Positions 1 through 64,000 of a DNA stretch of 64,000 bases are shown here, piece after piece. Position 1 is the first letter of the stretch. Each line of letters begins with the position of its first letter. A program made the translations under genes and the position numbers. The stretch is from Polytrichum commune (lineage: Eukaryota; Streptophyta; Polytrichopsida; Polytrichales; Polytrichaceae). The DNA lies in assembly GCA_950295325.1 (NCBI GenBank), contig OX485806.1, positions 47,301,169 to 47,365,168 of the forward strand, given 5' to 3'. The notes below the pieces were generated by a model that saw nothing but the letters and a program-made list of their open reading frames with translations, did no database searches and was not told the DNA's origin.

Positions 1-118
1 GGAAGCACCTCCCTCGTCACCCGGAAGCCCGCCACCAACCGTCTCGAGGCCACTCTCTCCCCCTCCCCCGCACCAACATCCGGAAGCCGGACCCAGCCGG
101 GAGACCCCATGGCGAAAT

Positions 119-1360
119 GTGGACCTATCCGCTTGGGACTTCCCGGAGAATCCATTCAAGCGGTTCCAGGAGGGGATGGAGGACCTCAAGACCCAGTACT
201 ACCGACTGGAGCACATCGTCAAGGGGGCGAACCATGCTCTGGACGACTGCGGACCCGGAAACATTCTCCGGGAATTGGCAAAGAGGGCGGACCGGAAGGA
301 GCTGGAGCAGGCCAAGACGGAGAACGCCCACCTCACCGCACAGGTAGCGGCTATGACCCAGGAGCTGAGTCAGAAGAGTGAGGAGATCCGGAAGTACCAT
401 GCGGAGCAGGCAGTGCTCTTCAGCCGGATCCGGGAGCTGGTGGGTCATCCGGCGGAGATCGTGAACAAGGCACATCTCTACGACCGGATGATGGAGTCCG
501 GAGAACCGGCTTCCGCCAGGCAGACCCTCCCCATCCTCGTGAAGTATTCACGGACGATGAAGGATCTCCTGGCGGAAATCCAGAGGGTGGTCCCGCCAAG
601 CGGAACACCGCGGAGGGTGCTCTATCCGGGTCCGCCAGGGTCACCAACCGGAACCCTCTACGGGGTGGTTGGTGAAGTAGCCCTGGTTCAGAATCCGCCG
701 GCCTCTGCAGGACCCAGCCAGCAAGGAGGCGGCTCTCGGCCTGGTAATTCCGGAGGGGCTCCGGAAAGGGTCCATTCTCCCCAGGTGAGGCGGAAGAGCA
801 CCGGGTCGGTCCGATCCGGAAGGGGCCAGTCCCCTGTGCCGCGGAACTCAGATAGGTCCCGGACTCCGGATAGGTCCCGGACTCCGGATAGGGCTCGGAC
901 GCCGATCCGGCACCAGACTTCCGATCGGGAGGCCACTCCGAGTAGGGGCAAGGCTCCTATGACCCACGCCTCGCCATCGTCTCCACGGGACTGCCAAGTG
1001 GTGAGTCCATTTCCTCCGCCACACTCGAGAGCGGCCTCCAACAGGGATCCGCGGACGGCTTCACTCTCGGGTGGACGGAATCCGGAGCAGGGCACCGGAA
1101 GCGATCCTTCTCCAGTCCGAAGCATCCGGATGGGGACAGCTTCCGGAACCCCAAGGACAGTCTCCGGGACACCAGGGACCGCTACCCCACGGACCGAGAG
1201 GGCAGCGGATTCGGAGGATGAGGTTGCTCCGTCTCCGAACATGAGGAGGATGCTCACGCGGCTGCAGAAGGCGTCGCCGGCCGGGGGCTCATCCGCCGTC
1301 AGCGGATTAGGGAGTCACTCAAAGGAGGGATCGGCTCCGAAGAAGCACCGGTCTTCTTAA
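119..1360 (+). CDS. Gag-like coiled-coil protein of an LTR element (413 aa)
   Basis: An uninterrupted 413-residue frame starting at ATG 119. Residues ~55-110 are charged and heptad-like (many E, K, Q, L), suggesting a coiled coil. Residues ~110-180 form a compact region with a Pro/Gly-rich motif (PSGTPRRVLYPGPPGSP). Residues ~215-400 are low-complexity, rich in Ser, Arg, Pro and Thr, with repeated DRSRTPDRSRTP units. I see no zinc knuckle, protease or RT. It sits just upstream of a candidate LTR (1456-2738), so I infer a Gag-like or ORF1-like protein of a non-autonomous or 5'-cut LTR element. An alternative is a captured host coiled-coil/RS protein. The frame is intact, unlike every other TE frame here, so this element may be young. 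The codons share the TCCGGA excess of the flanking noncoding DNA. Confidence 0.5.
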   Translation: MDLSAWDFPENPFKRFQEGMEDLKTQYYRLEHIVKGANHALDDCGPGNILRELAKRADRKELEQAKTENAHLTAQVAAMTQELSQKSEEIRKYHAEQAVLFSRIRELVGHPAEIVNKAHLYDRMMESGEPASARQTLPILVKYSRTMKDLLAEIQRVVPPSGTPRRVLYPGPPGSPTGTLYGVVGEVALVQNPPASAGPSQQGGGSRPGNSGGAPERVHSPQVRRKSTGSVRSGRGQSPVPRNSDRSRTPDRSRTPDRARTPIRHQTSDREATPSRGKAPMTHASPSSPRDCQVVSPFPPPHSRAASNRDPRTASLSGGRNPEQGTGSDPSPVRSIRMGTASGTPRTVSGTPGTATPRTERAADSEDEVAPSPNMRRMLTRLQKASPAGGSSAVSGLGSHSKEGSAPKKHRSS

Positions 1361-1522
1361 TTAGGGGAGTGGCTAGATTGGTTAGGCAGAAGGGAGGTAG
1401 GCAGGTAGGACTTAGGAGTTTTTGAAGACGATTAATAAAATTTTCCTTTGGTAGTGTCAGCGGAAAACCCGGATCTGGATCCGAGAAATCCGGGAGACCG
1501 GGGGTAGTTAGGGTTTTCTTGA

Positions 1523-1545
1523 GCGGCGGCCGCTTGGGCCGCCGC
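1523..1545. other. GC-rich hairpin, 9-bp perfect stem
   Basis: GCGGCGGCC (1523-1531), a 5-base loop, then GGCCGCCGC (1537-1545), a perfect inverted repeat. It lies about 30 bp before the TATA-like motif of the candidate LTR. It could be a protein-binding palindrome or an RNA hairpin; no function is shown. Confidence 0.7.
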
Positions 1546-1813
1546 CCTCAGTTTAGGGATTTTTGAGCCTCTACTTAAGGCTGAATAAGGAGCTTGAGGG
1601 GGGTTCCTTCTCCATTGTTGTATTGTGGTTACTCCTACCCTGAATAAATGGCTTTGCTTCTCACCCCTTTACTTCTCTTGATTGATGTGTGTGTGAATGA
1701 CCCGGAGATCGTTAGTGGAAGAGAAAGGGAGGGCATGAGGGATAGGAGTTCCGGATAGGACATGAGAGAGGAGACCCGGATCAGATCCGGTTACCGCCTT
1801 GTAGATCCTCTCT

Positions 1814-2275
1814 GAGTGTAGTGGGAGGGAAACCTCACTAATCCGGTAGGTTGGGTAACGTCTAGGTGGGATAGCCGCTGGGAAGATTGGGTGAGATCCG
1901 GAAGGAATCCGGACTTACGCCAATCTGATCTTCTGAAGAGGTCCCACCGTCCTTAGACGGACCTGTCCGGATTAGTGGTACGGATCGCCTAGTTATCTCA
2001 GATTGAGTAGAATCCAAGGTAAAGGTAGCCGGACAGATCCGACGGACGGAGAAGGAGAGGTCCGGATCAGTAAGGATTCCGATAGGAGGCCACCTCCGGA
2101 GTGCAGTAGGAAGAGATCCTCATTGTTCCGAATGCCTGGGTAACGTCCATGTGAGATAGCCGTCGTTAGGACTGGGCAAGATCCGGAAGGTGCCGGACTT
2201 ACGCCATCCGACCTTCTGAAGAGGTCTCACAGTCTTTGGACGGGGTAATCCGGAAAGTGGTACGGGTCACCTACT
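1814..2275 (+). repeat. Diverged tandem duplication, two ~180-bp copies 285 bp apart
   Basis: Copy 1 (about 1814-1993) and copy 2 (about 2099-2273) share the same order of blocks: GAGTGYAGT, GGGTAACGTC, GATAGCCG, GATCCGGAAGG, CCGGACTTACGCCA, TTCTGAAGAGGTC, then GTGGTACGG. The offset is 285 bp at several matching blocks. They differ at many positions, so the duplication is old. Both copies are dense in TCCGGA. Confidence 0.75.
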
Positions 2276-2749
2276 CATCCCGTCGAGTTAGATCTCCGGT
2301 TGGAATCCGGACTCCTCTGGCCACTATGGTCCCAAGAAACAATCCAGATCTCTCTGCGTGACCTGCCAGGACGGACCTGATCAATCCGGATTGGTTGTGA
2401 GGGAGTTCTCGGATTCTAACCTTATCAAGGACGTCTTCACCGGAAGAAACCAATTATTCTAGAGCGTAGACGTAAAGGGGTGGGTAAGTATTATAAAGAG
2501 GACCTAGAAATAACATCCGGAGAGGTACCCTCCGGAAAAAAAGCTAAGAATGTCCCCAAAGACCAAATATCCGGAAATTAGGATTTCCGGAAATTTGGCT
2601 AAGGAAGAAGAAATAAGCAGGTACGGAGAGTTTTAGACCTTCTACACTTCACAGAATCCCTGGACGATACTAGGGTCATCCGGACAACCCGGATTAGGCA
2701 CTTAAAACCGCCAATCCGGACATTTTGGTGTTCGCGTGTCCCCACAGAT

Positions 2750-3860
2750 CCATCTAGCCAACCTACCATTCAACTCGGCCTTGTTGACTAAGAACTTGAT
2801 CGCCATGTGATCGACAAAGAAAACCACCAAATTACACATAAGGTAATGGCGGAATTTCTTAATCGAGAAGACCATGGCCAAGCATTCCCTCTCCGTTGTA
2901 GAATAGTTTCTCTCTGCAAGGGTTAACTATCGGCTTGCATAAGCTACAGGTTGATCCTTCCATTTTTTTCCTGTCGCTTGACATAATGCACTACCTACAA
3001 CTACTGAGCTAGCATCACAAAACACGTGAAATGGTTTTTCCCAATCCAGTGGCACCAACACCGGATAGGTACTGAGTTTCGACCTCAACTCTTCACATGG
3101 CCTTTGGCATGCATCTGTCCACTCAAACTTACAATCCTTCTTAAGCAATTGCGTGATAGGTACAACAATCTTCGCATAATCCGGTATCAACTCTCTATAC
3201 CAACCTACATGTCCTAACAACTTGGCTATGCCCTTGGCATTGGTTGGAGTGGCCAACTCATCTATGACTGCTATCTTTCGGGATCCGGTTCCCTGTCTTT
3301 CTCACTCACCACATAGCCTAGCAGAACGCCTTTCTGAACTCCCAAAAATGTCTTGTCTGGGTTCAAAGCCAACTACATCTGTCTATATCTAATCAAAGTC
3401 TCTCTCACACATCCTAAATGTTGACTAGAATTTGACTGAGTGCTAAAATCATCAATGAAGATTGTCATGGATTTGTACAACAAGTCGGTGAAGATGTACA
3501 TGACCAGCCTTTGAAACGTGGCTGGAGCATTACACAATTCAAATGGCATGACCACCCACACAAACGTGCCCCAAAGAATGGTAAAGGCCGTTTTGTGAAC
3601 ATCTTGTAGTGCTATAGCGATCTGGTTATAACCCGCATAGCCATCCATGAAAATATAGCAAGTATGCCCCCCTATCTCCTCTAAAAGGAGAGTGATGAAA
3701 CGTAAATTAAAAATGATCCTTTTATGTACAAGCATTCAATTTCTTATAATCCACACACACCCTCAACTTCCCATTCTTCTTCTTGACCAACACCATCGGA
3801 GACACCCAATCCGTGATTTCTACAGGCTTTATAAAACCAACCCTCAACAACCTTTCTAAT
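2750..3860 (-). pseudogene. Family A Ty3/gypsy fragment (copy A1): RT and RNase H
   Basis: On the minus strand the DNA encodes pieces of a gypsy polymerase in several frames. First comes the RT fingers (SPMVLVKKKNGKLRVCVDY, about 3735-3850), then the RT palm (FMDGYAGYNQI, and FIDDFS at the YxDD position, about 3380-3710). Then follow the RT/RNase H connection (LLGHVGWYREL) and RNase H (FCDASSVVVGSAL), to about 2765. Frameshifts and stops break it. The match to the longer copy at 27148-29760 ends at the RNase H motif GRLARW near 2750. At its high-coordinate side it is fused at about 3858 to the PHD region of a different family (B1). No LTRs of its own are visible. Confidence 0.85.
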
Positions 3861-4218
3861 ACTGTCCAGATGGTAGAGAAGTCAAGGCTGGTCTCAAGCA
3901 TGCCATGTACTAACCGCGTTGACACTGATCACATAAGAGCATAGTAACCGCTCCTTTCTTCTCTCCACATACAAAACATGAAAGACCCTCTAGCACGACA
4001 GCCAGTTCAGGATGAACTGTACCTTCAATAGGTAGATGACATGGGGCACAGTTTTTGGAATGCTCGCGACATTCCTTGCCATCCTTGCCTTCCAACAACA
4101 ACAAATCACTTCGCAACACGTCTTTCACCCAAAGGATATTGCGCCCCGCCCTGATATCCAATGTCATAGGCGCCTCACGTTGGAGATAAACATAATTCCC
4201 TTGTTGGAATGTCCGCAA
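3861..4218 (-). pseudogene. B1 integrase tail with PHD finger
   Basis: The tail frame (3910-4218) carries CFVCGEKKG...LLCDQCQRG, the first half of a C4HC3 PHD finger. After a stop in place of the expected Trp, the DNA goes on to encode MACLRP and LPSGQ before it is cut by fusion to family A at about 3858. PHD fingers bind histone H3 tails. At this position, after integrase, many plant gypsy elements carry a chromodomain for targeting, so a targeting role is inferred. An upstream Cys/His cluster (CREHSKNCAPCH) may bind another zinc. Confidence 0.78.
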
Positions 4219-4224
4219 CTGAGA

Positions 4225-5200
4225 TCAGTAAGCACCACTGTGAATGCGTGCATAACGCAATGTGTCATGGTGTTGAGCAATGGACAAATTCTCCATGGCC
4301 ATAGGCATGGCCTTTTGGAAGAATTGAGCCCGCTCCTGCAAACACTCTGCCCAAATGTTTGGGTCATCCAAGTCCACAACAGGAGCTAGTTTTTCCTGAA
4401 TGGAACTCGGGAGTATAGGCTCACGTCCATACAACAACTTATACGGGCTGTAGGACGCCAAAGAAGCATGCCTACTAAATTGATAGCCCATAGAAATCCA
4501 AGGCAATATGAGGTCCCAATCCCGATGGCTTCCCCGAAGTAATCCATACTTCGTCAAGCCACGCTTAATTGTCTGAACAACCCGTTCAGCCAAGCCATCT
4601 GCCTCCGGATGATCCCGAGAGGTGGTGCGGTGATCTATGAGCGCCTTAGTGCACAACTCCTCAAAAACACCGAGGAACTCCCTCCCGTGGTCCATCAATA
4701 CCTCGGCCGGTACTCCAAAACGTGCCAACACACGATCCCAAAAAGGCGGCCGCGGCCAACTCTGCAGAGTTTTGGGGTAAAGCAACAAGCTCCATCCACT
4801 TGCTAAAATGCTCCACCATCACCAAAATGTACTTTGCTCCACATGGTGTAACCGCCAACGGTCCTGCAAAGTCCAGCGACCAACGGTAGCCCAATCCCAT
4901 GATAGGCAAGGGTTGTAATTGAGGTGACAAGGTGTTAAAACCAAACCTGATCCGATCACAAACTTCACACCTCCCAACATAAACAGCTACCTGTTGATAC
5001 ATGCCAGTCCACCAATATTGGCCACGCAACATCGAATGTGTCTTGCGTATGCCAAAATGCCCAAGTTCCCCGTGCACTTGTCGCACCAAGGAGGCCCTCT
5101 GATCCGGCCTAGGGACAATGCACCTTGTTCCATCCGACCACAATCGAAATAACAAACCGTTCTCCCAACGGAACTTTGTTATTCGATGTCCAATCCTATT
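4225..5200 (-). pseudogene. B1 integrase
   Basis: An HHCC zinc module is present (VHGELGHFG with two His, then RCEVCDR with two Cys). The catalytic core has its first Asp in WSLDFAGPL, its second in VLMDHGREFLG, and its Glu in DGLAERVVQ. The three acidic residues of the DDE triad are all readable. A frameshift near 4740-4790, between the first and second Asp, breaks the frame. The C-terminal part continues into a linker with a CREHSKNCAPCH motif and then the PHD finger. Confidence 0.85.
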
Positions 5201-5399
5201 CCTTTCCATTGCCGATGTCGACGAAGGAAAGGTCCCTTGCTGAAGCTTATGCAATACAGGAAGATCCTCCCATATATCTGCAATAGCTTGAGGTCGATCA
5301 GTCTCATCATCCGAGCCCTGTATCGGAACCTCAACAGCCGCACCAAAAAATAAAGTGAGGTAAGCAGCCGCGTGCCAACCTGGAACCACCTCTCGATCA

Positions 5400-5842
5400 C
5401 AATCTCCATGCCACTTGGCCCTAGTCAAGTCCTCATCTGAAGGACTTGGATTGTTTGAGAGTCCATCTGCATCCAAGTTGGTAATCCCAGCACGATGCAC
5501 CACCTCAAAGTCGTACACCTGGAGCAATAAAACCCACTTGCCGAGCTTGCTAGTAAGTTTATCCGACTCCATGAGCCACTGTAATGGCTGATGGTCAGTC
5601 ACCAAAGTAAAGTGTTGACCATAAAAATATGGCTGGAAATGAGCAATAGCCCACACCGCCACGAATGTTTCTCCCTCATAAGATGAATAATTGGCTTCCG
5701 CCGTATTGTTGCTTCGCGACGCATAAGCAACAACATGCTCCTGGCCAAAGTCATCATTTTGAGTGAGAACTGCTTCCAAACCCAATGAGCTCCAGTCCAT
5801 ATGCAACTGGAAAGATTTGGAAACATCAGGACGTTGAAGCAC
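5400..5842 (-). pseudogene. B1 RNase H domain
   Basis: The minus frame has the three acidic positions of gypsy RNase H: MDWSSLGLEAVL, SSYEGETFVAVWA and VTDHQPLQWLM. The post-RNase H motif VVHRAGITNLDADGLS follows. The frame is open and runs into integrase. It degrades the RNA strand of the RNA/DNA hybrid during reverse transcription. Confidence 0.85.
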
Positions 5843-5919
5843 TGGAGCTGTACCCAGTTTCTACTTCAATATCTCAAATGCATGTTTGTTGCTCACGACC
5901 CCAAGTCCAAAGTTGGTCC

Positions 5920-6900
5920 TTACTCGTGAGAATGATGAGCAGTTTGGCAATCAAGCTCAAGATCTTGACGAATCTCCGGTAGTAATTCGCTAAGCCCAAG
6001 AAAACACGAAGTCTTGGCACATCGACCGGTGCCGGAACCTCCTGGAACAATCATATGCCCCAGATATGCCAGCCGGTCATGGAAAAACTTGCACTTGCCG
6101 TGGTGCAAGCGCAATCCCCACCGCTACAACCGTTCAAAAACGGCTTGCAGATGCCTCACATGCTCTTGTGGTGTGCTGCTGAAGATGATCACATCGTCTA
6201 TGTAACACCGAGCAAAGGGCAAGCCAAAGAGGACCTGGTCCATCACCCTTTGGAACTCAGCAGGTGCATTCTTGAGGCCAAATGGAAGAAACTTCCAATG
6301 GTAAAGTTGATCCTTCCCATCTTGATCAACTCCCCAGAATGCCGTATTCATCCGGTCTCCCACAAGTAATGGGAGCTGGTGATAGCCGGATCTTAAATCC
6401 AACGTGCTAAAGACTTGAGCAAATCCGAGGGCATCAAACAACTCCTCTGGGATTGGCATGGGATACCAATCCGACTTGGTCTTCCGGTTAACTGGACGGT
6501 AATCCCCGCACATCCGCTTCTCCGTCCAATTGCCAAAGATATCCTTCTTCGATGGCATAACCGTAGCACAAGCATACTCCCCGTTGGACAGTTCGATTAA
6601 CCTTGCTGCCAAGAGCTCTTGGCAACCCACCTGAACGCCAATCCGCTCGGAAACACTGAGCCTTTAAGGTCTCCAAAAAATGGGATGGTCGTCCTCCAAC
6701 TGAATGTGGATGGGTTTTCTTTTATAACCTTCAAGATCTTGAAGGCTAAAAGAAAAACACCTACGGTACGTGCGAATAAATGCTCGTACTTTCCGTGCCT
6801 CAGCACCAGTGAAATGAGGGCCCAATTCCAATGGCCAATCATCAAACTCTGTGGTCTCCCTCTCCACTAGAAGAGAGCCACCTGGTGCTGGCACGGACTC
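5920..6900 (-). pseudogene. B1 reverse transcriptase
   Basis: Clear gypsy RT blocks on the minus strand: CGDYRPVNRKT, then STLDLRSGYHQL, then LPFGLKNAPAEFQRVMD. The catalytic YIDD box is at 6193-6204, and the thumb region LHHGKCKFFHDRLAYLGHMI follows. The N-terminal part (about 6664-6894) and the palm (6124-6630) lie in different frames. A small deletion after LGHMIVPGG removes part of the connection present in B2. The palm catalytic residues are intact, but the gene is not continuous. Confidence 0.88.
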
Positions 6901-6909
6901 TAACTGCTA
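6901..6909 (-). promoter_or_regulatory. B1 conserved TAG with readthrough context (TAG CAG TTA)
   Basis: On the minus strand the linker after the methyltransferase ends with TAG at 6907-6909, followed by CAG TTA and then the RT region in the same frame. This fits the TMV-type leaky-stop consensus UAG CAR YYA. The same stop at the same place occurs in B2 and B3. Readthrough itself is inferred. Confidence 0.6.
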
Positions 6910-7189
6910 ATGAGAGGAGGGGGCATTAACCATGCCCCCAACCTCCGTGCTAGTACTAGAGTCTAGCATTTCTTCATCACCACCAATATGTGATGATGAA
7001 GCCACCATCAAAGGTGAAGAAGCCAAAGCAGTATAAACTCATTGAGCTCGGAGCTCCTCCATCACCTGCTGATCGAATCGAAAAATTCGTTCGGCTTCTC
7101 CAACCATGACCTCAATTTCTTCCTCCATGGATGTGGACCGCTATGCCCCCTGACCAGAATCCTCTGCCCCCAGAGACAACAACTGGTCA

Positions 7190-8159
7190 CCATGATGCCG
7201 TTGCAATGCAAGGCATAAACCAACAGTCCACACCATGGTATGAAGATCCATGGCTTGGCCCAACACGAAGCGTCGTTGACCCTCAGAAAGGCCAGGAGCT
7301 GCAGTGGTGCCAGTGCGGAATCCCATGGCCCGCTTTCGTTCGTCAGCCAATGGTTCGGTGTGGATTTTGGTGTTAGCATCCCACACCATACCCAGCCCTC
7401 GATCGCGGAAGGCGAATGACTGTGGAAACGTCATAAACGTGGGAAATGCCCGCTGTGGTGCCACCACTTTGTTGACCAATGCCAACGGGGGTAAATCATC
7501 TCAAACAACCGGCAAAGAGGTCTAGTTTGGATCCAAGATGTCATCCACCTTTTGATCAAAAGGTGGAGGCACTGCAGAAAATGCTACAGCTAAGGTAGAT
7601 GACGATGTGAGGTTGGTCCAAATCCACCGAGGCCGGTGGGCATAAGAACCAATGCTCACGGCATCCACAAAAATGGGGTCTCCAAGGTGTTGACAAACAT
7701 AATGACCTCCTTCCAATACCTTGTCCCGAGAGTCTCCCAACAAAGGTACATTCTCGAAGATATACCCTGGAGGGGAAGGTTGGTGGGTAACCACCACTGC
7801 ATAAGCCGGATGAGGTCCCAGAAAATGCTAGACCTTGGATCCTCTAAACCTCGGCCTGTTCTAGCACGTGAGTGGCCTTGGCATGGCCAACCCGCAACCA
7901 CCATATCCACCGGACCCAAGTGTTGTAAGTCGGCCTCACTGATGAGTGTAACATCACGAGGGAGACGTGAAAAACACCCACGAATGGCACTCGGGTGTAA
8001 CTGCTGGGGGTACAATACCATCATGTGAAGATGGTGACAAGCCACACGGGTGGACACCTAAGAGTTGTCCACATAGACATATTGTTTGGCCGTGAGGCCA
8101 ACCTCCAATACGGCTGCTAATCATGTGCCGATGCCCCCAAACAACTCCACCAAAGTAAT
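7190..8159 (-). pseudogene. B1 C5-cytosine DNA methyltransferase domain inside the retrotransposon
   Basis: The motifs of a DNMT/Dcm-type enzyme occur in order. Motif I (SAM binding) is LVELFGGIGT at about 8124-8153. Motif IV is GWPCQGHS, with the catalytic Cys of PCQ at 7878-7886. Motif VI is FENV at about 7747-7758. Motif VIII is HRPRW at about 7624-7638. A motif IX-like DERKRAMGF lies at about 7318-7347 and a motif X-like LGQAMD at 7246-7263. The region is about 320 residues, a usual catalytic-domain length, with a short target-recognition stretch between VIII and IX. In the family the enzyme transfers methyl from SAM to cytosine C5. Defects: Gly to TGA just after motif I (8121-8123), a frameshift near 7790, and a stop at 7141. 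The key residues of motifs IV and VI remain intact. Confidence 0.88.
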
Positions 8160-9272
8160 CCCAGTGTTTGGAGGGCGCCACAAAATAGGACGTGCCAACG
8201 TGGACGGAGTATCCGGTATAAATGGTGTGGTAAAACCGAGAGAGAGGACAATGTCCTCACACCTTCGGAATAAGCCGGCGGAATCACGCCACGGTGGTAA
8301 AGGGTCCTTGGGGTGGCATATCAAGGCATTCTTAGGTGCCATCTCTCGTGGGTCTTCAACACTCCCCATGAATGCCAGTGACTCCTCCAACAATGCGGAA
8401 CCATAATGCAAAGTATCCACAATAGCGCCACATCCAAAGACCATGGATAATGGTGCTATGGTCGCGGCCGCTGCGAATGCCACAGGAATAAGCTCCCTGC
8501 GGCCGTCCCCAGCTGACCAACCTGGTCGGATCCACGCCTCCTCAGTCCAGTTGTCCAAACCAAAGCCAAAAGGGTAAAATGCTTGCTGACCAACTAAAAT
8601 GTCAGAGTTGGTCGCATCCGTCACTGCATACCTAAGAAGAAGAAGAGCAGGTGGATCTCCAGGTTTCACTCGGAAGCTAAGCTGTAATAGCCCCCGTGTA
8701 TAACCTGTGGCCCGCTCCACGTGACCAACGGATGTGACAATGGTGAATGGACAGGGAGCCAACTCCTCGGCCGCCAATCCCAAGTCCTAGGCAAGCCTCT
8801 TGCTGATCATAACTGGTTGTGCCCCTGAATCCATCATCACACAACGGGGAGCAACTCGAGTGGCATTGCCCTCAGTCCGACTGACCACCAAAATGTCGGT
8901 ATCATTCACCATACGCATGACACCGGGTTGAATGCCGCGGTGCTCATGTGGAGGTCTAGCAACTACATCATACACATAAGCTGCTCCCGCAGATTGTGGT
9001 GAGTCATAAGACGTGGTCGGCTCCCTGTCATCTAAGGTGTGTGCGTCAAAAGATGCAATGGTCTCTACGGCAAACTTTGCTTGCCGTTTGGCCACTTCAT
9101 CGGGGTCTTCAGAAGCAAGGATGTCCGTGGTGGCTTGGGCCACGGTCAGAGAAGGTGAGGATGCCTTCCCTTCCAAAATCCTACCTGCTAAGTGGAAAAC
9201 CTTAGCAGGTTGGAACTCTGGCGATGACCACTCCATTACCGTGAACAAAGGGGTGTGCAACACTTTGGACAT
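8160..9272 (-). pseudogene. B1 aspartic protease region
   Basis: The minus frame contains VMMDSGAQPVMI; the DSG at 8823-8831 is the catalytic motif of retroviral-type aspartic proteases. A second-strand motif, DILVGQQAFYP, follows about 75 residues later, as in pepsin-like retroviral folds. A single stop (TAG, about 8787) splits the domain. The frame then runs on, without a break, into the methyltransferase motif I. That shows protease and methyltransferase belonged to one polyprotein. Confidence 0.8.
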
Positions 9273-9672
9273 TGCCCCGAGCTCGTAAGCTATCCACAGA
9301 CTTCCTTGTGGTCGAGGGCATGGCTCGTGACACGGATTGAGCCCGTGTCACCGCTGCGGAACTCAACATTTCTCCCGAGGCTCCGAACATATAATAATTC
9401 GGAGTGGAAGAACTAGCCTTAGCGGCGGAGGAGGATGGTGAGTCTAAGATTTGGCCGGATGACGCTAAACTTTTGAACCTCTCCTCCAATGCTCCAATCT
9501 TCGCCTCCAACGTCTTCTCCCGATCAAAAGAAGGACGTTTCTCTGGAGGGAGAATGAAGCAGTTCTCCACCGTGTGATTGTTCCGCCCACAATGGGAACA
9601 CGTCAACTGCTTGGATAAATGTTTACCCGCCCCCTTCGTCAAATCCTTCGCGGGAACAAATGGTTTCCACTT
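9202..9672 (-). pseudogene. B1 Gag C-terminal part with one CCHC zinc knuckle
   Basis: Residues encoded at about 9559-9600 form CSHCGRNNHTVENC, a C-x2-C-x4-H-x4-C zinc knuckle typical of retroviral and retrotransposon nucleocapsid. A predicted helical stretch follows (EKTLEAKIGALEERFKSLA) and then a Ser/Ala-rich tail. The first knuckle and the capsid part seen in B2 are absent because a family D LTR interrupts the gene at 9673. A frameshift separates this part from the protease frame that starts near 9272. Confidence 0.8.
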
Positions 9673-9673
9673 G

Positions 9674-10394
9674 TGAGCCCAAATTAGGTGGCCACATGTG
9701 GTTTTAAGCCGTGGAGTTTTTAAAACTTGGGTTTGGAATTCCTTTTAATTATTCAAAACATAAAAAGAGTGGTACATTGAAATTTAATTTAGATTAAGCG
9801 TTAGGCTAGATTGTTAGAAGTTAGTGCTAAAAGTGTGAAGTTGAGATTTTACAAATTAGTTAGTTGGATCAATAGGATTTAGGCCTTAAGGCTTTACGTG
9901 CTGGGTCAATTGTATTAGAATGGGCATTGTTAGTGTTCATATTAGGGGGGGGGGGCACTGTACCCTAGCAATTTACGGATCCAGGGGCCGGGATTTTCTG
10001 GTATGCTCGGGAGGCTGGTTTTTTACTCTCTCTGGAAGGAGCTATGTGGAGGGGCGCCACTGCAAGAGGTCGGGAGATGGTTGCATATTCACAGTGCAGG
10101 GAAGGTTACATAGGGGGGATAGGCTGAGACGGAAGCAATGTGGCTAATCGACGGCCTAGAGTGCTGGTTCGGTGAGCTCGGAACCAGAAATGGGGAAGGG
10201 GATTTACTCGATTGCCGCTCGGACATAGAAACATGAGAATGCGTGCAAAAGAAATTGAATCGACTGAGAATGGTTTGGCTGCCGAGGGTGCAAAAAAATC
10301 TCTGAGGGCTGGCGGCCACAATGTGGGAAGCATTCTGGGTAGTTGCCTAAGAATTACTTCGGAAATCAGGAACAGGGGAAGGCGGTAAGGAGTT
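9674..10394 (+). mobile_element. Family D LTR fragment (copy D0)
   Basis: It begins TGTGAGCCCAAATTAGGTGGCCACATGTG, matching the start of the D copy at 30899 (TGTGAGCCCAAAAGGGTGCCCACAT), and shares CATAAAAAGAGTG some 90 bp in. It interrupts the B1 gag gene. A G-run lies at about 9946-9956. The far end is not a recognisable D terminus; the sequence gives way to the 106-bp repeat at 10395. I found no duplication of the flank, so it is probably truncated. No coding frame is supported. Confidence 0.6.
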
Positions 10395-10500
10395 TGTCGT
10401 GTAAATACCGATCGTGTGTCACTGCAGCTCGAATACCAACCACCACTAACAAACAACACTAAAACATTGCAAGGTCACACATGAACAACACATCTCGACA
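10395..10500 (+). repeat. 106-bp direct repeat, left copy
   Basis: Begins TGTCGTGTAAATACCG and ends CATCTCGACA. It matches 12220-12325 with only a few differences. The ends (TGTCG...CGACA) are inverted, like a very short LTR. It flanks the C1/D1 block on its left. Confidence 0.8.
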
Positions 10501-12217
10501 GAAGAGGAAGAGAGTAGAACACTCATAAGAGCTCTAAATCTCTCTTCAAATGCATACAATTAGTCAAGCCATCTCTCACTCCACCAAAGGAGAATCCAAG
10601 AGTGTAAGTAGAGGAAGAAGAACTCAAGATTTATTGCAAAATCATGCAATCTATACCTCACATAAGCTCTCTCCACACACTAACTCACAAGACTTGTGTG
10701 AGGCCAAACCTACCACCCTTAAGCGTCCTAGTCCGGGTAATAGGTTTGGAGATCACATGTGTAACATAACAACTTGTGGTAACATGGGATGTACATTCTA
10801 CCTTGATGAGTTTCTAACTTAATTCAAATCATGACATTTTATTAGTGTGAACCTTGTGGATAGACACATCCTTGGCTTTTTCCAGAGTCCACCCCACTGC
10901 CTTTGCCACGCATGCCTTCAATGATTTCCCCTTTGCAACTTTGGTTCTGGCTATCGATTTTTCACTGGTGCATAAACCTCGTTGAGGCTATAATGTGTTG
11001 ATTCCATGAGGCTCATAAGTTTTAATACAAGTGTTGAAAAACACTTATATAACTTAACATTACCTCATTTTCCACAAGTCCCTCACAAATCCTTCCCAAT
11101 TTCATATCATAATGCAACCACTAAACCAACTAGCCTAACTCTCTAGCCTAACTAATTAGTCTAATTAACCATCCTCACTAACTAGTAATAACTTAGCTTG
11201 TCGATCTAGCTTAGATTCGGGAGTGTACAACTAGTTGGAACTAGATTCCTCCTTAACCCATTCGCTAAATCTAACTGGCTCTACTTAACCCAGCCGCTAG
11301 GCCTAACTAGCCTCCCTCTTCCACCCAGCCGCTAAGCCTAACTGCCTCCAACTTCAAACCAGCAGCTAGCCTAAGTGGCCTCCCCCTTAAAGCCTACAAG
11401 GTTGAATGCTTTAAATCTAACATGAATCTAGATGCTACAATTTTAAATGTCATAATTCTAAACACTATAAATTTAAATGATATAAGTGTAAATTCTATAA
11501 GTTGAACACAACGAGCTAAGCTCTAAATGCCTCAAACCAAAGACTACTCCTAACAAGTATCAACTAACTTCAAGGCTAATTAGTCTTGGTTCTTCACCTT
11601 GAGACCTTGCACACACACGTGCTTCTTTCTTGCTTCCCACACATCCACACTCATAACACGTGGGGTGCCAAGGAGCACCAAAAAAAAAAAAAAAAAAAAA
11701 AAAAGTGAGGATTATATAGTGCGGTGAAAGGGAGTAGGTGAGCACCCCCAAGGCTCAAGATAAACCTTTTGATCATTTCCTACTTTGTAGGCTCTCATCC
11801 TATCATTTAAGCCTTCAACTCTTAAACCAACAACATAGATCCTAATTCAAACATTTAACTCAAGGAGCCACCCTTGGTTCACCACACACTATGCTCACCT
11901 AATTAAGGAACTTTCTTCACACCGCTAAACTTCTAATCAACCTAAGGTCTAAACATAACTTCACTCAAGCCTCACTCTTTTTATATTTTTGTGAATAATC
12001 ATAAAACATAAAAACATAACTTCTAATAGTTTCAAAGGGTTAAGAACACATGTGGGCACCATTTTGGGCTCACAACTTGACTTGGCAAAAATGCCAAGCC
12101 AAGGAGGAGCTCCTCACTTAGGAGCCTCACTTTCCAAAACTAAGGTTCATCCATCCAACTCTAAATGGATGAAGCCCAACGGATAAGGTGCGGCTGCCGA
12201 CATCGCATACCATGACA
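10501..12217 (-). repeat. Repeat C copy C1 (presumed family B LTR), split by D1
   Basis: Two arms, 10501-10696 and 12075-12217, join to the same sequence that is continuous at 21008-21341. Shared blocks include AGAGCTCTAAATCTCTCTTCAAATGC, GGAGAATCCAAGAGTGTAAGTA, CCAAGCCAAGGA and GCATACCRTGACA. On the minus strand it begins TGTCATGG, as an LTR start. It lies between B1 and B2 and may be the remains of a shared LTR. Confidence 0.6.
10697..12074 (-). mobile_element. Solo LTR of family D (copy D1), 1378 bp, 5-bp TSD ACTTG
   Basis: Begins TGTGAGGCC and ends GGGCTCACA. It is flanked on both sides by ACTTG (10692-10696 and 12075-12079), and removing it with one ACTTG restores the continuous C repeat seen elsewhere. 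This is a clean insertion signature. An A-run of about 24 bases lies at 11681-11704. No coding capacity is recognised, so I call it a solo LTR or short non-autonomous element. It is in minus orientation relative to the copy at 30899. Confidence 0.85.
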
Positions 12218-12219
12218 GC

Positions 12220-12325
12220 TGTCGTGTAAATACCGATCGTGTGTCACTTCAGCTCGAGTACCAACCACCACTAACAAACAACACTAAAACATAGCAAGGT
12301 CACACATGAACAACACATCTCGTCA
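12220..12325 (+). repeat. 106-bp direct repeat, right copy
   Basis: Near-identical to 10395-10500 but ending CTCGTCA. On the minus strand it starts two bases after the polypurine tract of element B2, exactly where the B2 3' LTR should begin. Its relation to the true B LTR is unresolved. Confidence 0.8.
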
Positions 12326-12327
12326 TG

Positions 12328-12336
12328 CCCCCCTTA
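12328..12336 (-). other. B2 polypurine tract overlapping the stop codon
   Basis: On the minus strand AGC TAA GGGGGG CA: the polyprotein stop TAA is built into the purine run that primes plus-strand DNA synthesis. The 3' LTR should start at TGACGAG (12325). Confidence 0.6.
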
Positions 12337-12969
12337 GCTGACTATGGAGTCCCGCCAAGCAGCTAGGACCCAGTCAATCCAAGGGTATGAATAATGAAAG
12401 ATTGCTCCGCAACCAACTAATGTATCGAACGTCATTCCAAGGACCTGTAGGCTGGGTGCAATGTGAGCCCCATCCTTAATCGCCTCTGATGGTTGGCCAT
12501 CAGATTCCACAGAATTAATTTCACCGCCTTATGTCGATTGCGTTTATAAGCCATAAATCCTCATCTTTCATTTGGGCAGGCACAAGATGATGAAAACTAC
12601 ACATGATCATTAAGGACGATTGGTGGAAGTACCAAGTACCGAAGATCCTCGATAGTGAGGACAACTCCACTGTCCAGATGGTAGAGAAGTCAAGGGTGGC
12701 CTCAAGCATGCCATGAGCCAACCACGTTGACACTGATCACACAAGAGCATAGTAGCCGCTCCTTTCTTCTCTCCACACACAAAACATGGAAGATCCACTG
12801 GCACGACGGCCAGTTCATGATGAACTGTATCCTTAATGGATAGATGACATGGGGCATAGTTTTTGGAATGTTCGCGACATTCCCTGCCATCTTTGCCTTC
12901 CAACAACAACAAATCACTTTGCAGCACGTCTTTCACCCGAAGGATATTGCGCCCCACCTTGACATCCAA
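12337..12969 (-). pseudogene. B2 integrase tail, PHD finger and polyprotein C-terminus
   Basis: The frame 12610-12969 encodes an SH3-like linker and a PHD finger (12652-12786): CFVC, CDQC, then WLMAC where the metal-binding His is Leu, then WSCPHY where the last Cys is Tyr. Two of the eight ligands are therefore lost in this copy, but spacing and the Trp two residues before the seventh ligand (Cys) are kept. After a stop the DNA reads on for about 65 codons in one frame (SDGQPSEAIKDGAHIAP ... WIDWVLAAWRD) to the TAA at 12334. That looks like the native polyprotein end. No function is known for this tail. Confidence 0.75.
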
Positions 12970-13158
12970 TGTCGTAGGCGCCTCACGTTGGAGATAAACA
13001 TAATTCCCCTATTGGAATCTCTGCAACTGAGGTCGGTAAGCACCACTGCGAATGCATGCATAACGCAATGTGTTACGGTGCTAAGCAATGAACAAATTCT
13101 CTATGGCCATAGGCATGGCCCTCTAGAAGAATTGAGCCCGCTCCTGCAAACATTGTGC

Positions 13159-14178
13159 CTAAATGTTTGGGTCATCCAAGTCCACAACATGAGCTAATTT
13201 TTCCCGAATAGAACTTGGGAGTATAGGCTCACGTCCATACAACAACTGATACGGGCTGTAGGATGCCAAAGAGGCCTGCCTACTAAATCGATAGCCCATA
13301 GCAATCCAAGGCAACATAAGGTCCCAATCCCGGTGGCTTCCCCGAAGTAATCCATACTTCCTCAAGCCACGCTTGGTTGTCTGAACAACCCGTTCAGCCA
13401 AGCCATCTGCCTCCGGATGATCCCGAGAGGTGGTGCGGTGATCTATGAGCGCCTTAGTGCATAACTCCTCAAAAGCACCAAGGAACTCCCTCCTTTGGTT
13501 CGTCAACACCTCAGCCGGTGCTCCAAAACGTGCCAACACACGATCCAAAAAGGCGGCCGCGGCCAACTCTGCAGAGTTTTGGGGTAAAGCAACAAGCTCG
13601 ATCCACTTGCTAAAATGCTCCACCATCACCAAAATGTACTTTGCTCCACATGGTGTAACCGCCAACAGCCCTGCAAAGTCCAACGACCAACGGTAGCCCA
13701 ATCCCATGATAGGTAAGGGTTGTAACTGAGGTGACAAGGTGTTAAAGCTAGACCTGACCCGGTCACAAACTTCACACCTCCCGACATAGGCAGCCACCTG
13801 CTGATACGTGCCAGTCCACCAATATTGGCCACGCAACATCGAATGTGTCTTGCGTATGCCAAAATGCCCAAGTTCCTCGTGCACTTGTCGCACCAAAGAG
13901 GCCCTCTGATCCTGCCTACGAACAATACGCCTTGTCCCATCCGGCCACAATCGAAATAACAAACCGTTCTCCCAATGGAACCTTGTTATTTGATGTCCAA
14001 TCCTGTCCCTTTCTATTACCGATGTAGACAAAGGAAAGGTACCCTGTTGAAGCTTATGCAATACAGGAAGATCCTCCCATATATCTACAATAGCTTGAGG
14101 CCGATCAGTCTCATCATCTGAGCCATGTATCGGAATCTCAACAGATGCACCAGAAAATAAAGTGAGGTAGGCAGCCAC
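13159..14178 (-). pseudogene. B2 integrase
   Basis: An open 339-residue frame. HHCC module: VHEELGHFG and RCEVCDR. The core has its first Asp in WSLDFAGLL. The second catalytic position reads VLTNQRREFLG, where the B1 and B3 copies have VLMD, so the Asp is changed to Asn. The Glu is in DGLAERVVQ. A region needed for the C-terminal domain (YSPYQLLYGREP) follows. The Asp-to-Asn change predicts a dead enzyme although the frame is open. Confidence 0.87.
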
Positions 14179-14199
14179 GTGCCAACCTGGAACCGCCTC

Positions 14200-14743
14200 T
14201 CAATCACAATCTCCATGCCACCTGGCCCCGGTCAAGTCTTCATCTGAAGGACTTGGATTGCGTGAGAGTCCATTTGCATCCATGTTGGTAATCCCAGCAC
14301 GGTGTACCACCTCAAAGTCATACTCTTGGAGCAACAAAACCCACTTGGCAAGCTTGCCAGTAAGCTTATCCGACTCCATGAGCCACCGTAACGGCTGATG
14401 GTCACTCACTAAACTAAAGTGCCGACCAATGAGCAATAGCCCATACTACCGCCAATGCTTCTCCCTCGTAGGATGAATAATTAGCCTCCGCCGTGTTATT
14501 GCTTCGCAAAGCGTAAGCAACAACATACTCCCGGCCAAAATCATCCTTATGAGTGAGAACTGCTCCCAAACCCAATGAACTCCAATCCGTATGCAACTGG
14601 AAGGATTTGGAAACATCCAGACATCGAAGCACTGAAGCCGCACCCAGTTTCTGCTTCAATGTCTCAAATGCTTGTTGCTGCTCACGACCCCAAGTCCAAG
14701 GTTGGTCCTTGCTCGTGAGAATGGTAAGAGGCTTGACGATCAA
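14200..14743 (-). pseudogene. B2 RNase H domain
   Basis: The first half (14414-14743) has TDWSSLGLGAVL and SSYEGEALAVVWA. The second half (14200-14436) has VSDHQPLRWLM and VVHRAGITN. A short internal deletion and frame change, compared with B1, lies near 14430. The catalytic acidic residues are readable. Confidence 0.85.
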
Positions 14744-14761
14744 GCTAAAGTTCTTGACGAA

Positions 14762-15730
14762 TCAACAATAGTAATTCGCCAAGCCCAAGAAAGCACGAAG
14801 TCTCGGCACATCGACCAATGCCGGGATATTCTGCAAGGCGTCCACCTTAGCTTGTTGCACCCCAAGACCTCCTGGAATAATCATATGACCTAGATATGCT
14901 ACTCGGTCATGGAAAAACTTGCACTTGCCATGGTGCAAGCGCAATCCCCACCGCCGTAATCGCTCAAAAATGGCTTAAAGATGTTTTACATGTTCCTGTG
15001 GTGTTTTGCTGAAAATGATTACGTCATCAATATAACACCGAGCAAAAGGCAAGCCAAAGAGAACTTGGTCCATCACTCTCTGAAACTCAACATGCGCATT
15101 CTTGAGGCAAAATGGAAGAAACTTCCAATGGTATAGTTGATCCTTCCCATCATGATTAACTCCCCAAAATGCAGTCTTCACCCGATCTCACGTAAGTAAT
15201 GGGAGTTGGTGATATCCAGATCTCAAGTCCAAGGTGCTAAAGACCCGAGAAAATCCGATGGCATCGAGCAACTCCTCCGGGATTGGCATGGGATACCGAT
15301 CCGACTTGGTCTTCCGATTAACTGGATGGTAATCCCCACACATCCGTTTCTCCGTCCAATTGCCAAAGATATCCTTCTTTGATGGCATAACCGTAGCACA
15401 AGCATACACCCCGTTGGAAAATTCGATTAGCCCTGCTGCCAAGAGCTCTCGGCAACGAGCCTGAATGCCAATTCGCTCGGAAACACTGAGCCTGTAAGGT
15501 CTCCGAAAAATGGGATGATTGTCCTCCAACTGAATGTGAATGGGTTTTCCTTTATAACCTTCAAGATCCTGAAGGCTAAAAGCAAAACATCTACGGTACG
15601 AGCGAATAAATACTCGTACCTTCCGTGCCTCATCACCAGTGAGACGAGGGCCTAATTCAAGTGGCCAATCATCAAACTCTATAGTCTCCCTCTCCACCAA
15701 AAGAGAACCACCTGATGCTGGCACAGACTC
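14762..15730 (-). pseudogene. B2 reverse transcriptase
   Basis: The minus frame from 15724 reads through the N-terminal region (LEGYKGKPIHIQLED) and the fingers (MPSKKDIFGNWTEKRMCGDY) to STLDLRSGYHQLPLL, where a stop intervenes. The palm with YIDDVIIFS follows at about 15020-15050, then another stop, then LHHGKCKFFHDRVAYLGHMI and the connection LRAFLGLANYY. Catalytic residues are present. It is in phase with the methyltransferase linker across the TAG at 15737. Confidence 0.88.
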
Positions 15731-15739
15731 TAATTGCTA
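15731..15739 (-). promoter_or_regulatory. B2 conserved TAG with readthrough context (TAG CAA TTA)
   Basis: The frame carrying motifs IX and X ends with CAG TAG (15737-15739), followed by CAA TTA GAG. The RT frame (15188-15724) is in the same phase directly after it. TAG CAA TTA is exactly the tobacco mosaic virus leaky-stop hexamer context. The domain boundary and conservation in three copies argue against a random stop. Confidence 0.65.
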
Positions 15740-15989
15740 CTGAGAGGAGGGAGCATTGACCATGCCCCCAATCTCGGTGCTAGTACTAGAGTCTAGCATT
15801 TCTTCATCACCACCAATATGTGATGATGAAGCCACCACCGGAGGCGAAAAAACCGAAGCAGTGTACAAATGTTGAGCTCGAAACTCCTCCATCACATGTT
15901 GCTCGAATTGAAAAATTCGTTCGGCTTCTCCAACCATGGCATGAATTCCCTCCTCCATGGATGTGGACTGTTGTGCCCCCTGACCAGAG

Positions 15990-16986
15990 TCCTCTGCCCC
16001 CAGAGACAACACTTGGTCACCACGATGCCTTTGCAATGAAAGGCATAAAGCAACAGTCCACACCATGGTATGAAGATCCATGGCGTGGCCCAACACGAAA
16101 CGTCGTTGGCCCTCAGAAAGGTTGGGAGCTGCGGTGGTGCCAGTGTGGAATCCCATAGCACGCTCCCGTTCGTCAGCCATTGGTTCGGTGTGGGTTTTGG
16201 TGTGAACATCCCACACCATACCCGGCCCCTATCGCGGAAAGTGAATGACTGTGGAAACGTCATAAATGTGGGAAATGCCCGCTGTGGTGCCCCCATTTTG
16301 TTGACCAATGCCAACGGGGGTAAATCATCTCGAACAACCGGCAAAAAATTCCGGTTTGGATCCAAGATATCATCCACCTTTTGATCAAAAGGTGGAGGCA
16401 CTGCAGAAAATGCTGCAGCTAAAGTAGATGACGGTGCGAGGTTGGTCCAAATCCACCGAGGCCGGTGGGCATAAGAACCAATGCTCGTGGCATCCACAAA
16501 AATGGGATCTCCAAGGTGTTGACGAACATAATAATCGCCTTCCAACACCTTGTCCCAAGAGTCTCCCAACAAAGGTACATTCTCGAAAATATACCCTGGA
16601 GGGAAAGGTTGGTGGGAAAACCACCACTACATGAGGCGGATGAGGTCCCAAAATATAGTAGACCTGGGATCCTCTAGTCCTCCGCCTGCTCCAGCACGTG
16701 AATGGCCCAGGCATGGTCATCCTGCAATCACCATATCCACTGGACCCAAGTGTCGTAAGTCGGCCTCACTGATGAGTGTGACATCACGAGGGAGACGTGA
16801 AAAACACCCATGAATGGCAGTCGGGTGTAACTGCTGAGGATACAACACCATCAACTGGTGAAGATGATGACGAGGCACACGGGTAAACACTTGAGAGTTG
16901 TCCATATAGACATATCGCTTGACTGTAAGGCCAGCCTCCAATACGGCTGGTAATCCTGTGCCAATGCCCCCAAACAACTCCACCAA
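15990..16986 (-). pseudogene. B2 C5-cytosine DNA methyltransferase domain
   Basis: Motif I LVELFGGIGTGL lies at about 16950-16986. In motif IV the Trp before PC is a TGA stop (16717-16719) and the following codons read PCLGHS (Gln to Leu), so the usual PCQ is damaged. Motif VI FENV and motif VIII HRPRW are intact. After RAFPTFMTFPQSF a one-base loss shifts the frame, and the motif IX-like DERERAMGF and motif X-like LGHAMD then continue in the next frame (15737-16219). The catalytic Cys codon itself remains. Length and motif order match B1 and B3. Confidence 0.86.
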
Positions 16987-16989
16987 AGT

Positions 16990-17904
16990 AATCCCAGTGT
17001 TTGGAGGGCGCCACAAAATGGGGCGTGCCAATGTGGATAGACTGTCCGATATGACTGGTGTGGTAGAACTGAGAGAGTGGAGCATGTCCTCACACTGTTG
17101 GAACACGTTGGAGGAATCACGCCACGGAGGTAGAGGGTCCTTAGGATGGCGTACCAAGGTATGCGTAGGTGCCATCTCTCGTGGGTCTTTAACATCCCCC
17201 ATGAATGCCAATGACTCTTCCAATAATGCGGATCCATAAGGCAATGTATCCACAATAGCACTGCATCCAAAAACCATGGATAATGGTTCAATGGTGGTGG
17301 CCGCTGCAAAGGCCACATGAATAAGTTCCCTACGGCTGTCCCCAGCTGACCAACCTGGTCGGATCCACGCCTCCTCAGACCAGTTGTCCAAACCAAAACC
17401 GAGGGGGTAAAGTGCTTGCTGACCAACTAAAATGTCATAGTTGGTCGCATCCGTCACCGCACACCTGAGAAGAAGAGGTGCAGGTGAATCTCCAGGCTTC
17501 ACTTGGAAGCTAAGCTGTAATGGCTCCCGAGTATAACCAGTGGCCCGTTCCACGTGGCCAATAGATGTGACGATGGTAAATGGGCATGGAGCCAAGTCGT
17601 CGGTTGTCAACCGCAATGCCTGCGCCAACTTTTTGCCGATCATAACAGGTTGTGCTCCTGAATCCATCATCACACACTGTGGAGCAACTCGAATAGGGTT
17701 GCCATTAGCCCGACTGACCATCAAAATGCTAGAATCATTGACCATCCGTACAACGCCAGGTCGAATGCCTCGACGCTCGCGAGCGGGTCGAGCAGCTACA
17801 TCTGAAAGATAAGCTACACCTGCGGAGGCTGGTGAATCATAAAATGAGGTGGGCTCTTGGCCATCTAAGGTGTGTGCCACTCCCGCTAAGGTGATGATGA
17901 CCAT
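16990..17904 (-). pseudogene. B2 aspartic protease and linker
   Basis: An open 395-residue frame (16717-17904) starts near the protease. The catalytic DSG is at 17656-17664, inside VMMDSGAQPVMI. The partner segment DILVGQQALYP follows, then a linker rich in Trp and Pro (EEAWIRPGWSAGD). The same frame then reads straight into methyltransferase motif I with no stop. That is direct proof that protease and methyltransferase were one translation product. Confidence 0.85.
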
Positions 17905-18062
17905 TCCATCGCTGTGAACAAAGGGGTGTGCAACACTTTGGATGCCAAAGTGTGCACCACATCAGTCACCGGATTTGAAGCCTCCAAGCTCGAATGACGA
18001 GCACTAATAGATTCGGAAGCATCAACCAATCCAAAAGACAATGGCAGACGTGCATGGCCAAT

Positions 18063-19597
18063 CTAATCCGCGGGACCATTGTCCCGAACACGTAAGCTGT
18101 CCACAGACTCCCCTGTGGTCGGAGGCGTGCCTCGTGACACCATTTGAGCACGTGTCACCGCCGCGGAACTCACCACTTGTCCTGAAGCTCCGAACATAAA
18201 ATAATCTGGAGTGGATGAACTAGCCTTAGTGCCAGAGGTAGAGGGTGAGTCCAAAATTTGGCTGGATGATGCCAAAGTTTTGAACCTCTCCTCCAACACA
18301 CCAATCTTCGCCTCCAACGTCATTTCCCGTTCGGAAGAAGGACGTTTCTCTGGATGGAGAGCAAAGCAGCTCTCCACTGCGTGATTGTTCCGCCCACAAT
18401 GGGAACACTTCAACTGTTTGGGTAACTGATTACCCGCCCCCTTCGCCAAGCCCTTAGCGGGAACAAGTGGTTTCCGCTTCGGAGCAGTGACGGTCTGGGC
18501 TTGCCTTTGCTTCGAAGGACAATCCTTCTTAGCATGGCCCGCCTGCCCACAAGACCAACAATGCAAGGTCTTGTCCACCTCTGCCTCCGCCAACCCCGCA
18601 GCCGCAACCGGAATCTTCCGAGATTTGCTAGAATCCACTAGCATGGACACCAAATCAGTGGCGCCGTGCTGACACAAAGCACGATCACACTGCTCAACAA
18701 TGGCAAAAACTTCCACAAGTGTCGCTCGGCCACCATGATCCATGATGATCCTGGGCAAAGCCAAATCAATGAGGCGTTTATCAATCTTTGACAAAAACAC
18801 CTTTACCAACTGGGTCTCGGCGAAAACACCTCCAGATTCCCTGGCAAACCTCGCCAACCTCGTGTACATGGTACGAGGTGTGTTATCTTTCTCGCGTCCA
18901 TATTCCTCCTCCAAATGGAGTTGGAATTCCTGCAGAGGATCAAAATCCGGCGGAGCTCCTAAAAAAGCTAATGCCGCCTGGGTAGCCTGGGCATAACGTG
19001 ACAGTGGAAGTATGAGGCTCGAAGTACTTGCTGCAGCGGGAGCAGGACCCGTAGCCCTCGGCTCACCATGAGGAGCTCCCTTCACATCCACCATAGAACC
19101 TCCCTCCGGTACCTTTGACTTAACCTCAGGAATGGCCATCAAACTGGAAGTTGCGCCTTCCTTCAATGCGGACACCAACTCAACCCGAGTCTCCCAGTAC
19201 CGCTCCACTTGGCATCCGTCCATTGCTCATAGATCTGGAGAGCTTCGTGTTCCAAATGCTGTGGTAGAAGCTCGAACGCATACCAATCGTTGAAGTTGGT
19301 ATTGCGTTGACGCTTCTCCCTCATCCGTGTTTTGAATCGAATTTTCCAATATTGCAGGGAAATGGTCCCCGCTCAACCAGAAAATCGGTCCCGGATGGCG
19401 CCTTGCGTCTTCTCCTTCATCTCGTCAAAGGATCCCACCTAAAGGACGTGAGACCGAGTGGCAGTCCCCCACGCCAAAATAGGCTGAAAAGCCTCGTCGG
19501 GTGCTACCACGGGTTCACTGTCCAAAAGGTCCGAAGATCGACCTTGAGATGATGCCGGAGACGGAGAACGATAATGTTGGCTCCGAGTTGTAACCAT
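18063..19597 (-). pseudogene. B2 Gag with two CCHC zinc knuckles
   Basis: The gag frame begins ATG GTT ACA ACT at 19597, and two stops (in the segments after RSHVL and after RFSG) interrupt the N-terminal third. From 19223 the frame is open for 386 residues. The middle has a capsid-like helical region (RTMYTRLARFARESGGVF, then a segment ending IVEQCDRAL). Two zinc knuckles follow: CWSCGQAGHAKKDC (residues 222-235 of the open part) and CSHCGRNNHAVESC (273-286). After them come a short helix and a Ser/Thr-rich tail. The frame ends at TAG 18063. The protease lies in another frame, so an indel or a recoding site separated them. Gag packages the RNA in a virus-like particle. Confidence 0.85.
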
Positions 19598-21341
19598 AAA
19601 CCCACAATGGATTGGTCACTGGAGCCAACAACCTAAACTAATATGGTATTAGGGTAAAGGCAACCTGCCCCTGCAACCACCACCAAATCTTATGGTCTGC
19701 TGGTCATCAATCCAGCCTCACCATAAGAGAATACAAGCACCGCCCACTTGGTGCACATACAAGGGTCTCGTCGGTCATTACTCCGACCTCACCCCCACAA
19801 TACCCTATCACAAACTAGGACAACACAAAAATGGGACAATGTTGGAAAACTTCAACACAACAGCCCGCCACGGGAGAAGGTACCACAACAAAATACAAGG
19901 AACAATGCAATAACAACACTGAATCCTCTTCCCCAAAACAACACTTAAACATAAATTGAAAGCGACCGCGACCAACCGGCACCCGCCTGCGGTTGGTGGT
20001 CAAAATGAGGAGCCCTTGTTGCTTAAGAAAAAGAAATGCTACCTATGCACATCTCTCATCTTCCCACCACAACCTAAGAATCCCTCATCACAAGAATGTT
20101 GGGAATATGTGTTGACAAACACAATTCGACCTTAATAATAATTTATTTTAGGCCGAACGGAATTCCACATGCTACCCAATTCCCAATGGCATTCCCCTCG
20201 GAAATTTCGTACAACACAACCTCCAAATAAGAAATCCCAAATGTTTTTTTTTAATATTTCAGAAGAGCTTAGGTTTTTTTCCTTGTGTCCTTGATTAATG
20301 AGCCCAAGAAATTAACCTCATAGAGAGAAGAGAAAAATTAGAAGTTGAAAGAAAACATGAAATAAATAAATAATTAAATCCGGTTTTTATTAATTAATAT
20401 ATTAATTAATTAAAACAAAATAAAACAAAATAAAAATCTACCTCCGTTAGCAGCGGAATTGGGTAATGTGCGCGCCTGCTACCTTCCTTGGATGTGGTAG
20501 CCGCTAAGGCTCTATCTCCGGAATCATTTCTCAGGCTCCCTCTTCTGGCCTGCTGCCTGCCTGCCATGGCCTGCAGTCTACATGCTCTGGCCTACTGCTG
20601 CCGCGAGCCGCTAGGCACGGCAGCAGGTCCGACAGCAGCAACTGTAGCAGGGACAACAGCAACAGCGACAACAAATACCGTTTTTTTTTTTTTTTTTTTT
20701 GGGTCAAAAACTTGATCCCTTTTGAGGATCAAGAATGCCCCCACAACTTTCACTTCACAAATTCATGCTTATGGGCAACTCATGGCAAGAAATTTCGTGT
20801 AGTATTTAGAGATTTCTCACCACAGTTCAAAATGATGTGTAAACTCCACAAGCACATTTTTTTCTTCTTGTTGCTCCGCTAATCCGCGATGTTTGTCGTT
20901 TTCCACTCCACAATCCCGCCATCACTTGTCCTCATACTCTTTTCTTGAGTGTTACAACTCAAGATTTGAAGAAAAAAAAAAAAGGAGTCATGCATTCTTG
21001 CCAAGTGAGAAGGAAGAGAGTAGAACACTCATAAGAGCTCTAAATCTCTCTTCAAATGCATACAATTAGTCAAGCTATCTCTCACTCCACCAAGGGAGAA
21101 TCCAAGAGTGTAAGTAGAAGGAGAAGAACTCAAGATTTATTGCAAAATCATGCAATCTACACCTCACACAAACTCTCTCCACACACTAACTCACAAGACT
21201 TGACTTGGCAAGAATGCCAAGCCAAGGAAGAGGCTCCTCACTTAGGAGCCTCATTTTTCAAAACTAAGGTTCATCCATCCAACTCTAAATGGATGAAGCC
21301 CAACGGATAAGGTGCGGCCGCCGACGCCGCATACCGTGACA
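19598..21341 (-). repeat. B2 5' leader and repeat C (copy C2), presumed 5' LTR
   Basis: From the gag ATG outward, 19598-20170 is shared with the leader of B4 (23157-23740), including the block around GTTGACAAACACAATTCGA. Farther out comes the C repeat (about 20780-21341), which ends at GCATACCGTGACA; on the minus strand that is a start TGTCACGG. Because both B2 and B4 have gag-leader-C in the same order, C is probably the family LTR. AT-rich low complexity and a T-run (20681-20700) lie between. The LTR/leader boundary and primer site are not resolved. Confidence 0.6.
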
Positions 21342-22106
21342 AGTATGAAGGTAAGGATGCCGAAGCATGCATTCTTGAGTAGTCACCGAACTCGCTCAAA
21401 CCAGGGCAGCAAATGCTGGGCGCAGCTCAATTCCACGCAAAAATTCGGGAAGAAAAATGAGTTGCTAGGGTGGTATTTGCGAGCTAGCAGACTAATGCCG
21501 AGTCAAGGGCACTGCAACATTGGCACAGGTTGATATCCTCGAGTCTGGGGAGGGGGAACCAGGCGGCGGTGGCCAAAAGAGGTGTCTGGAACGAGGAGTG
21601 CGGGTGTACCAGGTAGGCAGCAACTGTTGGGAGCAGCCGCAGAGGTAAGGAATTCCCAGCGGGTGCAAAGCAGTCCGCCTTAAGGGGCCAGGGCAGTAAG
21701 CTGCTAGGCTGGACTTGGTGGAGATGGTGAGGAGGGAGTGAGGCGGTGCTCAACTGTCACCATGGAAGTGGTTAGAAGGATCCAGGCAGCAAGGGATCTA
21801 AGCTAAGGATTAAAATTCAGCATTGGCCTTGAGGAATATTGTTAGGATTATGCCTTGGTTGAAGGCCGTAGTTTTAGGACAGTGAGTGGATAACTCAACA
21901 AATGAATTGTGTGGCCATGACTCCAAGAGAGTAAAGTATTTCTAAATACTGGGCATGTGTGTTCTTGAATAAAATTTGAGTGTGGGCATGACATTGTGGG
22001 ATATGGGGGCAATCCCTTCCTGATTAAGTTTTGTCAGTCATGTAGATGTGAGTTGTAAACCACCACCCGGACTACAACGCATAAGGGGTGGGGGTTAAGG
22101 GTTGAT
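21342..22106 (+). mobile_element. LTR fragment related to the A/D families, followed by a primer-binding-site-like sequence
   Basis: The 3' part shares with the A 3' LTR the blocks AGTATTTCTAAATACT and GGACTACAACGCAYAAGGGTGGGGGTT. It ends near 22106, and TGGTGCGTCCGCCGGGAG (22112-22129) follows directly. That resembles the tRNA-primer sites of gypsy elements (TGG start, GC-rich, 18 nt). I infer a 5' LTR in plus orientation whose internal region was interrupted by B4; it could be the 5' LTR of A2, but the two LTRs are quite diverged. Confidence 0.5.
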
Positions 22107-22111
22107 ATAAA

Positions 22112-22129
22112 TGGTGCGTCCGCCGGGAG
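22112..22129 (+). other. Candidate primer binding site
   Basis: TGGTGCGTCCGCCGGGAG begins with TGG, as needed to pair with a tRNA CCA end, and lies a few bases after the LTR-like end. The tRNA is not identified. Confidence 0.45.
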
Positions 22130-22164
22130 CGAAGCGGGATTACGAGGTCGAGACTTGGAGGCAT

Positions 22165-23156
22165 GAATCACACTGCTCCACAATGGCGAATGCCTCTACG
22201 AGTGTCGCCCGACGACCAAAGTCCATGATGATCATGGACAACGCCAAATCAAGGAAGGGTTTGTCAATCTTTAACAAAAACACCTTCACCACTTGACTTT
22301 CCGCAAACACACCTCCAGATTCTCTAGCAAACCTCGCCAACCTCGTATACATGGTACGAGGTGCATCGTCCTTCTCCCGTCTAAAATCTTGTATCCGCTG
22401 CATCTGGTCCCGACGGAAACCTTCGTATTCCTCATGGAAATGCAGTTCAAATGCCCACAACGGCTCAAAAACTCGCGGAGCCCCTAAAGAGGCTAAAGCC
22501 GCCTGGGTAGCCTGGGTAGCCTGGGCATAACAGGAGAATGGGAGAATGGGAGAATGGGCTCGACGTACTCGCCACAGCGGGAGTAGAATCCTTATTCTTG
22601 GGTTCACCAAGAGAAACTCCCTCCTCATCCACTACATATACTCCCTCCGGCACCTTCGACTTAACCTCAGGGACGGCCATGAAACTGGAAGCTACGCCTT
22701 CCTTCAATGCGGATACCAACTCAACCCGAGTCTCCCAGTACCGCTCCATCTGGCGTAGTTCCATCCAATGAGCCTCCGTCCACTGTTCATAAGTCTGGAG
22801 GGCCTCGTGCTCCAAGTGTTGGGGCAGTAGCTCGAATGCATACCAGTCATTGAAATTGGTATTTCGTTGACGCTTCTCCCTCATCCATGTCTTCAACCAA
22901 ATTTTCCAATCTTGCAGGGAAATGGTCCCCGCTTGACCATAAAATCAGTCCCGGATGCCGCCTCACGTCTCCTCCTTCATCTCGTCAAAAGATCCCACCC
23001 AAAGGACGTGAGACCGAGTAGCAGTACCCCACGCCGAAGTAGGCTGAAAAGCCTCGTCGGGTGCTACCACTGGTTCAACGTCCAAGAGGACCGAGGATCA
23101 ACCTTCCGATGATGCCGGAGACGGAAACGATAATATTGGCTCTGAGTTGTAACCAT
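22165..23156 (-). pseudogene. Family B gag fragment (copy B4)
   Basis: Minus-strand gag starting at ATG 23154-23156 (M-V-T-T, as in B2). A one-base loss soon after the start breaks the frame. Later frames contain MREKRQRNTNFNDWYAFELL and RTMYTRLARFARESGGVF, both also in B2. Another frameshift near 22500 follows a small CCTGGGTAG repeat. The copy ends at about 22165, before the zinc knuckles, so protease, methyltransferase and RT are absent. It is longer than B2 in the capsid region by about 12 residues around EEYEGFRRDQMQRIQ, suggesting a short in-frame deletion in B2. Confidence 0.8.
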
Positions 23157-23754
23157 AAACCCGCAATGGGTTCGGTCACTGGGGCCAACAACCTAAACTA
23201 ATGTAGTGTCAAGGTAAAGGGTCAAAAAGTGAAAGGCAACCTGCACCTGCAAACACCACCAAATTTATGGTCAATTGGTCATCAATCTAGCCTCACCATA
23301 AGGAAATACAAGCACCGCCCACTTGGTGCACACACAAGGGTCCTGTTGGTCATTACTCCGACCTCACCCCCACAATATCCTATCACAAGCTAAGACAACA
23401 CAAAAATGGGACAATGTTGGAATACTCCAGCACTACAGTCCGCCACAAGGGAAGGTACCAAAACAAAATACAAAGAACAATGCAATAACAACACTGGATC
23501 CTCTTCCCCAAAACAACACTTAAGCAAAAATTGAAAGCGACCGCAACCAACTAGCACCCGCCTGCAGTTGGTGGTCAAAATGAAGAGCCCCTGTTGCTTA
23601 GGAAATGGAAATGCCACCTATACACATCTCTCCTCTCTCCACTACTACCTAAGAATCCATCCTTATAAAAATGTCGGGAATATGTGTTGACAAACACAAT
23701 TCGATCCTAATAATAATTTATTTTAGGTCGAATGAACATTCCACCGAATCTCCA

Positions 23755-24145
23755 ATGTGTCGTATTACTACATATTGTTATGTCATGTACACCACCATAT
23801 ATATGGCACCATATACTACTATGTATAATATATTGTACTATATTGTATACTACACTGTATTGTACCGTACTGTATTATACTGTATATTGTACAATATATT
23901 ATATACCATATGATATCGTATGTTGTAATGTATTGTATATTCTATTCTATATTTTCCGTACATACTATGTATTGTACGTATGTATTATATCATACATCCA
24001 ATCATAATCCTAGTTACACATACACGGTCATTAAGGGTGATCACATGCATAGTCATCACATAAAGGTGATCATATGCACGGTCATCACATACACGGTCAC
24101 TTAAGGGTGATCATATGCATGGTCATCACATACACGGTCATATCC
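23755..24145. repeat. AT-rich GTATT/GTACT microsatellite and GGTCATCACATACAC tandem units
   Basis: 23790-24000 is a degenerate run of TATTGTA/ACTGTA words. 24020-24145 has about four units around CACGGTCAT(CACATA) and GGTGATCATATGCA. The open frames across it are a by-product of the repeat and not genes. Confidence 0.7.
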
Positions 24146-24751
24146 TCATCAACTAAAGTCAAATATATAAAAGTCCACTCTTTCTCTCCGGATTGAAATT
24201 GAAATTGAAATTTTCTATCAACGTTTGAAATATATAAGCAACAAAAGTCAGAAAACAAAGCTCCATAAAATTGAACAAACTCCGGAGAATAATTTCAAGC
24301 TCCACGTCCACCAATTTAATTGTCAAGCTCCAAGTGGGTTTTTTTTCTTGGACTTCAACATAATTCAAAGTGATGTGTAAACTTCACAAGTAAACATCTT
24401 TCTTCTTTTTGCTCCGCAAATCCGCGGTGTTCTCGCTCCGGAACTTCACAACTTTGTAACTTCTTGTCTTCACGCCCTCTCGCGCGTTACATCTCAAGAG
24501 TGAAGAAGAAAACATAAAAAGTGAAACACATTCTTGCCAAGTGAGAAGGAAGAAAGTCAAACACTTATAAGAGCTCTAAATCTCTCTTCAAATGCACACA
24601 ATGAGTCAAGCTATCTTTCACTCCACCACGGGAGAATCCAAGAGTGTAAGTAGGGGGAAAAGAACTCGAGATTTATTGCAACAATATGCAATCTTCACCT
24701 CACACAAGCTCTCTCCACACACTCACTCACAAAATTTGATTTGGCAAGAAT

Positions 24752-25345
24752 CAAGGTTGTCTATTGTGTCGTGACGGAGGCTAATATCAGCATAATGTCG
24801 TGCCGTCACGACACGTATCCGTCACGACATTATGCCGGATGATGTCTTTATCCTGAAGGACTTGAATTTTACCGAATTTTGTGTGTAATTACATTACCCC
24901 ATTTCGGACACGTAGGATGTAAGATGTCCACGTGTGATGACATGTCAGCAAAGTAGAGGTAAAATGGGGGAAAATTTACTAGCGCCCGTCCGCCCCGTTC
25001 CCCCCCCCCGGTCCGTCCCCGTCCGCTCCATTCCCCCCCTCGTCCGCCCCGTTCCCCCCGTACGCCCACCCCCACCCCCGTCCGCCCCACACCCTCCTTA
25101 GTCATATTTTACTACTTTGATTTTAACAAAATGATAAACAGAATGGCAAAATGGTTTACCTGGCGCTAGGCATATCCACGTCCACGTCGGCCTTTTCTGC
25201 CACATAGGACGCCACCTTGGCAAGGTGAGTATTTTACCCACCCTACTAGCTTCCCCCTAGGTTGACCCTACGTGGACCCTATTGTGTCGTGATGGAGGGG
25301 TCCGTCACGACACGACACGTCATGACGTCGGGATAGACAACCCTG
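24752..25345. mobile_element. hAT-like MITE, 594 bp, 8-bp TSD GCAAGAAT
   Basis: Terminal inverted repeats CAAGGTTGTCTAT and, at the far end, the complement CAGGGTTGTCTAT (one mismatch in 13). GCAAGAAT is duplicated on both sides (24744-24751 and 25346-25353), and removal restores the C repeat exactly. An 8-bp duplication and a CAGGG-type end are hAT traits. Sub-terminal copies of GTGTCGTGACGG/CCGTCACGACAC lie near both ends. There is no transposase. The interior has a very C-rich stretch (about 24986-25090). Confidence 0.9.
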
Positions 25346-26040
25346 GCAAGAATGCCAAGCCAAAGAAGAAGCTCCTCACTTAGGAGCCTTCCTCTCCACA
25401 AATAAAATTCATCCATCCAAATCTAAATGGATGAAACCCAACGGATAAGGTGTGGCCGCCGACACCGCATACCGTGACAACTGAGGGTGAATGCGGCGAC
25501 CGAGGTGACTCCCCTAGTATCCCCTTCCCCTCGATTACCCCAATCGATCCCGAGTTGGCTTTTCATTGGCGTCTTTGTCCCAGCTCTGGTGGAACATATT
25601 GATGCTCATGGACTTGAATGCTTCCTGAAGCCTCATCCAAGCTCGCGATCCTCCCACTGGGTCAAATCCAAGTAGCTTCGCGCTTAATCCGGTGTCAGCA
25701 CCGAGATCTCTCCCCTCTCTCTTCGATTGAAACTCATGGGAGCCAGCGCCACACATACCCTTTGTTCTACCCCTGCTTAAGCGGCAAGGCCACTTACCAA
25801 AGATTGGCCCAGTGATTTACTCCTCCCTCGCTGTTGATCGTTTTTCCTAGCGAAGAACGATGAGGCAGAAACCTTGAGCCAGGAGGAATTCATGCCTTCA
25901 TTGCCATCCGATAGGCCCTAACTCCCGTTCTCTTGTAGTTCCTATTTCTCTAGAGATTCACTGTGTTCACTCCACCTTGTTACCTTGCATCGTTAGCGCA
26001 CCAGCTCCCCTTGTTTCCCACCGATCTGCATCCCACTAGC

Positions 26041-26692
26041 ACACCCTTTTCTGGTCATGGTGGTGGATAAAGTAGTGCCCAATGTACTGGTTGATGAAGG
26101 GAGTGGGCTAAACATTTTACCAGAGCACACTATGAAGAGGTTGGGCATTAGCCTAACAGGTCCATCACCTTTCATTATCAATATGGCAAATTAGAGTCCG
26201 GCGGTACCTTTGGGAATAATTAAGGATTGTAGAATTAGTACAAGGGGAGAGGAATATGTTGTCATTTTTCATGTCATCAAGATGCATTCCGACAAGGATA
26301 CCTTTCCCATTTTGTTGGGTAGGCTCTGGCTGAGAATGGCAGATGCCATAGTGGATTGGGGAGGAGCTAAGCCATCCATCACCTATGGTCCTAAGGATAA
26401 TAGAGTCAAGGTATCTATAGGGTCACTAGGTGGCTGGGTGAGGAAAGACATTGCTACATCTTCGGATGAAGAAGAGGATGATAAGAAGAGTGAGACATTA
26501 GTGGGAGTGGTTCAGTCAGGTAGTCAAGGAGCTGCGATAGACGCAAGAGTGGGTCATCTAGGTCCTAGTTTTTATCATTGGAATGACAATGGTGAATATG
26601 CTAAGTGGTTAAAAGATTATCCGAAGTTGGTGTGTGATGTGATGGTGACCTCTCACCATGAATACTTGAGAGATGATATGGATATCTCATAG
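26041..26692 (+). pseudogene. A2 aspartic protease and downstream linker
   Basis: The frame reads VVDKVVPNVLVDEGSGLNIL at about 26056-26115. The DEGSG occupies the place of the usual D(S/T)G or DGGSG active site of retroviral-type proteases. PILLGRLWLRMADAIVDW lies about 65 residues on, and is typical of this gypsy group. A TAG (about 26191) splits the frame. From 26210 it is open for 160 residues with an acidic stretch (SSDEEEDDKK). Gag upstream is not recognisable. Confidence 0.7.
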
Positions 26693-27147
26693 ACGGAAGA
26701 ATATTCGTTGTTGGAGTCATGTGAGGTGCTTACGGAAGAGGAGTGGTTACAAGGAGGATTGACTCCATAGGTAGATGGGATAGAAGAACGTGCTGTGAAT
26801 TTAGTGCACATAGATGGGACTCATAATGACGAGACATTGCTTGAGGCTGCAAAGTTGGAGGAGCCCTTGCACTTCAAGACCACATCGACATGCATTCTAG
26901 TGGATCAAGATGTTAAAGATTATCCTAAGGTTCCTCCAGATTGGTATAGAAACACGACGGAACAAACCCATGTGTCTGAGGCGGACTGGAAGTATGTGGA
27001 GGTGAAAACTAGGAATAGGAAGGTAGGCAGATGAAGATGGGGTCTAAGTTGGAAGAAAATGAAATCAGGGAGTATAGTGAATTAGTGGATGAGTTCAGTG
27101 AGACATTTGCATAGTCATATGACGAGCTTAGAGGCATACCTTGGGAG

Positions 27148-27732
27148 ATGGTGGAGCACCACATTTCTTTGATTCCATGTGCTAGACCAATTAGACAAAA
27201 GGAGAGAAGGATGAACCCACAGTTGCAGTTGTTAGTGAGGGCAGAGTTGGAGAGGTTGTTGAAGGCAAGATTTATAAAGCTTGTAGAGCTCACGGATTGG
27301 ATATCTCCCATGGTGTTGGTGAAGAAAAAGAATGGGAAGTTGAGAATGTGCGTGGATTATAGAAAGCTAAATGCTTGCACACAGAAAGACCATTTTCCAT
27401 TACCATTCATCACGCTACTTTTAGAAGAAGTAGGTGGATATGCTCGCTACACCTTTATGGATGGTTATGTGGGGTATAACCAGATTTCTATAGCGTTACA
27501 AAATATTCATAAGACAGCTTTCACCACACCTTAGGGTACATACATGTGGGTGGTCATGCCATTTGGCTTGTATAATGCTCCAGCCAAGTTCCAGAGACTG
27601 ATCATGTACATTTTCACCGACTTATTGTACAAATTCATGACAATGTTCGTAGATGATTTTAGCTCTTAGTCTAGTTCTAGTCAACACTTAAAGTGTGTGA
27701 GAGAGGCTTTAATTATATGTAGGAAAATGTAG
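27148..27732 (+). pseudogene. A2 reverse transcriptase, N-terminal and palm part
   Basis: Fingers (VKKKNGKLRMCVDYRKLNAC) and palm (FMDGYVGYNQISIAL) are clear. Trp to TAG at about 27533 ends the first open stretch. The next part has MPFGLYNAPAKFQRL and FVDD at 27646-27657 as the catalytic box, then two more TAG codons. The thumb continues in the next open frame from 27733. Confidence 0.88.
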
Positions 27733-29760
27733 TTGGCTTTGAATCCGGACAAAACCTTTTTAGGAGTGCAGAGAGGAGTGTTGTTAGGCTATTTGATGAG
27801 TGAGAAAGGAAGAGAGCCGGACCTGGAAAAAATAGCAGTCATAGATGAGTTGGCTACGCTGACTAATGCTAAGGGCATAACCAAGTTGTTGGGACATGTA
27901 GGGTGGTATAGAGAGCTGATTCCGGATCATGCAAAGATTGTTGTACCTATCATGCAACTGCTTAAGAAGAATTGTAAGTTTGAGTGGACAGAGGCATGCC
28001 AACAGGCATTCGAAGAGTTGAGGTCAAAGCTTAGCACCTACCCGGTGTTGAGGCCACCAGATTGGGAAAAACCATTTCATGTGTTTTGTGATGCTAGTGC
28101 GGTGGCTGTAGGTAGTGCATTGTGTCAGTCGACGGGAGACAAAGGGAAGGATCAATCTGTGGCTTATGTGAGCCAACAGTTAATCCCTGCAGAGAAAAAT
28201 TATTCTACCACTGAAAGGGAGTGTTTGGCCATGGTTTTCTCAATTAAAAAATTCCGCCATTACCTCATGTGTGACCCAGTGGTTTTCTTCGTCGATCACA
28301 TGACAATTAAGTTTTTAGTCAACAAGGCGGAGTTGAGTGGAAGGTTGGCTAGGTGGGTCCTACTATTGGAAGAGTTCGACTACACTCTGGAGTATAAGCC
28401 TGGGCGTATGCACTTGCAAGCGGACCACTTATCAAAGTTGTCCGATGAGGTTGGATCCAGTCCAGTTGACGATAGCTTGAGCGATGACAATTTTTTTCTG
28501 GTAACCGCTAAGGCGGATTGGTATTTAGGCATTGTCGAATTCTTAACAACTCAACAGTTAACGGGAGACTGGACGAAGGAGAATAGGAAGAAGGTTAGAG
28601 TCAATAGCAAGCACTGCGTGGTGATAGGGCATAGATTATTCAGGAGAGGGATTGATGGCCTATTGAGACCTTGTGTGTCAGAGTTAGAGGTGCCCTCCAT
28701 CTTGGCCGCATGCCATGACAGTGCATGTGGAGGACACTTCACGGGATTACTCACAGGCCAAAACATACTCAGAGCTGGTTACTTCTGGCCCGATCTGTTC
28801 AAGGACGCTAAGGAATACGTCAAGAAATGTGATGCATGTCAGAGGTACGCAAGCAATGACCTCCGCATAGAGATGTCATTTCATGTGTCTTTACCTCTAA
28901 TTCCCTTTGAAAAATGGGGGATCAATTATGTTGGAGAGGTTCACCCCCATTCCTCAAAAGGCATGGCTTACATTGTGGTTGCTACTGAACACTTGACCAA
29001 GTGGGCGGAAGCCAAGGCTGTCAAAACAAACACGACTGCACATGCAGCCACATTCATGTACGAGAACATCATCTCAAGGTTTGGTTGCCCTAAATTTTTG
29101 GTTAGTGATAGGGGAACTCACTTCCTGAATTCTTTAATTCAAGAGATGACAGATAGGTTGAATATAGATCATAGGAAAACAACTCTTTACCATCCGCAGA
29201 CCAATGGTCAAACGGAGCGTGTTAATGGGACATTGGTGAATATCCTTCGCAAGACGATTCACAACTCTAAGAGGGATTGGGATGTCAAGTTAACCGCGGC
29301 ATTGTGGGCTTATCGAACGACCTTTAAGGTGACTACGCAAGCAACACCATTCTCATTGGTATACGGATTGGAAGCCATTTTTCCCTTTGAGGTGGAGTCA
29401 TTAAGAGTTGCCGTGGATTCGCGTCTAACTGATAGTCAGTCACCGAGGAATCGACTGACAACGCTTGAAGAGCTTGATGAGAGGAGAAGGATGAGCGCTC
29501 AGCACATTGAAGCCATCCAAAGGCGAAAAAATATCACCTTCGACAAGCGACACAAAACAAGAACATTGAGGCCATGTATGATGGTGTTGCTTCAAGATGT
29601 TAGGAAACTTGAATTCCCGGGTAAGTTTGATGCCATGTGGTTGGGCCCATACCTCATTCGTGAGGCATTCCCAAACAACTCGTTGCAATTGGAGACATTG
29701 AACGGGGAGAGTTTCCCAACTCACACATCCGGCAGTCGATGCAAGGAGTACAGAGCTTGA
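27733..29760 (+). pseudogene. A2 RT thumb, RNase H and integrase (675-aa open frame)
   Basis: An unbroken 675-codon frame. RT connection: LLGHVGWYRELIPD. RNase H: FCDASAVAVGSAL, STTERECLAMVFS and FFVDHMTIKFLV. Integrase zinc module: HDSACGGHF and KKCDACQRY. Integrase core: the first position reads GINYVGEV, with Asn (28924-28926) where gypsy integrases have Asp. The second Asp is in FLVSDRGTHFLNS, and the Glu in NGQTERVNGTL. The C-terminal part ends FPTHTSGSRCKEYRA and then TGA. There is no chromodomain or PHD. The changed first catalytic residue predicts inactive integrase even though the frame is long. Confidence 0.9.
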
Positions 29761-30817
29761 AGCGACAACTTGCCTACAGAGCAAGAGATTTTGGATCCAT
29801 CCCCTGATGGACGCCAGTTATATAAGCCCAATTCAATGCTCACAATTCAAATTAACTTAAAATCAATTCTGAACAATTGGATTGACATTTAGTTGAGTTG
29901 TTTTAACGATTAATAGGGTTAGAGTGGTTTAAGTTTAGTTTCAATTGAATTATTGTACGAGCGCAATTGTTATCAAAAAGGAAAAAAACCAAAATAGAGT
30001 GCGGTTGTTTTAATGCTTGTTTAAGTGGTAAAGATTAAGAAGGGCTTAGGCATGGGTTAATTGTTCGTTTTAGGCTTTTGTTGTGTTAGTTTTAGTAGTG
30101 GAATTTAAGGAAAAAGGACCGGGCATGAGCCTAGCGAGACACAGGTCAACTAAAAAGCTGTTAGGTTTCGACGGGGGGGGGGTTTCCAAACTTGAAGGCG
30201 GTGTTGAGAACTCTCTCTCACTGAAGTTGGCGGCTAAGGGGCCAGAGCGGAGCTTTGGGGAGAAGCAGGGAAGTCGGCGACAGATGAGAATAAGCTCAAA
30301 CTGATACCAGCAAGGGGCGGACGTGTGGCACCAAGGAGTGGGAAGAATGCCCGACGAGGCTGCCCCAGGGGAAAAAGGTGGCTGCATTGTGTGCAATGCT
30401 GCGAATTCAGTCAGGCAGCATGGTAGGGAAGTAGCACTAAGCAGAGGGAAGCAAATAGAGCGGTGCGTCCATCAAGCAACAATTTTTGTGAGGTGATGGT
30501 GAGGTGGATGCGGAGGGTGGCTTCCTTGTGCTAGGCAGAAGGCTGGTGATGCAAGTGGCATTGACGATTTAGTTCGAGGTCACTGGAAACAGGGGCATTG
30601 TGGGGTAGAACAGCGCATTCGGGGCCGGTTGTGATATCAGATTGTAGGCTCAAAACGTTGACTAATGCCGACAGGGAAAGGTTAATGAATCCTTCGAAGG
30701 GAAGGTAATGCAAAGGATCCACTGAGACGAATCCAAGGTGAGTCTCTCAACCGACTCCAATCTCGGCGGTCTGCATCATGGAACCAGGTGGCTACTGCCT
30801 CAGAGGGGGGGGGGGAA
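29761..30817 (+). other. A2 3' noncoding zone with polypurine tract
   Basis: No credible gene. AT-rich to 30080, then GC-richer sequence of the LTR-like type with a G-run at 30175-30182. The last bases, AGAGGGGGGGGGGGAA (30802-30817), form a strong polypurine tract directly before the LTR start TGTTACAAAG. Confidence 0.65.
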
Positions 30818-30898
30818 TGTTACAAAGTCTCACACCTCGCATTGGAACAGGGTAAACCCTGTGGCCACTGGAGCCAGCAATTGGGAACTGTAGAAGGC

Positions 30899-33080
30899 TG
30901 TGAGCCCAAAAGGGTGCCCACATTTAGTCTTAGACCCTTGAAACGTTAGTTGATGCACTTTGAAGTAGCATGTTACTTCACAAAAATATAAAAAGAGTGA
31001 AATGTTAGTCTTAGAAGTACCATGTTGTAAGAGGCTAGGATGTGAGTTGTTATTGTGTTTTTACCTTCGGAAGGATTTGAGTGAATGAGGATAGGTAAGG
31101 AGAACTTGGATTGAGTAGTTAGTGAGTAGGCTAGTACAAATGGATGGAGACAACCAAAGTGACTCAAGAGGCAAGTGCATTCGAATTGGGATGAATGGAG
31201 GATCACATGGAGCGCACAAGTGGACCACCTCATCATGGCCACTTAATGGGGAAGGCCCAAGGAAGAATGCAAGGTGGAGGATAAGCAAATTCTCAAAGCA
31301 CCAATCAAATCACGAGTTAAGCATCGTGGTTTGAATTAAGTGGTGAGCGACGATTTGGGAAAGTAAGGGGAGAAAATTATGGCGGCGGAAAGCGAAGGAG
31401 GCTAAGTTTGGGTTGAAGCATCCCAAGTTTGGTAAAGTGTGGTAGGTAGAAAGCCAAGGCTAGTTAAATGTTCGAATTAGGATCCTTGTTGATCATTTGA
31501 GGGAGGAAGACTTAGAAGATAGGATTGGCGCCTACTAAGTAGGAGGAAATCTCAAGGGCTTATCGTGAGCCTTGAGGGTGCTCACCCCCTCAAGCTTACT
31601 ATATAATCCCTCATTCTTCCCTCACTCATCCTCTCTTTCCTTTGTGCTCCAAGGCACCCCACGAGTTATAAGTGTGGGTGTGGGAAGCCATATTGGAGCA
31701 CATGTGTGTGCTTAGTTTTTAGTTTGAGAGCCAAGGCTTGTTAGCCTTGAAGAGGGCTTGACCTCTTGGTAGAATTAGTGTTGACGTGAAGGATTTTAAA
31801 GTTAATTCATGATTCCAATTTGTGGTACTTAAAGTTCATGTTTTGAATACACGTGGTTGCAAGTTCCATGTTTAAGAGTTGAGCACTTGATGTTGTGATG
31901 AGTGCAAAAATATACTTGTGTGGATTAGTTAGTCTTAGTGAAGTTAGGAAATTCTCTCTCCCCCTCTCCTCTCTAGGATTTTAGGATTTTAAGATTAGAG
32001 AAGAATTGTGTGATTAGAAAGGGGTTGTTAGTAGAATTAGGGAAATTAGGTAGGAAGATTAGTTAAGGGCTTGAATAATTAGTGAGGTAGTTGGGGATTA
32101 CAACTACAAAGTTGTGGGTTTATGAAGGAGCTGGGTTTATGAAGGAGCTGGGTTTGTTTAGTTAGAAAGAAAAGAGCTGGGTTTATGAAGGACCTGGGTT
32201 TGTTTAGTTAGAAGCTAAGGAGCTGGGTTTATGAAGGAGCTGGGTTTGTTTAGTTAGAAGCTAAGAAGCTGGGTTTATGAAGGAGCTGGGTTCATGAAGG
32301 AGCTGGGTTTATGAAGGAGCTGGGTTTATGAAGGAGCTAGGTTTATGTAATTAGAAAGTAAAGAGATGGATTCATGAAGGAGCTTAGTAGATAGCCTACC
32401 TAATTAGCTCATAGACAAGTAGTTAGTTACATTATGCTAGTTAGTGTTATGTGTGGCTTTCACAAGTAAATGTATTTGAGATTGACTATAGAGAATAGTG
32501 TTTTTTTTTACACTTGCATCCTCTCTTTAAAAATAAACCACGTGCACAACTTAATGGAGAATGTGGAGCACTCTCGCGATGGCAAGACAAAGGAAGCAAA
32601 GACCAAAGGTGCGAGGGAGAGATTGACATAAGTCACATAAGTATTTCTTAATACTTAAAGGCTTATGTACGGTATGGAGACACCAAGTGAGACCTCTTAT
32701 AGTAGCGATACGGAATACACAAGTGATAGTTCAAGTGGTAGTATAGAGTCAACGGCACGGACTCCATTTAGGAGAGGGATATCCTTAAGGGCTTGTGTAG
32801 CTAAAGCAGCCGGATGGACGTTAGAAGCAAACAAAGACAAAATAGCACCCGAGCATAAGGAGGTTAAAATAACATAGTTAACTTGTGCATTCTCCACATA
32901 CGTATTGAAATCGTACATTGAGTTGTTAAAAGTGAAATTCCAGTTAAATCCAAGACCACTTGAAGGGTGAACCTTGCACTATGGACTCATCCAAGTCCAA
33001 ATCCAATACCGCGGAGGAATGTGAGCCCAAACCCACTACTCGGACTACGGACGCTTAAGGGTGGGGGGTTTGGCCTCACA
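30899..33080 (+). mobile_element. Solo LTR of family D (copy D2), 2182 bp, 5-bp TSD AAGGC
   Basis: Starts TGTGAGCCCAAAAGG and ends GGTTTGGCCTCACA, flanked by AAGGC at 30894-30898 and 33081-33085. The start block TGCCCACAT and CATAAAAAGAGTG are shared with the other D copies. It contains a tandem repeat (32116-32390) and a 70-codon Ser-rich frame at 32665-32877 (METPSETSYSSDTEY...). That frame is not recognised and may be chance. It is longer than D1 and D3. Confidence 0.85.
32116..32390 (+). repeat. GAGCTGGGTTTATGAAG tandem repeat inside D2
   Basis: About ten copies of an 18-bp unit close to GGAGCTGGGTTTATGAAG. Some are spaced by TTTGTTTAGTTAGAAGCTAA, giving a higher-order unit of about 46 bp. 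Confidence 0.85.
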
Positions 33081-33267
33081 AAGGCTGACGGGAGGTGACG
33101 GGCTGCTACTGTGCTGCAGAGGGGAGGATCCAGCAGGCACCGAGACCACATTAGAGACTATTACCTCGGCTTAGAAGATATTGGGTTGGGACTGGGCACT
33201 TAAGGGGCTGAGGTATCTAGTATTGCGAGTAGGTTTGATGAATATGGATGTGTAAGCCAAGGGTGAA

Positions 33268-34801
33268 TGTCAGCCTCAAATCCCCACCCTTGTGCGTCGT
33301 GGTCCTGGTGGGAACATGAGGCTCACATGCAGCTTACTGGAATGATCTTCCTTAACTCTACTCCCTTGTTCTCCCTCCACTCAAGTAGTAAACGTGAAAT
33401 GCCAATCCTTTTTATTGAAAATTAGGGTTTGCCACATGTTCATGAACACATGTCATCCTTTCTTATGGAAATCCATTCCATGTTTCATGATGGCACATAA
33501 AGCCTCACTACCTAATGAAACTCCCTACTTCTAAAAGAGGTCACTTCTGACCGAGACCTCTTACTGGTCCTACTCACTAATCCTAATCCCTAATTACCCC
33601 CTGGCTTCTGAGCACTAATAACCCTCAATGCCTCCAACTCCACGCCCTGGACCAACAACCGGTACTCAGACCCCACCCAGCTGTATAAGGTTTCACCGAG
33701 CTCCCCTGTTCAACTGCACCCCCAGCACAGTCGTTCCCTCCTAATCCAGGGCATTCCCAGCTCACCGTGGCAGGCTGCCCACAATGCCTCCACCTCTGTC
33801 TCAGGTCCCCTCTCTGGGACTGTTGTTACTTCACTTCCTAGGCACCCACCCCATAACCATTGTTGAGTAGTTAGCGGCGGTTGCAACCAGCACCCTTGCC
33901 TCAAATTTATCTGTCTTCAACCTCCTGCATTGCCTATCCAATAAATCTGCAGGCATGACCTTAGTTGTAGGAATTCCTCCCAACAAAATCACCCTTGAAG
34001 CAACCAACATCAGGTGTCTGGCAAGACATTCGATATTGCCGCAGCTCAACCTCAGTTTTTGGTGAGGACTCCTTCCCCTTTATCAACGCCCAACCATTCA
34101 ACGGCCTCGCAGAGATTTTGCAATTGCAGCCCCAGTCTCTCCCTTCACGCACTGAGTCTGGCATCTTATGTCGTCCCCTCCTGGCTCTGCACCCAGTTTC
34201 CTTTTTCCCTTCTTGCTATCCTTGGAGGAGACTGGAGCTTGAATGCCTCCATCTCCCATTCCTAGCCCCCTAGCTGCAGTCACCGCATTCTCAATTTGTG
34301 TTTGTGCTAGCGGCATCATTCCATCCCTAGGCGCAACCATAAAACCATCTCTAGCCGCCGCCCTCCTTCTGTGTATTTTTCGGTGTCGTGCAGAGAGAGA
34401 AAAACCTCTCCTGGAATCTGAACCAAGTTCGAAGCCCCTGGATCTGATCCCAGGCCGAGGCCCCTGGATTTCCGACGAAATCCCCACTCAGGGCAGCCCC
34501 CCCCCCCTTAATCCACATGGTGACAGCCGAAAATGAACAAAGAAAATGCCTTAAGCCGCCACTACCCTACCCAGAGCACTATCCTATAATGTCAAAATCC
34601 TAATCACTCAACACCCTAAGCCTCAAGTTAATTCTTAATGCCTTAAGCTAACACACTAGCACATTGGACTAAAGCCTAATCCACCTTAGAACTTGAGGTT
34701 ACACTCTTTTTATGTTTTACAATAATCATTAAAAAACCAATTCAAAGTTTTAAACATTCCTAAACTTAAAAACACATGTAGGCACCAACTTTGGGCTCAC
34801 A
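33268..34801 (-). mobile_element. Solo LTR of family D (copy D3), 1534 bp, 5-bp TSD GTGAA
   Basis: Starts TGTCAGCCTC and ends TTTGGGCTCACA, flanked by GTGAA at 33263-33267 and 34802-34806. Opposite in orientation to D2. On the minus strand it begins TGTGAGCCCAAA and has CATAAAAAGAGTG, the D signature. A C-run lies at 34499-34508. Open frames inside are not recognised. Confidence 0.85.
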
Positions 34802-35071
34802 GTGAATTTGGGTTACTTGAGCCATTAGAATATTGCTCGAAGTTGTTTGAGTAATGCATTGTTAGGCTTGTTGATTAGAATCATGAGAACATGGAGTATT
34901 TCTAAATACTTCAACCTCGTGCCAATTGAATAAAGTGTGTGCCCTTTGACGTTGACACCATGGTGCATTGGAAGCCGATTCACAAATGTTGAGTGAGGTA
35001 AATTAATCACATGTGAGCCCTGGGCTCTCACCCAGACTACAACGCACAAGGGTGGGGGTTTAGGACTGACA

Positions 35072-35274
35072 CACCACAAGAACCAAAGCAAGACAATGAT
35101 TGGAGAGGTCCTTTATACCTTTATCATTTTAAATGTAAAGAGCTTCAAGCTTAAACTTTCTCCATAACTATGCAAAGTAGAGGCAAAGCAATTCTTAGCA
35201 TAAACACCATCGAAGCAACATGTTGTGATTGAGATACATCTTATTGTTTGAGAAATGCTATGTATAGGACTAAT
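35072..35274. other. AT-rich spacer, no gene seen
   Basis: About 200 bp of AT-rich sequence between the A2 LTR and a minisatellite. I see no frame, RNA gene or terminal repeat. Confidence 0.6.
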
Positions 35275-35540
35275 GATGTGAAAATAGTCTTATAAATGGA
35301 AGAAAAAAAATTGTATAAGAATTGATTATAGAAACTCATATAATGTGAGAATAATCATATAAATGGAAGAAAGGCAATTGTGTAAGAATTGATCGTAAAA
35401 ACTCACATGAGGTGAGAATAGTTGTATAAGTGGAAGAAAAATAAATTGTGTGTGAATTAACTATAGAAACTCACATGAGGTGAGAATAGTTATACAAATG
35501 GAAGAAAAATACTTGTGTGAGGGAATTGATTGTAGAATTA
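35275..35540 (+). repeat. 67-bp minisatellite, four diverged units
   Basis: Units start at about 35275, 35342, 35409 and 35477 and share GGTGAGAATAGT, ATAAATGGAAGAAA and TAGAAACTCACAT. Confidence 0.85.
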
Positions 35541-35695
35541 CAAAGCAAGTGAGCGACAATAAATAATTAAAATTTTTTTGTGAGAATAAAAATGGTGACA
35601 CATGTGAGAGTGATACCAATTGGAAATTTTAGAGGTGAGAGAAAATTAACTTTGACATATCAAGAAAAAAAAATGACAACTTAAGAATATTGGAG

Positions 35696-35940
35696 ACACT
35701 TAGTATACTGGAGTTACTTGGTTCTATAACAACAACAAAGACACTTAATATACTAGAGTTATTTGGTTCTACAATTACAATAAAGATGCTTAGTCCACTA
35801 GAGCTACTTGGTTCTACTACAAAAAAAACATTTAGCCTACTAAAGCTATTTGGTCTACAAAAACAAATAACCACTTAGCCTACTAAAGTTACTTGGTCCA
35901 CAACAACAAAATAAACTTACTATACTAAAATTATACGGCA
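35696..35940 (+). repeat. ~45-bp minisatellite, about five and a half units
   Basis: The unit is close to TAGTATACTAGAGTTACTTGG followed by TTCTACAACAACAACAAAG. It gives a repetitive open frame on the minus strand, which I do not regard as a gene. Confidence 0.85.
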
Positions 35941-36124
35941 ATGACATTGGTTAATGAGTTATTGGATCTACAACGACAATCAAAGGTACTTAAGATTTCA
36001 AAGAGGTAGAAAATAAAACTTGAGCTACAATGAAAATTTCAACACAATTGGAAAAAATCTAGCAATTCAATAGAAGATCACTTCTATCACTACAAAAAAA
36101 CTCCAAAGAATAAAAGTTGAGACA

Positions 36125-36395
36125 TGTGGAAGGTAGAGCATTAGATTGCCCATAGTCAATAGAAATATAAATGAAGAGGCATGAGAGAAAATAAGGTCAG
36201 AATAAGTTTAGCATGCTAGTCCGAAGAGGGATAAGAGTTGTCCCATATTATTTGTCTGAACCAATGAATAGAAAAATAACAATCAAAGGCAAAACAAGGA
36301 AAGCATAAGATTATCTCACTCCAAACATTGTTCATATGCCTTTGTATAAGTATCTATACTTGTGCAATCTTGACTCCTATTAATTCCAATAGGAT
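36125..36395 (+). mobile_element. Copia LTR fragment, second copy of the 46055 LTR
   Basis: TGTGGAAGGTAGAGCATTAG to about 36395 aligns with 46055-46313 (shared blocks AAGAGGCATGAGA, GTCCRAAGAGGGATAA, GCATTGTTCATATGCCTTTGTATA). The 46055 copy follows a copia RNase H, which identifies the family. Only one LTR is seen here. Confidence 0.75.
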
Positions 36396-36861
36396 ATGGG
36401 CCCACCATGCAAATGAAGAGCTTAGAGATTTGATTGCATTTAAGTTTGCGGAGTGGATCTTGAGGAGTTTGCGCTTTGGAGTGTTGGAGGTGTTCGAGGG
36501 CGTAATTTGCTGTTGTAGTTATTTCTTTGCTTTTGTTTTTTGCTTGAATGTAACACTATATTCGTTAATTGGAGAATTTTTGTTGATTTTGAGACTATTT
36601 AAGGACGTGGCTTTCACATTTGTAGGAAGGAAAACACTACAAATATGCTATGTTCCCAATTTTGGAAACAAATAAGAGACTCAAATGCATGGAACTACAC
36701 ATATAAAAATAAGAAAATGGGATATATGAAAACATTTGCATATGGAAAATCAATATCATATTCATTGAATAGGGTTGAAGTACAAAATGCAAGTGGAATA
36801 TCCAGTATTAGGCCAAAGTCCTAGAAACATAATTCCACAACTACATGTATGTTAATATAGC
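36396..36861. other. No supported gene
   Basis: A 115-codon plus frame (36328-36675) begins inside the copia LTR fragment and resembles no protein I know. I treat it as chance. Confidence 0.5.
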
Positions 36862-37690
36862 CTATACGTTTGGATCACGACTCACTACTTTTGTTTTTGC
36901 AATACTATTATTATCATTTATGGCCGTTTCATGGTATTTTGCTTTAATGGCCTCCATGGCTCTAAAGATCTTGGTTCCGCGGCTGTAACCTTGTTTATTC
37001 ACTGGCCCCGAATATGTGCCATTTTCCCATATTTGCTGACCCCCTACCGAATAAGTGGAATACGAATGCGTTTGGGAAACCAAACGTCTTGCACTCTTCG
37101 GTAGGGCCAAACAACGATCAAACTCGCAAGAAGCAGTCTTCAGTGTTCGCCTATCCAATGACGAAGTTGAGGATGAACGGCCCACATTCATGTATATTGG
37201 GGTCTAAAACAATGACCATAAATATATATAATGACGTGGGTTAGTATAAGTTACGGATGGAAGTATGAAAAACCCAAGAATATGAAATGCACTAATACAC
37301 GGAAATCATGAAGGAAAAACTTGAGAATGCCAATAGTTGGGCACCTTGGCCTGCGGGGCGGTGGTTTGAGCTTCGGGGACATCGAGGGGGGTAGACACAA
37401 GCACAACATGGACGTTCGTAAACGCCGGGACATCAATTTGGGGTTCATCCATGCAAAGGCGTCTGGTCGACCGCGGGTTTCGAACGTGCTTCTCATTGCG
37501 GAGGGGAGATGGAGATGGAGATGGAGCGTAATTGAGTTTTGCAACCTTTGGAGGAGGGCTATCGACAACTCCGTCTTCAAACCCCGAGTCTTTGGAGTAA
37601 TCAACAGCAGAGGCGGCATCGACAACTGAAAATTGAAATAGTGAAGGCATTGAAATGTCGGTCACACCAATGGAAGGGGAGTTGGGGCCC
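36862..37690 (-). pseudogene. Last exons of the same gene
   Basis: Two segments: about 37330-37690 (Ser/Pro-rich; includes KVAKLNYAPSPSPSPLRNEK) and 36862-37203 (after acceptor TTTTAG; includes GQQIWENGTYSGPVNKQGYS and ends VVSRDPNV, TGA or TAA region). Joined at phase 0 they keep one frame. The donor between them (CAA|GTTTTT) is weak. No known domain. Confidence 0.45.
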
Positions 37691-37893
37691 GACTTAGATG
37701 CACACATGCCATTGACGAGACTTTAGGATGCTTGGTGAGGCAACTAAGACACAAAAATACATTTACAAAATAAGGGGAGAAATGTTAGATATAAACATGG
37801 AGAGTCCAAGTACAAACCCAAAAATTAGTTCTCATATTAATTTATTGAGTTTGGCATATCCGTACAACCTCCTAAATTCCTCATCTCTTGGGC

Positions 37894-38598
37894 CTAGAGG
37901 CCTATTGCCAATGGGGTTGGAGAGGACAAAACCGGGACACTTCCGGGGTGATAGGCAAGCCTCCTAATGTAGGGTCCTAGTTCATTATCTAGAAAGTTGT
38001 CATTTCTATCACTCTCCCAAGGATCCGGGAATATGCAACTGCCCGGGGGATTGAAAATACTCTTTGCCGGGCTGTCGTCAATGAGGAGTGTGTTCTCCGG
38101 GGTGGGCCAACAACCGGGGGGCACCCCCTCCAGCATAGGGACGCCCACCCAGAGGTTCTTCCTCAGTATCTTTAGGAATTGAGGCCCACGGCCTCCTCCA
38201 ACCTTGGGTACAATCTTGCCACTACGGTCATAAAGGTCATCGCAATGTTCTTGACCGAGAAGCAAGCATGGCATTGCGAGTTCTCGGAAAAGAAAACCGA
38301 CGATGGCCTTCGTGTTGTCCATGAGCATAGAGCTCTAGATGATGACATGGGCCAAGCCAAGGACCTCACGAAGGAAGCACCTCAACCTGGGCCGGGCCCG
38401 TACAACCTTCTTGTTAATGAGAGTATTGAACTGTCCGCCGTAATCCATGTCTTGTGGACTACGGAAGGGACCCTTGGACGCACTATTGGAGATATGTGTG
38501 GAATGACAAAGCACCCCATTGAGGTCAAATATTATGAACGGTTTCCTCATGGGCCGGCTTGGTCTTTCAGCGGGGTTGCGACATATCTCCAATGGACC
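37894..38598 (-). pseudogene. FCP1/NIF-like HAD phosphatase exon
   Basis: After the acceptor CATCACAG the frame reads PFIIFDLNGVLCHST, the first HAD motif of the FCP1/CTD-phosphatase-like (NIF) family, with Asn at the second acidic place (D-L-N). A TAG (38335-38337) stands where such proteins usually have the Trp of IWS. Further on NTLLIDDSPAKSIFNP is the conserved third motif (LIDDSP) and IFPDPWESD the loop after it. Known members remove phosphate from proteins such as RNA polymerase II CTD; the substrate here is unknown. The DLN variant occurs in several plant members. Confidence 0.72.
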
Positions 38599-38938
38599 CT
38601 GTGATGGAACATACTATCTAGGTGAATGGTGCTACCCAGGAAAACCAATTGACAAACATGCACAAACTCAACAAACAAATATAAGGCAAAAAAATCCGAA
38701 CTATCCAGTTCAAAAAATGTGTATTAATGTGCTTGGTCATATACATTTCGAGAATAATTTACATTGTCACAAAAGGTCTCCCCTAAAATTATTTGAATCT
38801 ATGCTGGCAAAATTGCATCCACCCGTCGGGCGAAGTCGAGCATCGAACTCGACAATATACACACGCCACGAAGTTGGCAGACAAGGAAGTTTCGGACGCG
38901 CATCTGTAACGTGGGAGGCAAGCTCAAAGGTGGATTAC

Positions 38939-40354
38939 CTCTTCAACGGCGAGGCCCTCGCCAACAGTGCCTCCCTCACCAGGCCCCATTGTGGGCACAG
39001 GTTCCGGACGCGCGTCTGCAAAAGTGTGCAAGCTATCCTCCACCACCAAGGCGTCTCCAGCCGCTTGCGACCCCTGGGTATCGACATAAGGTTGATCCTC
39101 ATCTGTGGCGTCTTGGCTGCCCCGCATATCTTCATCTTCTTGGCTGCCAATGGTTGTGTTGTCTTCAATGGAGCCTCTCTCATGGACACCTGCCGTATAA
39201 CGTGCCGGTGTCTCCTCCTCTCGTATCGTATGAAAGGAGGGCTCTGGGGTGGCGGCAACCTGGGGAGAGGGCGGGACATACAACACGGGGGCTGGATAAG
39301 CATGCTCAGGTATATACACCGCATGGCTACTAGACGGAGGCCGCATGAGAGTGGGGGGCATTGACATGCTGGCATCGGGAGCTGCATACACTACTGGGGG
39401 TCTTGCTTGCAAGCTCTGCATCAGGCTCATAAATTGTTGGCTCTGGGCCAAGAATTGTTGATTTTGAGCCATGAGATCGGCGTGCCTTCGAGCAGACTCC
39501 AACCTAGCCTCCTCCATCTCAGCTTGGATGGCGGCCATCTTTTTGGCGTGCTCCTCGTTAGCTTCTTGAAGCCGTTGGTCAAGCTCTTCCTTCATTCTCT
39601 TCTCCAGTTTCTCGTCCAATTCGGCCACAGACATCGGCTCTTTCTTCACCTTGCCAGGTTCAGAAAGCAAGGCAAAGATGGCATTGTACATCCTAACCTC
39701 ATCCTCGTCTTCATCAGAGAGTTCCAAGACGGCGCCTTTAGGGTACTCGTTGTAAGGAGTTTTGTTCCTCTATCGACGACTCTCACGGTATGAGGCGATA
39801 CCCGGCCTCAAAATCAACTCTAGCACATCTCTACCCTCCATAGGTGGTAGCTTTGCCTGTTCAGACCCCCCTCCATATGAGGTTGTACATTCGGCTTCTG
39901 TCGCAAGGTCCACATCCTTCTCAGCCATAAGCCCTGCAGCACGCGATGGACCCGCAGTGGAAGGAAACCCAACTCGAGAAGTGGGAGTCCCAAAGGGTGA
40001 GAGAATAGAGGTATGATGGACCCTTATTGGAGTGAAGTCTGCATACGCCTCCTTTGTATCCATGTGGTCTTCGCCCAGGAGAAATTGATGTGGATGAATA
40101 TGATCACGAACAAGGCCGAGTACGTGTTCTTGTCTGGCGGGCTGCTCTCTTGGGGAGATGGGATCTTGGTCTTCGTCACTGTCCCACTCTGTTGCAGGAG
40201 TTCCCTCTTCTCTAGAGGCAAGAGGCACCACATGATGGGGGGTAAGGACATCAATGATGTCTTCGATATCCATTTTGGAGGCAATAACCCTATGAGTATT
40301 CGCGTCATCAATGTCGCGAGCCTCCACAAACGAATTTACCTGCAACCCAAACAT
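38939..40354 (-). pseudogene. Third coding exon: acidic and coiled-coil region
   Basis: 1416 bp, exactly 472 codons with one stop (39770-39772). The N-terminal part is acidic (EWDSDEDQDPISP). After the stop the sequence SVAELDEKLEKRMKEELDQ and the next about 70 residues form a strong coiled coil rich in E, K, Q and A. Gln/Ser and Pro/Val stretches follow. Several plus-strand frames here (38519-39793) are shadows. The exon ends at a GTAATC donor. Confidence 0.6.
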
Positions 40355-40565
40355 CTGCGCCAAAACAAGAAAATTATAGTCCTTGAATTGTGGAAGCAAA
40401 TATAAATGAAGGCAAATATCAGGACAAATATAAACATGAAGCAAAGTAATTTACGGACGCGCGGCCGTAAATTTACACAGCAAATTTGTTGGGCAATGTT
40501 ACGGACGCGCGGCCATAAAGTTCAATTTAGATGAAGCATGGAAAGAGGTGCATACAAATACTTAC

Positions 40566-41873
40566 CAATGCCGCATAAACAAATTTGGTGCCTCCAAAGA
40601 CGTTGTAAACTGTTTCATTCATTACAGTCACAGCCTTCAAGACTCCAATATAAAAATCCATTCGGAGCTCGTACGCTGGGCAGATTGCATACATACACTC
40701 CGCCACAAGCTCCTTGGGGTGTGGTGGTGGCAACGAGTATACATTCTTGAACACGTTCTGTGCTTTGATAGGCATCCGCCCACTTGGTGAAGACTTATGT
40801 GTCAAGAAATAAAGTGCCAAAGCCCCGACCTGCTTCACCCCCCTTGCCTTTTCAATAACACTGATCCCTTCCGTCTTAGCGGGGATGTATATGCTGTGGT
40901 AAAGATCGTATATGCTGTGGTTCATCGTCGAGGTGTATAGCTGGACCACCAATGTGGACCTCTCTTGATCTACGATCTACAGCCACACATTTGGCTCGAA
41001 GAGGGCAAGCGACCGATAGCTCTTGAAGGCCTTGAAGAAGTTGTCATAGAAAACGGTCCCGCCAGCGTTTTGTCTCCAAGGTCCAGGAAATGCACGGAAA
41101 TCAAATATTGCAAACGGACAACCCCGGGGATCATTTCTCACAGAGGCTCTTGAAGCATGGGTGTCCCATGTGCCAAACTTCAAGGCCAATGTCACTGTGC
41201 AAAATCTTGCGACCCCTCCGAATTTTGCTTTCTTTTTTCTGTCGAGGAAATGCACGTACAACGATGTCTCTCTTTCGTTGATAAAACCTTTCTTCTCGTT
41301 CCTCCTAGATCTTTGGGCTAGGAAGGGAGATGCCCTTCTTATCAATGCTTGCATAGAGACCCCATTGATGTGGTATTCATCCTTGAGCGTCCTCCAATTT
41401 TCCCACATTATCTCACCATCTGTATTAGTGAGGTTGTGAGAGGGCAACAATTTGTTTATCTCCCTTATAGCCATGGTCTTCTTCTTCCTGTATTCGCATC
41501 ATTCTTTAATGTGGTACGTAGAAAGCTTTATGTGCTTCGGCCGCTTCAGGAAGATTTTGGGGTAGGGCAGTGTCCTCCTCGGAGTCTCCAAAAGGATGTG
41601 TTGTGCCGTTCTGTACAACTCGGAGTTGAGCAATTCTTGAAGGGGATAAAAGAACTCTCTCAGGATAGGTGACACCTTAACCTTCGAGTCGCTCTTGTAC
41701 GTGTTCTCTACATCCGGGTTGACAAGGTCTCCATTGTTGTGGGCATCGAAGAGGCGTAACCAAATTGCCCATGTCTCTTCTGTGGCAGTGATGAGCTCAA
41801 GTTCCCCCTTCAGCTCATGCACTGTCTTCATGTCAATGCTGGAGAACTTTGTCAAGATGGCATTGCTGAATGT
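40566..41873 (-). pseudogene. Second coding exon, unrecognised
   Basis: 1308 bp, exactly 436 codons with two stops (41499-41501 and 40977-40979). The sequence includes TATEETWAIWLRLFDAHNNG, RASPFLAQRSRRNEKK and CPFAIFDFRAFPGPW. I recognise no domain. Evidence for coding is the length, the phase-0 splice sites at both ends and protein-like composition through the stops. Confidence 0.55.
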
Positions 41874-41989
41874 CTGCAATTTCATGCATTACAAGAAATC
41901 AGCAGAGTTTAAATTGAAGGAATTAAAGAATTGGAGGGAGAAGGAAGAGGTTTACGAACGCGCGCCCGTAAAATTATACAGAGACATAC

Positions 41990-43280
41990 CTGCCATTTGA
42001 GATTTTTGATGACTGCATTCTCCCTCTCTTTTGGGGGACAATCGTGCTCCACCCACAAGGTCCTTCCAGCCACGATGTTGGTTGCCAATGAAGCCTCGAA
42101 CTGCCTCACTTTATTCCCTTGGTTCATGAAGGCAGATATTGCAATGAGCTGGTTCGAGTCCTTGGAATGGACAACGAATGCCTCCTAGTATCGGATTGTC
42201 TCTTTCAAAGGGTTTTTCCACTCATCGTCCTCGAGGAGAGTTTTTGCAACCATTACACTATGTTGGCCGTCGATTATGTAGAACTCTCTATCTTTGAGAA
42301 TTGGCCAATTTTGCGTTGTGACTTCAACCACAAGATCCTTTGGTGTCTTACATATCGTTTGCCTATCAAATTTGGGGTTGTTCATAATGTTGTTCATTTG
42401 CCACCATACCCCACTCTCTTTTTTGGCACGAGTTTTCATACTCTCCGTCCCCTTGTGGCATTTGTAGACATTTACATCAAACGTGAAATACATGCCAAGT
42501 GGCCAGCAACCCTTTGTCTTCTCGTCGAACTCTTGGAAAATCATTGTGGATAGTTCGGCGTCAGGGCATTGTCCTTTCTTCAAGAGTGGTGCGATAGTAA
42601 GAATAGAGCTCACATCTGGACCCTCTGTTAGCCCAGACGATTCCATCTGTGAGTGGGAGCGTTTACTGGCCTGCTTGCTCCCTCTTGATGCTCCACTCTG
42701 TGAGGGTCTGGAGGTTTCTGGCACGTGTTTAGGAACATGCTTAGGTCGTTCAGGAACAACTTTTTTTTTTCTCTTTTCCTTTCTTGGCCTCCAGTAAGGC
42801 CCCATTTACTCTTGTCACATTGTTCAAGAGATGTCCAAGCCATTTACCCGTCCAGGGTGCATTGCATGCATAGTCTTGGAATTCAGTCTGTAGATTGAAG
42901 CAAGACGCATCTGGGCTGGCATTTTCACATTCATTTTTGTTGAACGGATGGTACAACTCGTGCAAAATGAATGTGATCCTATTATTTTTCTTTTCAAGGT
43001 CAATGACAACATAATCACCTTGGGCTACCGCACACTTTACTGTCCACATTTTAACCTTAACCCACTTTTCAGATTCATCTATATCTGCTTTTATTTGATA
43101 GGCAAATCTAAGGAAAAATATTTATTTTCCATCTTTTTCTACAATAACTGTCCAGTTATCTACAATGTCATTGCGTGGCTTGTAATGGTCGTTGTGGCTG
43201 ATATCTTTGATTGCGTCTGGAAGCAGAGGATGGAGAAGCTCTGCAAACATATCAATTGCAGGTTTTTTTGTAGATTCCAT
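41990..43280 (-). pseudogene. First coding exon with DGQHS motif
   Basis: Begins ATG at 43278-43280, directly after a TTTGCAG acceptor. The N-terminal part has NDHYKPRNDIVDNW. After a Lys/Pro-rich, basic linker the frame includes LGMYFTFDVNVYKCH and then FYIIDGQHSVMVAK near 42240-42280. That recalls the DGQHR/ParB-like signature, a tentative match based on one short motif. Stops lie at 43121-43123 and 42185-42187, and the A-run frameshift at 42761. Confidence 0.55.
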
Positions 43281-43335
43281 CTGCAAATGTAAAATATACA
43301 AGTCAGTATTAAGGTCAAGGGATGTAGAGCCTATC

Positions 43336-43717
43336 TTACGAACGCGCGGTCGTAAACCTTTGCGTACCCTCTCTTATAGAATGTGGTTTCTACACATGTA
43401 TTATATTATCTTTAGTTTACGGACGCGCGTCCATAAACCCTACACATGTATTATGTTATAAGATTGTCATGTTTTCTCTGCCTAGTTTACGGACGCGTCT
43501 CCGTAAACTCTGCACATATATTATGTATGAGATTCCTTTTACTTAGATATCTCAAGTTTACGGACGTGCGTCCGTAAACTTCTCATACATGTTAGGTCAC
43601 AGAAATGTTTTTTAAATATCTCTACAATTTACAGACGTGCGTCCGTAAACTGTTCACACATAGTGTGATGCTTATTGCCAGAGTTTTCTGAAGTTTACGG
43701 ACGCGCGTCCATAAACT
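43336..43717. repeat. Array of palindromes, 70-bp period
   Basis: Six near-perfect inverted repeats of the form GTTTACGGACGCGCGTCCGTAAAC start at about 43336 (degenerate), 43415, 43485, 43555, 43626 and 43692, at steps of close to 70 bp. CACATGTATTAT lies between them. Further copies lie in introns of the gene next door (41950-41972, 40449-40472, 40498-40519). The spacing and dyad symmetry suggest binding sites, hairpins or a minisatellite. Confidence 0.85.
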
Positions 43718-45555
43718 CCAATCCATTTTTTAATTATTGTGAATTTAATTACTTCGCAAAATTGCGATTAATGTGTTTTTGGATATTGTTCCGAAATTTT
43801 CGGAATGAATTTTTTGGTGCGTTCCATTCATGTGTAATGTTCATCTTAGCTTGAAATGCAACATGGATTTGCAATTGCAATAGCAGATTCTACACTCCAA
43901 ACGAAGAAGAATGTACCATTTCAGAAATGCAATGTTCTAGAAACACTTACCTTTGTACAATGTTTGCTCCTAAATCAAAGCTGCAACTAGGACAGACTGC
44001 AAATTAACAATAAAATTGAAGTTAAAAACCTATGGTAATGCAATGTGCACATTCAAGAATCAACTAAACTGTGTGTTGCTCCTAAAATGCATCAAACCCA
44101 CAAAAAAACCCTATTACAAAGATTGAACTGGATTGAACATGGACATCAGATTGAAGTGAACAAAGCAAAACATGTGATTTCTTACAACTTGGACAAAGTG
44201 AATTGAAGTGAAGTGAAGACAATTACAAACTGAAGGGAGAAGCACTCTGAAACAACTGAAACTACTCCAACCCTAAAACCCTTGCAACAACTGAAACTAC
44301 TCCAATAATGTCCTAATGAAACTACAAGCAAAAAACTACTCAATTTCTGATGGTACTTGCAATTGTGAGTGCAACAAAACATTGCATACTCACATTTCGT
44401 CACATATATTATCTTAGAAACCCTAAACCATCTACATAGCTTGCACCTTTACAATCCTCCTCTTGTGCATCAAAACATACACTCAAATCACCTAATAAGC
44501 ACCTGGAACAACACATCTTGGAGTGAGGGAAAGAAAAAAACACCTGCCTAGAGCTCCTGGCGCTCTTATGGAACTAAGACACGAAGCAACAAAGCAAGAG
44601 CAAGAAAGAGGAGAAAGAGGAGAAACAACAAGTAAGAGGAGAAGGAGGAGAAGGAGGAGAAAGCCCATGGTTCACAAGGTCATGGAATTGCCCACCCTCA
44701 CCTGGTGATTCTCCTCTCATTAAGTTTACATAAAATCCAATATTCGTTGAGGAATCCTAGTTTCATCAGACCATAGACTTGCGAATCCCTGGCATTGATT
44801 ATGACAATAATCTCCAATTCTACAGTTCGAGCAGACTCCTAACAGAGAATATCTCCTTTTCTCCTCTCAGAGGAAATCATCTTCTTGCAATTAGTGCTCC
44901 AATCAAACTTATAAACACCAATTCATTCCAAAATAGGTTATTTCCCAAATACATTGTTGAGTCATAAACTGATCCTCAATTACACCCACAGAAATTACTT
45001 ATCTCATTTGACAACATCCATAACACTTCTCTCAGAACTGAGACTTACATGAGCTTTGCATTTTATAATAATCAATCAGACCATTGACTGACAATCTAGA
45101 GACTATAGACTTGGAAAATCCAGACTTTGCTTCAACTGCAATCACATAGATTATCACTCTGATTAATATTGATTTACAATTTCAATCACACACAGATTAA
45201 TACACATATTATCCAATGAGGTTCTCCAGTACATTCACCCTGGAGTTACTCAATTTACTCTCGAATCTCTCACTTTTACAAAGGCATCTGTCAATTCTTA
45301 AAGTTTTGCTTTCAAAATATATGGCTTTCACTTATGGGCTATTCCATCCTCCTCTCTCATTCTGTCTGGCCTTTTATATGCCCTAGCCTTCTAGGTTGTG
45401 ACTCCTCCTATCAGACCATAGCCTTTCCAATTCACCCTTCTTCAAATCTCCTAGACTATGGCCCGTTCTTGACACACCAAAATGGGATAACTACTTCTGT
45501 TTTACCCCTATTTACATTTTTCTTCCGTTTGGCTGTGAAAAAACAAAAAATTGGT
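43718..45555. other. No supported gene; GA-rich stretch
   Basis: AT-rich DNA. 44575-44670 is a purine-rich AGGAGAAGG run. 44200-44310 has repeated GTGAAGTGAAG and AACTGAAACTACTCC words. Short frames here are not convincing. Confidence 0.5.
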
Positions 45556-45559
45556 TCCA

Positions 45560-46054
45560 CAAGGAAATTGTGTTAAGTTTTTGCAATGCGAATTGGGTGG
45601 AAGATGCAAACGACCGGCAATCCACCACTGGGTACGTGTTTGTTGTTGGCGTTAGAGACACTTTGTGGAAATGCAAGAAACAAGCAACCATTGCATTGTC
45701 TAAGACAGAGACAGAATACATGGCTACTAACCATTGTATTAAGGAAGCGGTTTGGCTAAGGCAAATTTTGGCGGATGTGGGATATGTGCAAGAAAAACCG
45801 ACATCCATCATGTGTGACAATTAAGGATGCATGGCATTTGCGAAGAATCCCACACACCATTCTTGCACCAAACATATCGATATACACTATCATTTCATTA
45901 GAGAGAAACTAGAAAACTAAGAGATGTGTTTAGAATATTGTCAACCGGAGGATGTGATAGCTGACGTGCTAATCAAACCACTTGCAAAGGATAGGCATCA
46001 AACATTAACAAAGGCAATGGATTTAGAAGCCTTTGACTACTTGCAAAGTAGGAG
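45560..46054 (+). pseudogene. Ty1/copia RNase H C-terminal remnant
   Basis: The plus frame reads NDRQSTTGYVFVVG, then KKQATIALSKTETEYMA, then EAVWLRQILADVGY. After a TAA it goes on with NPTHHSCTKHIDIHYHFIREK and EDVIADVLIKPLAKDRH. These are the hallmarks of the copia pol C-terminus. The rest of pol is absent. It leads directly into a candidate 3' LTR. Confidence 0.9.
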
Positions 46055-46320
46055 TGTAGAGGGTGGAGCATTAGATTGCTTGTAGTCAATTAAAATATAA
46101 AATAAGAGGCATGAGAAAAAAAATAAGGTTAGAATGCTAGTCCAAAGAGGGATAAAAGTTATCCCATATTGTTTGTATGAACCAAAAAAAAGAAGATAAA
46201 TTATGAAAGGCAAAGCAAGGAGAGCATGAGATCATCTTACTTCAAGCATTGTTCATATGCCTTTGTATAGATGTCTATGCTTGTGCAAACTTATCTCCTG
46301 TTGAATCCAATAAGACAACT
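46055..46320 (+). mobile_element. Copia 3' LTR (start)
   Basis: TGTAGAGGGTGGAGCATTAG begins right after the RNase H coding end. It is repeated at 36125-36395 with roughly 80% identity by eye. The far end of the LTR is not identified. Confidence 0.7.
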
Positions 46321-46489
46321 ACGGCATATGAAAAAGATTATTACTTGCGAAGAGAGATGGATACAACCTAAACATTTAAGGCTAAACAAGGATTACCGGA
46401 AGAGATATCATAATTTATTTATTGAAAATAAATAAAATAAAAAACAACAACAACAACAAAGATCCTAATGAGTGTTTGGCAATTAATAT

Positions 46490-46720
46490 TAGGAACTTCT
46501 ATTGATAATAACCTAAGGTAGAGGAACTTCTAAAAGATGACTCAATGGTTGTGATAAGAAGAATAAGACCATCAACAAACAAAAGAAGCCATTAATGAAA
46601 GTTGGAAAGAAGATAATAAGTGATCAACAAGAAGATTAGGCAATTTAATCGTTTTAATTTGGACGACGCTCTAAGTCACTACAAAGCAATTAACCCTAAA
46701 ATCAAATGGAGGTAGTTGAG
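46490..46720 (-). repeat. Dispersed repeat, also at 61415-61620
   Basis: On the minus strand it reads CTCAACTACCTCC, then GTAGTGACTTAGAGCGTCGTCC, then CTTTTAGAAGTTCC. The same order is on the plus strand at 61415-61620. The family is unknown. Confidence 0.65.
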
Positions 46721-49700
46721 TTCTATAGCAAAACTTGAGCCGTAAAACAAAAAGTGGTGAAACACCTAAATGAAAAGGAGCGAAATCAATCAAACCATGG
46801 GATTCCTCAAGAATTCCTACACATGAAAGGAAATATTCAAAGAACACATGCACATGTTTCATGGTTGCATTCCATGTTTCACAATGGAGAATGACCAAAA
46901 CCCGGTTGGGTTTCTTTCTTCGCCGCAACCTTGCCCAACTTCCTCTTCCATTGAGCAACCAAAAATAATGCCAAGAGAGAAAACAAAATGAAAGAGTAGG
47001 AAAAATTGAAAGAAAAGAAAGGCTATGCTCAAATTGCCATAGGTTCATCACTCATTTGTCTGAAACCATACATTGAGCAGGGCATACTAAGCAATAAAAT
47101 GCCGACACTACGAGTAGGATAATTACATTCAAGGATGTGGTTCAACTGCAAGAAGCTTTGCCTTGAACAATAAAAATGTAAAATATCAAATTTTGGAACA
47201 TAATTCTAAGTTGAAAAAGAGAAGTTGAAAAAACAACCAAGTTTCATATCTTAGAGAAAAGGGCAAAAGGACATGAGTGCAAACCCTAAACGATCAAACA
47301 AAAACCTTACAACCATTGGAACAATAACAATAAAAACATCAATGTGAGACTTACAAGTCCGTGAAGACAAAAAGAGGAGGCTAGTGCTCCAGAGTCCAAA
47401 CTGTCCAATGTTGATTCCCTCATCAGTACCACAAATGATTGTAGATGCAATGATCTCAAAGATGCATCGAAAATGTCCGAACCCTAACGTCAAGTTCTTT
47501 GTGTTAGGGCAACTCTAGACGCCTAACTCCTTCTTTCCTCGTTGAATGATGGCAACCCATTCAATATTTTCATGTACACTTGGGCAACATGGAGAAGTTG
47601 CCTCACATTGCCTCGCAATGAATGAGGTGAATCTCAAGGTGATGATGAGAATCCATGATAGAATATCCAACTTTATAGGTTGTGTAAAGAACCTATAGAA
47701 TATGGAATCATAGTATGTCCATGTCCCATCATGTCATACCCATGGGTCATGCATGACATAATTCTAGTACATACATGTGGCTCTTGGTATGTTCCAAGAT
47801 CCTACCTTGTACCTTAGGGACATCTTTGATCTTGCAACCAGCACAAACACATTCGTGTTGTGAGTGAGGGTCTCGTATGCTTGCTCACGGGTGTCATATA
47901 ATGTGAAGGCAATATACAACATCACGCACAAAAATAGTATGCAACAATGATTGCACTTGGGAATCTCCAACTACTCATTATTTCATTTCTAGTTATGGGT
48001 AAGGTATCAATTCAAAGCAATCAAGAATCAAATCCAAAGAGCGTAAACTCTTTGGACCTTTGATGTTACATAACATGGGATGGCATCCACAATCTTATCC
48101 CCAATGTTTTCAATGTGGTTTCCTCACTAATAGTGTGGCCACCATGATCAATTTAGTGAAAAGTCGTCATCATGAAAAAAATCTGTCTACCAACAACCAA
48201 CTTAGGGCATATGGTAATCAAGACTTACGTGTAATACCAGGTTCGACACCCTCTCTAGTGACCACCAATGATTGCAAGACAATTAGTGTGTGTCAACAAT
48301 AAATAGTGTGGGCCACAAATCACATATTTAGTGCAGTGGACTGGCTACAAACATGTCAGCTAAATTCAAGTTTGACCAACCAATGGCCCCTAGGACCTCC
48401 TCAAGCCCAAGATTTCAATGACTTTGGGTGAAGGGTTCACCAAGGCACAACTGTAGGGGCAAACTTGTTTCCCATGATTTTTCTGCATTGTGTGAATCAC
48501 CAAAGAGAACACCCACATCCAAGGTGCGAGACACCGGCTCTTGATCAATGAAATTCCCACCCTCTAGAATAGTAATATCACCTCCAAAACTGGAATATAA
48601 AATACTCATCATAATGCATTCTAATATTTTACATACTCTATTACTCATCATAATCTTCCAAAGTCTTCTATGATCCTCAAGCCATTGCATAGATTATGAG
48701 AATTCAGCTGCAGAATTACAGAATCTAAACAAGTCACAAAATCATCGAATGCATATTGACAAAGGCTTAGGCAATCTGTCAATTAATAAACCTTTAAAAA
48801 TTACCGAGAGCTCTACATCTTAAGCTTCTCGTAACACTCATCTCATAAAGACTAAGAAAAATATGTTTGCTGTTCCCACTAGAATGTTAAATCAATACCT
48901 GTAGAAGAGAATGTGCAGAAGGACATTCATATCTACCACCCTTGAGTTACTGACATTCTACAATATAGCCCACACAGTTTTGATGTACTGCACCAACACA
49001 ATTGGCACCCTTGGGTAATAAAAAAGCTTTCCTTGGAGCCAGGACTACAGTAGTCACTGCGCATATGATGCCCCTTTGAAATAATGAGATGGGGGATTGC
49101 AGCAAGCTTGTTCCAGAAAGTGTGGCACTTGATCTTTGAGGAGATTAACACCTCAAAACTGAACCAGTAGGATCTTGTGCAGCATGGCTCTCCTCCTAAC
49201 AAAACAACAAAAGGAAGAAAAAGTCTGATGACATGACAGGTACCTGGTACCAACAAGTGATAATGTTCAACAACAGACAAATGTCGACATGTAGGGTGAA
49301 TCTGACTGAGCAACTCTGAACCATGTCAGAGAAAGATTACCTACATCTACAGAAACTGCGGCCATGCAATCAGCTAATTGACCAGTTCAGTCCAGACACA
49401 AACTATTGCCACAAATTTAAGAAGGTGACATTAAACAATCAGACTGCGTATATTATCAATACCACTATCATAATCTAAACTCATAATGCAAATTTACACT
49501 GCAAGGTGCATCTAAACGTAGCAGTGAAGTACATACAGAGATTTCTATCAAAAACTACAGATGCTTTCTCAGTAGAATTGAGCATAGAGCTCGACAGAGG
49601 GATCATCTTTTCAGGAGATCCTGTGCAGCCTCTATGAAGAGATTATGTTAAAATCAATAACCTGTTAATAAGATTGTGCATAGCAAACCAAAGAGAAGAA

Positions 49701-49803
49701 TGAAGTGCAAAACTGCTCTATCAAAATCTATGAGGTTCGATGTAAGGAACGCATTCAATCAAGGTGCAGAGAATCTTTGCAAAAACTCAAATATCAGGGA
49801 AGG
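46721..49803. other. No supported gene
   Basis: AT-rich sequence with scattered short frames (the longest 126 codons, 46671-47051 minus, starting inside the repeat). None has recognisable motifs. Part may be 3' flank of the BCL7-like gene. Confidence 0.5.
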
Positions 49804-52800
49804 TCAAGCATTGGCAGCTACAAAGTATGGAATGTAAGCATGGCTGTATCTAGTATTCATCAAGGCAACCAAATCTTGTGAAGAAGTGTTCACCTGCATC
49901 TCAGCAAGTGCCTCCCTACTTCCTTGGACCTTATCACTCTCTCCGCAGCCATCACCAGGTTCAAAAACATCTAGAGTTTCTTCATTACCCACATCACCAG
50001 CTCCTCCTGCTGAAGCTGTTGCATCCTACATGCATAAAAATTCTCCTAGTCATTGACAAACTTGACCCATTGCACCTATTCTGGCTACCACCACAACTAA
50101 TAAAATCAAAGATGCCACCTGAGACAAAGGTTGCAAAATTGGAGCAAAGAAAACAGTTCACCCTAAACACAACGGACAAAATGCACATGATTGCAACAGA
50201 TTCATGCAGAATTTGCAGTTCATGTGACATTTGCAAAACGCATTTCTCAGGCATTGAATCAAGCACTTGTGCTGAAGGAAAATAACTGCCATCTTTAATT
50301 ACAGACTGAATATGAAGGCTAATTAGCAAAAGATGGACAACCTAATACAAGTCCTCAGGTTGAGACAGCAGGATGACAGCCACCTAAATCCCACATTTGC
50401 TCTTTAAAGCCCTCAAATGAAACATTCAAAGTATCCATGATTCATGCACAAGCTTTAAACCAGACTTTATACTAAGAATTTGCATCTGTACATTTTTCTT
50501 CTACCTGTGCACTAGCTAAAAGTGCCAAGATTATGAATTCCTCACATTTGAACTTAGTAGGAATCTACAAGACGATATTCCCCTTCTAGATATTTCCAGC
50601 TTAAAATCTGACCTATGAGTACTTTGATCACTTTTGACCAAAATCAAGAAGCTGCCAGTGTTGGTTTTCCAATCTTCTTGGCCATTAAGGTATCAGCCTT
50701 GATCCAAATAAAATAATAACCCACCCTTAAATGTGTCTGGAGAACATGTCATTACTTACACCTGAGGTTCAATGCAGCTACAAGATACCAGTGAAACTAA
50801 CTGCTACTGGCTCAAGGTATTTTCAGTATTTTACATTTGCAACACTAGAAATTGAAACTTTGTTTATGACATTGTATTGTAAATCAAATCCAGAGAGTTG
50901 GCACTCTCTTGAAACTAAGCAAACTCCTTGGAAGCACTTTCAACTTTAAACAGATACATTCATCAACATTCAAGACTATGTAGCCTTCGTGTAGAATTGT
51001 GTAGCACGCTTAGCATTAGACTTATAAGTGTCAAGTGAGGACAATCTAGTAGTGACCACATATAGGCATTACATAAGGTCACTACAAGATTGTGTAATGA
51101 TGTTAAAAAATCTGATAGGAGGAGTCAAGACTTGTAACTTAATCTCCAAATACGCAACATTTGTTAGTGAATCTCTTATGCAGCATACATAATGATGATA
51201 GTGTTAGGTATATGAAGTTACAACACATAAGACGTAATCTCCAATTCCTACAAGTTCTGTAACTTTCATGCAATTTACATCAAATTTTGAGACACAATAA
51301 GGTCCAAGCCAGATTTTAACTCCCTGGATGTCCTCTATGAAACTTAACCTATTTCGTTCTCTTTCGAATTGCAATCCGAATTTCCACAGCTTTTGTTTTT
51401 CCACTGCGAAGAATTGGTGATCTTGTTTTTTCGAACATATTAGCATGGATATGATAGCTGTTGTACAAGAGTCTTTAGCACAAAACAAATCATAGGTAAC
51501 TGCATATGCCAACTGTGCTACAAGACATCAAAGACTTTATTAAATATACCATATTGAGAAGAATACCTGAGGAAGTGATGCCTCGGGTTCACCTGTCAAA
51601 GCATAGGCAACTTGTCCTTCTTGTTCCAACTTTGCAAGAGTTCCAGTTTCCTCAGCTGCTTTCCGAGCTTCTTCTTCCCTGTCTTGCAAAACTACTGCCA
51701 CCTGACAAGAAAAATTATACTGTTTGTGTCCAATGCATGCTGCAGAACCAAGGCAACGGAACAGCAATGATGTGATGCTTTTACCAACGACAGTAACCTT
51801 ACAGGTTGCAACAACCCATCAAAATTTAGAAAAGCCTACCAAAACATTGATTCATTCCATAGTATTGATTGCCAATAAAAAAAATTGATTTTGATAACAT
51901 GAATTTAGATACTCTTCAAATGAGTGTACGTACAGGGGGAACATTCGCTTCACAAAAACCATAACCTACATACCACTTCCCACAATGACTTCAGAAATAG
52001 TGCCATAACTCTCAAGGACAAAAATTTCTCCCTGCACACAGGATGCATCAGCTGATAGAAGTGAGAATCTCAAAATAGGTGGGGAGCAAACTTACAGGCA
52101 TAAATCGTAGGGTTTTTGTTGGTGCTGACTCCTCTGGAGTTGACTCTTTTGGGCCTATTCCACCAGAAAGAAACCACAAATCAGGAATAGACTACGTCAA
52201 ACATTTGCCTTTACTCAAGTCCTTTATTTGTAGTAATCAAGAGCTTTGCTATTGCTGATACCAACATAACTTACGGTAAGTCTTTCAACTTCGTGAACCT
52301 GTCCTTAAGCACTGGCAAATACCTGTTGGATGTTCAAAAATAACCTGATTCTAAGTTATAAACTGTAGATTCATGATAGCTAATGCCATGTAAGAAGTTA
52401 AGGAACTCCTTCATCCTCAGCTTGGGATAACACCATGCCTTGGATGAAAGCTAGTCGCATCTGTTCTTGCCAAGATACAGAGGGGGAAAAACTCCTTTGA
52501 TTTAGGTGCCACCCTTTGCCAACGCAACTCGAACATAGTAGCGAGTAAGGTCTTTAGAAGCTCGCTTATAAGGTTAAATTGGAGAAATCGGTGGCATTGG
52601 CAACGAAATGCTGAAGAAAGAAACCAAAATGAGAGCATCCACCATTGGTTGTCGGCAAGGTGATAGGAGTCCATTTGTAAAGAAGCACTCGAGAGGCAGC
52701 GCCCGCTGGAGATGGAGAAGAGACAACAGGTGTCCACGACTTATGCCATCGCCTCACTCTTCCTTGAAACACTGACGCCGGTCCGTGCCGCGTTGATGAC

Positions 52801-52838
52801 CTGCTTCCCATCCTCGTGCTCCCTAAACCCCCTTCCAT
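49804..52838 (-). CDS. BCL7-like SWI/SNF chromatin-remodelling subunit (intron-containing)
   Basis: Exon 1 starts ATG 52838 and encodes VFQGRVRRWHKSWTPV and VLLYKWTPI. This matches the BCL7 N-terminal signature R-x-W-x-K-x-W...L-x-Y-K-W-x-P. Further exons by GT-AG signals: 52275-52322 (YLPVLKDRFTKLKD), 52096-52154 (PKESTPEES...), 51974-52031 (GEIFVLESYGTISEVIVG), 51567-51694 (charged helix REEEARKAAEETGTLAKLEQ) and 49804-50025 (acidic tail, TGA at 49804). The last four join in phase. The exon 1 donor and the 52275-to-52154 junction are not in simple phase, so an exon or site is missed there. In the family, BCL7 proteins are accessory subunits of SWI/SNF-type nucleosome remodellers in the nucleus. 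This appears to be the window's only intact host gene. Confidence 0.62.
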
Positions 52839-55037
52839 CTTCCCAAACCCTTAAGCTCTGATGCCTTGCAAATTAAATACGACTCTGCTGTGCCGATGTT
52901 GTCGACAGGAAAGCAAGCCTGCAACATCGTATCTTAACAATTTAGAATACCACTTAAGTATCTGCACTCGAGGTCACACGACTCTACTTGACTGAACTCC
53001 TTTTTTGAAACATTAGTGAAAATGAGGCCAAAAGTACTCAAAATTCAATAGGCCTCTGAAATGCGTACCCAAACCTGCAGGGGAGCATTAGTTGAAATGA
53101 CCACTGTGCGCATCACCTTCTCGCAGCAGAACAATATCAGCACCCGATTGCACCATTTGTCACAAATGTCGGAGTCGACGGTGGCCACGACGAATCACAC
53201 AACCGGCAAAGGCTGGCGACGGCCACGGTACCAACTTTATGATCGAAGGGTTCCTTGCCATCAGTGTGTATGTTTGACAAAGTTTTTGCAAGTATTTCAC
53301 TTTTGACACGCAAAAACTTGGGGAAAAAAAATGCACGTCAATTGACGCACAGTTTAGAAGTTGACACAAGCTGTGACTTGTGAAGAAGAAAAAACACATG
53401 TCAATTGACACGCTAAAAATTGAAATGACGAGTACTATTAGGCAATTCAGGTACTATAAATTACAGCTCAAGTATTCAAAAAACATAACCCATAATAGTA
53501 GGAGAATTTCCTACACTCACTCGCATACTTAAGTTCAACGTTGTTCTTGTAATTTCTTTTGTAACTGGGAAGGTTCTACAGTTGAGACGGTGATCAGAGA
53601 GGTGGTGAAGGCTAAGTACAAGGCTAACATGACCATTGTTCCGAGTCTCTTGCAGATGTATCTCAACACCTACTTTGTGCAAGTATGTGAATGAATTATT
53701 TGCCCCAACAGATCTCGAAGAATGATGCTATGGTTGGTTAAATATTGTGTTCATTCTAAGGCGTCTCAACTTCACACTAAGATGGATTGAGGTAGATTTT
53801 GCATATTGCAGAGATCCCCTTCAATTTGAATTTAATGTACAACGTACAATTCACAATGCATAAATTGAAGTTGGATTGGAAGTAGTATTATTGTTGGATC
53901 TGTGATTTGAATGTCATCAGTTGTGGCAACCCTCACTAGCTCCCCCTAATTAACTTGCTCATTTTTTTCAATTCTAGCAAGGGTCGCGAGCGCTAACCCT
54001 TCGCATTCCACCATACTAATGATTAGCTCTCTATACCGCGGAATTTAGTTTATAAGAGGGGTACCAACCCTCCTACTTTGCTTTTTGGACTCACCCCTTA
54101 ATCGGTAACCAATTCTTAGATGTGGACTTCCATCCATGGAAGTCCAATCTTATAATGATCATCGCGTTGCCCGAACAACCCGAACCATACTAGGCAACTA
54201 TGTCCTCACATTTGGCCAATGCCCATGTAGGCCGTGCCGTTCAGCCTCGGGTGGTTAGGCCACAACACCTCACTCATATAAGTCTCTAGAACTTTTGGCA
54301 GGGCCCCTATCCCACCGTCAAGAAACCTTTTGTTTCTCTACCAAGAGTTGGAGCCAAGTAGACATTTGCCCTTAGCCTCTGGGGCTAGAAGCCCCTAGCA
54401 GCTTCAGAACCCCATAACTTCCTTATGTGATCTCTGATGCTAACAAACGACCACTCCATCTCCATTTACGTTTTACGTAGATGTCGTTGGATTCTTTACA
54501 TGCCCCATTTAGGCATGTATTGAAGAAATCATTCTTGTTCAAACCTTGGCAGTCCCGGGAGCCACTCCCAGGCCACTGTTGTGTCAGGGCTCTATCGCAG
54601 GACAACACCCCACTCAAATTGCCATATCTCCTAGCTCACACTTCCAATTAAGATGTTTTTGAGCATTCTAAAATTCACATGACATAAGCTACTCATAGCT
54701 GATGGTTTTACCCTCATGCCTTCTAAACTCCATGGATGGGAGGCGTTTCCAACGCCCAGGGCCTTCACCCACACTAAGATCACTTGGGCCCTCTCACCAA
54801 CAACACCACAAGTCCCGGGTGTCACTCTAGGGTTTCCCTTGTGCCCATGGTGTTTTAGGCACTCCTCATGAAGAAGTGCATGACATCAGCGATCACAAGT
54901 CCTTAAAGTTCATCATGTATTCTAGGCCATCGGTATATAATCCATTATGACCAATTGCATCGCTTACATGTGTGATAGATACTTTTGTATGGCCTTAGTT
55001 ACTTGAATTGAAGTTTTAAAAATAAGAGGAGATCTAT
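52839..55037. other. Upstream flank and AT-rich spacer, no supported gene
   Basis: 52839-53300 is the putative promoter side of the BCL7-like gene. 53060-53260 has a GC-richer stretch with frames on both strands but no known motif. 53810-53930 is a diverged copy of 55545-55740. 54180-54880 is GC-richer, with internally similar blocks around GTCCCGGG, perhaps an old LTR. Confidence 0.45.
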
Positions 55038-55045
55038 AGTGCTTT

Positions 55046-55459
55046 CACGGGGGGTGTACTTCATTGTCAAGTTGAACACCACGTGCGATAAAACAAAATC
55101 TATTTTTCACATAAAGCATCACCAAAATGGTTCCAAAGTTTATGATTTTTTTTTCATGAGTAGATATACATAGTATCTATTACATAGTAAAAATTGGTAA
55201 CCAAATTTGATGATTTGTTTTTTTATAAAACATACCGTTTCTAACTAGAATGACGCAACATTGAACTAAACAAATTACTATAAAAAATGAAGATGACTAG
55301 AAATTTCAAAAAAAATATACAAAAGATATTATCAATGATTATGTGTATGTAGAAAAAATATCATAATTTTAAAAATTATCTATAGCATGTAATATAGGGT
55401 AGCAAAATTTTATCGCACGTGGTTATGAAATGTAAGGGGGTGTGACCCCCCCCCCCGTG
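55046..55459. mobile_element. MITE, 414 bp, 8-bp TSD AGTGCTTT
   Basis: Ends CACGGGGGG and CCCCCCGTG are inverted. A second inverted block, CCACGTGCGATAAAA, lies about 40 bp in on each side. AGTGCTTT flanks both ends (55038-55045 and 55460-55467). The interior is AT-rich with no frame. An 8-bp duplication suggests hAT or a P-like group; the CACGGG terminus is not typical. Confidence 0.88.
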
Positions 55460-55577
55460 AGTGCTTTGTTTGATTGAATATTGGAAAAATTAATCGTCTC
55501 AACTCAAGATGATTTGATTTTTGAGGTCTTGCATAGGAAAAAAATCCCTTTCAATTGAGTTTAATATACAATGTGAT

Positions 55578-55720
55578 ATTCTCATTGATTAAATGCAATG
55601 CTTGAATTGACGTAAGATTGGAATCAGTGGTGTTGTTGAGTATGTAAAATTCTCATTGATTAAATGCAATGATTGAATTGACGTTAGATTGAAATCGATA
55701 TTGTTGTTGAATCTATGAGT
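55578..55720 (+). repeat. 71-bp tandem duplication
   Basis: ATTCTCATTGATTAAATGCAATG begins at 55578 and again at 55649, followed in both by TTGAATTGACGT and GTTGTTGA. A diverged single copy lies near 53810-53930. Confidence 0.8.
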
Positions 55721-55889
55721 GGAATGTTACCAGCGTTCATAATGCCTTAAAGTTCCCTTAATTTGTCCCGATATCTAGAATAATGGTAGATATTCCACTC
55801 TCACCAATGGTACCATCTACATTCCTTCTAGATACTATGTTTTGGTCAGTTCTCACCTAGTTCAATTTCCAGTCATTTAAATTGATTAA

Positions 55890-56740
55890 CCTCAAGCCAC
55901 GTTTGGTTGTCTAAACAACCCGTTCAGCCAAGCCATCCGCCTCCGGACGATCCCGAAAGGTGTTGCGGTGATCTTTGATTGCCTTAGTACACAATTCCTC
56001 AAAAACACCGAGGAACTCCCTCCCTTGGTCCATCAATACCTCAGCCGGTGCTCCAAAATGTGCCAACACACGATCCAAAAAGGTGGTCGCAGCCAACTCT
56101 GCAGAGTTTTGGGGTAAGGCAACATGCTCAATCCACTTGCTAAAATGCTCCACCATCACCAACACGTACTTTGCTCCACGTGGCGTGACGACCAACGGTC
56201 TCGCAAAATCCAGCGACCAACGGTAGCCCTATCCCATGATAGGTAAGGGTTATAACTGAGGTGACAAGGTGTTAAAACTAGACATGACCCGGTCACAAAC
56301 TTCACACCTCCCAATATAAGCAGTTACCTATTGATACATGCCAGTCCACCAATATTGGCCACGCAACATCGAATGTGTTATGCATATGTTAAAATGGCCA
56401 AGTTCCTCATGCACTTGTCGCACCAAGGAAGCCCTTTGATCCGGTCTAGGGACAATACGCCTTGTCCCATCCGACCACAATTGAAATAACAAATCATTCT
56501 CCCAACGGAACCTTGTTATTCGATGTCCAATCCTATCCCTTTCCATTGCCAATGTAGACGAAGGAAAGGTCCCGTGCTGAAGCTTATGTAATACGGGAAG
56601 ATCCTCCCATATATCCGTAATAGTTTGAGGTCGATCAGTCTCATCATCCGAGCCCTGTATCGGAACCTCAATCGCCGCACCAGAAAATAAAGTGAGATAA
56701 GCAACCGCGTGCCAACTTGGAACCGCCTCTCGATCACAAT
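55890..56740 (-). pseudogene. B3 integrase, 3' truncated
   Basis: The zinc-module His pair is VHEELGHFN. The core has its second Asp in VLMDQGREFLG and its Glu in DGLAERVV near the truncation. The first core Asp region is partly frame-shifted near 56225. The tail and PHD finger are not present. Confidence 0.82.
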
Positions 56741-56761
56741 CTCCATGCCACATGGTCCCGG

Positions 56762-57210
56762 TTAAGTCCTCATCCGAAAGACTTGAATTGCGTGAGACTC
56801 CATCTGCATCCAGATTGGTAATCTCAACACGATGCACACCTCAAAATCATATTCTTGGAGCAACAAAGCCCATTTGGCGAGCTTGCCAATATGCTTATCC
56901 GACTCCATGAGCCACCGTAATGGCTGATGGTCAATCACTAAAGTAAAGTGTTGACCATAAAGATATGGCCGGAAATGAGCAATAGCCCACACCGCCACGA
57001 ATGTTTCTCCCTCATAAGATGAATAATTGGCCTCCGTCGTATTGTTACTACGCGATGCATAAGCAACAACATACTCCTGGCCAAAAAGTCATCATTTTGA
57101 GTGAAAACTGCTTCAAACCCAATGAGCTCCAGTCCATATGCAACTGGAAAAATTTATAGACATTTGGACGTCGAAGCATTAGAGCCGTACTTAGTCTCTC
57201 CTTCAACGTT
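56762..57210 (-). pseudogene. B3 RNase H domain
   Basis: 56762-56998 encodes VWAIAHFRPYLYGQHF and VIDHQPLRWLM. The earlier acidic motif region (57030-57190) is present, but small indels near 57085 and 57110 break the frame. Confidence 0.8.
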
Positions 57211-57221
57211 TCAAATGCATC

Positions 57222-58260
57222 TTATTGTTCACGACCCCAAATCCAAGGTTGGTCCTTGCTCGAGAGAATGGTGAGAGGCTTGGCGATCAAGCTAAAGTTC
57301 TTGATGAAGCGTCGATAGTAATTTGCCAAACCCAAGAAAGTACAAAGTCTCCGCACATCGACTGGTGTCGGGATCTTTTGCAAGGCATCCACCTTAGCTT
57401 GTTGCATCCCAAGACCTCCTGGAATAATCATATCACCTAGGTATGCCAGTCGGTCATGAAAAAACTTTCACTTGCCATAGTGTAAGCGTAATCCCCACCG
57501 CTGCAAGCGTTAAAAAACGGCTTGCATGTGCCTAACATGCTCATGTGGTGTCCTGCTCAAGATTATCATGTCATTAATATAACACCGAGCAAATGGCAAG
57601 CCAGAGAGGACTTGGTCCATCACTTTCTGAAACTCAGCAGCTGCATTCTTGAGGCCAAATGGAAGAAACTTCCAATGGTAGAGTTGATCCTTCCCATCTT
57701 GATCAACTCCCCAGAATGCAGTCTTCACCCGGTCTCCCACAAGTAATGGGAGTTGGTGATAGCCAGATCTCAAGTCCAAGGTGCTAAAGACTCAAGCAAA
57801 TCCGAGGGCATCGAACAACTCCTCCGGGATTGGCATGGGATACTAATCCGACTTGGTCTTCTGGTTAACCAGATGGTAATCCCCGCACATCCGCTTCTCC
57901 TTCCAATTGCCAAAGATATCATTCTTTGATGGCATAACCGTAGCACAAGTATTCTCCCCATTGGAGAGTTCGATTAGCCTTACTGCCAAGAGCTCTGGGC
58001 AACGAGCCTGAACGCCAATCCGCTCGGAAACACTAAGCCTATAAGGTCTCCAAAATGGGATGGTCGTCCTCTAATTGAATGTGGATGGGTTTTCCTTTAT
58101 AACCTTCAAGATCTTCAAGGCTAAAAGCAAAACACCTACGGTACGAGCGAATAAACGCTCGTACTTTCCGTGCCTCAACACCAATGAGATGAGGGCCTAA
58201 ATACAATGGTCAATCATCAAAAATTTTAGTCTTCCTTTCCACCAGAGGAGAGCCACCTAG
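57222..58260 (-). pseudogene. B3 reverse transcriptase
   Basis: Recognisable blocks: LEGYKGKPIHIQL, DLRSGYHQLPLLVGDR and LPFGLKNAAAEFQKVMD. The catalytic box reads YIND (about 57575) instead of YIDD, which should abolish activity. The connection FLGLANYYRRFIKNFS is complete. Stops and shifts separate the blocks. Confidence 0.85.
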
Positions 58261-58275
58261 TGTTGGCACGGACTC

Positions 58276-58284
58276 TAACTGCTA
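58276..58284 (-). promoter_or_regulatory. B3 conserved TAG with readthrough context (TAG CAG TTA)
   Basis: The linker frame (58282-58716) ends with CAG TAG at 58282-58284, then CAG TTA GAG. RT coding follows in the same phase. Same position as in B1 and B2. Confidence 0.6.
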
Positions 58285-58559
58285 CTGAGAGGAGGGGGCA
58301 TTAACCATGCCCCCAACCTCCATGCTAGCAATAGAATCCATCCCCTCTTCATCACCACCAATATGTGATGATGAAGCCACCACCGGAGGTGAAGAAACCA
58401 AAGCAGTATAAACATGTTGAGCTCGAAGATCCTCTATCACCTGCTGCTCGAATCGAAAGATTCGTTCGGCTTCTCCAACCATGACCTCAATTCCTTCCTC
58501 CATGGATGTAGATTGTTTTGTCCCCTGACCATAATCCTCTGCCCCCAGAGATAATAATT

Positions 58560-59545
58560 GGTCACCATGATGTCGTTGCAAGGCATAAACCAACAGTCCA
58601 CACCATGGTATGAAGATCCATGGTTTGGCCCAACACAAAGCGTCGTTGGCCCTCAGAAAGGCCAAGAGTTGCGGCGGTACTAGTGCGGAATCCCATGGCA
58701 CGTTCCATTTCGTCAACTAAACGTTCGGTGTGGGTTTTGGTGTTAGCATCCCACACCATACCCGGCCCCTGATCGCGGAAGGCGAATGACTATGGAAACG
58801 TCATAAAGGTAGGAAAGACCCTCCGTGGTGCCCCCACTTTGTTGACCAATGCCAACGGGGGTAAATCATCTCGCACAACCGGCAAAGAGGTCCAGTTTGG
58901 ATCCAAGATGTCATCCCTTTTTTATCAAAAGGTGGAAGCACTGCAAAAAATGCTGCAGCTAAAGTAGATGACAGTGCGAGGTTGGTCCAAATCCATCGAG
59001 GCCGGTGGGCATGAGAACCAATGCTCGCGGCATCCACAAAAATGGGATCTCCAAGGTGTTGATGAACATAAATACCGCCTTTCAACACCTTGTCCCGAGA
59101 GTCTCCCAACAAAGGTACATGCTCAAATAGATACCATGGAGGGGAAGGTTGGTGGGAAAACCAACACTGCATGAGGCGGATGAGGTCCCAAAATATACTA
59201 GACCTAGGATCCTCAGGACCTCAGCATGCTCCAACACGTGAATGGCCCTGGCATGGCCATCCCGCAATCACCAGATCAATGAGGCCCAACCTTCGCAAGT
59301 CTTCCTCGTTGATAAGTGTAACATCACGAGGAAGACGTCCAAAGCACCCACGGATGGCAGTCGGATGAAGTTGATGTGGGTACAACACCAGCAACTGATG
59401 TAAATGGTGATGCGTCACACAAATCGAGATAGAACTGTTGTCGACATAGATATATTGTCGAACGGTGAGGCCAACTTCCAACACGGCCGCCAATCCCATC
59501 CCAATGCCCCCAAACAGTTCCACCAAAATAAACCCCGCGTCTGAC
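58560..59545 (-). pseudogene. B3 C5-cytosine DNA methyltransferase domain
   Basis: Motif I MVELFGGIGMGLAAV lies at about 59485-59526. Motif IV GWPCQGHS is intact (about 59240-59265). Motif VI reads FEHV instead of FENV, an Asn-to-His change in a conserved place. Motif VIII HRPRW is intact. The motif IX-like DEMERAMGF and motif X-like LGQTMD lie at about 58600-58710. A stop just after the PCQ region and later frameshifts break it. Confidence 0.85.
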
Positions 59546-59836
59546 GGCCGTCATAAAATGGGATGTGTCAATGCCGATGGGGCATCCGGTATGACCGATG
59601 TCCTAGGAGTGAGAGAGAGGACAATGTCCTCACACCTCCGGAATAGCTTAGCGGAATCGCGCCAAGGAGAAAGGGGATCCTTAGGATGGAGCACCAATGC
59701 ACCCTTAGGTGCTATATCCCGTTGATCGTCTGTACTCCCCATGAATGCTAATGATTCCTCCAACAATGTGGAACCATAAGGTAAGGTGTCCACAATAGCA
59801 CCACATTCATAAACCATGGATAATGGTGCTATGGCC

Positions 59837-60174
59837 AAGTGAGAATAAATGAGTCAAACACTTATAAGAGCTCTAAATCTCTCTTCAAATGTACACAATG
59901 AGTCAAGTTATCTCTCACTCCACAACGGGAGAATCCAAGAGTGTAAGTAAGGGGAGAAGAACTCAAGATTTATTGCAAAACCATATAATCTTCACCTCAC
60001 ACAAGCTCTCTTCATACACTCACTCACAAGACTTGACTTGACAAAAATGCCAAGCCAAAGAGAAGGCTCCTCACTTAGGAATCTTCCTCTCCACAACTAA
60101 GATTCATCCATCCAAATCTAAATGGATGAAACTCAATGGATAAGGTGTGGTCACCGACGCCGCATACCGTGACA
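59837..60174 (-). repeat. Repeat C copy C5
   Basis: From CCAAGTGAGAA to GCATACCGTGACA it matches 21000-21341. It abuts the broken end of B3 directly, which suggests a deletion between LTR and internal region. Confidence 0.75.
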
Positions 60175-62210
60175 AATGCTTTTCATGATGAAGCTATATG
60201 GTTTCATTTTTAACCCATACAAGTGTATCTTTGCACTTTGCATTGTTGTTTAGAATTCACATGTTTGGGATTTTTTGTTCTTATTCATTCTATATTTACC
60301 ACGTTAACTTCAAATTGTCACATCTTAGCATATAGATATCTAATCTTTGTCTTTGAATTATATTCAGGTCATCATATAAAATTGCAGTATTTTTATCATT
60401 TTTTGTTCTTTTTTTTGCATATGTCTTAAACTTTTCAATTTTACTCTAAGCTCAACTATAGTCTACACCATTTCTCATCCTTCATATTTCATCCACTTAT
60501 TGCTTGCATTCTCATTTTGCCAAACATTATTCATTTTATTTATTAAACCTCACTCACACACATTTTTTTATTTTTTTTTACATACATCCACATGCACATC
60601 TATATACAATCAAATTTTGGCATAATCACATTGCACTACTCATATTCAAAAAGATATATTTCATTATCATGGGTGATAATATGAGTTTGCACACTACATT
60701 GCCTCACATTTAGTCCTTTCGCAAGTGATAATGCTATCACTTATCTTTAGCACTATACCAAAATTAAAATTAACAAGTTGTAATTATATGTTTAGCATGT
60801 CTTTCTATATTACCTATAGCATTTTTTGTTTGCAGCCAATTGCTAGAAAACATTCTTTGAAAATGGCATGGTTGTCATCTTAGGCAAAAATCTCTTGATA
60901 ATCATCTTTGATAAATGGCTATAATTTTTTCTACATGCCCATTGCTTGCTATTAATGCAGACAACCCATGCTCATCTCACTATAGCATTTTAATAGTATT
61001 TTAAGTGCAAGAAATAAAAAATAAAATTTTCATTTGATATGTAGCCTAAAATTATAATCTACACGTTCATTGAAATTTAATGGCTATATGGAAAGGTAAA
61101 AGGTTGCAAAAATGTGTAACCTTATTGGGAATCAAGAATATATTATGAAGTTCTCATATGGGACTTATTACCATGAACATTAAATCCATAAATCGGATAT
61201 TTTTGAAGGTTTGAAATAAATTATGCCCATAGTTTGGGATGTTAAGTTAGTGAACGCAAAGAACATCGGGAACATTATGAAATAAAAACATAACATTTTG
61301 CGTTGAATTCTTTTGTGATAAATATATGTTTTCATATTTAAATTAATCAATAAATCTTATTCAAAACATGCATAAAATGGAATATTCAAAAACAAAAAAT
61401 TACATTACTAGATTTTATAGAGCTCAACTACCTCCGGTTGTTTCTAGGGTTGACCGTATTGTAGTGACTTAGAACGTCGTCCGGATTAAGATGATTAATC
61501 TACCTAATTTTGTAATCATTTGTTGTTGTCTTCCATTGCTTCCACATATGGTTTCTTTTGCTACATTGATAGATGTCTTAGATCCTCTTTTAGAAACTCC
61601 TATTCCTTGTGTTCATCATGATGGATTTTTACGTTTAACATAAAAAAAAATTGTTGTGATGAACTCTTCCCTTGGTGATATTTCTTCAAGTAATCACGTC
61701 CAACCAAATATTACACCTAATCATTAAACTTGGTCGTATTTAACTTTCTACAAATATTGGGTTCTTTATGTGCCATAGTGTTACATCTTAGCATTAATCT
61801 AGATCTTGATAATTTCTCATTGTGTATTTGTAATGTTGCATCTCTTAATGTACCGCAATTCTCTTTTAAATCTAGGTGTTACTTCTTATTTTTGATAAAA
61901 ATCATGTTAATTTCTCTTTGTGCATCATAGTATTCTACCTTTTCATGTGCCACAATTGTTTTTTTTTCCTTTTTTGAGACTTCTTTGTAGTAATAGGAGT
62001 ATTATCTTACTCTATGACTTATTTTTTTCAATTTGTATCGGATATCCATACTTTTAATTCAAGTGTTACTTCAATCCTTTTGTTATAGGAACCAAGTAAC
62101 TAAATAACTTCAAATAATTTTGTTTGTCGTTGTAAACCCATGTAGTTTTAGTAATCTAAGTATTTATTATCATTGTAGAATTAGGTGAATAATTTGTAAT
62201 TCAAATTCCT
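60175..62210. other. AT-rich, no supported gene; contains dispersed repeat 61415-61620
   Basis: Very AT-rich with T-runs. The only structure noted is 61415-61620, the plus-strand partner of 46490-46720. Confidence 0.55.
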
Positions 62211-62219
62211 ATATCCATA

Positions 62220-62720
62220 TAGATATCAAGTTTTAGGTGTCAAATCTCCAAGTGATAAGTTATCTTTCGCCAAATAATTCAATAGCCAAATAACAATTTT
62301 TTTTCCCAAGTAGCTAAGTGGCCAAGTAGCAAGTTTTCTCCTCTCTTCCAAATAACTAAGTACCAAAGTAACCAAGTTGTCAAGTAACCACGTAGTCATG
62401 TAACTAAGTGGCCAAATCACTAAATAACCAAGTAACCAAGTAACCAACTAGCCAACTAGCCAAGTGATCCAAGGAATTTATTTATAAGTATCCAAAAACC
62501 AAGTAGTCAAGTAATCCAAGTGAGTTTTTAAAAATAACCAAATAACCAAGTATTCCAAGTAACTTTTCTTTAAATAACCAAATTAACCAAGTAGTCAAGT
62601 ACACCAAGTAATGATTTTACAAGTAGCCAAGTAACCAAGTGGCAAAATAATTATGTAAGCGGATAACCAAGTGATCAAGTAATTATTTTATTGGTAACCA
62701 AGTAATGAAATAACAAAATA
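62220..62720 (+). repeat. Imperfect CCAAGTAA tandem repeat
   Basis: Dozens of AAGTAACCAAGTAGTCAAG-like words of 8-9 bp with variable spacing. They yield a repetitive 73-codon minus frame rich in W, L and Y, which I do not regard as a gene. Confidence 0.85.
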
Positions 62721-64000
62721 ATTTTTTTCAATTTTTTTTTCTTTTGATTATCATTTCTATCCGCTTATTTGTAATTAATCTTGACGACATTTCCTTCCGA
62801 AATAACATAGGGGGCGATCAATTTAATAACACCAAAGTTGTTGTTGAACATTCTCTTACCATGTAGGGAAGATTTTTTTTCCACAAGGATAACAAAACTT
62901 GTATTAAAAAAATTTCAATTCTTGAAGAGGAATTTGTGCTTCATTCTCTTGGAACTTATGGTTTATTCTTAATTTCTCAAGCCTTCTTTATAAAATAGTT
63001 GTTTCTTTTAATAACTTTCTAATACATTACAATATTGTCAATGCGGAATTACAATTATATGAGCTTTAGTTTGTTTAGCGCATTCATAGTTATTGGCAAT
63101 TTAATTTTATAAATATTCATAATATATCTTAAATTTATCTAAAAATATTTACATCCTATTTTAATATATTAAATATTTTTTCATTTTTGTCAATTATTGT
63201 TTTTATACATTATGTGATAGCTTAAGTTGGATTCTTGGTTAGAGTGTCAAAGATATCATAGTAGCATTTTTTCTCACATTTATAGGGTAATAATAAAAGT
63301 AGGATAATGATGATTTCCAATTATCCTTCAGTGAAGGTTCAAATATTTTTTACATTATTCTCATTTTGTTTAGAATAATTAAGTTATGATTATTTGACTC
63401 CTTAGATATTGTGGGATTGTTCACATCATTTTGATTAAGTGATAGTCACTTCTATTGGAAATAGTTGAAAACATATTTATAATTTAATTGTTTTGATTTT
63501 TAATGACATGTCAAAATATCAAGTATTTTTTAAGTTAAAAAACTTATGGTAATGAAAACAAATATGATAAATAGGTGAGAGATAAGCGTAAGAGGTAAGT
63601 GGTTTGCTATGTGGCTAACTAATTCCAAGTATCCTTTTAATTTTAAATATTTTTCTAAAGGCGAATGTGGCCCACTAACTATGCAAGTGGCTTACCAATT
63701 AATTGGTGGAGTTTCTAGCCATTCAAGGATCCACAATTGAGTGATGGCTATATTGATCAAGATAAGCCCTAGGTTGGTGAAGTCTCAATACCTTCGTGGT
63801 ACCCGAATTGATGACCGGTCGAAACCTAGGTCGATGGTCGGTCGATATCCAGGTTAATGATGTGATATATGTGGCCCATGGATTTTAATTATCTACTTTC
63901 TCCTTGTGCAATCGGTGTTGGATCCCCTTGTTTGTAACCACATTGGACATCTTCAACTATCATATGTCTTTTGTGTTGGCCACATTTTGTAACAAAATGT
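62721..64000. other. AT-rich, no supported gene
   Basis: Low-complexity AT-rich DNA to the window end. A short symmetric stretch near 63810-63850 (GACCGGTCGAAACC, GGTCGGTCGATATCC) is noted but has no assigned role. Confidence 0.5.

What the first reader, a model, noticed from the sequence alone, without database searches (positions are those of the whole stretch)
7190..8159. Gypsy retrotransposon that carries its own C5-cytosine DNA methyltransferase
Seen: motifs I (FGGIGT), IV (GWPCQGHS), VI (FENV), VIII (RPRW), and IX- and X-like blocks in order, between an aspartic protease (DSG) and an RT. In B2 one open frame of 395 codons covers protease and motif I, so this is a fusion and not a nearby gene. 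Three copies (B1, B2, B3) share the arrangement. Known: DNMTs captured into retrotransposons were reported in dinoflagellates and charophytes (de Mendoza and co-workers, 2018). Inference: the element may methylate its own cDNA or insertion site.
Basis: partly seen in the sequence, partly recalled or inferred. Interest (0 to 1): 0.92.

Follow-up and report, generated by a model that had tools for sequence, protein, structure and literature searches.

The report
Retrotransposon carrying its own DNA methyltransferase
Retrotransposons in this (probably plant) genome carry a DNMT3-type enzyme that can be expected to methylate DNA, and they place it, together with the Gag coat protein, before a conserved stop codon of a leaky type, so that it is probably made in larger amounts than the reverse transcriptase.

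Summary
The window has three decayed minus-strand copies of one element, each with a C5-methyltransferase domain before the reverse transcriptase, DNMT3-like by sequence and, for a 65%-identical relative, by predicted fold. DNMT capture by a Gypsy element with DIRS-like repeats is in print for Klebsormidium (PMC5890265), so the kind is known. Added here: (1) the enzyme lies on the Gag-protease side of an in-frame TAG-CAR-YYA, the tobacco-mosaic-virus type of leaky stop: 79 of 79 sequences where the site was read automatically, of 84 examined; 70 of 72 genome-wide anchors; and an intact relative with 65% identical DNMT. (2) Pol ends in a PHD finger. (3) Repeats run A-coding-B-A-B, yet two copies have 4-bp target duplications. 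(4) 36 of 80 fetched copies are open from motif I to the TAG, with DNMT dN/dS about 0.11 between subfamilies. (5) Relatives occur in liverworts, Sphagnum, Closterium and Tetrabaena. Readthrough and methylation of the element's own cDNA are inference. The window's own copies are dead.

The parts
7200..8162 (-). B1: DNMT3-type C5 methyltransferase domain, broken by stops at 8123, 8060, 7524, 7503 and a frameshift between motifs IV and VI
6907..6909 (-). B1: shared in-frame TAG, context CAT TAG CAG TTA
8400..9347 (-). B1: region with the aspartic protease (CVMMDSGAQPVMI); extent approximate, read from the translation
9202..9744 (-). B1: gag part with a Cys/His (CSHCGRNNHTVENC) motif
   Evidence: by eye
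3913..6906 (-). B1: RT (RVT_1 E 1.3e-20), RNase H (E 2.4e-31), integrase (H2C2 E 2.1e-16; rve in two pieces, below cut-off), start of PHD finger (below cut-off), in broken frames
16030..16992 (-). B2: DNMT domain; motif IV W codon is TGA, second stop TAG at 16629, frameshift near 16228
16717..17961 (-). B2: open frame of 414 codons covering aspartic protease and motif I
   Evidence: protease profiles E 0.005-0.006, 17.7 bits, well below the cut-offs 24.3 and 28.2
18066..19226 (-). B2: gag with CCHC zinc knuckle
   Evidence: E 9e-4, 19.7 bits against cut-off 20.8
15737..15739 (-). B2: shared in-frame TAG, context CAG TAG CAA TTA, in frame with DNMT tail and RT
13159..15736 (-). B2: RT and RNase H (by homology to B1) and integrase (H2C2 E 2.6e-16, rve E 3.7e-11)
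12655..12786 (-). B2: PHD finger after the integrase
   Evidence: PF00628 E 9.3e-9
21007..21341 (-). B2: repeat A1 (about 335 bp, TGTCACGG...CTTCTC)
12220..12325 (-). B2: repeat B, first copy, after a GGGGGG tract
10505..12217 (-). B2: repeat A2 (12217-12069 and 10696-10505), split by a 1.37-kb insertion 10697-12068
10395..10500 (-). B2: repeat B, second copy (96% to the first); end of the B2 element
58579..59532 (-). B3: DNMT domain, broken (EHV for ENV, stops, frameshifts)
58282..58284 (-). B3: shared in-frame TAG, context CAG TAG CAG TTA
59834..60175 (-). B3: repeat A at the 5' end, joined directly to coding sequence (internal deletion)
24536..25480 (-). further 5' repeat A, next to sequence 22167-23744 that matches 18684-20168 at the 5' side of B2; split by an insertion of about 590 bp

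Best explanation
A Ty3/gypsy-type retrotransposon of a probably plant genome, about 10 kb, with the order A repeat - gag (CCHC) - aspartic protease - DNMT3-type methyltransferase - TAG - RT - RNase H - DDE integrase - PHD finger - B - A - B. Shown: the order, the DNMT3-like sequence (and fold, in a relative), copies with open DNMT frames elsewhere in the same genome, the conserved TAG-CAR-YYA in frame between DNMT and RT, purifying selection on DNMT between subfamilies, and 4-bp target duplications in two copies. Inferred: ribosomes mostly stop at the TAG, giving Gag-protease-DNMT, and a minority read through to give the full polyprotein with Pol. The methyltransferase would then be made and packaged at Gag-like rather than Pol-like amounts and would methylate the element's cDNA during or after reverse transcription, before the integrase inserts it. 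The PHD finger probably steers integration by reading a histone tail.
For: DNMT: PF00145; DNMT3A best in PDB by sequence (E 3e-10); the 50 fold matches listed (of 768 with E up to 10) for the AlphaFold model of relative P0001 (65% identical to B2) are all from DNMT3A, 3B or 3C entries, target TM up to 0.83. Stop: 79 of 79 sequences with the site spanned, of 84, match TAGCARYYA, with variation only at the R and Y positions; 70 of 72 genome-wide anchors carry the TAG; relative L030 has a gag-pro-DNMT ORF, TAG CAA TCA, then an in-frame 1047-codon Pol ORF, though its DNMT is only 65% identical to B and 70% to S. In B-type copies the six fixed positions vary in 0 of 38 while flanks differ by 6.8%; 5 of 584 flank windows are as invariant. 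CAR YYA 3' of UAG is reported as essential for TMV readthrough, about 10% in vivo (PMC2754532, passages). Selection: B versus S pN 0.225, pS 0.72, median dN/dS 0.114 for DNMT (243 of 315 pairs with finite dS); 0.050 for RT-RNase H. PHD: (B2).
Against: No expression, readthrough or methylation data exist for this genome. Copies descend from one another, so 79 of 79 is not 79 independent events; only B, S and L030 are well-diverged lineages in which I read the DNA of the site. In S-type copies the site is no more invariant than many windows (76 of 584), because they are young. The codon before the TAG is not the CAA of TMV. Synonymous sites are near saturation between subfamilies (72 of 315 DNMT pairs had no finite dS; none of the S-L030 pairs had), so the dN/dS is rough; within S it is 0.364. 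Transition differences are as frequent at CHG as at CG (0.071 and 0.075 in B pairs, CHH 0.041), so they do not single out the element's own enzyme rather than the host's. The window's B2 has flanks TACT and AACT, not a perfect duplication. Relatives with DNMT fused to Pol or between RNase H and integrase show that Gag-side placement is not needed for such elements in general.
Confidence: 0.7

Rival explanations
1. The enzyme is there to tame the element: it marks new insertions for host silencing, lowering the transposition rate and harm to the host, rather than protecting the cDNA.
For: PMC5890265 raises a slowing of retrotransposition, to the host's benefit, in its Discussion. CG and CHG transitions are raised over CHH in these copies, which suggests that they are or were methylated.
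Against: Selection on the DNMT and at least 76 family copies among 80 fetched show a successful element. The decay pattern can come from host methylation alone.
Confidence: 0.25
2. The shared TAG is a real end of ORF1 and Pol is made in another way (re-initiation or splicing), so the readthrough context is incidental.
For: No readthrough measurement here. The codon 5' of the TAG is CAT, CAG, GAC or AAG and not the CAA of TMV; mutating flanking CAA codons lowered TMV readthrough, though ATG at the 5' codon still allowed it (passages).
Against: RT follows in the same frame in copies where the frame could be followed and in L030. TAG-CAR-YYA is kept in B, S and L030, although the residues on both sides of it differ between the three.
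Confidence: 0.13
3. TAG is a sense codon in this host, so there is one uninterrupted polyprotein.
For: The frame is continuous across the TAG.
Against: Nine of 123 scored places lie in open frames of 1386 codons without any stop, and in L030 the 1162 and 1047 codons on either side contain no TAG except the one at the junction; a reassigned codon would be expected throughout.
Confidence: 0.02
4. The DNMT is a host gene or pseudogene lying next to or inside unrelated retrotransposon fragments.
For: None found.
Against: Open frames join gag, protease and DNMT in P0003, P0009 and L030, the DNMT-TAG-RT junction recurs in 76 of 80 fetched copies, and repeats enclose the DNMT of a B-type and an S-type copy.
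Confidence: 0.01

Closest known systems
KnitGypsy-Dnmt3 of Klebsormidium nitens (de Mendoza and co-workers 2018, PMC5890265; abstract, sections 6, 9, 11 and search passages read)
   Same: Gypsy domain set, Dnmt3-type intronless DNMT, DIRS-like repeat order A-coding-B-A-B, purifying selection on the DNMT.
   Different: There the DNMT is described inside the Pol polyprotein ORF. Here it is on the Gag-protease side of a TAG-CAR-YYA stop. Word searches of the paper's main text found no readthrough, leaky, Gag or PHD. Its sequences and supplements were not available here for direct comparison.
SymbioDIRS-Dnmt3 of Symbiodinium (same paper)
   Same: Dnmt3-type DNMT in a retroelement with A-coding-B-A-B repeats.
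   Different: Symbiodinium elements use a tyrosine recombinase; this one has a DDE integrase (rve) and 4-bp target duplications in two copies.
Type I leaky stop of tobacco mosaic virus (UAG CAR YYA), and rice gypsy element RIRE2, cited as a readthrough candidate (PMC2754532, passages)
   Same: Stop and 3' hexanucleotide fit the consensus; it would separate a more abundant from a less abundant product.
   Different: The upstream product here carries Gag, protease and a DNA methyltransferase; no readthrough has been measured.
Plant chromoviruses (Ty3/gypsy with chromodomain; PMC6317226, passages)
   Same: Ty3/gypsy Pol with a histone-reader-like domain after the integrase.
   Different: The words PHD and methyltransferase do not occur in that survey's main text.

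Membership tests
KnitGypsy-Dnmt3 kind | Dnmt3-type C5 methyltransferase | tested here: met
KnitGypsy-Dnmt3 kind | DIRS-like repeats A-coding-B-A-B with Gypsy domains | tested here: met
   window copy B2 and an S-type copy show both B blocks around A2; for a B-type copy A1, the end of the first B, A2 and the second B were read
KnitGypsy-Dnmt3 kind | DNMT within the Pol polyprotein ORF | tested here: not met
   DNMT lies before a conserved TAG; same frame as Pol but on the Gag-protease side. So filed as a variant of this kind, not as the same element
KnitGypsy-Dnmt3 kind | purifying selection on DNMT (Ka/Ks below 0.2) | tested here: met
   0.114 between B and S, synonymous sites near saturation; but within B 0.228 and within S 0.364, above 0.2
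KnitGypsy-Dnmt3 kind | DNMT sequence groups with the Klebsormidium ones | not testable with these tools
DNMT3 family | catalytic motifs I, IV, VI, VIII, IX, X in unrearranged order | tested here: met
   36 open copies plus L030, motif patterns of my own: I 35, IV 36, VI 35, VIII 35, IX 30, X 34 of 37
DNMT3 family | grouping with DNMT3 in a tree with DNMT1, CMT, DRM, DNMT5 | tested here: inconclusive
   tree has only a DNMT3A fragment on a long branch and distant outgroups; the search for host DNMTs did not complete in nine calls
Ty3/gypsy retrotransposon | CCHC gag, PR, RT, RNase H, then DDE integrase | tested here: met
   RT, RNase H, integrase over cut-off; zinc knuckle just below and protease well below cut-off in the window, but relatives P0008 and P0010 carry PF13650
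Ty3/gypsy retrotransposon | target site duplication of a few bases | tested here: met
   GAAG and GGGC in the two copies fetched for it; window B2 TACT versus AACT, 3 of 4 bases
Ty3/gypsy retrotransposon | two simple LTRs | tested here: not met
   split repeats A ... B A B
Type I UAG readthrough site | UAG followed by CAR YYA, continuous downstream frame | tested here: met
Type I UAG readthrough site | measured readthrough | not testable with these tools
   needs a reporter or proteomics
DIRS elements | tyrosine recombinase | tested here: not met
   rve integrase instead; no recombinase hit in the pieces scanned

The most novel reading that the evidence does not exclude
The element makes its methyltransferase a near-structural component: every Gag chain that ends at the leaky UAG carries a DNMT3 domain, so each particle would hold many copies of a de novo methyltransferase and few polymerases. 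The cDNA would arrive already methylated, and the same element adds a PHD chromatin reader at its integrase. With many open copies in one 408-Mb genome, this could also supply de novo CG methylation to the host.
Probability: 0.35. Interest if true: 0.88.

Novelty: new variant of a known kind. Interest (0 to 1): 0.73.

Why it matters
Why a retrotransposon would carry the enzyme that its host uses to silence transposons is an open question raised in 2018. A conserved leaky-type stop that would set the enzyme's dose at Gag level is a clue that it acts inside particles or on cDNA, and it makes the question testable with a reporter, proteomics and nanopore cDNA sequencing. The many open copies in one genome, and relatives named as liverworts, a Sphagnum moss, Closterium and Tetrabaena, with the DNMT in two positions of the polyprotein, show a wider family than the dinoflagellate and charophyte cases in the papers I read.

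Tried and rejected
Plain LTRs: at first the 343-bp repeat looked like an ordinary LTR. The paired copies showed A-coding-B-A-B instead; what had looked like the 5' end of B1 at 10395-10696 is the B-A-B end of B2. Viral relatives: 29 IMG/VR loci matched the DNMT part only, at 26-58% identity in the best segment, and 98 phage records matched, all under 60% identity and none over 80% of the query; not pursued. Host DNMT3 search: nine requests not answered. Host name: the genome bears none; a search for moss genome papers (listing only) did not settle it, so host identity is left open (plant, perhaps bryophyte, is a guess from the named relatives). Rfam on the window: no match at gathering scores. 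Codon reassignment and adjacent host gene: rejected (see rivals). Rows dropped: 43 of 123 DNMT places were not fetched; 4 of 80 fetched copies (L084, L094, L097, L103) and L030 were not spanned in the automatic site count (L030 was read directly); DNMT stretches under 250 residues were left out of the tree; DNMT pairs without finite dS were left out of the dN/dS medians. My first selection run lost the S-type copies by a too strict motif and was replaced. Claims that points are not in print rest (open-licence papers only, listings); supplements of PMC5890265 were not available.

Full report
Observation. Three minus-strand copies of one element lie in the window: B1 (homology 3861-9678), B2 (10395-21341) and B3 (55892-60175). 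Each has a C5 methyltransferase domain before a reverse transcriptase; B1 and B2 also have the aspartic protease upstream, while B3 is deleted there. The B1 piece passes the PF00145 cut-off (36.7 against 22 bits); the B3 piece is below it (17.4 bits); B2 pieces alone do not match, but B2 read through with X at its stops does (36.4 bits). All three copies are broken by private stops and frameshifts, several of them of the C-to-T or G-to-A kind (kind of change inferred).

Class of enzyme. Against all PDB sequences the domain hits DNMT3A (E 3e-10), then DNMT3B and 3C, then DRM and bacterial enzymes; none of the 50 sequences matched up to E 10 is named DNMT1, CMT or DNMT5. An AlphaFold model of the relative P0001 (65% identical to B2; mean pLDDT 82, most blocks of the first 340 residues above 90) matches entries of DNMT3A, 3B or 3C in all of the 50 rows listed, out of 768 matches with E up to 10; target TM-score up to 0.83 over about 320 columns. 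A profile search, in which only the 7993 best candidates were scored, found 101 proteins, with a gap between E 1.7e-29 and 1.7e-11 that separates this retro-DNMT family from distant PF00145 proteins and one Closterium hit (P0110).

The leaky stop. Of the stops read within these copies only one is shared by all three: TAG at 6909, 15739 and 58284, in the contexts CAT TAG CAG TTA, CAG TAG CAA TTA and CAG TAG CAG TTA, in frame with the DNMT tail and with RT. This is UAG-CAR-YYA, reported as the essential 3' context for readthrough in tobacco mosaic virus (passages of PMC2754532). The window's genome (G000, 407.8 Mb, 64 contigs) gave 123 scored PF00145 places out of 353 candidates; I fetched 80 of the 123. 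They fall into a B type (that of the window) and an S type. The site was spanned in 79 of 84 sequences (80 copies, three window copies, L030): 79 of 79 match TAGCARYYA, as TAGCAATTA 29, TAGCAGTTA 8, TAGCAATCA 1 in B (38 with the window's three), and TAGCAATCA 40, TAGCAACCA 1 in S. In B, flanks differ from the reference copy by 6.8%, the six fixed columns by 0 of 38; 5 of 584 control windows are as invariant. In S the copies are young (2.1%) and 76 of 584 windows are as invariant, so S alone says little. Genome-wide, 72 places carry the 20 bases from CAR onward and 70 of them have TAG before it.

An intact relative. Contig CADCWO010000201.1 (L030), filed under a cyanobacterial MAG and evidently misbinned, was found with a search alignment whose first row is P0003, to which it is 67% identical in the best segment. 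Its DNMT is 65% identical to an open B copy and 70% to an open S copy, its RT-RNase H part 85-87%. Its first ORF holds gag, protease and DNMT and ends AAG TAG CAA TCA; the next ORF is in the same frame, 1047 codons, with RT, RNase H, integrase and PHD finger (domains read from the translation, and a 93% identical protein, P0122, carries these Pfam domains). The contig's two ends repeat each other, so it is a circle in the assembly: either repeats collapsed by the assembler or a real circle; I cannot tell.

Selection and activity. 36 of the 80 fetched copies are open from motif I to the TAG (15 B, 21 S), and 23 of these also have at least 420 open codons of Pol. Between B and S, DNMT pN is 0.225 and pS 0.72 (median dN/dS 0.114 over the 243 of 315 pairs with finite dS); RT-RNase H gives 0.050. 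Within B the DNMT ratio is 0.228 and within S 0.364, as expected when part of the changes came after insertion. Nine of 123 places lie in an open frame of 1386 codons without a stop. One B-type copy at C4:42058366 has A repeats 97.9% identical (7 mismatches in 334); an S-type copy at C6:16192101 has B repeats that are 100% identical over 107 bp.

Ends. Both element types run A-coding-B-A-B. In the S copy the two B blocks enclose A2 and A1 stands alone at the 5' end. In the B copy A1, A2 and the second B were read, with the end of the first B just before A2. Window copy B2 shows the same, with a 1.37-kb insertion in A2. These are DIRS-like split repeats, the arrangement the 2018 paper gives for the Klebsormidium element (letters A and B defined). 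Yet the two copies fetched for it are flanked by 4-bp duplications, GAAG and GGGC, and the element codes a DDE integrase (rve). In window copy B2 the flanking bases are TACT and AACT, perhaps a decayed duplication. Both whole copies are about 10.0 kb (my arithmetic from coordinates).

PHD finger. It follows the integrase in B2 (PF00628 E 9.3e-9) and is cut in B1. In a search with the L030 integrase-PHD part, 117 of the 120 listed relatives (of 332 found) carry PF00628, among them proteins of Volvox, Tetrabaena and Haematococcus; the query contained the finger, so this count is biased towards it. Nearest solved fingers are those of CHD4, Cph2, PHF12, UHRF1, MLL3, KMT2D and KDM5. What mark it reads is not known.

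Family. In the pooled proteins, DNMT lies between protease and RT (as here, with or without a stop) or between RNase H and integrase: 22 proteins RT-RH-DNMT-IN-PHD, 5 RH-DNMT-IN-PHD, 23 DNMT-IN-PHD without a match upstream, and others. In the careful tree (107 rows, 329 columns) the RNase H-DNMT-integrase rows form one side of a branch (43 rows, support 99/97; 42 of that class and one lone DNMT), and the window's clade has 21 rows (99/97). Named holders of DNMT-bearing proteins: Marchantia polymorpha, Closterium, Sphagnum fallax, Calypogeia fissa, and Tetrabaena socialis, whose P0229 lies among the RNase H-DNMT-integrase rows (name, place). PMC6338049 (passages) states that DNA-methylase transposons are not present in land plants such as tracheophytes; by these source names bryophytes have them.

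Mechanism. Most ribosomes should stop at the UAG and make Gag-protease-DNMT; some read on and make Pol (TMV about 10% in vivo, passage of PMC2754532). The DNMT dose then follows Gag, not Pol. A DNMT3-type enzyme packed with the reverse-transcribing genome would most simply methylate the cDNA. De Mendoza and co-workers proposed cDNA methylation and showed that retroelement DNMTs can methylate CG de novo (abstract and Discussion). In this genome, transition differences between copies are raised at CG and CHG alike over CHH, which fits host methylation and neither supports nor excludes the element's own activity.

Verdict. Known kind, new variant.

Noticed in passing
window 2747-3867 and 27239-28359: A second, different gypsy-type element in two inverted fragments (82% identical over 1.1 kb); 27733-29760 holds a 675-codon Pol frame (by eye).
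   Followed up: no
window 10697-12068: A 1.37-kb insertion inside repeat A2 of copy B2, not identified.
   Followed up: no
window 24752-25343: An insertion of about 590 bp with CGTCATGACGTGTCGTGACGG-like ends inside a repeat A.
   Followed up: no
window 32115-32384: Short direct-repeat array with units around 17 and 46 bp.
   Followed up: no
L030, whole contig: Eukaryote-type retrotransposon assembled as a circle and filed in a cyanobacterial MAG (CADCWO010000201.1); P0001 is likewise filed under Candidatus Obscuribacterales.
   Followed up: partly
P0026, P0028, P0029, P0031, P0033, P0035 and about 35 more: Another group has the DNMT between RNase H and integrase, a second position in the polyprotein, in one clade.
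   Followed up: partly
P0030, P0164: Relatives that also carry a G-patch domain (PF01585).
   Followed up: no
L120 and window 12217-12220: The internal B-A junction reads ACGACA-GC-TGTCAC (TGTCAT in the window), as if the two element ends had been joined with two bases between; it may reflect a circular or end-joined intermediate.
   Followed up: no
window 45402-45824: Frame resembling a Ty1/copia RNase H end (by eye).
   Followed up: no
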